Assembly (NCBI GenBank): GCA_015064285.1
Contig: SVSN01000023.1
Span: forward strand, 1 to 37,712
DNA length: 37,712 bases
Direction: 5' to 3'
From: Oscillospiraceae bacterium
GTDB lineage: Bacteria > Bacillota > Clostridia > Oscillospirales > CAG-272
Shown here one piece after another: positions 1 through 37,712 of this stretch (positions are counted from its first letter, which is position 1; every line of letters starts with the position of its first letter). The notes below the pieces were generated by a model. The model saw nothing but the letters and a program-made list of their open reading frames with translations. It was not told the DNA's origin and did not search any database. The position numbers and the translations under genes are program-made.

Positions 1-8
1 TTTCCGGT

Positions 9-1487
9 TTATTCTTCTACAGATTCCAGTGCTGTGTACAGCTTTTCGATGGCCTGGTTTGCCTGCTTTTCATACTTGGCGTACCAGGAAGCATAGTCTG
101 TGGATTTCTGGTTGATGACCAGCTGGCTCATGGCAAAGAACAGTTCGTTGATGCCGGGGGTGAAACCGAAATAGTTGCAGCCTACTTCGTAAGCAATGGT
201 GTCGAACAGAATGTCGATCATGTTGCGGGAGTCTTCGTCCCGGGACAGCTTACCGGCCAGCAGTACGTCGTAGTAAGCAGGAATAACGGTGTCGCCGCTT
301 TCATAGGCCAGCAGCTCCAGAACGGCACCCACCATATCGGTGGACTGAATGGTAACGGGCACACACATCAAACCGCCCCAGTCCATGGAAACGTAGTTTT
401 CCTGTGCTTCGTCAAACTTGGGGTAGGGCAGGATCCCGATGTCGGATTCGTATTCCCGGAACAGCACGGCGTTGGCAATGGTGTCCAGACGGAACAGAAG
501 ACGGCCGGAGTCGAAGTCAAACTGGTTGATTTCCGGTTCACCGGCGGGCATAAACAGGGTACCGGGATTGTTGGCTGCTTTGTAGATGGATTCCACCAGA
601 GAGTACATCTTTTCGGTGTTGCAGTCCAGGTAGATCTTTCCACTTTCGCTGCGGGAGGTCAGGAACTGGTTGCTGCCGATCACAAAGCTGGCGTACTTGG
701 AAACTTCCGGTGCGCTCATGCCGTAGACGTCGGCTTCTTCCGTATGCTGTCCGTCCCCGTTCAGGTCACGGGTAATGTCTACAGCCATATCGATCATGGT
801 GTCCAGGGTCCACTTGCCTTCGTACACCAGATCATAGGGGTTTTCCATGTTGTTGTCCGCGATCATGCCTTTGTTGAAGAAAACGGCATAGGGACAGGGG
901 ATCATGAAATCATTTACACCGAAATAGGTATTTTTGCCAAGGCGGAGCACGTCCATCTGGGTACGGTTCCACCAGTCGGCCTGCATATTGATGTGCGGCA
1001 GATTGTCCAGGTTATAGAGCATGCCGGTGGTTGCCATATCCGAAACGGCAGAGATGCAGTGGAGCAGGGTCATGTCGTACACATCGTCGCCGGCGGTTAC
1101 GGTTTTCTTGATCATGGCGGCCATCTGGTTGATCTGTTCGTGCTGAACACCGCCGGTGTCCTCTTTGACAATATCCACGTTCAGATATTCTTCCACCCGG
1201 ATGGTACGGGTGAAAATGGCGTCGTTCATGGCATCCCCGTTTTCTTCATCGGCGAAGAAATAGTACAGATAGCCCTGCCAGGTAGGGTACAGAATCCGGA
1301 ATTCTTCACCGCCGAAATCCAGCTCGGGCACTTCGTGCATGGCTCTGGTTTCTTCGGTTTCGGTGACTGCTTCGGTCTGGGCATCCGCCGCGGTTTCCGC
1401 TGTGTCGGCGCCGGTGTCGGCCTGACCGCAGGCTGCCATGGACAGAAGCATGGCGGCGAGGAGCAGGATAGAAGTGATCTTACGCAT
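9..1487 (-). CDS. Extracellular solute-binding lipoprotein (ABC-type, orphan), paralog 1
   Basis: Predicted substrate-binding lipoprotein of 492 aa, probably for a sugar or oligosaccharide ABC importer. The N-terminus has a basic start, a hydrophobic stretch and a lipobox (LSMAAC, Cys about residue 20), followed by an acidic Thr/Glu/Ala linker. The mature part begins with VPELDFGGEEF, a signature shared with two paralogs at 7544 and 32438 (D-F-G-G-x-x-F). A calcium-site-like stretch D-L-N-G-D-G and the late motif A-Y-Y-D-V-L also recur in the paralogs. The start is fixed by GGAGG seven bases upstream of ATG. No permease or ATPase gene lies next to it. The substrate is unknown; assignment to the SBP family is by composition and paralogy. 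Confidence 0.85.
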   Translation of the reverse strand: MRKITSILLLAAMLLSMAACGQADTGADTAETAADAQTEAVTETEETRAMHEVPELDFGGEEFRILYPTWQGYLYYFFADEENGDAMNDAIFTRTIRVEEYLNVDIVKEDTGGVQHEQINQMAAMIKKTVTAGDDVYDMTLLHCISAVSDMATTGMLYNLDNLPHINMQADWWNRTQMDVLRLGKNTYFGVNDFMIPCPYAVFFNKGMIADNNMENPYDLVYEGKWTLDTMIDMAVDITRDLNGDGQHTEEADVYGMSAPEVSKYASFVIGSNQFLTSRSESGKIYLDCNTEKMYSLVESIYKAANNPGTLFMPAGEPEINQFDFDSGRLLFRLDTIANAVLFREYESDIGILPYPKFDEAQENYVSMDWGGLMCVPVTIQSTDMVGAVLELLAYESGDTVIPAYYDVLLAGKLSRDEDSRNMIDILFDTIAYEVGCNYFGFTPGINELFFAMSQLVINQKSTDYASWYAKYEKQANQAIEKLYTALESVEE

Positions 1488-1528
1488 GGTTTGTCCTCCG
1501 TTTGTGATAATTTACATCTTCTGTTACC

Positions 1529-1558
1529 AGTATACCACAGAAGGGAGGCAGAATGCAA
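1529..1558 (-). promoter_or_regulatory. Sigma-A-type promoter of the 9-1487 lipoprotein gene
   Basis: On the minus strand a TTGCAT -35 (1553-1558) is separated by 18 bases from TATACT (1529-1534), about 40 bases before the start codon. It sits just past the stop codon of the upstream regulator gene, so the lipoprotein gene can be transcribed on its own. Confidence 0.5.
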
Positions 1559-1566
1559 TAGGAAAT

Positions 1567-2100
1567 TTACCGCAGGACGAAATATGTGTCTCTGTCCCGG
1601 CGCAGTTTGCCGCAGGCGATCATTTCCCGGCGGATGGTGCAGTAGTCCTCGTGACAGGTCAGAATCACTTCATTGATCTGCTGTTCGGTGTAGGGTGTGT
1701 CCGGCTGCAGATCCCGGAGAATGTGGTCAAAGATCACCTCGCGCTTTTTCCGCTGGGCGGGAATGGTGGTCAGACGTCCGCCGCGGAAGAAGTTGCCGAT
1801 GATCTCGTCCCGGTATTTCCGGTCGGCATCTCTGGTGTCGGGATCGGGGAGAAGAAAGGCTTCCAGTGTCAGGGACAGTGCCTCCCGGTTCAGGGAATAC
1901 ATCTGGTAGAACTGGGTACGGCGGCAGGTCACCAGTCCCGCTTCTTCCATTTTTTTCAGATGGTGGCAGGTGGTGGCGCTGGTCAGGTTCAGGCGGCTGG
2001 CCAGCAGCTCCACATAGCAGTCCTCCCGGTACAGCATGGCGGCAATGGCAAGCCGGTTCTGGTCGGCCAGGGCTTTCAGCAGTTCCAGTGTGGCTTCCAT
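1567..2100 (-). CDS. ArsR-family HTH regulator with DUF2087 domain
   Basis: Transcriptional regulator of 177 aa. Residues about 1-75 form an ArsR-type winged helix (L-L-K-A-L-A-D-Q-N-R-L, then recognition helix T-S-A-T-T-C-H-H-L-K-K-M-E-E-A-G-L-V). Residues about 105-177 match the DUF2087 pattern: G-R-L-T-T-I-P-A-Q-R-K-K-R, Y-T-E-Q-Q-I-N-E-V, H-E-D-Y-C-T-I-R-R-E-M. The ATG overlaps the stop of the upstream gene by one base (TGATG), so translation is coupled. It probably represses its own operon through the paired TTAGA-N6-TCTAA sites at 2681 and 2743. No Cys-x-Cys metal motif typical of ArsR metal sensors is visible. The inducer is unknown. Confidence 0.85.
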   Translation of the reverse strand: MEATLELLKALADQNRLAIAAMLYREDCYVELLASRLNLTSATTCHHLKKMEEAGLVTCRRTQFYQMYSLNREALSLTLEAFLLPDPDTRDADRKYRDEIIGNFFRGGRLTTIPAQRKKREVIFDHILRDLQPDTPYTEQQINEVILTCHEDYCTIRREMIACGKLRRDRDTYFVLR

Positions 2101-2663
2101 CAGCGATCCTCCCGTGCCATGTAGTCTTCCCAGTACCCCACATCGCAGGGCAGCACACCGGTGCCGTTCCAGTATGTTTTCCAGTCGGTCAGGATTTCGC
2201 TCACCGTAGTCAGAATCACCCGGCAGGCAAAGATATCATCCGGATGATCGGGAACTGTATCGGCGGCTTCAAAGGCCAGCAGCTCCATGTAATGCTTGTG
2301 GAAAAAGGCATTGTGGATCATGTACAGGGTGTGGGCATAGGTGAGAAAGGCACCGCGTTCTTCTTCCTCCAGTGCGTCGCAGGCTTCGCGGTAATCGGCA
2401 AACAGCTCGTGGGGCGTCCCTTTCGGATGGTTGAACACCCGGTTTGCCCACCAGTCGTGCTTTTCTTTCCCCTGTCTGCCGAAATCAAATCCGCCGGGCC
2501 AGTGTGCGCAGACCCCCAGCATATTGGAAGCGATGGCGCAGGCTTTCTTTTCATACCGGCTTTCCTTCGGAATTTCGTTCATATGTGCTTTCAGTGCTTC
2601 CAGCCGTCTTACGGCAATGGCACTCATGGCTTCTTTGGTTTCCTTTACTGTGATACGGGGCAT
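2100..2663 (-). CDS. Conserved-looking hypothetical protein, first gene of the ArsR operon
   Basis: Soluble protein of 187 aa that I do not recognise. It is rich in Trp, His and aromatic residues (for example C-A-H-W-P-G-G-F-D-F, K-H-D-W-W-A-N, H-N-A-F-F-H-K-H-Y), mostly helical in appearance, with no signal peptide or membrane segment. The scattered His/Asp/Glu could form a metal site, but no known motif is seen. Start chosen at 2663 because AGGAGG lies six bases upstream; the longer reading frame to 2717 would run into the promoter. It is translationally coupled to the downstream regulator and is presumably the gene that regulator controls. Confidence 0.7.
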   Translation of the reverse strand: MPRITVKETKEAMSAIAVRRLEALKAHMNEIPKESRYEKKACAIASNMLGVCAHWPGGFDFGRQGKEKHDWWANRVFNHPKGTPHELFADYREACDALEEEERGAFLTYAHTLYMIHNAFFHKHYMELLAFEAADTVPDHPDDIFACRVILTTVSEILTDWKTYWNGTGVLPCDVGYWEDYMAREDR

Positions 2664-2680
2664 GATAAGCCTCCTTTTAA

Positions 2681-2696
2681 TTAGATGAATTTCTAA
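2681..2696. promoter_or_regulatory. Operator-like palindrome O1 (TTAGA-N6-TCTAA)
   Basis: Perfect 5-bp arms TTAGA and TCTAA separated by six bases. It lies downstream of the -10 box, between the transcription start and the ribosome binding site of the 2100-2663 gene. An identical arrangement occurs at 2743-2758 on the other side of the promoter. Confidence 0.6.
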
Positions 2697-2707
2697 CCAC
2701 CGTACGC

Positions 2708-2736
2708 AGTATAGCATATAAAACGGTGCCTGTCAA
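2708..2736 (-). promoter_or_regulatory. Strong sigma-A promoter of the hypothetical-arsR operon
   Basis: Minus-strand TTGACA (2731-2736), 17-base spacer, TATACT (2708-2713). The promoter sits exactly between two TTAGA-N6-TCTAA palindromes, an arrangement suited to repression by the operon's own ArsR-type protein. Confidence 0.75.
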
Positions 2737-2742
2737 TAGTAT

Positions 2743-2758
2743 TTAGAAAAATATCTAA
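2743..2758. promoter_or_regulatory. Operator-like palindrome O2 (TTAGA-N6-TCTAA)
   Basis: Second copy of the 16-bp palindrome, immediately upstream of the -35 box, 62 bp from O1. The shared arms and spacer length suggest one protein binds both. Confidence 0.6.
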
Positions 2759-2768
2759 TAAGTTTTCG

Positions 2769-2803
2769 CAAAAAAGAGCCACCCCCCATGCCGGGACAGC
2801 TCT
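2769..2803 (-). terminator. Rho-independent terminator of the GNAT gene
   Basis: Minus-strand hairpin with AGAGC/GCTCT outer arms and a GC-rich inner stem, followed by a run of T (seen as A at 2769-2775). Confidence 0.65.
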
Positions 2804-2815
2804 GTTATTCTTTTC

Positions 2816-3301
2816 TCACAGCGTATGATAATACACCACAATATCCTCGTACACATCGCCGTCCATCCGGAATCCGCCGGGGATTACGCCCACCTGCACA
2901 AATCCCAGTTTTTCGTAGAGATGTCTGGCGGGGGTGTTTGTGGCCACCACTGCGTTGAACTGCAGCAGACGGAAACCGCATTCTCCGGCGGTCTGCAGAC
3001 AGTGGCGGACAAGGGCTTCTCCCACCCCTCTGCCTCTGGCCTCCGGTGCCACCGCATAGCTGGCGTTGGAGATGTGACCGCAGCGGCCGATGTTGTTGGG
3101 ATGCAGGATGTACATGCCAAGCACAGTGCCGTCCTCTTCCGTGACACCGCAGGATGTCTGTTCGCCAAAGAAGGCTTCGGCTTCGGTGAGGGTCAGCAGT
3201 TCTGTCTGGGGAAAGGCAATCCCGTCTTCCACGACCCGGTTCCAGATGGCGGTCATGGCGGGAATGTCGGCGTTGGTATAGGGACGGGTGATCAGTGACA
3301 T
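2816..3301 (-). CDS. GNAT-family N-acetyltransferase
   Basis: Acetyl-CoA-dependent N-acetyltransferase of 161 aa, similar in layout to the phosphinothricin/amino-acid acetyltransferase subgroup. The acetyl-CoA binding motif A is Y-A-V-A-P-E-A-R-G-R-G-V-G-E-A-L (about residues 82-97), followed by N-A-V-V-A-T-N-T-P-A-R-H-L-Y-E-K-L-G-F, typical of motif B. Start set at 3301 (AGAGGA upstream) rather than 3379, because the longer frame overlaps the promoter. It is monocistronic, with its own promoter and terminator. The substrate cannot be told from sequence. Confidence 0.85.
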   Translation of the reverse strand: MSLITRPYTNADIPAMTAIWNRVVEDGIAFPQTELLTLTEAEAFFGEQTSCGVTEEDGTVLGMYILHPNNIGRCGHISNASYAVAPEARGRGVGEALVRHCLQTAGECGFRLLQFNAVVATNTPARHLYEKLGFVQVGVIPGGFRMDGDVYEDIVVYYHTL

Positions 3302-3337
3302 ACGTTTTCCTCTGCATACATACAAAATGTTGGGGTC

Positions 3338-3366
3338 AGTATACCATACAGTACCCGATTTTGCAA
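3338..3366 (-). promoter_or_regulatory. Promoter of the GNAT gene
   Basis: Minus-strand TTGCAA (3361-3366), 17 bases, TATACT (3338-3343). The -35 lies inside a 13-bp tandem duplication. Confidence 0.6.
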
Positions 3367-3383
3367 GAGTATTTTGCAAGAGT
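3358..3383. repeat. 13-bp tandem duplication in a divergent promoter region
   Basis: ATTTTGCAAGAGT occurs twice back to back (3358-3370 and 3371-3383). Each unit contains TTGCAA, so the duplication doubles the potential -35 element of the GNAT promoter. Confidence 0.8.
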
Positions 3384-3408
3384 ATGGGGAGAAATATCGG
3401 TTCTGCGG

Positions 3409-3437
3409 TTGCATTTTGTCCGCAGACGTGTTATAAT
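3409..3437 (+). promoter_or_regulatory. Promoter of the E2-like acyltransferase gene
   Basis: TTGCAT (3409-3414), 17 bases, TATAAT (3432-3437), about 43 bases before the ATG. Confidence 0.65.
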
Positions 3438-3479
3438 GTAACAAATAGTACATAAATTCATGTTGAATGAGGTGCTCCC

Positions 3480-4439
3480 ATGGAAGAGACGAAAACGCCC
3501 CTAGCGGAAGAAACTGCCGTACAGACAGCCGCGGAGCCTGCCGCAGTGCCGGAACCGGATAAAAAGCCGGAAAAGCCGAAAAAAGAAAAGAAGCTGAAGG
3601 AACACCGCCGTGTAAAATCCCTGTCTCCCATGGCGTCCATGATTCCTTTTATCATGGTAGACCGTGTAGGTTCCCAGAATTTTATCACGGATACCATGGA
3701 CGTTGAAAAACTGGAAAAGTATATGAAGGAAAAACAGCAGCAGGGCATGACCAACATCAGTATGATGCATATCATGATTGCTGCCTATGTGCGTCTGGTA
3801 GCCACCCGTCCCGCGCTGAACCGTTTTATCCGGGGACAGCGCGTATGGACCAAGCGGCACGTGGATGTGTCCCTGACCATCAAGAAGGAAATGACGCTGG
3901 ATTCTCCCGATACAGTGGTGAAGATCAGCCTGCTGCCGGATGCCACCATTGAGGATGTGTACAACGCTCTGAACGAAAAGATCGTGGGCTACCGGGACAA
4001 TCCGGGTGGCAACTTTGACGATACGGCCCGTGTGCTGAGCTACATACCCGCACTGCTGCTGAAGGGGGTTGTGGCGCTGCTCCGGGGTATGGACTACTTC
4101 GGCCTGATCCCGAAATTCCTGACGGATCTGAGCCCCTTCCACTGTTCTTATTTCATCACCTCCATGGGCTCTCTCGGGATTCCGCCCATCTACCATCACC
4201 TGTACGACTTTGGTACCTGTCCTGTATTTTTTGCCTTCGGTGCCAAGCGCCGTGTGTACGAACCGGATGCAGAAGGCGTCATCAAGCGCAAGTCCTATGT
4301 TGACTATACTTTCGTGCTGGACGAACGGATCTGCGATGGATTCTATTATGCCTCCGCTATGCGCGTGCTGAAGGGGATTTTCCGCAATCCCTGGCAGCTG
4401 GACAACCCGCCGGCAGAGGTGATTCCCGATATCGACTGA
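3480..4439 (+). CDS. Stand-alone 2-oxoacid dehydrogenase E2-like acyltransferase, catalytic His missing
   Basis: 319 aa. Residues 1-45 are a Pro/Glu/Lys/Ala-rich tail. Residues about 50-305 resemble the chloramphenicol-acetyltransferase-like catalytic domain of dihydrolipoamide acyltransferases. There is no lipoyl domain and no E1/E3-binding domain, and no E1 or E3 gene is nearby. The Y-F-I-T-S-M-G-S-L-G region corresponds to the E2 S-S-L-G strand. The active-site motif, normally D-H-R-x-x-D-G, reads D-E-R-I-C-D-G: Asp and Gly are kept but His is Glu. It is therefore unlikely to be a normal acyltransferase and may be a divergent enzyme or a trimeric scaffold. GAGGTG precedes the ATG, and a clear terminator follows. 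Confidence 0.75.
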   Translation: MEETKTPLAEETAVQTAAEPAAVPEPDKKPEKPKKEKKLKEHRRVKSLSPMASMIPFIMVDRVGSQNFITDTMDVEKLEKYMKEKQQQGMTNISMMHIMIAAYVRLVATRPALNRFIRGQRVWTKRHVDVSLTIKKEMTLDSPDTVVKISLLPDATIEDVYNALNEKIVGYRDNPGGNFDDTARVLSYIPALLLKGVVALLRGMDYFGLIPKFLTDLSPFHCSYFITSMGSLGIPPIYHHLYDFGTCPVFFAFGAKRRVYEPDAEGVIKRKSYVDYTFVLDERICDGFYYASAMRVLKGIFRNPWQLDNPPAEVIPDID

Positions 4440-4463
4440 TCCGTCAGACAGCGAAAAAAAAGC

Positions 4464-4492
4464 AAAAAGTACCTGTTTTCGGGTACTTTTTT
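4464..4492 (+). terminator. Terminator after the E2-like gene
   Basis: Ten-base-pair stem AAAAAGTACC/GGTACTTTTT with an eight-base loop, ending in six T. Confidence 0.75.
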
Positions 4493-4589
4493 GACTTTGT
4501 GTATAATAGCTAAAAATCGTCAAAATATGATGTAATTATACGTTTATCTACACAAAAATCAAAAAAGATATAAATTTTTTTGTGCCCCC

Positions 4590-4618
4590 TTGACTTTCTT
4601 TTGGCTACACATTATAAT
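4590..4618 (+). promoter_or_regulatory. Promoter of the SGNH-DUF4358 operon
   Basis: TTGACT (4590-4595), 17 bases, TATAAT (4613-4618). Transcription would begin near 4625, only a few bases before the ATG at 4632, which favours the later start at 4737. Confidence 0.7.
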
Positions 4619-4736
4619 GATATAGTACAGAATGAAAATTTCCCAAGAGTACCTGAAAAAAGGGCTTTTGCGGAAATTTTCCATTAAAGGGAAAAAGCGA
4701 TCGATACGTGTATATACAGAAAGACTGGGGCAGACT

Positions 4737-5861
4737 ATGAGCAGACGGAAAAACAGACGATACGGGATACGGAACCGGACCGGCAGACGTATACTCCCTG
4801 TGCTGTTTGTTCTGATGATAGGCTGTGCTTTTTTTGTGGTTCTGGGCAAAATTCGTCCCATGCTGCCGACGGACATTCTGGTAATCCGGGACAACAATAC
4901 AGGCACCTATATTCCTGCAGAACCGGAGCCGGAAACAAAGGAACAGACACCGCCGGATCAGGTGATTACAGGCAGTCTGACAGAGATGGCCGACCATCGT
5001 ACTTCTTTTGCACTGCCTGCGGAAACGGGCAGTGAGCCTGCGGAAACTCTGATTGATCTGAACAGAGAACCGGAGACAGTACCCGAACGGCCGGAACCGG
5101 AAGTGCCGCGGGTCATCGGCCTGATGGAGCGGGTACCGGCGGATTATGACTATACGGCGCCTGTACCGGAAAACGAAGCGGTGGATATTACCTATCTGGA
5201 AGATGCGCTTCTGGTAGGGGATTCCCGGATGCAGGGGCTGATTCTGTACTGCGGTCTTTCCAGAATTCCTTCCTATACGTATAAGGGGCTGACGGTGGAT
5301 TCCGTATTCACCCGTCCGCTGATTGAATGGACAGAGGATGAGAACACGCCGGAAGAGGACAGAGTGCCGGAAGAACTCTGGTCGGAAGGGAAAATTCCGG
5401 TGATGGAAGCCCTGAAACGGACAGAATTCAATAAAGTATATATCATGCTGGGCATCAACGAGACCGGCTGGCCCGAACCTGCGGATTTCCCGGCTGTGTA
5501 CGGTAAAATGGTGGATGCGATCCGGGAATACAATCCACAGTGCCTGATCTATGTGCTGTCTGTGTTCCCGGTGACAAAATCTGCTTCCGAATCTCATCCC
5601 TATGCCAAAAACGATAAGATCGATCTGTATAATCAGTATCTGCAGGAAATGGCGGCAGAGAAAAACGTATTTTTCGTGGATCTGGCACTGGCTGTGGTCA
5701 ACGAGGATGGTGTGCTGCCGGAAGACTGCGGTTTTGACGGCATCCATCTGAACAAGGACTACTGCCTGCGGGTACTGGATCATATCTTCACCCATACCGT
5801 ATCCCTGCGCAGTGAGGAAGATATACGGGATCTGGAAGAAGTCGACATTCCCGCTGAGTAA
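4737..5861 (+). CDS. Membrane-anchored SGNH/GDSL-type hydrolase
   Basis: 374 aa from the preferred start; the frame is open from an ATG at 4632, but that would leave almost no 5' leader. A basic segment (R-R-K-N-R-R) precedes one hydrophobic helix (I-L-P-V-L-F-V-L-M-I-G-C-A-F-F-V-V-L). A Pro/Glu/Thr-rich stalk of about 100 residues follows, then the SGNH domain outside the cell. SGNH blocks are visible: V-G-D-S-R (block I Ser), I-M-L-G-I-N-E (block III Asn) and F-D-G-I-H-L (catalytic Asp and His). Such proteins often remove or move acetyl groups on surface polysaccharides; the substrate here is unknown. The DUF4358 lipoprotein gene starts 32 bases after the stop. Confidence 0.8.
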   Translation: MSRRKNRRYGIRNRTGRRILPVLFVLMIGCAFFVVLGKIRPMLPTDILVIRDNNTGTYIPAEPEPETKEQTPPDQVITGSLTEMADHRTSFALPAETGSEPAETLIDLNREPETVPERPEPEVPRVIGLMERVPADYDYTAPVPENEAVDITYLEDALLVGDSRMQGLILYCGLSRIPSYTYKGLTVDSVFTRPLIEWTEDENTPEEDRVPEELWSEGKIPVMEALKRTEFNKVYIMLGINETGWPEPADFPAVYGKMVDAIREYNPQCLIYVLSVFPVTKSASESHPYAKNDKIDLYNQYLQEMAAEKNVFFVDLALAVVNEDGVLPEDCGFDGIHLNKDYCLRVLDHIFTHTVSLRSEEDIRDLEEVDIPAE

Positions 5862-5893
5862 AACAATAAACCCATATGGAAAGGAACCCAACC

Positions 5894-6358
5894 ATGCGCA
5901 AACAAATCCTGGCAACCCTGACAGCCGTGCTGATGCTGTTTACCCTGTTCTCCTGCGGCGGCAAAGAAACAAGTACCGCGGTGGATCTGCAGAATCTGGC
6001 AGAAACCCTTTTGGCGGACGGAAAATTCGACGACGCGCTGGCACAGATTGATGATGATACCGTGACCATGCTGTACGGCATTGACAATGCAGCCGAGCAG
6101 GTGGTATACATCGGCAGCGGCGCTACTCCGGAAGAAATCGCTCTGTTCTCCTTTGCGACAGCAGCGGAAGCGGAAGCCGGTTTTGCGCTGGCACAGATGC
6201 GGATTGCCGATCAGAAGGAAGCATTTACAGATTATAACGCCTGGGAAATGCCCAAGCTGGAAGATGCTGTGGTAAAACAGTACGGTACCTATGTGGTGCT
6301 GTGTGTGTCCGGAGACAGCCGGGCGGAGGCCATTCTGAGCGAAACCTTCGGCGGATAA
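5894..6358 (+). CDS. DUF4358-family lipoprotein
   Basis: 154 aa with a signal peptide ending in a lipobox-like L-F-S-C (Cys about residue 20), then a small compact domain resembling DUF4358, including a Y-G-I-D motif and a C-terminal G-D-S-R-A-E-A-I-L. It probably sits on the outer face of the membrane. Start chosen at 5894, where AAAGGAA is well placed; the frame opens six codons earlier. It follows the SGNH hydrolase in the same operon, so a joint role in surface polymer modification is plausible. Biochemical function is unknown. Confidence 0.7.
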   Translation: MRKQILATLTAVLMLFTLFSCGGKETSTAVDLQNLAETLLADGKFDDALAQIDDDTVTMLYGIDNAAEQVVYIGSGATPEEIALFSFATAAEAEAGFALAQMRIADQKEAFTDYNAWEMPKLEDAVVKQYGTYVVLCVSGDSRAEAILSETFGG

Positions 6359-6380
6359 GGAGAAAAATAGCTTATTGTGG

Positions 6381-6409
6381 GAGACTGTTTCGGACAGTCT
6401 CTCTTTTTA
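6381..6409 (+). terminator. Terminator of the SGNH-DUF4358 operon
   Basis: Eight-base-pair stem GAGACTGT/ACAGTCTC with loop TTCGG and a following T-rich run. Confidence 0.75.
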
Positions 6410-6423
6410 TGCAAACATTATGA

Positions 6424-6454
6424 AAACAAAAAGAACACCTGACTAAGGTGTTCT
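6424..6454 (-). terminator. Terminator of feoA
   Basis: Minus-strand stem AGAACACCT/AGGTGTTCT with a five-base loop and a T-rich tail (A-rich at 6424-6432 on the plus strand). Confidence 0.7.
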
Positions 6455-6497
6455 GCATTCGTTGTATTTCTGTTTGACTGTTGGGGCACAAATGATT

Positions 6498-6713
6498 TCA
6501 GTCTACGATAATGGCGGCGGCCAGATATTTGTCGATGCTGTAACGGCCGTCTTTGATGGAAACCACACATCCGCTTTTCCGGCGGGAAATGACGGTGATG
6601 GGTTCGCCGCTGTAGCAGCCGAGAGAGAACAGAAATGCGTCCAGTTCTTCGTCATCTGTATTGATTTGCCGAATAATATATTCTCTGCCTTCTTCCGCTG
6701 CAGTCAGATTCAT
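6498..6713 (-). CDS. feoA: FeoA-domain protein (ferrous iron transport accessory)
   Basis: 71 aa, the normal size of free-standing FeoA, an SH3-like accessory protein of the FeoB ferrous iron permease. It shows L-G-C-Y-S-G-E-P-I-T-V-I-S-R-R, the typical FeoA core where L-G-x-x-x-G-x-x-I/V is expected, and a C-terminal hydrophobic end. GGAGGGG lies before the ATG. No feoB is in the window, so it is an orphan here. It is divergent from a DtxR-type regulator, and two DtxR-box-like palindromes lie at its promoter, which supports iron control. Confidence 0.8.
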   Translation of the reverse strand: MNLTAAEEGREYIIRQINTDDEELDAFLFSLGCYSGEPITVISRRKSGCVVSIKDGRYSIDKYLAAAIIVD

Positions 6714-6760
6714 GGGTACCCCTCCGGAAATGGTTCGTGTCTGTTTCGGTTCATCCGGAA

Positions 6761-6774
6761 TTAGTTTATGCTAA
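6761..6774. promoter_or_regulatory. DtxR-box-like palindrome (TTAG-N6-CTAA), site 2
   Basis: TTAG, six bases, CTAA, between the feoA transcription start and its start codon. Same architecture as site 1, 34 bp away. Confidence 0.6.
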
Positions 6775-6794
6775 CTCCCGGGATAAAATGATGA

Positions 6795-6808
6795 TTAGCC
6801 TTCACTAA
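6795..6808. promoter_or_regulatory. DtxR-box-like palindrome (TTAG-N6-CTAA), site 1
   Basis: TTAG-CCTTCA-CTAA just downstream of the feoA -10 box, about where transcription starts, a position expected to block initiation when bound. The half-site resembles the TTAGg...cCTAA core known for DtxR/IdeR-type operators. Confidence 0.65.
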
Positions 6809-6816
6809 CCTCGTAT

Positions 6817-6845
6817 AGTATATACCATATTTCCCGTTTTGTCAA
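6817..6845 (-). promoter_or_regulatory. Promoter of feoA
   Basis: Minus-strand TTGACA (6840-6845), 17 bases, TATACT (6817-6822). Confidence 0.7.
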
Positions 6846-6918
6846 CGGTTTGTGATAATGTTTTTAGCTTTTTTCAGACTTTCATACGGAATGGAGAAAG
6901 GATACGGCCCGGAAAGAC

Positions 6919-6947
6919 TTGCATTGTTCATAATTATATGATATGAT
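6919..6947 (+). promoter_or_regulatory. Promoter of the DtxR-type regulator gene
   Basis: TTGCAT (6919-6924), 17 bases, TATGAT (6942-6947). The TTAG-N6-CTAA sites lie more than 110 bp upstream, so control of this gene by them is less certain. Confidence 0.5.
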
Positions 6948-6990
6948 ATATATATTCATAAACAGAACAAAAATCCAAAGGAGACAGAGA

Positions 6991-7368
6991 ATGCAGGAAT
7001 CCGGCGAGATGTATCTGGAATCGATCTATGTGCTTACCAAAAAGTCCGCCCATGTCCGTTCCATCGATGTATGTGAATACATGGGATATTCCAAGCCCAG
7101 TATCAGCCGGGCTATGGGACTTCTGAAAGCCAGCGATCATATCCATATCGACAACGACGGCTACATTACCCTGACAGAATCCGGGAAAGCGGTGGCAGAG
7201 CGGATTTATGAACGGCATACCCTGCTGACCAGAATGCTGGTGCGGCTGGGCGTCAGTGAAGAAACCGCTGCGGAAGATGCGTGCCGAATGGAACATATCC
7301 TGAGCGAGGAAACCTTCAGTGCCATCAAGAAGCATCTGGAAGATATGGCGGAAACCAGCGAAGCATAA
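6991..7368 (+). CDS. DtxR/MntR-family metalloregulator, iron-type ligand set
   Basis: 125 aa: N-terminal winged helix (recognition helix S-K-P-S-I-S-R-A-M-G-L-L) plus the short dimerisation domain, without the SH3-like third domain of long DtxR proteins. Aligned by eye to the family, the primary metal site would use Met7, Cys98, Glu101 and His102. These correspond to DtxR Met10, Cys102, Glu105 and His106, whereas manganese-sensing MntR has Asp8 and Glu99 at the first two. This points to Fe(II) sensing. His76 is kept, but the partner Glu of the ancillary site is Thr80. Start chosen at 6991 (AAAGGAG upstream). Likely target: the divergent feoA. Confidence 0.85.
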   Translation: MQESGEMYLESIYVLTKKSAHVRSIDVCEYMGYSKPSISRAMGLLKASDHIHIDNDGYITLTESGKAVAERIYERHTLLTRMLVRLGVSEETAAEDACRMEHILSEETFSAIKKHLEDMAETSEA

Positions 7369-7407
7369 AAACGGCAGAAATCCTGCCCGAACAAAGGTCA
7401 GACATGC

Positions 7408-7442
7408 ACTGGCATCGGTATTTCCCGGTGCCGGTTTTGTTT
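7408..7442 (+). terminator. Terminator of the DtxR-type gene
   Basis: Eleven-base-pair stem (7408-7418 with 7425-7435, two G-U pairs) followed by TTTTGTTTT. Confidence 0.6.
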
Positions 7443-7456
7443 TACCCGGAAACAGG

Positions 7457-7491
7457 AAAACTCCCATGCAGTTTTTGCACAGGAGTTTTTT
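7457..7491. terminator. Second, bidirectional terminator hairpin
   Basis: AAAACTCC.../...GGAGTTTT stem with two internal mismatches and T-rich ends on both strands. It can serve the plus-strand regulator and the convergent lipoprotein gene at 7544. Confidence 0.65.
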
Positions 7492-7543
7492 CATATTCAG
7501 GTTTTGACAGCACAGACAGCCTGGTTTGCTGCCTGTGCCGGCA

Positions 7544-9022
7544 TTATTCTGCCATCAGTGCGTCGATGGTTTTCTGCATGGCGGATTCCGTGGCGGAGAT
7601 CTTGCTCTTCAGAGAAGAAGCCAGGTCTGTTTTGCCGGTAGCGGACAGGGAGCCGGGCAGATCGAGCAGGCCGCCCCAGCCGTACAGATTCCCCAGTTCA
7701 AAGGCGCGGGCTTCAAAGATCAGATCCAGCATGGCGGCGGAGTCTTCGTCACGGGCAGCCTTGGTCTTCAGAACCACATCATAGAAGGCAGGGGTCAGGG
7801 TGTACATGGATTCGGCGGACAGGGCTTCGATGATGATGCCGGTCCGTTCCGGGTCGGAAAGGCTCTTGGGCACAGAGATCATGTTGGCAGCCCACAGGCT
7901 CACCAGGTCATGATACTGTTCCTGTTCTTCGTCATATTTGGGCAGCGGCAGGATTCCGAAGTCGGTTTCCATTTCCCGGAACATGGTAACCCGGTTCAGA
8001 CCCACGCAGGTGAACAGCACACGGCCTTCCGTAAAGGCAACATCCATGCATTCGCCCCATACATCGGGATATTTGTTTAAGAAGTTGTTTACAAACATAC
8101 AGACATCAAAGTTCCCGTTGATGGCATTGGCTTTTTCAAAGGCGTTGAAGAACTTTTCCGACTGGGCGGTGACATAGGGCATATCGTTTTCGTCCTTGTC
8201 AAAGAACCGTTCGCCTGCCCCCAGAATAAATGCGGCAGTGTTGAAGCCTTCGCCCTGCATACCCCACTGGTCAAATTCATCATGGACGCCGTCACCGTTC
8301 AGGTCTGTGGAGGCAAGGGTCAGATAGCCCTCCAGCACGTCCAGTGTCCAGGTGCCATCCAGTACCATGCCGTACAGGTCACCCAGAGCCAGGTCTTCCG
8401 CCAGTTTTTTGTTGAACAGAAGAGCCCAGGTAGCCTTGTTGTCCATGATGTTCAGGTCGCCTGCAGTCAGATGCAGTCTGCCGCCGATGGACAGGGATGC
8501 ATTGGCACTCTGGTCGTACCAGGGTTTGGAAAGATCCATGTAGGGAATCTGCGTCAGGTCCATCAGCAGACCGGAAGTTGCCAGTCCGCCGGTTATGGTT
8601 CCGCCGATCAGCAGCAGGTCATACAGATCGTCTCCGGCCTGAATTGCCTGCTTGGCCAGAGCAGAGGGGTCATCGCTGGTACCGATCATTTCCGCAACCG
8701 TGAAGTTGTACTTTTCCCCCACGGAGGCATTCCGGTTGTATACCGCGTCATTGATGGGTTCACCGGTCAGCTCCTCCGCATAGGCGTCCTGGCTGAACCA
8801 GTGACTGCTGAAATTCCCCTTGGTCAGAATGGTGAATTCATGGCCGCCGAAATCTTTGTCCGGCAGATCGGGCTTCAGTCTGGTTTCTTCGGTTTCCACA
8901 ACTTCTGCAGCTGTGTCATTCGTGGGGGCAGCTGTGGTTTCTTCTGCGGCATTTCCGCAGCCGGGCAGGGCAGACAGCATAATCGCTGCCAGAAGGGCAC
9001 TCAGGATACGGCGCTTTTTCAT
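7544..9022 (-). CDS. Extracellular solute-binding lipoprotein (ABC-type, orphan), paralog 2
   Basis: 492 aa with lipobox (A-L-P-G-C, Cys about residue 22), a Thr/Glu/Ala linker, and the paralog signature L-P-D-K-D-F-G-G-H-E-F-T-I-L. Shared blocks with the 32438 paralog include G-I-L-P-x-P-K-x-D-E, T-P-A-F-Y-D-V-V-L-K-T-K and a D-L-N-G-D-G Ca-binding-like loop (aligned D-S-N-G-D-G there). Probably delivers a carbohydrate-type ligand to an importer encoded elsewhere. AGGAG precedes the ATG, and it has its own promoter. No transporter subunits are adjacent. Confidence 0.85.
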   Translation of the reverse strand: MKKRRILSALLAAIMLSALPGCGNAAEETTAAPTNDTAAEVVETEETRLKPDLPDKDFGGHEFTILTKGNFSSHWFSQDAYAEELTGEPINDAVYNRNASVGEKYNFTVAEMIGTSDDPSALAKQAIQAGDDLYDLLLIGGTITGGLATSGLLMDLTQIPYMDLSKPWYDQSANASLSIGGRLHLTAGDLNIMDNKATWALLFNKKLAEDLALGDLYGMVLDGTWTLDVLEGYLTLASTDLNGDGVHDEFDQWGMQGEGFNTAAFILGAGERFFDKDENDMPYVTAQSEKFFNAFEKANAINGNFDVCMFVNNFLNKYPDVWGECMDVAFTEGRVLFTCVGLNRVTMFREMETDFGILPLPKYDEEQEQYHDLVSLWAANMISVPKSLSDPERTGIIIEALSAESMYTLTPAFYDVVLKTKAARDEDSAAMLDLIFEARAFELGNLYGWGGLLDLPGSLSATGKTDLASSLKSKISATESAMQKTIDALMAE

Positions 9023-9114
9023 GATATTTCTCCTATGGTATATCTGTTGTATCTGATTTATAAACCGGTGCGATACGACACCTGATATGGAAAGGAACTT
9101 ATTTATCTGTTTTT

Positions 9115-9143
9115 ATTGTAGCACAATTCAAATCATCTGTCAA
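9115..9143 (-). promoter_or_regulatory. Promoter of the 7544-9022 lipoprotein gene
   Basis: Minus-strand TTGACA (9138-9143), 17 bases, TACAAT (9115-9120), with a leader of about 85 bases. Confidence 0.7.
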
Positions 9144-9196
9144 CAAACCGACGGGGGCTTCCGATAATTTTTATACTGAATTTCTACACTGCGTTC

Positions 9197-9234
9197 AATA
9201 AAAAACGCCGTACAGTTTTTGCTGTATCAGCGTT
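9197..9234 (-). terminator. Terminator of the CarD-like gene
   Basis: Minus-strand hairpin with AACGC/GCGTT and TACAG/CTGTA pairing separated by a small bulge, then a T run (A-rich at 9197-9205 on the plus strand). Confidence 0.65.
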
Positions 9235-9281
9235 GTTTCTGTTGTTTGGCTGTATGCTTCTGCCGGGCCTGGCATACCCGT

Positions 9282-9857
9282 TCAGGCACCAAGTTTTTCC
9301 CGGATGTAGTCCGCTACCTCACCCGGCTGGATCTGCAGAACGTGGGCGAATTCCTCATTCAGGAGCTTTTCGCCTTCCCGGAAGCTTCGTTCGTCCGCCA
9401 GATGGAGCTTTTTGCCCTTTTTTTCCTGCTTTTCTCTGTGGGCGTACAAGGTACGGATCATGCCGATCAGCGCTGCTCTGTCCCCGGAGGTCAGAATTTC
9501 GGCAAAACGGTTTTTCCGCTCATCGTCCGATTCGATCCATGCAGGTGCATCGGCGGGCAGTCCGTTCAGAAGTCCGTCGATTTCGTCCCGGGTCAGGGCG
9601 GGGTACATTTTCCCGGTCAGCGCAGCATTGTCCGTGGGGACAAAAACCGTTTCTCCGGCACAGTATACCGAACGGAGCACGTAATACTCCCGGTCTTCCC
9701 CGCAGAAGGACTGGGTGGTGATTTCATCAATTTCACAGACGCCGTTTGCGCCGTAGATGACGGTGTCGCCTTTGCGGAAGTCTTTTCTTTCTCCGGCAGG
9801 CACTGCGGGCTGTGCGGCTGCCGCGATTTTCTTTCCGTGCGTGATTCTTCTGTCCAT
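9282..9857 (-). CDS. CarD/CdnL-type RNA polymerase-binding regulator
   Basis: 191 aa. Residues about 25-85 match the CarD_CdnL_TRCF RNA-polymerase interaction domain (F-R-K-G-D-T-V-I-Y-G-A-N-G-V-C-E-I-D-E-I, then Y-Y-V-L-R and V-F-V-P-T-D). The rest is a helical, basic domain as in CarD proteins that bind promoter DNA upstream of the -10. About 25 extra N-terminal residues precede the domain. In characterised bacteria CarD stabilises open complexes at many promoters, notably of rRNA. Monocistronic, with its own promoter and terminator. Confidence 0.85.
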   Translation of the reverse strand: MDRRITHGKKIAAAAQPAVPAGERKDFRKGDTVIYGANGVCEIDEITTQSFCGEDREYYVLRSVYCAGETVFVPTDNAALTGKMYPALTRDEIDGLLNGLPADAPAWIESDDERKNRFAEILTSGDRAALIGMIRTLYAHREKQEKKGKKLHLADERSFREGEKLLNEEFAHVLQIQPGEVADYIREKLGA

Positions 9858-9921
9858 TCGATCCCTGCCTTTCTTTGTATCTGGTGTACAAAATAATACT
9901 GTCGATGATAGCTACATTTAT

Positions 9922-9950
9922 ATTGTACCACAAAAACTGAAAAGCTGCAA
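9922..9950 (-). promoter_or_regulatory. Promoter of the CarD-like gene
   Basis: Minus-strand TTGCAG (9945-9950), 17 bases, TACAAT (9922-9927). Confidence 0.6.
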
Positions 9951-9968
9951 ATGGGAAAAATGAACAAA

Positions 9969-10036
9969 ATACAGCAAAACAGCCGCGAATCCCTTTGGAT
10001 GCCCCTGTGGGGACATACGGTATTCCGGCTGTTTTC
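9969..10036 (-). terminator. Large terminator-like hairpin closing the ligA-murJ operon
   Basis: Ten-base-pair outer stem AAAACAGCCG (9976-9985)/CGGCTGTTTT (10026-10035) enclosing a second hairpin CCCC-TGT-GGGG (10002-10012). T-rich sequence follows on the minus strand. Confidence 0.6.
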
Positions 10037-10047
10037 GGTTGTGGTTT

Positions 10048-10437
10048 TCAGACGGCGGCGGGATCTTCTGCAATCCCCGACAGGATCATGGTCCAGGTAT
10101 ATTCGATAAAGGCGAACATGGTCAGAACCGTGGTCAGTATGCCGATCAGGGAGGAAAGATTGTCCACAAGCTGATGGCTGGATCCGGCGGCTTTCAGCAC
10201 CAGAAACAGTACGGCGAAGCTGGTGAGAAAACAGGCAACTACAAGAATCCGCTGTTTCCCGGTCATCCGGCAGAAGCAGGTGGAGGTACCGTATTTGTTC
10301 CGGCTCCAACGGATAAAGGTGGCAATCTGTATGGGACAGGAGAAGAAAATAGCGTAGCCCGCAGAAGCGTACAGTCCCATGAGCGTATACACGATGCCGT
10401 ACAGGACGGAGTTGCAGCCCCCGATCAGGCCGGATGA
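10048..10437 (-). pseudogene. PnuC-like transporter remnant (truncated)
   Basis: The minus-strand frame is open from inside the end of the glycosyltransferase gene down to 10048. It reads G-L-I-G-G-C-N-S-V-L-Y-G-I-V-Y, then C-P-I-Q-I-A-T-F-I-R-W-S-R-N-K. This matches the central PnuC pattern (G-L-I-N-x-x-L-Y ... P-x-Q-I-x-x-x-x-W-x-x-N) and is followed by D-N-L-S-S-L and E-Y-T-W. PnuC proteins (NAD-precursor importers) usually have about 200 residues or more; here the first helices and the last helices are missing. No ATG start or ribosome site is evident (the first in-frame candidates are CTG and GTG). I read it as a decayed gene at the operon end, though a short membrane protein with an unusual start cannot be excluded. 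Confidence 0.45.
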
Positions 10438-10462
10438 CCTGCTCTTTGGCGTATTTGCCGGA

Positions 10463-11584
10463 TTACTTTTTGTCGGATACCGCTTTCCGGTACAGTGCTT
10501 CCATCTGTCGGGTCATGGCGGAGGCGGTGAACTTTTTTCCGTAGGATTCTTCTGCACCGATGCACAGCTTCCGGTACAGGTCAGCGTCGTCCGCAATCAT
10601 GGAGATTTTCTCAGCCAGCGCCGCCGGATTTCTCTGGGGAACCAGATACCCGTTCCAGTCGTCCGTGACCATGTAGGGATTGCCGCCGAAATCCGAGGCA
10701 ACCGCGGGAATACCCAGACTGTATCCTTCCGACAGCGCCAGACAGGAGGTCTCCGTGCCGATGGAACAGTTGATGCTCAGGTTCATGATATTGTAGTACG
10801 GCGCCACATCATAGACAAAGCCTGTGAAACGGACGATATCCATGATGCCCAGCGCTTCCGCTTCCGCTTTCAGAGCCGCTTCTTCGGAGCCGCCGCCGAT
10901 AATGAGATATTTCAGCTGTGGATGACTTTCCTTCAGCCGTGCAGCGGCCTGCAGCAGATAGGTGTGCCCCTTGTAGTCTTCCAGCCGTGCAGAGATGCCG
11001 CAGACAAAATCATCGGCTTCGATACCCAGCGACTGCCGGAGGGCGGCCTGCTCTTCTTCTGCGGTTTCCCGCATGGGTTCCACACCGTTGATGATGACGG
11101 TGATTTTTTTCGGGTTCACACCGGTGACGGTCAGATCGTCCATGGCGGCCTGTGCCACGGCTACAATATGGGTGGACAGGGTGTTGTTCACCAATCCGTT
11201 GATCTGCTTGCCGGGGAAGGTGGTCAGCTTCTTCGGCTGGGGAAAGGCACAGTGTCTGGTGTAGAACCGGCCGGTCACGCCGCAGAGCCACGCCGCCAGC
11301 TTGCCGGAAAAGGAGGAGTGACAGTGGACAATGTCCGGCTTCCATTCCCGGATGATGGCTTTCAGCTCGCCTACAGCCGCCATGTCAAAGCTTTTGTCCC
11401 GTCCGTTTTCGATTTCCCGGACCGCATAGCCTTCCGCTTCCACCATGGGAATCAGCTCCGCCCCTTTTGGCAGAACCACAAGCATCTCAAATGCGTTTTT
11501 ATCAAAATTATGAAGGTAGTTCACAAGAAGCCGTCCCGCTCCGCCGATGTTGGAGTCGGTGAGAATCTGCAGTACACGAATCAT
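10463..11584 (-). CDS. GT4-family glycosyltransferase
   Basis: 373 aa GT-B retaining glycosyltransferase. Features: N-terminal D-S-N-I-G-G-A-G-R glycine loop, H-C-H-S-S in the N-domain, and in the C-domain I-N-G-V, S-A-R-L-E-D-Y-K-G-H and the E-x7-E donor-site motif (E-T-S-C-L-A-L-S-E). It would transfer a sugar from a nucleotide donor onto a lipid or surface glycan on the cytoplasmic face. It lies 68 bases after murJ on the same strand, which suggests a role in envelope polymer assembly. GGAG lies six bases before the ATG. Confidence 0.88.
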   Translation of the reverse strand: MIRVLQILTDSNIGGAGRLLVNYLHNFDKNAFEMLVVLPKGAELIPMVEAEGYAVREIENGRDKSFDMAAVGELKAIIREWKPDIVHCHSSFSGKLAAWLCGVTGRFYTRHCAFPQPKKLTTFPGKQINGLVNNTLSTHIVAVAQAAMDDLTVTGVNPKKITVIINGVEPMRETAEEEQAALRQSLGIEADDFVCGISARLEDYKGHTYLLQAAARLKESHPQLKYLIIGGGSEEAALKAEAEALGIMDIVRFTGFVYDVAPYYNIMNLSINCSIGTETSCLALSEGYSLGIPAVASDFGGNPYMVTDDWNGYLVPQRNPAALAEKISMIADDADLYRKLCIGAEESYGKKFTASAMTRQMEALYRKAVSDKK

Positions 11585-11652
11585 AATAAACTCCGTTTGT
11601 TATATTGAGTAGTAAAAATTGCAAAGACTGCGTGAGATGACCCGGATTTCCG

Positions 11653-13206
11653 TCACTTCCTGAGAAAGGACTTTACAATGCCGGTGATGCATTCACAGCG
11701 GAAAAGAAGGGTCAGCGGGAAATATACCGCCATGCCGACGGCAGCCCCCACAGCCACCATGGCAAAATCGGAGGACAGCTTTCCGCCAACGAACCAGACT
11801 GCCGGTGCCATGATCAGAGCGGCGAGGAATGTCTTTGCCAGATCCAGCCAGTCGGCCTTCCGCAGTCGCATCATACCCCGGCGATGGGCACGGACGGCGT
11901 TGATGAGCATATTCAGAAGGGTTGCACCGCCGGAGAGAAGGGCAATCAGCTCAACGGTGACCTTATCGGCACAGAAACCGGAGAGCACAGTCAGTATGCC
12001 CACATTCACTGCCATGGCAACCAGGGCGCTGACCATGGGAACCTTGGTTTCTTCCGCCGCAAAAAAGCCTTTGATGAGCACTTCATTTACCGCCAGAAAG
12101 ACCATGGACAGGGAAAAAGCAGCCAGCGCACGGGCGGTCATGGCAGTGTCGGCGGCGGTGAAGCTGTCCCGTTCATACAGCAGAGCGGTGAAGGGCTCCG
12201 CCAGCAGAACAATCCCCACCGTGATGGGTGCAATGATATATACCAGCGTTTTCACGGAAATCCGCATGAGCCGGTCGGTTTCTTCCGATTCACCGGATGC
12301 GGCGGCACGGGAGAAGTAGGGGAACAGCAGATTGGTGGCCACAAAGGAGAACAGCCCCACCAGAATGGTGTACAGCCGGTTGGCGTATCCCAGGACCGTG
12401 ATCCCCCGTCCGTCCTCAATGCCGGAAGCCAGCCGGGTGTTGATCAGCGTGCAGACCGGGGTGGTCCAGGTGGACAGTAAGATCGGCAGCGCATTGCGGA
12501 TGGCACGGCGGATGGGTTCTGTCCGAAGGGGTGTCCGCAGACGCCAGGAAAAACCGAGCCGCCGTAGGGACGGGATCTGTACAATCGCCTGTGCCGCCCA
12601 GCCCAGCAGCATGGCCACTGCCAGTCCGGTAATGCCGCAGACGGGATTCAGCGTCAGCAGATACCCTACCATGATCCCGTTGGAGACCAGGGAAATGATC
12701 GCGGGAATGTTGTATTCCCCCATGGACTGGAGATATCCCACAAAGGAAAACGCCAGTCCCGTGAAAACAATCATGGGGAAGAGAATCCGGGTCAGCTTTA
12801 CCGCAAGGTCATGGGTCGCCGGTTCCACTTCGGGTGCCATGAAATGCACAAGAGGGGATGCAAATACTGTGCCGACAAGCGCAATGGCCATTGTGATCAG
12901 CAATACCAGATTCACATAGGAACGGGCGAAATCCAGCGCTTCCCCCCGGCCTTTTTTGACCAGAAGACTGTTGTATACGGGAATAAACGCCGTTGTTACC
13001 ACCCCGCCCAGTACCAGATCGAATACGGTCACCGGCAGGCGGGAAGCGGTTTCATAAGCGATGGCTTCCATGGAGGATGTGCCGTAAGCCCCGGCCACCA
13101 GCGTGTCTCTGACCAGTCCCAGCACTTTGGCAGCCAGGATGAGAATCCCCATCAGTACCGCTGTCCCCGCAAAGGAGCGCTTATTCTGTTGTTCAGGCAT
13201 AATCAT
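11653..13206 (-). CDS. murJ: Lipid II flippase MurJ (MviN family)
   Basis: 517 aa polytopic membrane protein of the MOP superfamily, with about 14 hydrophobic helices. Family features include the N-terminal A-K-V-L-G-L-V-R-D-T-L-V-A-G-A-Y-G-T-S segment with the conserved Arg-Asp, then F-I-P-V-Y-N, and a central Pro- and Arg-rich region. MurJ moves lipid II from the inner to the outer face of the membrane for peptidoglycan synthesis; similar proteins move other polyprenyl-linked sugars. The glycosyltransferase next door leaves open that it flips a different lipid-linked glycan. GGAG lies five bases before the ATG at 13206. Confidence 0.88.
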   Translation of the reverse strand: MIMPEQQNKRSFAGTAVLMGILILAAKVLGLVRDTLVAGAYGTSSMEAIAYETASRLPVTVFDLVLGGVVTTAFIPVYNSLLVKKGRGEALDFARSYVNLVLLITMAIALVGTVFASPLVHFMAPEVEPATHDLAVKLTRILFPMIVFTGLAFSFVGYLQSMGEYNIPAIISLVSNGIMVGYLLTLNPVCGITGLAVAMLLGWAAQAIVQIPSLRRLGFSWRLRTPLRTEPIRRAIRNALPILLSTWTTPVCTLINTRLASGIEDGRGITVLGYANRLYTILVGLFSFVATNLLFPYFSRAAASGESEETDRLMRISVKTLVYIIAPITVGIVLLAEPFTALLYERDSFTAADTAMTARALAAFSLSMVFLAVNEVLIKGFFAAEETKVPMVSALVAMAVNVGILTVLSGFCADKVTVELIALLSGGATLLNMLINAVRAHRRGMMRLRKADWLDLAKTFLAALIMAPAVWFVGGKLSSDFAMVAVGAAVGMAVYFPLTLLFRCECITGIVKSFLRK

Positions 13207-13240
13207 ATACTCCTTTCTTCGCAGAATACGGCGAGGATAC

Positions 13241-13277
13241 TCCCGATACTTCTGATCTCTTATCTTTTACTTCTTAC
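13241..13277. repeat. Dispersed GTAAGAAGTAA repeat, copy 1
   Basis: Read on the minus strand, this segment spans the last codons and stop of the alpha/beta hydrolase and closely matches 23918-23952 (about 30 of 36 positions, one gap). Confidence 0.5.
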
Positions 13278-14268
13278 TTTCTCCGTGGATTTTGTCCCAC
13301 ATGGCGTAGATGGCGGCGTTGTAGTTTTCTTTGTCCAGAAGCCAGGCAACCCCATGGCCGGCGCCGGGAACGTGTACCAGCACACTGTTTTCCGGGTCGC
13401 AGTGGGAGAAGTTTTCCACACTCATCCGGTAAGGAACAAAATCATCGTCTTCCCCATGGGCAATCAGAATGGGCAGCCGGTTTTTCTCCAGCGCCAGACT
13501 GCAGTCCCCGGTGAGATACCGTGCTTTCTCGGAGGCGGACGGCAGGCTGAACCATACGCCCGTCAGAATCCGGATCCAGAACACGGCGGCATAATAAATG
13601 GGAAAGGGCGGCAGCCGGAACCACTGCTTCAGGACTTTCTTGCAGATGGCAGCAGGGGAAGAATACCCGCAGTCCGCGATGATCCCCCGCACATTGTCCG
13701 GCAGGTCTTCTCCGGCGGCCAGCATTACAGTAGCTCCGCCCATGGAGACACCGTCCAGCATTACGGGAACGCCCGGATATTTCTTTTGCAGATAGAAACA
13801 CCAGTCCACTACATCATACCGTTCCTTCAGACCGAAGGTGATGTACTTGCCGGTACTGCCGCCGGCAGAGCGGTGATCGATCAGAAAGACGCCGTAGCCC
13901 CGGTCGTTCATGGGAACAGCACAGCCGGCAAAGTCCAGCAGCGGGTGGGAACGATACCCGTGCACCTGCAGAAAGATTCCCTTAACTTCCCCTTCCGGCG
14001 GCACATAATGACCCTGCAGCGTTACGCCGTCCCGGGCACGGATGTACACCGGCGCTTCGGCATGACTGCGTATATAGATCTGTCCGTCCGATACGGCTTT
14101 CCGGTCTTTTTCCGGGATCAGTTCGTAAGGGGGCGGCATGGCTTCCGGGTGGGTCCAGAGATCGGGGTGCTTCCGGTTCCGGGCGCAGGCAAAAAACGCC
14201 ATGTACAGCCCCGCCCCCATGACGACGGCAAACAGAACCAGAAGAATGATAAGCAGTATTTTCAGCAT
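13267..14268 (-). CDS. Membrane-anchored alpha/beta hydrolase
   Basis: 333 aa. An N-terminal hydrophobic helix (L-K-I-L-L-I-I-L-L-V-L-F-A-V-V-M) anchors a serine hydrolase of the S33/BAAT-like type. Visible elements: H-G-Y-R-S-H oxyanion region, nucleophile elbow G-V-S-M-G-G, acid residue in H-G-E-D-D-D-F-V-P, and catalytic His in G-A-G-H-G. Start set at the ATG at 14268, preceded by AGGA at good distance; a GTG three codons earlier lies too close to it. The substrate is unknown. It lies between ligA and murJ in one transcription direction, with short gaps. Confidence 0.85.
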   Translation of the reverse strand: MLKILLIILLVLFAVVMGAGLYMAFFACARNRKHPDLWTHPEAMPPPYELIPEKDRKAVSDGQIYIRSHAEAPVYIRARDGVTLQGHYVPPEGEVKGIFLQVHGYRSHPLLDFAGCAVPMNDRGYGVFLIDHRSAGGSTGKYITFGLKERYDVVDWCFYLQKKYPGVPVMLDGVSMGGATVMLAAGEDLPDNVRGIIADCGYSSPAAICKKVLKQWFRLPPFPIYYAAVFWIRILTGVWFSLPSASEKARYLTGDCSLALEKNRLPILIAHGEDDDFVPYRMSVENFSHCDPENSVLVHVPGAGHGVAWLLDKENYNAAIYAMWDKIHGESKK

Positions 14269-14322
14269 ATTTTTCACTTCCTGTATGGGTAATATCCGAT
14301 GATGCGATGCACAGGAGTCGGT

Positions 14323-16542
<2,220 letters not shown>

Positions 16543-16584
16543 TCAGATAAGATGAAATTTCATGAAACTCTCATCTTTCCTGCC

Positions 16585-16613
16585 TTGACGGAATGGTTAC
16601 GATACGGTATAAT
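16585..16613 (+). promoter_or_regulatory. Promoter of the 16649 membrane protein gene
   Basis: TTGACG (16585-16590), 17 bases, TATAAT (16608-16613). It rules out the upstream ATG at 16616 as a start codon. Confidence 0.7.
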
Positions 16614-16648
16614 AAATGAAACATACTACAGAAAGCAGGTGGCCGTCC

Positions 16649-17245
16649 ATGCGGGAGCAGCTGAGAAGAGAGATTGTGAAGCGGACAGGCGAATATGTAC
16701 AGTCGGCAGCGGCAGCGGCGGCATATGAGGAGGAATCCACTAAGATTGCTGCAGAGTTCGACAGACTGGTGGCGGAAGGAAAAACGGAGCTGGAAGCCTA
16801 CCGGGCCATGCTGGACGATATTGAAGCCATGAAGCTGCTTCTTGCCTCCATTCCGCCTTCGGAGAAAATCCGTGAGGAACAGGCGAAAAAAGAGAAACGG
16901 CTGAACCGGAAATTCCGGAAAATGGCGGGCGGTATGCAGGGGATATTGTGGATCCTGACGCCCATCTGGTATTTTCTCTCCAGTTTTATGACAGGAAACT
17001 GGCATCTGACCTGGCTGATCTTTCTGGGATCTGCCGCCGGTTCGATTCTGCTGGATATTCTTGTAAAGTACAATGAAGGTACTCCGCTGCGTAAATGCGG
17101 CGGCTGGCATGGTATATTCTGGCTGTGCCTTGTGATGTTCTATTTTACATTCAGCTTTGCATCCGGTCAGTGGGCCCTGAGCTGGCTCCTTTTCCCCGCA
17201 GGCGCCATCGTGGAAATCCTGTGGAAAATGCTGGATAATAAATGA
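16649..17245 (+). CDS. Small membrane protein with helical N-terminal domain and four hydrophobic segments
   Basis: 198 aa. Residues 1-95 are charged and helical, rich in Glu/Lys/Ala. Residues about 98-198 contain two similar units, each with G-x-x-x-G-I-L/F-W, two hydrophobic helices and W-x-L-T/S-W-L: first G-G-M-Q-G-I-L-W..H-L-T-W-L-I-F, then G-G-W-H-G-I-F-W..A-L-S-W-L-L-F. The internal duplication is clear by eye. Similar Trp-rich paired helices occur in many clostridial membrane proteins of unknown role. Start chosen at 16649 (AGGTGG upstream, after the predicted transcription start). Confidence 0.65.
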   Translation: MREQLRREIVKRTGEYVQSAAAAAAYEEESTKIAAEFDRLVAEGKTELEAYRAMLDDIEAMKLLLASIPPSEKIREEQAKKEKRLNRKFRKMAGGMQGILWILTPIWYFLSSFMTGNWHLTWLIFLGSAAGSILLDILVKYNEGTPLRKCGGWHGIFWLCLVMFYFTFSFASGQWALSWLLFPAGAIVEILWKMLDNK

Positions 17246-17318
17246 TACGTGATAACAGTCCTCTTGTATCCCCATTCTGATGCTTTCATATCCACTAACC
17301 ATCAAGGAGGAAAGACAA

Positions 17319-18170
17319 ATGAAGCAGTTCCCGAGAACCACGGTAGGCGGTGTATCGCTGCCGAGAATGCTGATGGGTACCAACTGGCTGCTGGGCTGGA
17401 GCCATACCAGTGCGGCGGCGGATAAAGCCATCAAGGAAAAGTATGCTTCTCCCGCAGATTTCTATCCGGTATTTGAAGCCTATCTGGAAGCCGGCGTGGA
17501 TGCCATCATGGCACCTGCCAGCACCAATCCCATTATGGTGGACGCCATCCGGTATGCCGAAGAAAAGTCCGGCAGAAAGATCATCATTATCGATACCCCT
17601 GCCATGAATGTGGATGATACCCCCGAAGCACGCGCACAGGCAAAGGAAGTGATCCGCCACAGCAGAGAAATCGGGTCCACGTTCTGTCTGGTTCACCACA
17701 CCAGTGTGGAACAGCTGATCAACAAAAACAAACGGAGTATTGACCGGCTGCCGGATTATCTGTATATGATCCGGGAAGAAGGGATGCTGCCCGGGCTGTC
17801 TGCCCATATGCCCGAAGTGGTACAGTACACCGACTGGAATGACTATGATGTGGAAACTTATATCCAGATTTTCAACTGCATGGGCTTCCTGATGCAGGTG
17901 GAAATCGAAAGCGTTGCCCGGATCATCTGGAACGCCAGACACCCCGTCATGACCATCAAACCCTTCGCCGCAGGCCGCTGCACACCTTTTGTCGGCCTCA
18001 ACTTCAACTGGAACGTGATTCGCGAATGCGATATGATCACCGTGGGGGCAAACTCTGCCGCCGAAGTCCGCGAAGATGTGGAAATCTCCATGGCCGCTCT
18101 GGAACGCCGCTTCCCCGATCTGGAAGGGCGCAGTTCTCCTTTTAAGCAGGCGGTTTTGGGGCATAAGTGA
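17319..18170 (+). CDS. Unrecognised TIM-barrel-like protein
   Basis: 283 aa, cytosolic, no signal peptide. Alternating strand/helix pattern suggests a TIM barrel: A-G-V-D-A-I-M-A-P-A, K-I-I-I-I-D-T-P, S-T-F-C-L-V-H-H, P-G-L-S-A-H-M-P-E-V, H-P-V-M-T-I-K-P-F-A-A-G-R and C-D-M-I-T-V-G-A-N. The last two blocks resemble the C-terminal half of aldo-keto reductases, but the Asp/Tyr/Lys/His tetrad is not evident, so I do not assign a function. AAGGAGG precedes the ATG, which lies 73 bases after the membrane protein gene; the two may be co-transcribed. The stop codon abuts the inverted-repeat element. Confidence 0.7.
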   Translation: MKQFPRTTVGGVSLPRMLMGTNWLLGWSHTSAAADKAIKEKYASPADFYPVFEAYLEAGVDAIMAPASTNPIMVDAIRYAEEKSGRKIIIIDTPAMNVDDTPEARAQAKEVIRHSREIGSTFCLVHHTSVEQLINKNKRSIDRLPDYLYMIREEGMLPGLSAHMPEVVQYTDWNDYDVETYIQIFNCMGFLMQVEIESVARIIWNARHPVMTIKPFAAGRCTPFVGLNFNWNVIRECDMITVGANSAAEVREDVEISMAALERRFPDLEGRSSPFKQAVLGHK

Positions 18171-18692
18171 CAGCGGGGGAGTAGTCCTGGGCGCTTGGGG
18201 AGAGAGCGTCAGCGGGAGTGTGGCGGTATAAACGGCTGCGCTACGCTTTGTCTGGGGTTTATAGTGGAGCGGTCAAGCTCGGCGCTGGTTTTGCGATTGA
18301 TTTTTTAAGAGGTTTCGCTTAACGATAGTTTAAGCTTTACATTCATGAAAAGTATTGAGCGGTCAGGTTCGATGCTGGTTTGTGATTGATTATTGAGAGA
18401 GACTGAACGAAAGTCTTACTTCTCAAAATTCAAATCCAAACCAATGCCGAGCTTGACCGCTCTCCTTTATCACCCAGACAAAGCGAAGCGCAGCCGCTGA
18501 TACAACTACTCTCCTGGCAGGCACGTCCTACCAAACCCGAACAGCCCGACACCGTACAACCACGGCTGTCAGATCGAGAACGCTCTGCCTGCAGTCACTA
18601 AATTGGTGAAGCATGCTTAAAGTTCTTTGCCAGGCTTTCTTTCAAGAAAGCCGCGTTTCTCCTCCCAAGCGCCCAGAACTACTCCCCCGCTG
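18171..18692. repeat. ~520 bp nested inverted-repeat element between convergent genes
   Basis: Outer terminal inverted repeats of 35 bp (18171-18205 and 18658-18692) match at 32 positions. Inner arms of 66 bp (18226-18291 and 18438-18503) match at about 55. A third partial copy in direct orientation (18358-18391) repeats 18258-18302 exactly 100 bp later. Another small stem, TTGAGA/TCTCAA (18393-18426), lies between. No open reading frame of note is present. It starts right after the stop codon of the TIM-barrel-like gene. Candidates: a MITE-like non-autonomous element or a structured RNA. Confidence 0.75.
18612..18660 (+). repeat. Dispersed 49-bp hairpin repeat, copy A
   Basis: Shares 44 of 49 positions with 24246-24294. 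It contains a perfect nine-base-pair hairpin GGCTTTCTT/AAGAAAGCC; in the other copy the C-G pair is a T-A pair. Confidence 0.75.
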
Positions 18693-18696
18693 TACG

Positions 18697-18724
18697 AAAA
18701 AAGCCCCCACCAAAAGGCGAGGGC
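18697..18724 (-). terminator. Terminator of the marR-acyl-CoA ligase operon
   Basis: Minus-strand stem GCCCTCGCC/GGTGGGGGC with TTTT loop, followed by six T. It lies just outside the inverted-repeat element. Confidence 0.75.
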
Positions 18725-18734
18725 CGGAAAAGCG

Positions 18735-20501
18735 TTACACAAGGAAGCGCTTGATTTTCTTGGAGGAGGTTTTTTCGAATTCGGTCTTGCGGAATTCCAG
18801 CTTGTGGATCTGCTTGAAGGAGGGGAGCTTTTTGTTCAGTGCGGTGATTTCCTTCTGGATTTCCTTGTAGATATCGGTTTCCTGACCGGCGAACTTTTCT
18901 TCGAACAGGGCAGTGTTGGGGAAGATTACCGCGGTCAGCTTGATGGAACCGTCTTCGGTTTCCCGGCCGACAACCACGGATTCGGTGATCAGTTCGATTT
19001 TGCTCAGATATTCTTCGATTTCTTCCGGGAAGACGTTCTTGCCGTTGTCCAGCACGATGACAGACTTCATACGGCCTGTGATGGTGATGTAGCCGTTCTT
19101 GTCCACGAAACCTACGTCACCGGTGCGGAACCAGCCGTCTTCGGTGAATACAGCGGCATTGGCTTCGTCATTGTTGTAGTAGCCCAGCATTACGTTGTCA
19201 CCCTTGACCTGTACTTCGCCGATGACTCTGCCGTCTTCATCCACCTGGGTGCCGTCGATGCGGATTTCGCAGCAGGGGACAGAAGGACCGATAGAACCGC
19301 ACTTGCGGGCATAATAGGGCGTTACGGCAACCAGAGGCGCACATTCGGTGATGCCGTAACCTTCGTACAGAGCAATGCCCATGGATTCAAAAATCGGAAT
19401 CAGAGAGGGATCCAGAGCAGCGCCGCCGCAGATGATCTTCTTCAGATTGCCGCCGAATGCCGCACGTACTTCGCCGAAGAGTTTTTCGGAAACGTCAATG
19501 CCCAGCTTGTTCAGCACACCCGCAATCTTCAGACCGCCGGAGAGCGCCTTGTCCTTACCGGAACGCTTGGCTTCGGACAGAATCTTCTTGAACATGGTGT
19601 TGACGAACAGGGGAACCAGCACCAGCCCTGTGGGTTTGTATTCCTTGAAGCTGTTCAGTACATGACGGAGAGAATCGTTGATGCATACCGTTATCCCCAG
19701 ATTGATGGCAGCCATCATGCAGCACAGTTCGTAGGTGTGATGGATGGGCAGCACGGAAACGATCACGTCATCCGCACTGAAATCCACGGAGGTGTCAGCA
19801 GAGGTCACAGCAGCGTAAATGTTCTTCTGGGACAGCATAACGCACTTGGAAGAACCGGTTGTACCGGAAGTGAACAGCATTTCTGCCAGTCGTTCGTTGT
19901 CGATGGGCAGATCCAGCAGGGTCTGACGGATTGTGTCAAAGTCTGCGCCTGCTTCTTCGCCCAGAGCCAGAATCTTACCAAAGGCCAGACAGGTTTCCGG
20001 TGCATCTTCCGCAGACTCAAAGGAAACGGTGAACTTTACGGAAGGATGACTGACAGGCAGATTCCGGAAGGTTTCGTTGAAAGTACCGGAATGGATCAGA
20101 CAGGTGGCGTCTACGGATGCCAGAAATTCACCGGTTACCGCAGGATCCAGTTCCTTGTCCATGGGGATGGCAACACCGCCGGCCAGCAGAATACCCATGT
20201 AGGCGGCAACCCAGTAAGGAGAGGTTTCTCCGATGATCCCGATGCGGACATTTTCATTCAGGCGGGTGCCAAGCACCGGGTCTTTCTGGCCGTAGATCCG
20301 CAGCAGACCGTCGGCAAAACGGTATACCATGGCAGTGAATTCTGTGAAGGTCAGGGACTTCTTTTCGCCGTGTTCCTTCCAGACATACAGGGTCTTGTCG
20401 CCCCAGCTTTCCAGAGACTGACAGAACTGGGAAATGTTTTCTACATGATTGAAAATATGTTCGTGCTTCTTATGATTGCGGACAGTATACTTCTTGCTCA
20501 T
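18735..20501 (-). CDS. AMP-forming acyl-CoA synthetase (long-chain fatty acid ligase type)
   Basis: 588 aa ANL-superfamily enzyme that activates a carboxylate with ATP and transfers it to CoA (or a carrier). Motifs: F-T-S-G-T-T-G-S-S-K (P-loop, about residues 200-210), Y-E-G-Y-G-I-T-E-C-A-P, W-F-R-T-G-D-V-G-F, the hinge G-R-M-K-S-V-I-V-L-D-N-G-K-N-V-F-P-E-E-I-E, and a C-terminal Lys in S-S-K-K-I-K-R. This resembles FadD-type long-chain ligases, but chain length is not deducible. Follows the MarR gene by 25 bases in the same operon. Confidence 0.88.
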   Translation of the reverse strand: MSKKYTVRNHKKHEHIFNHVENISQFCQSLESWGDKTLYVWKEHGEKKSLTFTEFTAMVYRFADGLLRIYGQKDPVLGTRLNENVRIGIIGETSPYWVAAYMGILLAGGVAIPMDKELDPAVTGEFLASVDATCLIHSGTFNETFRNLPVSHPSVKFTVSFESAEDAPETCLAFGKILALGEEAGADFDTIRQTLLDLPIDNERLAEMLFTSGTTGSSKCVMLSQKNIYAAVTSADTSVDFSADDVIVSVLPIHHTYELCCMMAAINLGITVCINDSLRHVLNSFKEYKPTGLVLVPLFVNTMFKKILSEAKRSGKDKALSGGLKIAGVLNKLGIDVSEKLFGEVRAAFGGNLKKIICGGAALDPSLIPIFESMGIALYEGYGITECAPLVAVTPYYARKCGSIGPSVPCCEIRIDGTQVDEDGRVIGEVQVKGDNVMLGYYNNDEANAAVFTEDGWFRTGDVGFVDKNGYITITGRMKSVIVLDNGKNVFPEEIEEYLSKIELITESVVVGRETEDGSIKLTAVIFPNTALFEEKFAGQETDIYKEIQKEITALNKKLPSFKQIHKLEFRKTEFEKTSSKKIKRFLV

Positions 20502-20526
20502 GTCAATTTTTACTCCATCACAAATA

Positions 20527-20976
20527 TTAGGTTTCGGAAATCTGGCAAAGCCCTGTGTCCAGCTGGGCCAGAATGCGGTAGAACTGGGTGAATTCGTCTG
20601 CGGAAATCCCGGCGGTAACCTGTTCTACGGCGTCTTCCAGAATCACACGGATCTGGGACATGGCTGCTTTGCCTGCTTCGGTCAGAACGAATTTGTTGTT
20701 GTAGTGAGAGCCGTCTTTGTTGCTGTAGGAAACGTATTCCGCCTGGCACAGATCGCCGGTCACACGGGATACAAAGGCTTTGTCCACCTGACAGCGGCGG
20801 GCAAGCTCCGTACCGGTCAGTCCGTCAGGGTTTTTGTCCAGCTGGAACAGGCACATCAGATGCATACTCCGCAGACCGAACCGGGAAAGTTTTTCATTTT
20901 TGATCTTCTGCAGGTTTTTTGCAATCTGGTCAATGGCAAAGGAAAACCGCAGAAAACGATCGTCATAGGACAGCAT
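20527..20976 (-). CDS. MarR-family transcriptional regulator
   Basis: 149 aa winged-helix regulator: helices around L-R-S-M-H-L-M-C-L, recognition helix region Q-V-D-K-A-F-V-S-R-V-T-G-D-L, wing Y-S-N-K-D-G-S-H-Y-N-N-K-F-V-L-T. Start set at 20976 (GGAG seven bases upstream) rather than the longer frame to 21048, which would include the promoter. The palindrome TTGACTTGTCAA overlapping its own -35 box suggests autorepression, with the downstream acyl-CoA ligase as co-regulated gene and an acyl-CoA or fatty acid as a possible ligand (inference). Confidence 0.88.
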   Translation of the reverse strand: MLSYDDRFLRFSFAIDQIAKNLQKIKNEKLSRFGLRSMHLMCLFQLDKNPDGLTGTELARRCQVDKAFVSRVTGDLCQAEYVSYSNKDGSHYNNKFVLTEAGKAAMSQIRVILEDAVEQVTAGISADEFTQFYRILAQLDTGLCQISET

Positions 20977-21012
20977 AACATTCTCCTTTACAGTGTCATA
21001 CAAACATACAGT

Positions 21013-21041
21013 ATTATAGCAGAGGTAAGTTGACTTGTCAA
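21013..21041 (-). promoter_or_regulatory. Promoter of the marR-acyl-CoA ligase operon
   Basis: Minus-strand TTGACA (21036-21041), 17 bases, TATAAT (21013-21018). Confidence 0.75.
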
Positions 21042-21064
21042 TAACCAAAATGTTGACTTATCAT
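21030..21064. promoter_or_regulatory. MarR operator-like pair
   Basis: Perfect palindrome TTGAC-TT-GTCAA at 21030-21041 overlaps the -35 box. A degenerate copy, TTGACTTATCAT, lies at 21053-21064, 23 bp upstream. Binding at the first would occlude RNA polymerase. Confidence 0.6.
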
Positions 21065-21123
21065 CATTATACGCTTGTTTTATTGGTCAACATCGATAAA
21101 TTCTGACAAAAAAGCGGAAAAAA

Positions 21124-21158
21124 CAAAAAGTACGCCATACCGGGAAGGGTACAGCGTA
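21124..21158 (-). terminator. Terminator of the sulfotransferase-DUF4838 operon
   Basis: Twelve-base-pair stem (21129-21140 with 21147-21158, two G-U pairs) with T-rich tail on the minus strand. Confidence 0.7.
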
Positions 21159-21177
21159 CAGACTGATTCAGTTACTA

Positions 21178-22143
21178 TTACTTACCGCAGAGGATGGCAT
21201 CGTATGCCGCAAGGGGCGTGTCTCCGTACAGCTCGGCGTAATCCTGACCAAGGTAACAGCCGAAGGAGGTGACGGCATCAAAGCCCATCTCCCGGTACAT
21301 GGCGGCATCCGCCCGGCAGACCGCTTCTCTGAGATAGAATTCTTTCGGCGGACGTTTCCAGCCGGAGAACATGGAGTTGTCCATCCAGTAATCCAGTACC
21401 TTGGCATCGGTTTTGCCGAAATAAGCCAGCAGCTCGGGCAGCGTGGCAGTCGCTTCCGCATTCTTCGTGCAGTCGGGATCGTTCAGAGGACGCTCATGAT
21501 CCCGATTCATGGGAGCATATTCCAGAAATACATTGTGCCGGGGCGCGATTTTCGGCGGTGTCAGGGTAGCAAAATACGCCAGATAGCTCTGCTTTGCCCC
21601 GGGACGGCCGGCCTCCAGCCCTTCCGCAATGGCGTTGGTCAGAATCATGCCCTGGTCGGCCGGGGTCAGACTGCGGCATTTTTCGCACTGGCAGCCGGCA
21701 CTGGCCACGTCGTCGATCCAGAAATAGTATTTGTTTGTGTCGGGAACGAAAATTTTCGCCAGGGCACAGGCACGTTCCTTTATGTATTCCAGCACTTCCG
21801 GTTCGCTGGCACAGCAGTTGAACTGTGGGGTACGGTTCCCGTTTGCGTCCGCCCGGAACCAGTGGGGATGGGTGTCAAATTTTTCCCGTTCCAGCATCCA
21901 GGACAGGGCGTGCATTTCAAATTCAATGGCGATGCCGGCCTTTTCCATCCGGGAGGCAAACTTTGCCCATTCCGGGGTGGAGAGCATCCGGATGGCCTGT
22001 TCCATGGTCTGATGTGCGTCATGTCCGCCTGCCGGGTGTACACCCAGCACATTCAGGTGCAGGTCTTCTCCCGTCAGCCGGTCTGCCCAGTAGTCATTCA
22101 GGCAGTCTTCCGCGTGAATGATAATACCTCTTTCCCGGAACAT
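21178..22143 (-). CDS. DUF4838-like protein (GH-related, Cys-rich motif)
   Basis: 321 aa, cytosolic (no signal peptide). Motifs resemble DUF4838 proteins: M-H-A-L-S-W-M-L, H-P-H-W-F-R-A-D-A-N-G-N-R, F-N-C-C-A-S-E-P-E-V, W-I-D-D-V and the cluster C-Q-C-E-K-C typical of the family. DUF4838 domains are often found with alpha-glucuronidase-like glycoside hydrolases, so a carbohydrate-related (barrel) enzyme is likely, with Glu/Asp in E-F-E-M-H and W-I-D-D as possible catalytic residues. The start lies three bases after the upstream stop, with AGGAGT inside the sulfotransferase end, so the two genes are tightly coupled. Confidence 0.65.
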   Translation of the reverse strand: MFRERGIIIHAEDCLNDYWADRLTGEDLHLNVLGVHPAGGHDAHQTMEQAIRMLSTPEWAKFASRMEKAGIAIEFEMHALSWMLEREKFDTHPHWFRADANGNRTPQFNCCASEPEVLEYIKERACALAKIFVPDTNKYYFWIDDVASAGCQCEKCRSLTPADQGMILTNAIAEGLEAGRPGAKQSYLAYFATLTPPKIAPRHNVFLEYAPMNRDHERPLNDPDCTKNAEATATLPELLAYFGKTDAKVLDYWMDNSMFSGWKRPPKEFYLREAVCRADAAMYREMGFDAVTSFGCYLGQDYAELYGDTPLAAYDAILCGK

Positions 22144-22146
22144 AGT

Positions 22147-22866
22147 TTACTCCTCCTCGTAGCCCAGCTCGTCCATTTCAGCCTTGAAGAAATCAAACAT
22201 ATGCACGCCGTCGTCGGTTTTGTAGCGGCCGACGGAATCGGGGCGCATTTCGATCTTGGCCATGGGAATGCCCAGATAGGCTTCCAGACGGGCCAGTGTT
22301 TCGTCCTGCTTCAGCACCATGTCTTCAAAACGGACGGAGATCACGTTCTTCGGCATGGGGGTGGCGTGCATGATTTCTCTCTGGTAGTACCAGCTGATGG
22401 CGCGGTTGGTGCGGATGTCGTCGGTCTTGTCGTACTGGATGCCGAATACGTTCAGGTCATCGGTCACGTGGCCGCCCAGGATGCAGTCACGGGGGTCACG
22501 TACCCAGTGAATGTACTTGATGTCGGGGAACATCCGGACGATCCAGGGGTATACCAGTGTGGTTTCGGGAATCTTCCAGCCCTTGTTTTCGGCGGGGGAG
22601 TTCAGTACGGTGTGGAGAAATTCTTCGATCAGGGTCTTGAATTCCTGAGGAATTTCGCAGGTATGCACAGCGGAGAAGTCCCACTGGTTGTTGCCCAGAT
22701 ACTTTACATACTGTGCGAACACCCGGCAGGCGTCGTACATCTTTTCCGGGGGAATCAGGTCGCCGGACTTGTTCAGGGGTTCACCCATATATACGCCGCT
22801 GGCGGTCAGGGTATGAGACATGGAACGGGTACCGCCGTGGCCCCGTCCGATTACGGTAATCAGCAT
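22147..22866 (-). CDS. Sulfotransferase-family P-loop protein
   Basis: 239 aa, cytosolic. The N-terminal P-loop-like 5'-phosphosulfate site reads G-R-G-H-G-G-T-R-S-M-S (about residues 7-17). The second signature, V-R-D-P-R-D-C-I-L-G, matches the 3'-phosphate region of PAPS-dependent sulfotransferases (R-x-P-R-D). Further typical elements are Y-I-H-W upstream of it and V-R-F-E-D-M-V near residue 185. It may sulfate a carbohydrate or small molecule, or be a divergent member with another role. No PAPS biosynthesis gene is nearby. AGGAGG precedes the ATG. Co-transcribed with DUF4838. Confidence 0.8.
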   Translation of the reverse strand: MLITVIGRGHGGTRSMSHTLTASGVYMGEPLNKSGDLIPPEKMYDACRVFAQYVKYLGNNQWDFSAVHTCEIPQEFKTLIEEFLHTVLNSPAENKGWKIPETTLVYPWIVRMFPDIKYIHWVRDPRDCILGGHVTDDLNVFGIQYDKTDDIRTNRAISWYYQREIMHATPMPKNVISVRFEDMVLKQDETLARLEAYLGIPMAKIEMRPDSVGRYKTDDGVHMFDFFKAEMDELGYEEE

Positions 22867-22908
22867 AGGTTATATCCTCCTGCATGAGAGTATTCATGTT
22901 ACGGTATC

Positions 22909-22937
22909 AGTGTATCATGTTTGTCCTTTTTTGTCAA
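22909..22937 (-). promoter_or_regulatory. Promoter of the sulfotransferase operon
   Basis: Minus-strand TTGACA (22932-22937), 17 bases, TACACT (22909-22914). Confidence 0.6.
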
Positions 22938-23045
22938 TGCCGAATTTGCCGGGGACAGGGAACGGATGACGGGCATATACTGCCTTTGACAGAATCCGTC
23001 CGGGGTTCTGCCATATACGACTTTCAAAACACAGGAGGACGGAAA

Positions 23046-23906
23046 ATGCCGACATTTCAGAACAGAGCCACCCTGTCCGTGGGCGGCAATATCATTAATT
23101 CCAATGTGGTGCAGGGCGAGATCACAGAGGTGCTCCGGATCACCAAGACTGCTGTGAACGGATCCTATGTACCGGGGGATACCGTAACCTATGCGGTCAG
23201 CGTGGTCAATACAGGCACCTCGCCCTATACAGGTCTGACCCTGACCGACGATCTGGGGGAATACCCTTTCGGCGGAGGAACCCTGGTACCGCTGACCTAT
23301 GCGGAGGGAACTGTACAGGTATATGTGAACGGTGTTCTGCAGCCGCAGCCTGCGGTTACGGATCCTTTTTCCATTGCCGGACTGAGTGTTCCCGCCGGCG
23401 GCAATCTGCTGGTGCTGTACAGCGCCGAAGTCAACCGGTTTGCCCCGCCTGAAGCCGACGGGACCGTGACCAATACCGTAACTCTCACCGGCGGCGGACT
23501 GAGCACCCCTCTGACCGCGGAAGCCGTGATTACTGCGGAAAATACCCCCAGTCTGACCATCAATAAGGCCATCTGCCCGGCTGTAATCACCGACAACGGT
23601 ACGCTCACCTATACGTTTGTGATCCAGAACACCGGCAATACACCTGTGGCAGCAACGGACGGCGCTGTGATCACCGATACCTTTGAGACGACGGCAACCG
23701 GTGTGGAAGTGACCTTCAACGGTACCTCCTGGACGGAGGGCACAGACTACACCTACGACAACACCACCGGTCTGTTCACCACCACAGGCCCCATCACCGT
23801 TCCCGCAGCCACCTACACCCAGGATCCCGAAACCGGCGAATGGATCCTGCAGCCCGGGGTGGCGGAACTGGTGGTCACCCTGAGCGGCGTGCAGATCCGC
23901 GGATGA
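23046..23906 (+). CDS. DUF11 repeat protein without signal peptide
   Basis: 286 aa made mainly of two DUF11-type beta-sandwich repeats. Repeat 1 (about residues 28-135) shows T-K-T-A-V, Y-V-P-G-D-T-V-T-Y-A-V-S-V-V-N-T-G and L-T-D-D-L-G. Repeat 2 (about 170-280) shows I-N-K-A-I-C-P, N-G-T-L-T-Y-T-F-V-I-Q-N-T-G-N and I-T-D-T-F. DUF11 units are normally in secreted adhesins or spore surface proteins, yet the start (AGGAGG seven bases upstream of 23046) gives no signal peptide, no anchor and no sorting motif. The frame extends to 22884, but the upstream part is not hydrophobic enough to change this clearly. A spore-coat-like role is one possibility (inference). Confidence 0.75.
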   Translation: MPTFQNRATLSVGGNIINSNVVQGEITEVLRITKTAVNGSYVPGDTVTYAVSVVNTGTSPYTGLTLTDDLGEYPFGGGTLVPLTYAEGTVQVYVNGVLQPQPAVTDPFSIAGLSVPAGGNLLVLYSAEVNRFAPPEADGTVTNTVTLTGGGLSTPLTAEAVITAENTPSLTINKAICPAVITDNGTLTYTFVIQNTGNTPVAATDGAVITDTFETTATGVEVTFNGTSWTEGTDYTYDNTTGLFTTTGPITVPAATYTQDPETGEWILQPGVAELVVTLSGVQIRG

Positions 23907-23917
23907 TATGAGGTCAG

Positions 23918-23952
23918 GTAAGAAGTAAGAGGTAAGAAGTCAGAAGTACGGA
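23918..23952. repeat. Dispersed GTAAGAAGTAA repeat, copy 2
   Basis: Matches the minus-strand sequence of 13241-13277 at about 30 of 36 positions; both copies lie at the 3' end of a gene in the same sense orientation. Confidence 0.5.
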
Positions 23953-23979
23953 CGATCCGGAACCGGTGTACAATGACAG

Positions 23980-24014
23980 AAACGGCACTGCGGGAATACC
24001 TGCAGTGCCGTTTT
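23980..24014 (+). terminator. Terminator of the DUF11 gene
   Basis: Eleven-base-pair stem AACGGCACTGC/GCAGTGCCGTT (23981-23991, 24002-24012) followed by TTTTG. Confidence 0.7.
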
Positions 24015-24245
24015 GTACAATATTATTAGTCTGATACAGTCCCCCACATCTCTGTCTGCATCCGACAGGTCTTGCAGAAAACTGTATAATTCTTAAGTAA
24101 CCGATGATTCACTAAATCATGCGATCAAAAACCGGCTACGGCGAGCAGGCTTGGTACCTGCGAGCTCACTTCACTATTTCTTGTGTCTTGGATATACAAT
24201 AGTTAGTGGCACATGGAATTGCAGTAACTATATCCTGCAAATACC

Positions 24246-24294
24246 CATGTTTAAAGTTTTTTGCCAGGCTTTTTTTCAAAAAAGCCGCGTTTCC
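24246..24294 (+). repeat. Dispersed 49-bp hairpin repeat, copy B
   Basis: Same orientation and setting (between convergent genes) as copy A at 18612. The hairpin is GGCTTTTTT/AAAAAAGCC, with one base pair changed on both sides relative to copy A. Confidence 0.75.
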
Positions 24295-24334
24295 CTTTTG
24301 CGAACAGTTTAGTTAATCATCATTGACTTAATTC

Positions 24335-27139
24335 TTACTTTTCCCCCAGCGGTGCAAAGGTGATCCGTCCGCTTGCGGGGTCAGCTTCCACCAGACGAGC
24401 TTGCATTTTGGTGCCCAGCGTGTACAGGGTACCGCCGGAGCGCAGGGTACAGAAGGCTTCGTTGACCACTGCGTCCTCAAACAGAGGCGCCGGAATCAGA
24501 CCTTCCACCAGGTTGTCACACTGGACGAACAGACCGAATTTCATGACGGAAACCACTGTTACATCGAATACCTGTCCGATCTTGTCCGACATATACAGGG
24601 CCATGTACAGATCTTCGATCTTCCATTCGGCCTGCTGGGCATTGATTTCCGTATCGGTGGAGGAAACGCCCCGTTCCGGTGCAGCCATGGCCAGCATCTG
24701 GGGCAGAGCTTCCGGCGGCAGTACGGTACCGGTGGTCAGCCGTCCGTTCGGTGCATAGGGCAGAACTGCTGTCAGTACCGTGTGGACAAACAGGTCAGGA
24801 TACCGGCGGATGGGGGAGGTGAAGTGACAGTAGGTCTCCGCACCCAGTCCGAAATGGGGTTTCGGTTCCGCTACGTATTTTGCCTTCATCATGGAACGGA
24901 GCAGCACGGAGGAAACGATATCGCCGATTTCCTTCTTATTCGCTTCTGCCAGAATGCCCATCAGCTTGTCGGAAAGGCCGTGCATCAGCTCGTCCCCCGA
25001 GGATTCCGCAGTCAGACCGAAGGTGGGCAGCCCCAGATTGTGGGCATATACCGCAAAGGCGCGCAGCTTGTCTCTGTCCGGTTCCTCGTGAATCCGGTAC
25101 AGGCAGGGCAGTCCGTGGGCACGGAGGGTTTCCGCCACGCCCATATTGGCCTGCAGCATGAACTGCTCGATCATCTTCTCAGCGTCCCCCCGTTCTCTGC
25201 GGACGATTTCTACCGGGAAACCTTCTTCGTTCAGCAGAATTTTGGCTTCCGCATCTTCCAGTTCCATCACACCCCGGCCTGCCGCCTGATCCCGCAGAAT
25301 CCGGTACAGTACGTGCATGTCTTTCAGCATGGGCAGGGCGGCGGCATATTTATCCCGGAACGGGCTGGCTTCTCCGGCGTCAAACAGGTCGTTGACCTCG
25401 CTGTACACCCCGCGAACCGTGCTGCGCAGAATGGATTTGTACACGGCAGCGTGCTTCCGGTGTCCGTCCGGCGTCAGGGTAATCTCGCAGGAGAGGGCAT
25501 ATTTGTCCGTCCCCGCATTCAGGGAACAGGCACCGTTGGACAGGGATTTGGGCAGCATGGGCACTACCTTGTCCACAAAATATACGCTGGTGCCTCTGGC
25601 TCTGGCTTCCTTTTCCACACAGGATTCATAGGGCACATAGTGGGACACATCCGCAATGTGCACCCCCAGCAGCCAGTCGCCTTCCGGGGTTTTCTCAAGG
25701 GAGATGGCGTCGTCCAGGTCTTTGGCGTCCGCACCGTCGATGGTGAAAATCACCTTGTCCCGCAGATCTACCCGACCGGCGGGGGAAAGAGGCTGTGCGG
25801 CGCTGTTTTCGGCAGCCTGCAGAACATAGGGCGGAAATTCCGTACGGATGCCGCTTGTGTGAAGAATGGCAGCGTAGTTGGCTTCTCTGCCGGCGGAGGG
25901 GCCGAACAGGGTGGTGATCCGGCCTTTGGTGTCAAAGAAGGGCACTTCGTCATATTTGCCCCGCTTCCGCCGCTGGATGGTGATGGAGCGGGAACGGGTG
26001 AAATACGGTTCGCCGTCCGGGATGATTTCCACTTTGTCCCCGTCCTTCGCACCGATCATTTCGCAGTCTTCCGGGGGGACATACACCAGTACCCGCAGTT
26101 TTTCGTTGTCCGGCTTTACGGCGGCCCAGTCTTCGGCAACGGTAAGCCGGCCGGTGATGGCTTCCGCTGTGTGTTCCAGTACCGTTGTCACTTCGCCTTC
26201 GGCACTGTGTCCGCTGCCGGGCCGGCGGAATACCCTGACCTGTACCAGATCCCCGCTCATGGCACCCATGGTGGCACGGGGCGCGATGAAGATGTCCTCA
26301 CCCAGGTTCTTGTCCGGTTCTGTGGGCATGGCAAAACCGAAGCCTCTGCCGCTGTAGCTGAACCGGCATTCCAGCACCATATCGGTTCCGGTATCCTTGC
26401 CGCTTCTGTGATCCCTGGGCTGAGGGCGGGCGGTTCTGCGGCTGTTTTTTTCGTGACGGCTGCGATTGTTGTTTCTCTGTCTCATTTCTTCATTTTGTTC
26501 TTTCCGTTCTGCCGGTTCTTTCGGCACTGCGGCCTGCGCAGCGGGTTCATCTTTGGTTGCCTTTGCGGACTGAACGCTGTTTTTAGTCTTTTTGGACACG
26601 GCAGAACGGGATTCGCTTTTGCTGTTATTGGCTTTACGGCTCTTTTGTGCACCGCTTTTTTTCTCCGGAGGCAGTACGGCTTCTGCTTCCGTTTTTACGG
26701 TTTCTGCAGAAGGTTTTTTATTTACAGGAACGGATTTGTCTGTTTTCTTCCTTTTATTGTTATTCTCTTTGACAGGTTTGTTCTGCGGTACTGCTTCTGC
26801 CGGTGTTTCTGTTTTTGCGGGAGAGGCCGGCTCGGCTGCTTTCTTCTTTTTATGATTCTGTTTATCGTTCCGCCGGGCAGACTTATGCTGCGGTACGGCT
26901 TCTGCGGCTGTTTCCGCTTCGGCAGGTGCGGTTTGCTTCCTTATATTGGCCTGACCGGGTCTGCCTTCCACGATGATAGCGTCTTTGCCTGATGTTCTGC
27001 GCTTTTCCGGTTTGCCGGCGTCTGCTTCCGGGGCGGGGAAGGCAAAACCGCCGCCGGTGAACTGTACTTTTCTGGTGCGGATCCGGGAGAATTCCTCCTC
27101 CTGCCGCTCGCGTTTATCTGTTTTCTTTCTGTTTGCCAA
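24335..27139 (-). CDS. rnr: Ribonuclease R with long basic N-terminal extension, TTG start
   Basis: 934 aa, longer than usual (about 700-820). Residues about 1-245 are a low-complexity Lys/Ala/Glu/Pro region with repeated A-E-A-V-P-Q-x-K units. Then come cold-shock-like RNA-binding domains (G-R-G-F-G-F-A-M-P), the RNB catalytic domain (I-D-G-A-D-A-K-D-L-D-D-A-I with the Mg-binding Asp cluster; H-F-T-S-P-I-R-R-Y-P-D-L) and a C-terminal S1 domain. It degrades structured RNA 3' to 5' and works with SmpB-tmRNA in other bacteria. The basic tail, normally C-terminal, seems replaced by the N-terminal one. The start codon is TTG, six bases after AAGGAA. Lies downstream of secG, a common pairing in Firmicutes. 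Confidence 0.92.
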   Translation of the reverse strand: MANRKKTDKRERQEEEFSRIRTRKVQFTGGGFAFPAPEADAGKPEKRRTSGKDAIIVEGRPGQANIRKQTAPAEAETAAEAVPQHKSARRNDKQNHKKKKAAEPASPAKTETPAEAVPQNKPVKENNNKRKKTDKSVPVNKKPSAETVKTEAEAVLPPEKKSGAQKSRKANNSKSESRSAVSKKTKNSVQSAKATKDEPAAQAAVPKEPAERKEQNEEMRQRNNNRSRHEKNSRRTARPQPRDHRSGKDTGTDMVLECRFSYSGRGFGFAMPTEPDKNLGEDIFIAPRATMGAMSGDLVQVRVFRRPGSGHSAEGEVTTVLEHTAEAITGRLTVAEDWAAVKPDNEKLRVLVYVPPEDCEMIGAKDGDKVEIIPDGEPYFTRSRSITIQRRKRGKYDEVPFFDTKGRITTLFGPSAGREANYAAILHTSGIRTEFPPYVLQAAENSAAQPLSPAGRVDLRDKVIFTIDGADAKDLDDAISLEKTPEGDWLLGVHIADVSHYVPYESCVEKEARARGTSVYFVDKVVPMLPKSLSNGACSLNAGTDKYALSCEITLTPDGHRKHAAVYKSILRSTVRGVYSEVNDLFDAGEASPFRDKYAAALPMLKDMHVLYRILRDQAAGRGVMELEDAEAKILLNEEGFPVEIVRRERGDAEKMIEQFMLQANMGVAETLRAHGLPCLYRIHEEPDRDKLRAFAVYAHNLGLPTFGLTAESSGDELMHGLSDKLMGILAEANKKEIGDIVSSVLLRSMMKAKYVAEPKPHFGLGAETYCHFTSPIRRYPDLFVHTVLTAVLPYAPNGRLTTGTVLPPEALPQMLAMAAPERGVSSTDTEINAQQAEWKIEDLYMALYMSDKIGQVFDVTVVSVMKFGLFVQCDNLVEGLIPAPLFEDAVVNEAFCTLRSGGTLYTLGTKMQARLVEADPASGRITFAPLGEK

Positions 27140-27217
27140 ATGCGATTCCTTTTCCGACAGAATGTCTGTCTGTATTCATATGTGATTATTCCGTTTTTAT
27201 ACATGGGATATGACCAC

Positions 27218-27244
27218 AAAAAAACGGAACCCGTAAGAGTCCCG
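27218..27244 (-). terminator. Terminator between secG and rnr
   Basis: Minus-strand eight-base-pair stem (27225-27232 with 27237-27244, G-U pairs) and a run of seven T. Read-through would be needed for rnr unless it has its own promoter. Confidence 0.6.
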
Positions 27245-27267
27245 CTTTTGTTTTGTGTTCTCCGGAC

Positions 27268-27648
27268 TTATTCAGCGGCTGCTTCTTCTTCCACAGCAGC
27301 TTCGCCTTCAGCAGCGATTTCACCTTCTGCTTCATGGTCGTGGTCGTGGTCGTGGTCAACTGTTTCAGCAGCGTTGCCCATGTTGGCGCTGCCCATCAGA
27401 TCGCTGAAGTCGGTGGTGTCCTGAATCAGGTAGGAAACCAGAACCAGTACACAGAATACGATAGCAACGATGGTGGTCAGCTTGGAGAGCTTCTTGTCCA
27501 GGGTAGAACCCTTGGTCTTACCGAAGAAAGTTTCGGCGCCGCCGGCGATGGTACCGGACAGATTGTGGGACTTGCCGTGCTGCATCAGAACAGCTACGAT
27601 CAGAAACAGTGCGGCGATAATGAGAATGATACCGATTGCGATTTGCAT
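27268..27648 (-). CDS. secG: Preprotein translocase subunit SecG with His/Asp- and Glu/Ala-rich tail
   Basis: 126 aa, longer than the usual 70-85. Residues 1-75 are classical SecG: first helix I-A-I-G-I-I-L-I-I-A-A-L-F-L-I-V-A-V-L, the loop Q-H-G-K-S-H-N-L-S-G-T-I-A-G-G-A-E-T-F-F-G with the family's G-G motif, then the second helix. Residues about 95-126 form an acidic tail with H-D-H-D-H-D-H-E. Part of the SecYEG protein export channel. GGAGG precedes the ATG at 27648. Confidence 0.9.
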   Translation of the reverse strand: MQIAIGIILIIAALFLIVAVLMQHGKSHNLSGTIAGGAETFFGKTKGSTLDKKLSKLTTIVAIVFCVLVLVSYLIQDTTDFSDLMGSANMGNAAETVDHDHDHDHEAEGEIAAEGEAAVEEEAAAE

Positions 27649-27754
27649 AAGATCCTCCGTGATCCGCCGGCAGCCGGTCTCGCAGCTCCGGGGAATTTGT
27701 TTTTTGGGATACAAAGGGCATAGATATACCCTGTAAAAACCACTTAGCCTATCT

Positions 27755-27783
27755 ATTGTATCACAACTTTCCGTTAAATGCAA
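27755..27783 (-). promoter_or_regulatory. Promoter of secG
   Basis: Minus-strand TTGCAT (27778-27783), 17 bases, TACAAT (27755-27760). Confidence 0.65.
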
Positions 27784-27932
27784 TAGTTAAACGAAAAAAT
27801 GTTGGCGGTAAAATGGAAATTGATGAATTCGGGACGGACATTTATTGAAAAACAGGTCCGGAATTGTTGGATTTGAGGAGAATCTGGTTTAAATACATAA
27901 ATTTCGATATTTATTATTAGCGGAAATGCACA

Positions 27933-27961
27933 TTGACGAAATTTCGCCGAAATGCTATAAT
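27933..27961 (+). promoter_or_regulatory. Promoter of CBM9-like gene 1
   Basis: TTGACG (27933-27938), 17 bases, TATAAT (27956-27961). Confidence 0.7.
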
Positions 27962-28013
27962 AACCACATATAAGCCATGCTTGTATAATAAAATTTCAAA
28001 AGGAGAGTTTATC

Positions 28014-28769
28014 ATGAAGAAACTCGCTTCTCTTCTGCTGGCAGGTCTTCTGGCCGTTGCCATGATCGCTCCCGCATCCGCTGCAGGCGCGAACGAAATC
28101 CTGAAGGGTACTCCTACTCTGGATGGTCAGCTGGATGACATCTACGCTCAGTCCGCTGTATACACCATCGAAGCTGACTCCGTAAATTACGCATGGGGCG
28201 GCGCTGAAATCCAGGATTTCTCCAATGCTGTTTCCTACTTCCTGTGGGACGACAACTATCTGTACATCTGCACCACCAACGTTGACGACACTCCCGTTGC
28301 TCTGACCGGCGAAAAGACCTGGATGAACGACGCTGCTGAAATGTGGTTCATCGACGAAGGTCTGCGCCACAAGATCCACGCTGCTGCTGACGGTAACTTC
28401 TTCCTGGGTACCGACGGCGACGGCCAGACCGCTTACGATTTCGCTGGTGCCAAGTCCGTTGCCAACTACACTGACGACGGCTGGTGCATCGAAGTTGCTC
28501 TGCCCATGAACGACCTGGGCGCAGGCAAGGAATTCTCCTTCACTCTGCAGGTTAACAACTGTCTGGACGATGGTGCCGCTGCCGGTTCCGCTTCCGGTTC
28601 TCAGGCTGGTGACTACGCTATGAAGTGCGTTGCAGAAGAAGTTGTTCTGCCCGTAGTTGAAGAAGTTGTTGAAGAAGCTACTGCTCCTCAGACCTTCGAC
28701 GCTGGTGTGATCGCTGCTGTTGCCGCTATCGTATCCGCTGCCGGTTACGCTATCTCCAAGAAGAGATAA
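28014..28769 (+). CDS. Secreted CBM9-like surface protein 1 with C-terminal APQTFD-type anchor
   Basis: 251 aa. Signal peptide with A-S-A-A cleavage site near residue 24, then a domain with the CBM9/DOMON-like pattern: G-T-P-T-L-D-G-Q-L-D-D-I-Y, S-Y-F-L-W-D-D-N-Y-L-Y-I-C, and late strand D-G-W-C-I-E-V-A-L-P-M-N-D-L. An acidic Val/Glu linker leads to the motif A-P-Q-T-F-D, a hydrophobic Ala/Val/Ile helix and the basic end K-K-R. Likely exported and held at the surface, perhaps binding glycans. AAAGGAG upstream of the ATG; own promoter and terminator. Codon choice is strongly biased (GCT, GAA, AAC, GAC), unlike neighbouring genes. Confidence 0.75.
   Translation: MKKLASLLLAGLLAVAMIAPASAAGANEILKGTPTLDGQLDDIYAQSAVYTIEADSVNYAWGGAEIQDFSNAVSYFLWDDNYLYICTTNVDDTPVALTGEKTWMNDAAEMWFIDEGLRHKIHAAADGNFFLGTDGDGQTAYDFAGAKSVANYTDDGWCIEVALPMNDLGAGKEFSFTLQVNNCLDDGAAAGSASGSQAGDYAMKCVAEEVVLPVVEEVVEEATAPQTFDAGVIAAVAAIVSAAGYAISKKR
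28686..28769 (+). repeat. Conserved 84-bp C-terminal anchor cassette, copy 1
   Basis: Encodes P-Q-T-F-D, the hydrophobic helix, K-K-R and TAA. The four copies (28686, 29788, 31012, 32191) vary at only three positions, all third codon bases, although the rest of the genes diverge far more. Confidence 0.9.
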
Positions 28770-28789
28770 GTTTCGTTAACGGAAATTTC

Positions 28790-28823
28790 AAAGGCTCTCT
28801 GTATGCACAGGGAGCCTTTTTCC
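28790..28823 (+). terminator. Terminator of CBM9-like gene 1
   Basis: Thirteen-base-pair stem (28790-28802 with 28807-28819, one G-U), loop ATGC, then five T. Confidence 0.8.
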
Positions 28824-28887
28824 ATGCTTCGAAAAATGCTGAACAAGAAAATTCAATTATTAAATCATATAAAATTTGCAGAATAGC

Positions 28888-28916
28888 TTGACAAAAACGG
28901 GAAATGGTGTTAAAAT
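28888..28916 (+). promoter_or_regulatory. Promoter of CBM9-like gene 2
   Basis: TTGACA (28888-28893), 17 bases, TAAAAT (28911-28916). Confidence 0.7.
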
Positions 28917-28926
28917 ATGAACGCAT

Positions 28927-28960
28927 CGTAAAGCATAAGAGGTATATCTGTGACTTTACG
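28927..28960 (+). other. 5' leader hairpin of CBM9-like gene 2
   Basis: CGTAAAG (28927-28933) pairs with CTTTACG (28954-28960) across a 20-base loop close to the predicted transcript start; it could stabilise the mRNA. Confidence 0.4.
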
Positions 28961-28992
28961 GTAGGAAAATTTTATAAGAAGAGGTATAGAAA

Positions 28993-29871
28993 ATGAAAAA
29001 GGTTCTCTCTCTGATTCTGGCTTCTATGCTCGTAGCTACTCTGGCAGTGTCCGCAGCAGCAGTTGAAACTCTGTCTGACGACGTTGCTCGTAACTTTGGC
29101 TTCGGCGTAAAGAAGGCCAACACCGCATGGGCTCCTGACGGCGTTAAGTCCGAAGGCGAATACTATGACATCGACTACCTGCCTGAATGGTGCGTAGGCG
29201 TTTGCCACGACGCTTCCCTGTCTGACGAAGCTCAGAACCTGGATGTAGACGTTGCTGTATCCTGGGACGACACCTACCTGTACACCTGGCTGTCCTACAC
29301 CGAAGGCACCGGTCATCACTTCGATGCTACCGAACACTCCGGCTTCTGGGACGGTGAAATCGTTCAGCTGGGCGCTGCTGAAATCGACGTTGCTGTTGAA
29401 GACGCTGCTGACCGTCTGGAAACCGGTTACGGTATGTACACCGCTGACGGCTCCAAGGCTACCATGAACTGGGCTGACGGTAAGGGTACCGGCCACTGCG
29501 CTAACAACTCTGGCGTTGACGATTTCGAATGCTTCGTTGATGGCAACACCATCACCTACGAAATCAGAACTCCTTTCAACGCATTCACTTCCAAGTCCGT
29601 TGAAGAAGGCCTGCAGTTCAAGCTGTGCTACGTTATCTGCTATGATGGCGGCGCTGGCGAATACCTGATGTGGTCCCTGGGCGACGGTGTTACCGGTGGT
29701 GCAAAGGACGCTTCCCTGCACGCTAACGTAACTCTGGAAGCTGCTCCCGTTGTAGAAGTTGTTGAAGACGTTGTTGTTGAAGACGCTCCTCAGACCTTCG
29801 ACGCTGGTGTGATCGCTGCTGTTGCTGCTATCGTATCCGCTGCTGGTTACGCTATCTCCAAGAAGAGATAA
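28993..29871 (+). CDS. Secreted CBM9-like surface protein 2 with C-terminal APQTFD-type anchor
   Basis: 292 aa, the longest of the array. Signal peptide ends near A-V-S-A-A-A. The body has W-A-P-D-G-V-K-S-E-G-E-Y-Y-D-I, V-S-W-D-D-T-Y-L-Y-T-W-L-S-Y, W-D-G-E-I-V-Q-L-G, Y-E-I-R-T-P-F-N-A-F and a final strand A-N-V-T-L-E. This order matches proteins 3 and 4, so it is the same fold with moderate identity. It carries extra Cys residues (C-V-G-V-C-H, C-A-N-N, E-C-F, L-C-Y-V-I-C). Val/Glu linker, then D-A-P-Q-T-F-D, helix and K-K-R. Own promoter, leader hairpin and terminator; same strong codon bias. Confidence 0.75.
   Translation: MKKVLSLILASMLVATLAVSAAAVETLSDDVARNFGFGVKKANTAWAPDGVKSEGEYYDIDYLPEWCVGVCHDASLSDEAQNLDVDVAVSWDDTYLYTWLSYTEGTGHHFDATEHSGFWDGEIVQLGAAEIDVAVEDAADRLETGYGMYTADGSKATMNWADGKGTGHCANNSGVDDFECFVDGNTITYEIRTPFNAFTSKSVEEGLQFKLCYVICYDGGAGEYLMWSLGDGVTGGAKDASLHANVTLEAAPVVEVVEDVVVEDAPQTFDAGVIAAVAAIVSAAGYAISKKR
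29788..29871 (+). repeat. Conserved 84-bp C-terminal anchor cassette, copy 2
   Basis: Identical to copy 4 (32191-32274) and differing from copies 1 and 3 at two positions each. The first bases after the stop (GTT) are also shared by all four. Confidence 0.9.
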
Positions 29872-29892
29872 GTTATAAAACATAATCGTTTT

Positions 29893-29925
29893 AGATCCCT
29901 TTCCATCCGGAAGGGGATCTTTTTT
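29893..29925 (+). terminator. Terminator of CBM9-like gene 2
   Basis: Twelve-base-pair stem (29893-29904 with 29909-29920, one G-U), loop ATCC, then a T run. Confidence 0.8.
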
Positions 29926-30118
29926 GCTCATTTATTTATTAGCGATTAAATAATTTTTTGTAAGCTATTAAATAATTTCCGGCAGGTTACTGCAAACTAT
30001 TAATTAAATATATTGCTATATAGAATTATATAAAACAGTTTAATAAAAATAAATAAAGAAATGAATTAAGAAACAGGTATTAATTATTGTATGAATGAAC
30101 AAAAAGCCTGTGGATACC

Positions 30119-30147
30119 TTGACAGTACAAATAGTGCATGATAGAAT
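30119..30147 (+). promoter_or_regulatory. Promoter of CBM9-like gene 3
   Basis: TTGACA (30119-30124), 17 bases, TAGAAT (30142-30147). Confidence 0.65.
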
Positions 30148-30228
30148 AGATTTGTATCGAGGCGTGGGTTTCCCGCAGTGTAGGCTGGGGAAGATTGCCC
30201 GATAAATACAATTAAAGAGGGTATCAAA

Positions 30229-31095
30229 ATGAAGAAGACTCTTTCTCTGATCCTGGCCGGCGTTCTGACCGCTGCCATGGCTCTGTCCGCTTCCGCTGCA
30301 TGGGAAGACTGTGCGAACACCGACGTTAAGTTCGGCGTTAAGGGTATCGCTGCTGATACTACCTGGGCTGCTGACGGCGAATGGGCTGAAGGCGAATACG
30401 CTGAAATCGCTGTAGATGGCAAGTGGATGTCCGCTGCTACCTCCGACGAAGCCAACATTCCTGCTGCAAAGGCTCTGGACTACACTCTGGGTATGTCCTG
30501 GGATGCTGACTACCTGTACGCTTTCATCCAGTTCTACGATGAAAACGGTCACGACTGCCCCTACGGCTCCGACCCCGGCAACATCTGGCAGGCTGGTGCT
30601 ATCCAGGTTTCCGCTGCTGAAGTTGACTCCGTTGCATCTGACAGACTGGAATACGGTATTGCTCTGGCTACCGACACCGGCGCTATGGTCTCCACCGTTT
30701 GGGCTGACTATCTGGGCTCCGGCTACGCTGTTGAAGGCGACTACATCGTTATCAACGACGGTGACACCATGACCTACGAATTCAGAGTTCCCTTCTCCGC
30801 ATTCTCCACCAAGGCTGCTGCTGAAGGCGCTCAGTACGGTATCAACCTGGTTCTGTCCTGGGGTAACGGCACTGACTACATCCACTCTCAGCTGGCTGCT
30901 GGCTGCACCGGTGACCCCGGCAAGGCTGCTGACCGTTTTGCTGACATCACTCTGGAAGAAGCTATCGTAGTTGAAACCGAACCTGAAGTTGTAGAAGACA
31001 CTGCTGCTGCTCCTCAGACCTTCGACGCTGGTGTGATCGCTGCTGTTGCTGCTATCGTATCCGCTGCAGGCTACGCTATCTCCAAGAAGAGATAA
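30229..31095 (+). CDS. Secreted CBM9-like surface protein 3 with C-terminal APQTFD-type anchor
   Basis: 288 aa. Signal peptide to A-L-S-A-S-A-A, then D-V-K-F-G-V-K-G-I-A-A-D, W-A-E-G-E-Y-A-E-I, M-S-W-D-A-D-Y-L-Y-A-F-I-Q-F-Y-D, W-Q-A-G-A-I-Q-V-S-A-A-E, Y-E-F-R-V-P-F-S-A-F, V-L-S-W-G-N-G-T-D-Y and A-D-I-T-L-E-E. This strand order fits a CBM9-like sandwich (L-W-D-x-x-Y-L-Y signature as M-S-W-D-A-D-Y-L-Y). A short Glu/Thr linker precedes A-A-P-Q-T-F-D, helix, K-K-R. It has the same length as protein 4 and is very similar to it throughout. A weak GAGGGT ribosome site precedes the ATG. Confidence 0.75.
   Translation: MKKTLSLILAGVLTAAMALSASAAWEDCANTDVKFGVKGIAADTTWAADGEWAEGEYAEIAVDGKWMSAATSDEANIPAAKALDYTLGMSWDADYLYAFIQFYDENGHDCPYGSDPGNIWQAGAIQVSAAEVDSVASDRLEYGIALATDTGAMVSTVWADYLGSGYAVEGDYIVINDGDTMTYEFRVPFSAFSTKAAAEGAQYGINLVLSWGNGTDYIHSQLAAGCTGDPGKAADRFADITLEEAIVVETEPEVVEDTAAAPQTFDAGVIAAVAAIVSAAGYAISKKR
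31012..31095 (+). repeat. Conserved 84-bp C-terminal anchor cassette, copy 3
   Basis: As for copy 1; differs from copies 2 and 4 at two third-codon positions. Near-identity with copy 4 extends about 120 bp further upstream. Confidence 0.9.
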
Positions 31096-31160
31096 GTTGT
31101 CTCCGAAAAGAACTGCCTGAAAAACGTATGACCTACATAAGTACGATTTCATAACAGGTA

Positions 31161-31194
31161 AAAAGAACTCCGGTTTTCCCGGGGTTCTTTTTTT
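31161..31194 (+). terminator. Terminator of CBM9-like gene 3
   Basis: Stem AAGAACTCCGG/CCGGGGTTCTT (one G-U), followed by seven T. Confidence 0.8.
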
Positions 31195-31292
31195 GGTTGA
31201 CTAATCCTGTAGGTATTTTATGAATCTGTTGTAAAAAATGCTCCTGAAAATAAACAGGGCTAAAAAAATCAATTTATAAAGGCGAAATTATA

Positions 31293-31321
31293 TTGACAAT
31301 TTATGAATTGTGTGATACAAT
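31293..31321 (+). promoter_or_regulatory. Promoter of CBM9-like gene 4
   Basis: TTGACA (31293-31298), 17 bases, TACAAT (31316-31321). Confidence 0.7.
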
Positions 31322-31407
31322 ACAACCGAGCCTTGAGGGTGTTTTTTCGGTATTATCGAAAAACATTTTCAAAGGACAAAAAATATTTTATAGAAGAGGG
31401 AAGAAAA

Positions 31408-32274
31408 ATGAAGAAGACTCTTTCTCTGATCATGGCAGGTCTGCTGACCGCTGCTATGGCACTCTCCGCTTCCGCAGCTTTCGTTGACTGCGCTAACCCC
31501 GACGTTAAGTTCGGTGTTAAGGGTATCGCTGCTGACGTTGCATGGGCTGCTGACGGTGAATGGACCGAAGGCGAATACGCCGAAATCGCTGTAGATGGCA
31601 AGTGGATGTCCGCTGCTGTTTCCGACGAAGCTAACCTGGACGCTGCTCAGAAGCTGGATTACAAGCTGGGTATGTCCTGGGACGCTAACTACCTGTACAC
31701 CTACATCGAATTCTACGATGCAAACGGCCACGACAACACCTACGGTGCTGACCCGGGTAACATGTGGCAGGCTGGTGCTATTCAGGTATCCGCTGCTGAA
31801 GTTGACTCCGTAGCCGGCGACCGTCTGGAATATGGCGTAGGCATTACCTCCGACACCAACGAACTGATCAACACTGTATGGGCTGACTACCTGGGCTCCG
31901 GCTACGGCGTAGCAGGCGACTACATCGTTGTTAACGATGGCGACACCATGATCTATGAAATCAGAACTCCCTTCAACGCATTCTCTACTGTAGCTCCCAA
32001 GGAAGGCGCTCAGTACGGCGTTAACCTGGTTCTGTCCTGGGGTAACGGTTCTGACTATATCCACACTCAGCTGGCTGCTGGCTGCACCGGTGACCCCGGC
32101 AAGGCTGCTGACCGTTTCGCTGACATCACTCTGGAAGAAGCTATCGTAATCGAAACCGAACCTGAAGTTGTAGAAGACACTGCTGCTGCTCCTCAGACCT
32201 TCGACGCTGGTGTGATCGCTGCTGTTGCTGCTATCGTATCCGCTGCTGGTTACGCTATCTCCAAGAAGAGATAA
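31408..32274 (+). CDS. Secreted CBM9-like surface protein 4 with C-terminal APQTFD-type anchor
   Basis: 288 aa and closely similar to protein 3 from signal peptide to end, indicating a recent tandem duplication. Differences are concentrated in surface-like stretches (for example A-S-D-E-A-N-I-P-A-A-K versus L-D-A-A-Q-K, and S-T-V-A-P-K-E-G versus S-T-K-A-A-A-E-G). It shares Y-E-I-R-T-P-F-N-A-F with protein 2 rather than the F-R-V-P-F-S-A-F of protein 3, which hints at mosaic exchange among the copies. Start at 31408 (GAGGGAAG upstream) gives a proper signal peptide; the frame upstream to 31303 is leader. Confidence 0.75.
   Translation: MKKTLSLIMAGLLTAAMALSASAAFVDCANPDVKFGVKGIAADVAWAADGEWTEGEYAEIAVDGKWMSAAVSDEANLDAAQKLDYKLGMSWDANYLYTYIEFYDANGHDNTYGADPGNMWQAGAIQVSAAEVDSVAGDRLEYGVGITSDTNELINTVWADYLGSGYGVAGDYIVVNDGDTMIYEIRTPFNAFSTVAPKEGAQYGVNLVLSWGNGSDYIHTQLAAGCTGDPGKAADRFADITLEEAIVIETEPEVVEDTAAAPQTFDAGVIAAVAAIVSAAGYAISKKR
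32191..32274 (+). repeat. Conserved 84-bp C-terminal anchor cassette, copy 4
   Basis: Identical to copy 2 over all 84 bases although genes 2 and 4 differ widely upstream, the strongest sign of homogenisation among the tails. Confidence 0.9.
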
Positions 32275-32318
32275 GTTTGTTTCAAACATATTCTGACATT
32301 TGAGAAATGACATAGGAA

Positions 32319-32346
32319 AAACCGCTCTGAAAAGGGCGGTTTTTTT
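32319..32346 (+). terminator. Terminator of CBM9-like gene 4
   Basis: Nine-base-pair stem AAACCGCTC/GGGCGGTTT (one wobble) and a seven-T tail. Confidence 0.75.
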
Positions 32347-32367
32347 GTGGGATTTTTTATCTGGTTC

Positions 32368-32396
32368 TTGTGCGGCTGTGAAAACTGTGTTATAAT
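32368..32396 (+). promoter_or_regulatory. Promoter of the 32438 lipoprotein gene
   Basis: TTGTGC (32368-32373), 17 bases, TATAAT (32391-32396). Confidence 0.6.
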
Positions 32397-32437
32397 ACAG
32401 GTGTATTCCCATATTTTAAATTAAGGAGATAAAACAT

Positions 32438-33928
32438 ATGAAAACCAAGAAACTGCTTGCTCTGCTGCTTGCGGCTGTGCTGGCTTTCTCCGGCCTTGTT
32501 GGCTGCGGAAGTGCGGAAGCGGAAACCGAAGCAGCCGGCAACAGTGGAGACACTGTTGTGGAAACGACTCCCCAGGATGTGGAAACCACCCGTGACCAGA
32601 TTTCCGATAACCTGCCTGATAAGGACTTCGGAGGCCGGAATTTCCATCTGCTGACCAGACAGAACTACTTCCATAAGTTCATGCCGGAAGACATGACCGG
32701 CGAAGCGGTGAACGATGCCCTGTATGCCCGGAACACCGAAATCATGGAACGGTACAATATCACTATGAGTTATACCGCGCCTGCCTGTGAATGGGGTTCT
32801 TCCTCCAAGACCTGGAACCAGGATCTGGAAACCTCTGTAATGGCCGGTGACGGTGCCTACGACCTGGTCGCCGGATACGCTTCCACTGTACCGGAAGTGG
32901 TAACCAAGAACATTCTGCTGAACTGGCACGATGTGCCCTATATTGATCTCTCCCGTCCCTGGTGGAGCGAAAGAGTTTCCGAAGCCCTGACGGTAAACGG
33001 TAAGCTGTTTCTGCTGACCGGTGACTATTCCCTTTCTCTGTGGGACGATATGTTCGGTTTCCTGTTCAACAAGCAGGTGGCACTGGACTATGGTATTGAA
33101 GACCTGTACGAGCTGACCAGAAACGGCGGCTGGACCATGGACAAGCTGGCAGAATTCTGCAGTGCGGTAGCCAACGATTCCAATGGTGACGGCACCTGGG
33201 ATGCCAATGATACCTACGGTCTGGTATCCAACTGGTCCACCTCCATCGACACTTTCCAGATCAGCTGTGACATGGATCTGGTATCCCACAAGGATGACGG
33301 CGGTCTGGAGATCACTATGATGTCCGAAAAAGCTGTGGACATTCTGTCCCGCGTAACCGCCCTGTATAACGATGCACATGCAGCCTATGCGGTTGACGAC
33401 GCCGGGATTCTGACTACCTATGACAATATGTTCTCCGGCGGACAGGCGTTGTTCTATGCCATCTTCTTTGCCAATATCACTGCTCTGCGTGACATGGAAA
33501 CCGACTTCGGGATCCTGCCTTATCCCAAACTGGACGAAGCACAGGCACAGTATTCCAGCACGTCCCGTGACAACTTTGACCTGTTTGTTCTGCCTATCGA
33601 CGTTAAGGATCAGGAATTCTCCGGGATTATTACCGAAGCGCTGTGCGCTGAATCCTACCGCAGCGTAGTGCCTACCTACTACGATGTGGTTCTGAAAACC
33701 AAGACCTCCCGTGACGAAGAATCCGCTGAAATGATTGACATCATCCGTGACTCCCTTACCTTCGACCTGGGTTACCTGTGCTCCACGTCCCTGAACGGTC
33801 TGGGCCATATCTTCGTAAACCTGGTTCGCAACAACTCTACCGACCTGGCTTCCAGGTATGCCGGCGCCGAAAAGGCTGCACAGAGTGCGCTGGAAGAAAT
33901 GCTGGCGGCTTACGGTTACGGCGGCTGA
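32438..33928 (+). CDS. Extracellular solute-binding lipoprotein (ABC-type, orphan), paralog 3
   Basis: 496 aa with lipobox (G-L-V-G-C, Cys about residue 23), acidic linker, then L-P-D-K-D-F-G-G-R-N-F-H-L-L. It shares I-D-L-S-R-P-W-W, D-S-N-G-D-G-T-W-D, F-G-I-L-P-Y-P-K-L-D-E-A-Q and Y-Y-D-V-V-L-K-T-K-T-S-R-D-E-E-S with the paralogs at 9 and 7544. AAGGAG lies before the ATG. It sits directly behind the CBM9-like array with its own promoter; the proximity suggests, but does not prove, a shared glycan-related role. No permease genes follow. Confidence 0.85.
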   Translation: MKTKKLLALLLAAVLAFSGLVGCGSAEAETEAAGNSGDTVVETTPQDVETTRDQISDNLPDKDFGGRNFHLLTRQNYFHKFMPEDMTGEAVNDALYARNTEIMERYNITMSYTAPACEWGSSSKTWNQDLETSVMAGDGAYDLVAGYASTVPEVVTKNILLNWHDVPYIDLSRPWWSERVSEALTVNGKLFLLTGDYSLSLWDDMFGFLFNKQVALDYGIEDLYELTRNGGWTMDKLAEFCSAVANDSNGDGTWDANDTYGLVSNWSTSIDTFQISCDMDLVSHKDDGGLEITMMSEKAVDILSRVTALYNDAHAAYAVDDAGILTTYDNMFSGGQALFYAIFFANITALRDMETDFGILPYPKLDEAQAQYSSTSRDNFDLFVLPIDVKDQEFSGIITEALCAESYRSVVPTYYDVVLKTKTSRDEESAEMIDIIRDSLTFDLGYLCSTSLNGLGHIFVNLVRNNSTDLASRYAGAEKAAQSALEEMLAAYGYGG

Positions 33929-33980
33929 GGCTGTTTCTGACGGACGGATTATGCTCACATAATGTTTATGGAATACATCA

Positions 33981-34021
33981 GGGTTTTCCACAGGATCTTT
34001 TTCCTGTCGGGAAACCCTTTT
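33981..34021 (+). terminator. Terminator of the 32438 lipoprotein gene
   Basis: Stem GGGTTTTCC..../..GGAAACCC with an inner ACAGGA/TCCTGT pairing, followed by TTTT. Confidence 0.65.
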
Positions 34022-34024
34022 GTG

Positions 34025-34053
34025 TTGCAAAAACGGGTCCTGCGTGCTATAAT
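34025..34053 (+). promoter_or_regulatory. Promoter of the SGNH hydrolase gene at 34084
   Basis: TTGCAA (34025-34030), 17 bases, TATAAT (34048-34053). Confidence 0.7.
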
Positions 34054-34083
34054 GAAGAAAAACCACAGTTTTCGGAGGTGTGT

Positions 34084-34806
34084 ATGGAGTTTCTGCGGAA
34101 GATGGCGGCGAAGCACGATGACAAATACGGCAAGGCGCCGGTGACGATTGCGTTTTTGGGAGATAGTGTGACCCAGGGGTGTTTTGAGATTTACGAAACC
34201 GGCGGAGGCGGACTGGATACGGTTTACGATGCGGAGAACAACTATGTCCATAAAGTGGCGTCTGTTCTGCGGCATATGTGCCCCGGCGCCCAGCTGAACG
34301 TGATTGCAGCGGGGATCAGCGGGGACAATGCACCAAACGGCAACGCCCGGCTGGAGAGAGATGTGCTGCCTTTTAAGCCGGATCTGACAGTGGTATGCTA
34401 CGGGCTCAACGACAGCGGCGGCGGATTTGACGGTATTACCCGGTATACAGACGCCCTGGAAAGCATTTTCACCCGTCTGCAGGCTGCAGGTTCCGAGGTG
34501 ATCTTTATGACGCCCAACACCATGAATTTCAACACAAGCTGTCACATTACCTGTGACCTGTTCAAAGGTCTGGCAGAGCATTTTGCCGCCATCATGAAGG
34601 ACGGTGTACTGGATGCATACATAGATGCCGCAAAGGCAACAGCGGAAAAATGCGGTGTGCCGGTGGTGGACTGCTATGCCAGGTGGAAAGCCATGGAAGC
34701 AGCCGGAGTCAACACCACGGAGCTGTTGTCCAACAAGCTGAATCATCCTACAAGAGAAATGCACTGGATGTTTGCCTGGATGCTGGTGCAGCAGATCATC
34801 GGATGA
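34084..34806 (+). CDS. SGNH/GDSL-type hydrolase, cytosolic
   Basis: 240 aa without signal peptide. Block I is F-L-G-D-S-V-T-Q-G; the block II glycine lies in A-A-G-I-S-G-D-N; block III is C-Y-G-L-N-D-S-G. The last block reads L-S-N-K-L-N-H-P-T, where the usual Asp three residues before His is Lys. Either another residue supplies the acid or the enzyme works as a Ser-His dyad. Likely a carbohydrate or lipid esterase. Start fixed by GGAGG before the ATG at 34084; the frame upstream is unrelated. Confidence 0.82.
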   Translation: MEFLRKMAAKHDDKYGKAPVTIAFLGDSVTQGCFEIYETGGGGLDTVYDAENNYVHKVASVLRHMCPGAQLNVIAAGISGDNAPNGNARLERDVLPFKPDLTVVCYGLNDSGGGFDGITRYTDALESIFTRLQAAGSEVIFMTPNTMNFNTSCHITCDLFKGLAEHFAAIMKDGVLDAYIDAAKATAEKCGVPVVDCYARWKAMEAAGVNTTELLSNKLNHPTREMHWMFAWMLVQQIIG

Positions 34807-34823
34807 ATATGTTATAAAAGGGA

Positions 34824-34865
34824 AGAGATAAGCAGTATTTCCGGATACGGCTTGTCTCTTTTTTT
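34824..34865 (+). terminator. Terminator of the SGNH hydrolase gene
   Basis: Ten-base-pair stem AGAGATAAGC/GCTTGTCTCT (one G-U) and a long T run. Confidence 0.75.
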
Positions 34866-34877
34866 GTGAAAAGGGTA

Positions 34878-34906
34878 TTGACAGCGTAACACTGTTATGG
34901 TATAAT
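34878..34906 (+). promoter_or_regulatory. Promoter of the DUF4004-bactofilin operon
   Basis: TTGACA (34878-34883), 17 bases, TATAAT (34901-34906). The spacer is almost entirely occupied by a 15-bp palindrome. Confidence 0.75.
34885..34899. promoter_or_regulatory. Operator-like palindrome 1 (CGTAACA-N-TGTTATG)
   Basis: Seven-base arms with one mismatch and a one-base centre, lying between -35 and -10. Confidence 0.6.
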
Positions 34907-34919
34907 CACGGTATAGATA

Positions 34920-34934
34920 CGTAACATTGTTACG
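34920..34934. promoter_or_regulatory. Operator-like palindrome 2 (CGTAACA-N-TGTTACG)
   Basis: Perfect seven-base arms with a one-base centre, between transcription start and ribosome site, 35 bp from palindrome 1. Confidence 0.65.
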
Positions 34935-34947
34935 AAAGGAGATGCAT

Positions 34948-35346
34948 ATGGAAGAGTTTATCTCCAAAAAGGAAGTGCTGGCAAAGTACGGAATTTCCTA
35001 TGGCGCACTGTACCGGTGGAAGCGGATGGGACTGATTCCGGAGGACTGGTTTATCCGGCAGTCCACCCAGACGGGGCAGGAAACCGTTTTCCCAAAGGCG
35101 CTGATGTGTGCGCGGATGGAAGAAATTCTGGCGCAGAAGAATGACACATCGCTGGAAGAACTGGCGGAACGATACAGAAGCCGGACGGAAAACCTGCAGC
35201 TGGTGATCCGTCATGCAAGCGGGACAGGGGTCAGCCGGCTGGAACTGTCGGAGATCGCCTGGATCGGTCTGTCCGACGGTACGGATCTGACACAGATGAT
35301 CAGAGAAGCGGCGGAAAAGGGAACACAGAGAAAGGATATGGTATGA
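34948..35346 (+). CDS. YhbD-type DUF4004 protein with MerR-like HTH
   Basis: 132 aa. The N-terminus (F-I-S-K-K-E-V-L-A-K-Y-G-I-S-Y-G-A-L-Y-R-W-K-R-M-G-L) is a MerR-like helix-turn-helix; the following part is helical and charged, as in B. subtilis YhbD-type proteins. It likely binds the two palindromes at its own promoter. AAGGAG lies six bases before the chosen ATG. The stop overlaps the bactofilin start (ATGA), so both are made together. This regulator-bactofilin pairing resembles the yhbD-E-F cluster of Bacillus. Confidence 0.72.
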   Translation: MEEFISKKEVLAKYGISYGALYRWKRMGLIPEDWFIRQSTQTGQETVFPKALMCARMEEILAQKNDTSLEELAERYRSRTENLQLVIRHASGTGVSRLELSEIAWIGLSDGTDLTQMIREAAEKGTQRKDMV

Positions 35347-36059
35347 ACAATAACATCAATATCAACGGCTCCGGCAGCGTGGCCGGCGGCACTTATGATA
35401 CCGTTACCATCAACGGAAGCGGGCGGGTGAACGGCGATCTTGTCTGTCACAGCATGACCATCAACGGCAGCGGGGCTGTACACGGGAACCTGAAGGCAGC
35501 CGGCAGCTTTACCATCAACGGCTCCGGCAGAGTGGATGGGAGCATCACCGAAAGCGGCAGTGTAGCCATCAACGGCTCCGGGAAAGTAGGCGGATCTGTC
35601 CATTGCCATACCTTCCGTTCTTCCGGTTCCGCTTCCGTGGACGGGGACTGCGAAGGGGAAGACGTGGAACTGAGCGGCGGCGGTCACATCGGCGGGCTGC
35701 TCAACGGGGAAAAGGTGCGGATTCATCTGTATAACAACAACCATCCGAAAATCGGCTCCATCGGCGGTTCGGATATTCAGGTAAAACACAGACCGGGCGG
35801 AAACGGAAATAATCCCGGTTGGCATATCAAAATTTTGGGAATCGAAATCGGCAGCAGCGGCGGCAGCGGAGAGCCGGGGTATCTGGAAACCGACACCATT
35901 GAGGGCGATGTTATCGATCTGGCATATACCAGGGCCAACCGGGTCAGCGGTCGTGTGGTGAAAATCGGTGCAGGATGTATGATCGGCAGAGTGGAATACA
36001 CCGAATCCGCCGAGATCGACAGAGAAAACAGCGAAATCGGGGAAACAGTGCAGCTGTAA
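35343..36059 (+). CDS. Bactofilin-like polymer-forming protein
   Basis: 238 aa. Residues 1-130 are right-handed beta-helix repeats: the I-N-G-S-G unit occurs five times at near-regular spacing (T-I-N-G-S-G-R-V-N-G-D-L and similar), typical of bactofilins (YhbE/YhbF type). A Gly/Asn/Ser-rich middle and a second strand-rich part (V-S-G-R-V-V-K-I-G-A-G-C-M-I-G-R-V-E-Y) follow. Bactofilins form filaments that organise envelope or flagellar functions; the role here is unknown. No signal peptide. Four-base overlap with the upstream regulator gene. Confidence 0.85.
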   Translation: MNNNININGSGSVAGGTYDTVTINGSGRVNGDLVCHSMTINGSGAVHGNLKAAGSFTINGSGRVDGSITESGSVAINGSGKVGGSVHCHTFRSSGSASVDGDCEGEDVELSGGGHIGGLLNGEKVRIHLYNNNHPKIGSIGGSDIQVKHRPGGNGNNPGWHIKILGIEIGSSGGSGEPGYLETDTIEGDVIDLAYTRANRVSGRVVKIGAGCMIGRVEYTESAEIDRENSEIGETVQL

Positions 36060-36111
36060 TGGAGTTCACTGGCTGAGAGCAGATTACAGACAAAGAAAAA
36101 CGTTCAACCTC

Positions 36112-36140
36112 TTGCATTTTCAGGGGAAACATGGTATAAT
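36112..36140 (+). promoter_or_regulatory. Promoter of asnS
   Basis: TTGCAT (36112-36117), 17 bases, TATAAT (36135-36140). The leader contains a GTTCCTC/GAGGAAC inverted repeat (36162-36168, 36188-36194) just before the ribosome site. No T-box is recognisable in this short leader. Confidence 0.65.
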
Positions 36141-36211
36141 ACTACATTATCAATAAAAAAAGTTCCTCCATAAAAACAAATCAAAAAGAGGAACAGGAAA
36201 GGATATCCACC

Positions 36212-37603
36212 ATGGAACTCACTTCTGTCAGAACCCTGTACCGGGCCATGGACACAGTGGACCAGTCCCACGTAAAGGTAGGCGGCTGGGTACGCAGTAT
36301 CCGTGACTCCAGAACCTTTGGCTTTATCGTGCTCTCCGACGGTACCTTCTTTGAACCCGTCCAGATCGTTTATGACGATAATCTGCCCAATTTCAATGAA
36401 ATTTCCAAGTTCAATGTGGGTTCCGCCATCATCGTGGAAGGCCGTATCGTACTGACCCCTGAGGCCAAGCAGCCCTTTGAAATCCACGCCGATTCCGTAA
36501 CCCTGGAAGGCGCATCCACCCCCGATTATCCCCTGCAGAAAAAGCGCCACACCATCGAATATCTCCGCACCATCTCCCACCTGCGCCCCCGTACCAACCT
36601 GTTCCAGGCGGTATTCCGCGTGCGCTCCCTGGCCGCTTATGCCATCCATAAGTTCTTCCAGGAACGGAACTTTGTATACGTGAACACCCCCCTGATCACC
36701 GGTTCCGACTGTGAAGGTGCCGGCGAAATGTTCCGGGTTACCACCCTGGATCTGGAAAACCTGCCCATGACCGAAGACGGCAAGGTAGATTTCTCCAAAG
36801 ACTTCTTCGGCAAGTCCACCAACCTGACGGTATCCGGCCAGCTCAACGGCGAAACCTACGCCATGGCTTTCAAGAACATCTACACCTTCGGCCCCACCTT
36901 CCGTGCGGAAAACTCCAACACCACCCGTCATGCCGCTGAATTCTGGATGATCGAGCCGGAAATCGCTTTCGCCGATCTGCAGGACGACATGATGCTGGCG
37001 GAATCCATGCTGAAGTACATCATCCGTTACGTAATGGAAAACGCACCGGAAGAAATGGCCTTCTTCAACAGCTTTGTGGACAAGGGCCTCATCGAACGGC
37101 TGAACCATGTGGTGAACTCCGATTTTGGCCACGTGACCTACACCGAAGCTGTAGAAATTCTGGAAAAGAACAACGATGCCTTCGATTATAAGGTATACTG
37201 GGGCTGTGACCTGCAGACCGAACACGAACGGTATCTGACCGAACAGGTCTTCAAGCGTCCCGTATTCGTAACCGACTATCCCAAGGAAATCAAGGCATTC
37301 TACATGAAGCTCAACGAAGACGGCAAGACTGTGGCAGCCATGGACTGTCTGGTACCCGGCATCGGCGAAATCATCGGCGGTTCCCAGCGTGAAGATAACT
37401 ACGATCTGCTGGACAAGCGGCTTGACGAACTGGGACTGGACAAGGAATCCTACGGGTTCTACATGGATCTGCGGAAGTACGGTTCCGCCCGCCACGCAGG
37501 CTTCGGTCTGGGCTTTGAAAGATGCGTTATGTACCTGACCGGTGTGAACAACATCCGCGATGTACTGTCTTTCCCCAGAACCGTAAACAACTGCGAACTG
37601 TAA
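36212..37603 (+). CDS. asnS: Asparaginyl-tRNA synthetase
   Basis: 463 aa class IIb synthetase that charges tRNA-Asn. An N-terminal OB-fold anticodon-binding domain ([18 protein letters not shown]) is followed by the catalytic core: motif 2 [19 protein letters not shown], and motif 3 G-F-G-L-G-F-E-R. The D-C-E-G-A-G-E-M-F-x-V-T flipping-loop region fits AsnRS rather than AspRS. AAAGGA precedes the ATG. Length is normal. Confidence 0.95.
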
Positions 37604-37616
37604 GACAGATACAACA

Positions 37617-37665
37617 AAAAGACAGCCTGCGGAGGAATCAAAACCTCTCTGCAGGCTGTTTTTAT
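37617..37665 (+). terminator. Terminator of asnS
   Basis: Nine-base-pair outer stem ACAGCCTGC/GCAGGCTGT (37622-37630, 37651-37659) with an inner GAGG/CCTC pairing, then TTTTT. Confidence 0.8.
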
Positions 37666-37712
37666 TATCCAACTGTCCGTTGAGGACGGGTATCTGTCGG
37701 ATCGCTTCCCTC

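Follow-up and report, generated by a model that had tools for sequence, protein, structure and literature searches.

A gene array for secreted CBM9-type proteins carries a genus-wide C-terminal tail that appears to be a surface-sorting signal and may act as a recombination patch

Results

Organisation of the array

The window is the whole stretch of DNA analysed here: 37,712 nucleotides (positions 1 to 37,712, forward strand) of contig SVSN01000023.1 from an Oscillospiraceae bacterium. The source genome assembly, GCA_015064285.1, is 73% complete. Four consecutive genes in the window encode proteins with a signal peptide, and each gene has a predicted promoter and terminator of its own (Table 1). 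This is the arrangement that had been proposed in an earlier, sequence-only reading of the DNA. The start of gene 4 was taken to be the MKK codon behind the ribosome-binding site and not the upstream ATG at 31303. All four promoter-like sites are σ70-type sequences matching at 11 of 12 positions, with a 17-nt spacer and a TG ahead of the second hexamer. Across the region there were 15 σ70-type matches, compared with 5.3 expected. Folding placed a hairpin ahead of a T run behind each of the four genes. Shuffled sequences folded as well as the hairpins of genes 1, 2, 3 and 4 in 0, 0, 3 and 0 of 200 cases, respectively. A terminator pattern scan picked out gene 2 only (two overlapping matches, with 3.9 expected) and gave none for genes 1, 3 and 4.

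Table 1. Positions of the genes and associated features within the window.
Feature	Gene	Positions	Strand	Details
Gene	1	28014..28769	+	251 aa, secreted CBM9 protein
Gene	2	28993..29871	+	292 aa, secreted, probably remote CBM9-like protein
Gene	3	30229..31095	+	288 aa, paralogue of gene 4 (82% body identity)
Gene	4	31408..32274	+	288 aa, secreted, probably remote CBM9-like protein
Promoter-like site	1	27933..27961	+	TTGACG-17-TATAAT
Promoter-like site	2	28888..28916	+	TTGACA-17-TAAAAT
Promoter-like site	3	30119..30147	+	TTGACA-17-TAGAAT
Promoter-like site	4	31293..31321	+	TTGACA-17-TACAAT
Terminator hairpin	1	28788..28825	+	-19.9 kcal/mol, z -5.9
Terminator hairpin	2	29885..29925	+	-19.8 kcal/mol, z -4.6; also found by pattern scan
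Terminator hairpin	3	31160..31196	+	-18.7 kcal/mol, z -3.3
Terminator hairpin	4	32318..32350	+	-15.2 kcal/mol, z -4.1
Sorting-signal-like tail and stop	1	28683..28769	+	28/28 residues common
Sorting-signal-like tail and stop	2	29785..29871	+	28/28 residues common
Sorting-signal-like tail and stop	3	31009..31095	+	28/28 residues common
Sorting-signal-like tail and stop	4	32188..32274	+	DNA identical to gene 2 tail
Homogenised tract	3	30887..31095	+	last ~207 bp; change-point after nt 657 of gene
Homogenised tract	4	32066..32274	+	last ~207 bp; same change-point analysis

Two further statements of the sequence-only reading were borne out. The bodies diverge widely, with 29-42% amino acid identity for pairs among genes 1, 2 and 3/4. 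The codon bias of the array also sets it apart. Thus, the effective number of codons was 27.5-28.4 for the array genes, compared with 30.6-45.9 for 17 other window genes. The yardstick for expression was EF-Tu, at 27.7; the gene for ribosomal protein L14 is absent from the assembly. Since the four genes share the codon usage of EF-Tu, their proteins are probably very abundant.

Relationship of the bodies to CBM9

The bodies had been described as CBM9/DOMON-like. The protein encoded by gene 1 is a CBM9. It matched Pfam CBM9_1 with 39.5 bits (cut-off 23.4) and 1i82, the CBM9 structure of Thermotoga maritima Xyn10A, with an E-value of 3.3e-8. Genes 2-4 probably encode remote variants of the CBM9 fold. 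Their products had no Pfam family, and no match among PDB sequences, at E <= 1. A profile of genes 2-4 compared with a CBM9 set gave an E-value of 4.9e-5 (probability 67.7). For a poor model of gene 4 (pLDDT 40.9) the two best PDB matches were both CBM9 (E 7.3e-4 and 8.6e-4, TM 0.34-0.44). The Pfam scan of the array proteins gave no match to DOMON.

The likeness to the CBM9 modules of T. maritima Xyn10A and Caldicellulosiruptor therefore consists of the gene 1 sequence match and the gene 4 model fold match. In contrast to those modules, the array proteins are single-module, putatively anchored proteins without a catalytic domain. PMC8280721 gives Trp71 and Trp175 as the sugar-clamp aromatics of TmCBM9-2. 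By manual count, gene 1 has a Trp aligned at the first clamp position and the second lies beyond the end of the alignment; the clamp is thus seen only in part. We infer that the array bodies may bind sugars.

The tail is a module of the genome and genus

The last 28 residues are identical across all four array proteins. The sequence-only reading had treated the corresponding 84 bp as a feature of the array, and a genome search for further copies was among the checks it proposed. The tail was found at 16 places in the source genome, among the matches listed. A same-genus search covered 25 genomes and gave 192 tail matches, which fell in 20 of them. Seventeen of the matches were in the source genome, one more than among those listed, and there were up to 22 tail proteins per genome among the genomes searched. 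Hence, the tail is not a property of the array, and an array-specific cassette is ruled out. Rather, it is a module that also recurs in many further proteins, both in this genome and across the genus. It stands behind bodies of several kinds, including unrelated ones. Pfam scans of 24 tail proteins gave a CBM9, CBM6, LamG/ConA-like or F5/8 domain over the cut-off in 12 and a glycoside hydrolase in none. A loose tail search of the five tail-less genomes gave five weak matches in three genomes (best E 0.196). The three that were translated lacked a tail of this kind in the reading frame used.

Near-identity and probable homogenisation of the 3' ends

The near-identity of the last 84 bp was confirmed. 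The only differences in tail DNA among the four genes are third-position changes in tail codons 14, 20 and 21. Codon agreement was 25-28 of 28 per gene pair, compared with 18.3 expected from the codon usage of the bodies. Summed over the six pairs, agreement was 157; the null had a mean of 109.9 (sd 8.3) and a maximum of 150 in 100,000 simulations. A neighbour-aware null, to which less biased genes also contribute, diluting it, and whose last Arg codon was set by hand, reached the observed agreement in 0 of 200,000 simulations. The same was true for each of three nulls whose codons were drawn, position by position, from 94, 49 or 11 other tails. Codon usage alone is thus insufficient. At identical residues of the bodies, codon agreement was close to expectation for genes 1 and 2 (39 versus 39.4) and genes 2 and 4 (75 versus 69.5). 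The exception was the pair of genes 3 and 4 (159 versus 138.3).

For genes 3 and 4, the gene 4 orthologue of a related species (G014) served as reference. Before nt 660, gene 4 agreed with the orthologue at 117 sites and with gene 3 at 11. After this position the counts were 2 and 9. The pattern flips at codon 219 (Fisher 1.9e-7; change-point 0/10,000 permutations). In the two genes the final ~207 bp have been homogenised, and gene conversion is the simplest cause. The same nine sites could also have arisen if the 3' end of the G014 orthologue had itself been converted, which matters for the timing. For genes 1 and 2, we also infer gene conversion as the cause of the tail likeness. Overall, the likeness of the tail DNA is, at least partly, due to gene copies overwriting one another. 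The sequence-only reading had called for conversion, cassette spread or strong codon selection; the homogenised tract supports the first, and the last, on its own, is disfavoured by all five nulls and by the edge at codon 219.

Comparisons between genomes used 109 tails fetched of the 192 same-genus matches, a sample that favours genomes with many listed matches. Among genomes G000, G013 and G014, synonymous identity showed no excess within genomes (175 of 2,000 permutations reached it), and the pooled values were 0.665 within and 0.656 between. In G013, a tail from a different locus shares 83 of 84 bases with those of genes 2 and 4. Hence, strictly within-genome homogenisation is not general, and species-by-species concerted evolution as a general rule is unsupported for these three genomes. 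Across all 109 tails, identity was 0.679 within and 0.573 between genomes (0.501 and 0.468 expected). An eight-genome permutation test gave 0/500, yet tail subtypes confound it. We also counted near-identical tails that follow dissimilar bodies, using 82 of 98 tails and leaving out those with short bodies. At an identity of at least 0.90, there were 8 of 336 within and 16 of 2,307 between genomes (Fisher 0.007); at 0.93 the counts were 3 and 5 (0.07) and at 0.95 they were 2 and 5 (0.22). Codon conservation between genomes exceeded the usage prediction, by over 0.2, at 7 of 28 tail positions (1, 4, 18, 22, 25, 26 and 28). Eleven AAQTFD tails were left out of both permutation tests, the pooled identities, the near-identical-tail and 28-position comparisons and the three position-specific-codon nulls.

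Cassette spread is a possible, if doubtful, source of these patterns. Bodies would have been joined to an existing tail, making tails younger than bodies with no ongoing conversion. Unrelated bodies ahead of the tail, and near-identical tails at different loci of different species, fit this. However, genes 3 and 4 are old paralogues over their full length, yet their 3' ends alone are nearly identical; in genes 1 and 2, cassette spread may still be the cause. It is hardly credible that the tail likeness is due solely to strong codon selection acting on highly expressed genes, despite the EF-Tu-like codon usage and the seven over-conserved positions, since none of the five nulls was reached, equally biased bodies agree only at the level of usage, and genes 3 and 4 have an edge at codon 219.

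The tail has the anatomy of a sorting signal

Behind an acidic linker, the tail has the motif A-[P/A]-x-T-F-D, a hydrophobic helix of small residues and a basic end (K/R). The Thr, at the putative cleavage site, and the Asp, at P2', were present in 109 of 109 tails and Ala at position one in 106. Pro stood two residues before the Thr in 98 tails, including all four window proteins, and Ala in the other 11. The hydrophobic stretch, basic end and N-terminal signal peptide were seen by eye in own-genome proteins with a complete start. By this anatomy, the tail appears to be a C-terminal surface-sorting signal, closest to those of class B sortases. Known sortase signals have Gly, Asn or Ala after the Thr. 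Here, the residue was Phe in 108 tails and Leu in one.

Class B signals include (S/P)PXTG, recognised by SrtB of C. difficile, and NPXTG/NPQTN of other SrtB enzymes. The likeness to them lies in the Thr motif, the Asp two places later, the hydrophobic stretch, the basic end and the presence of several substrates (PMC4155245 and PMC11987632). The only class B sortase of C. difficile is housekeeping-like and serves (S/P)PXTG signals (PMC4155245), and one studied class B sortase requires Asp at P2' (PMC11987632). Conversely, in the tail the Thr is followed by Phe and the Pro is preceded by Ala, Pro gives way to Ala in 11 tails, the helix is strongly conserved, and cleavage is a prediction. Positions 8-30 of the curated model NF033846 (Rumino_NPXTG, cut-off 23.5 bits) weakly resemble the helix and basic end of the tail, with the motif part unmatched and all tails below the cut-off. 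It gave 10.0-11.5 bits for three window proteins and no match to the gene 2 protein; the best score in the genome was 15.4. At E <= 10 it also matched 12 of 14 control genomes, none of them with a score above the cut-off. Our literature search found the PQTFD motif in no paper. It also returned nothing joining sortase, NPXTG and Ruminococcus, or cell wall sorting signal, sortase and gene conversion.

Co-occurrence with a class B sortase

Relatives of the source organism encode a class B sortase, which scores 164.6 bits against TIGR03064 (cut-off 153.75). At E <= 2.6e-83, a threshold chosen after the fact and applied to genomes related to one another, an orthologue was present in 19 same-genus genomes, and 19 of 19 had tails. 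The five tail-less genomes had a match of 9.1e-76 or weaker, or none. At 1e-60, co-occurrence was 19 of 21 versus 1 of 4 (Fisher 0.016). In the 73% complete source genome, both the orthologue and the RlmA-like neighbour of the relatives' sortase were absent; the locus may thus belong to the portion that the assembly lacks. The sole sortase found there is another class B enzyme. It adjoins TQXA-type proteins, one of which has its own C-terminal PMTND signal.

A plain, uncleaved membrane anchor would involve no sortase. The helix and KKR would be sufficient for anchoring, and both the Phe after Thr and the Ala-for-Pro tails are atypical of sortase signals. However, the invariant Thr and Asp, and the nearly invariant Phe, lie outside the helix, which suggests sequence-specific recognition, and in relatives the tails co-occur with the class B sortase. 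We consider a plain anchor rather unlikely. Distinctly unlikely is a tail read by some novel enzyme, exosortase-like or an intramembrane protease, in place of a sortase. The unusual motif, the conserved helix and the source genome's lack of the relatives' sortase would suit such an enzyme. Against it, the class B orthologue occurs in every tail-bearing genome except the source genome, in which (at 73% completeness) no exosortase PF09721 was found at E <= 1.

Discussion

On balance, we favour abundant secreted CBM9-type proteins that are sortase-anchored via a common tail, which doubles as a recombination patch. The N-terminal signal peptide would export the array proteins and the tail would then hold them in the membrane. 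The class B housekeeping sortase of the genus would cut after the Thr and join the protein to the cell wall; cleavage and wall attachment are predictions. Glycan-binding bodies without catalytic domains would thus stand on the cell surface, where the array could reasonably form a surface coat or capture glycans. Because all copies carry the tail, it would be the patch where copies recombine, with conversion homogenising the 3' ends of the array while the bodies diverge. More widely, the best reading is that the genus carries a repertoire of proteins that are anchored at the surface and often bind glycans, and that their sorting tail serves as a recombination patch as well.

If this is so, sequence alone would suffice to recognise the surface proteins in a little-known lineage of gut bacteria. 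The range of sortase-type signals would widen to include Phe after Thr and a dispensable Pro, and a sorting signal would be a shared gene-conversion patch among otherwise diverged surface proteins. If the array proteins are as abundant as their codons suggest, they may be a main contact of the cell with plant or host glycans. Tentatively, the tail might define a new class of C-terminal sorting signal in a genus of gut Clostridia, TFD-CTERM, often carried by non-catalytic glycan-binding proteins. Its Thr-Phe-Asp and specific helix would be read either by a sortase whose specificity is new or by another enzyme, and through it surface proteins would be homogenised and reshuffled within, and perhaps between, species. 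PEP-CTERM/exosortase and GlyGly-CTERM/rhombosortase differ in their motifs and bacteria, and the 73% complete source genome has no exosortase match. These systems likewise have one short C-terminal domain of homology that recurs on many otherwise unrelated proteins per genome (PMC1569441 and PMC3237569).

The shared tail of the array is a genus-wide feature

The four-gene array with its shared tail is real and well observed: the 28 C-terminal residues (84 bp), here called the tail, are identical across all four proteins and end in KKR. Each protein has an N-terminal signal peptide, as judged by eye. The proposal that each gene has its own promoter and terminator was borne out; a near-consensus promoter-like site precedes all four genes and a terminator hairpin follows all four by folding, and one of four by pattern scan. 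On one side, the array is flanked by minus-strand genes that we take to be secG- and RNase R-like. Downstream are, presumably, an extracellular solute-binding protein, an SGNH hydrolase-like gene and a polymer-forming (bactofilin-like) gene. Other features of the window are listed below. No permease gene was recognised by eye adjacent to the solute-binding-protein-like genes. The minus-strand open frames are probably a by-product of codon bias.

Coordinates of the array, its counterpart in a relative, the sortase island and other features
Locus	Position	Feature
Window (G000:C44)	28014-28769, 28993-29871, 30229-31095, 31408-32274	Array genes 1-4, plus strand
Window	9-1487, 7544-9022, 32438-33928	Three extracellular solute-binding-protein-like genes
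Window	22884-23906	Open reading frame whose repeats are of surface-protein type (DUF11-like by eye)
Window	28972-32412, minus	Long open frames (319-370 aa) opposite genes 2-4
Window	35343-36059	NINGSG-repeat protein, bactofilin-like; next to the array in G013 as well
L143 (G013:C137)	696-11144	Syntenic array: divergent tail gene, 696-1634 minus; o2, 2866-3849; further tail gene, 9975-11144
L142 (G000:C71)	3051-11217	Sortase island: class B sortase between a 1362-aa TQXA protein and an 865-aa protein
G000:C71	27530	Second copy of the PMTND-plus-helix tail, on a fragment close to where the contig ends

The tail had been read as specific to the array, and this did not hold. The source genome, G000 (3.2 Mb, 134 contigs, 73% complete), carries 16 copies: four in the window (contig C44), two on C32 and one on each of ten further contigs. 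A search of 59 genomes (E <= 0.01) found matches in 25. These were 20 of the 25 same-genus genomes, with 192 matches in all, and 5 of the 34 outside the genus, with 7 weak matches that include APQTSD, APQTAD and NPGTAD forms. The named public relatives with the tail (18 loci) are Clostridia MAGs, several from goat caecum, goat colon or water-buffalo rectum.

Across all 109 same-genus tails retrieved, including the 11 without P-x-T-x-D, Thr and Asp are invariant (109/109 each), Phe occurs in 108 and Pro in 98, with Ala in the other 11. The latter, AAQTFD tails are in L185, L186, L187, L130, L188, L174, L177, L178, L192, L115 and L129; genomes with them also carry APQTFD tails. The motif, helix and basic end, preceded by an acidic linker, are arranged as in a sorting signal, which the tail is predicted to be. 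The signal is a variant one, and the papers searched make no mention of a PQTFD-type signal. If the tail is taken to be a sorting signal used across the genus, the array by itself is less strange.

In the relative G013, the syntenic array runs from a secG-like gene and a divergent, opposite-strand tail gene to orthologues of genes 1, 2 and 3/4 and an extra gene, o2. It then continues with the same downstream genes as the window and one more tail gene. Hence, array members come and go. The G013 tails end in KKH in o2, o3, o4 and the divergent gene, and in KKR in o1.

Predicted function and abundance of the tail proteins

The proposed CBM9-like bodies were confirmed for gene 1, which is a CBM9. 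Genes 2-4 reach CBM9 only by profile comparison (E 4.9e-5, probability 67.7) and by a fold search with a poor structural model (gene 4), where the first two matches were CBM9. Among 14 tail proteins of G000 scanned (C99 and C29 left out), CBM9 or CBM6 was over the cut-off in five and CBM9 just below it in three more. Among ten proteins of relatives, chosen for length, CBM9, LamG/ConA-like or F5/8 domains were over the cut-off in seven; a few other domains, PA, RodZ_C and DUF7827 among them, also passed. For the LamG protein at L200, the lectin-like receptor-binding family PF07953 passes, though no single stretch passes alone. No glycoside hydrolase domain was among those listed for the 14 and ten proteins, and no S-layer domain was listed in the scans of tail proteins.

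Codon adaptation to EF-Tu, our yardstick for high expression, was 0.67-0.75 for genes 1-4 and 0.78 for EF-Tu itself. The values were 0.20-0.46 for 17 other window genes, in line with the distinct codon bias claimed for the array, and 0.37-0.71 for 12 other tail genes. These results point to surface proteins of very high abundance, of which some or many are putatively glycan-binding.

Class B sortases as candidate enzymes

The relatives carry a class B sortase (164.6 bits) different from that of G000. At five of eight retrieved loci (L206, L208, L209, L211 and L212) it adjoins some of a set of genes that we take to be tilS-, hpt-, ftsH-, RlmA- and glycosyltransferase-like; this setting was not recognised at L207, L210 and L213. 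Matches at E <= 2.6e-83 occur in 19 genomes, all 19 tail-bearing. The five tail-less genomes gave 9.1e-76, 1.3e-69, 1.4e-16, 1.7e-15 and no match. Co-occurrence with the tail gave a Fisher value of 1.1e-4 at a threshold chosen after the fact and 0.016 at 1e-60, with the kinship of genomes uncorrected. Published class B sortases agree with the tail at Thr and at the P2' Asp, but not at Phe or where Ala replaces Pro.

G000 is the exception among tail-bearing genomes. Its best match (2.8e-30) is the one sortase found there, which NCBIfam places in class B (183.8 bits, cut-off 153.75), as do its PDB matches. The RlmA-like neighbour is also absent from this 73%-complete assembly (best 34% over about 100 residues, E 3.6e-4). 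TQXA is over the cut-off in the 1362-aa neighbour and below it in the 865-aa neighbour, which ends in PMTND plus a helix. The C71 locus is a separate sortase island.

Tail DNA is homogenised between genes 3 and 4

Codon usage is disfavoured as the sole cause of the tail likeness. Tail pairs from genes 1-4 agree at 25-28 of 28 codons, compared with 18.3 expected from the codon usage of the bodies. Nulls drawn from same-position codons of 94, 49 and 11 other tails (expected 17.0, 18.8 and 20.2) reached the observed values in 0/200,000. Between genomes, 21 of 28 tail positions depart from the usage expectation by no more than 0.2 and seven are more conserved; one of these is a context effect, Ala before Pro being GCT in 80/89 body cases. 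Hence some extra constraint exists, but it is insufficient for the tail likeness. Among genus tails, the first Ala codon is GCT in 89/95, accounted for by the Ala-Pro context. The last Arg codon is AGA in 56/59, compared with 21% in bodies.

The window tails agree among themselves at 157/168 codons (0.89-1.00 per pair), and with tails of G013 or G014 orthologues at 0.81-0.96. Body-codon agreement is 0.67-0.75 for paralogues (0.80 for genes 3/4) and 0.74-0.93 for orthologues.

Genes 3 and 4 are the clearest case of homogenisation. The gene at the syntenic place in G014, another relative, has 96% body identity to gene 4 and the same downstream genes. Upstream of nt 660, gene 4 groups with the G014 gene at 117 sites and with gene 3 at 11; downstream, the counts are 2 and 9 (Fisher 1.9e-7). 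The best change-point falls after nt 657 (0/10,000 permutations). Genes 3 and 4 share 93-94 bases per 96-base window in the last stretch, compared with 68-86 earlier. Together, the flip in site pattern and the 3' likeness identify a tract of ~207 bp homogenised between the two genes. The 9-to-2 count makes this event younger than the divergence from G014, unless conversion affected the end of the G014 gene itself. The G014 contig starts 246 bases before the gene 4 counterpart and so its gene 3 is out of view. The claimed homogenisation of 3' ends therefore has a mapped edge in genes 3/4, and for genes 1 and 2 we infer the same cause.

The predicted sorting signal is also a recombination patch. 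A sorting-signal tail doubling as a recombination patch on surface proteins is our best explanation, and we hold it to be moderately probable. Positional codon conservation and the caveat on G014 timing lower our confidence slightly; the position-specific nulls partly offset this, as does the class B score obtained for the sortase in relatives.

Draft contigs of relatives (L111-L130) often start inside a tail or shortly before one, as if assembly had failed at the repeat. Among 15 within-genome tail pairs, from contigs picked for beginning at tails, four showed 93-99% identity as far as the stop codon; in all 15, only 10-22 of the next 60 bases agree. The L112/L113 pair is 98% identical over the last 256 bp, with no likeness past the stop.
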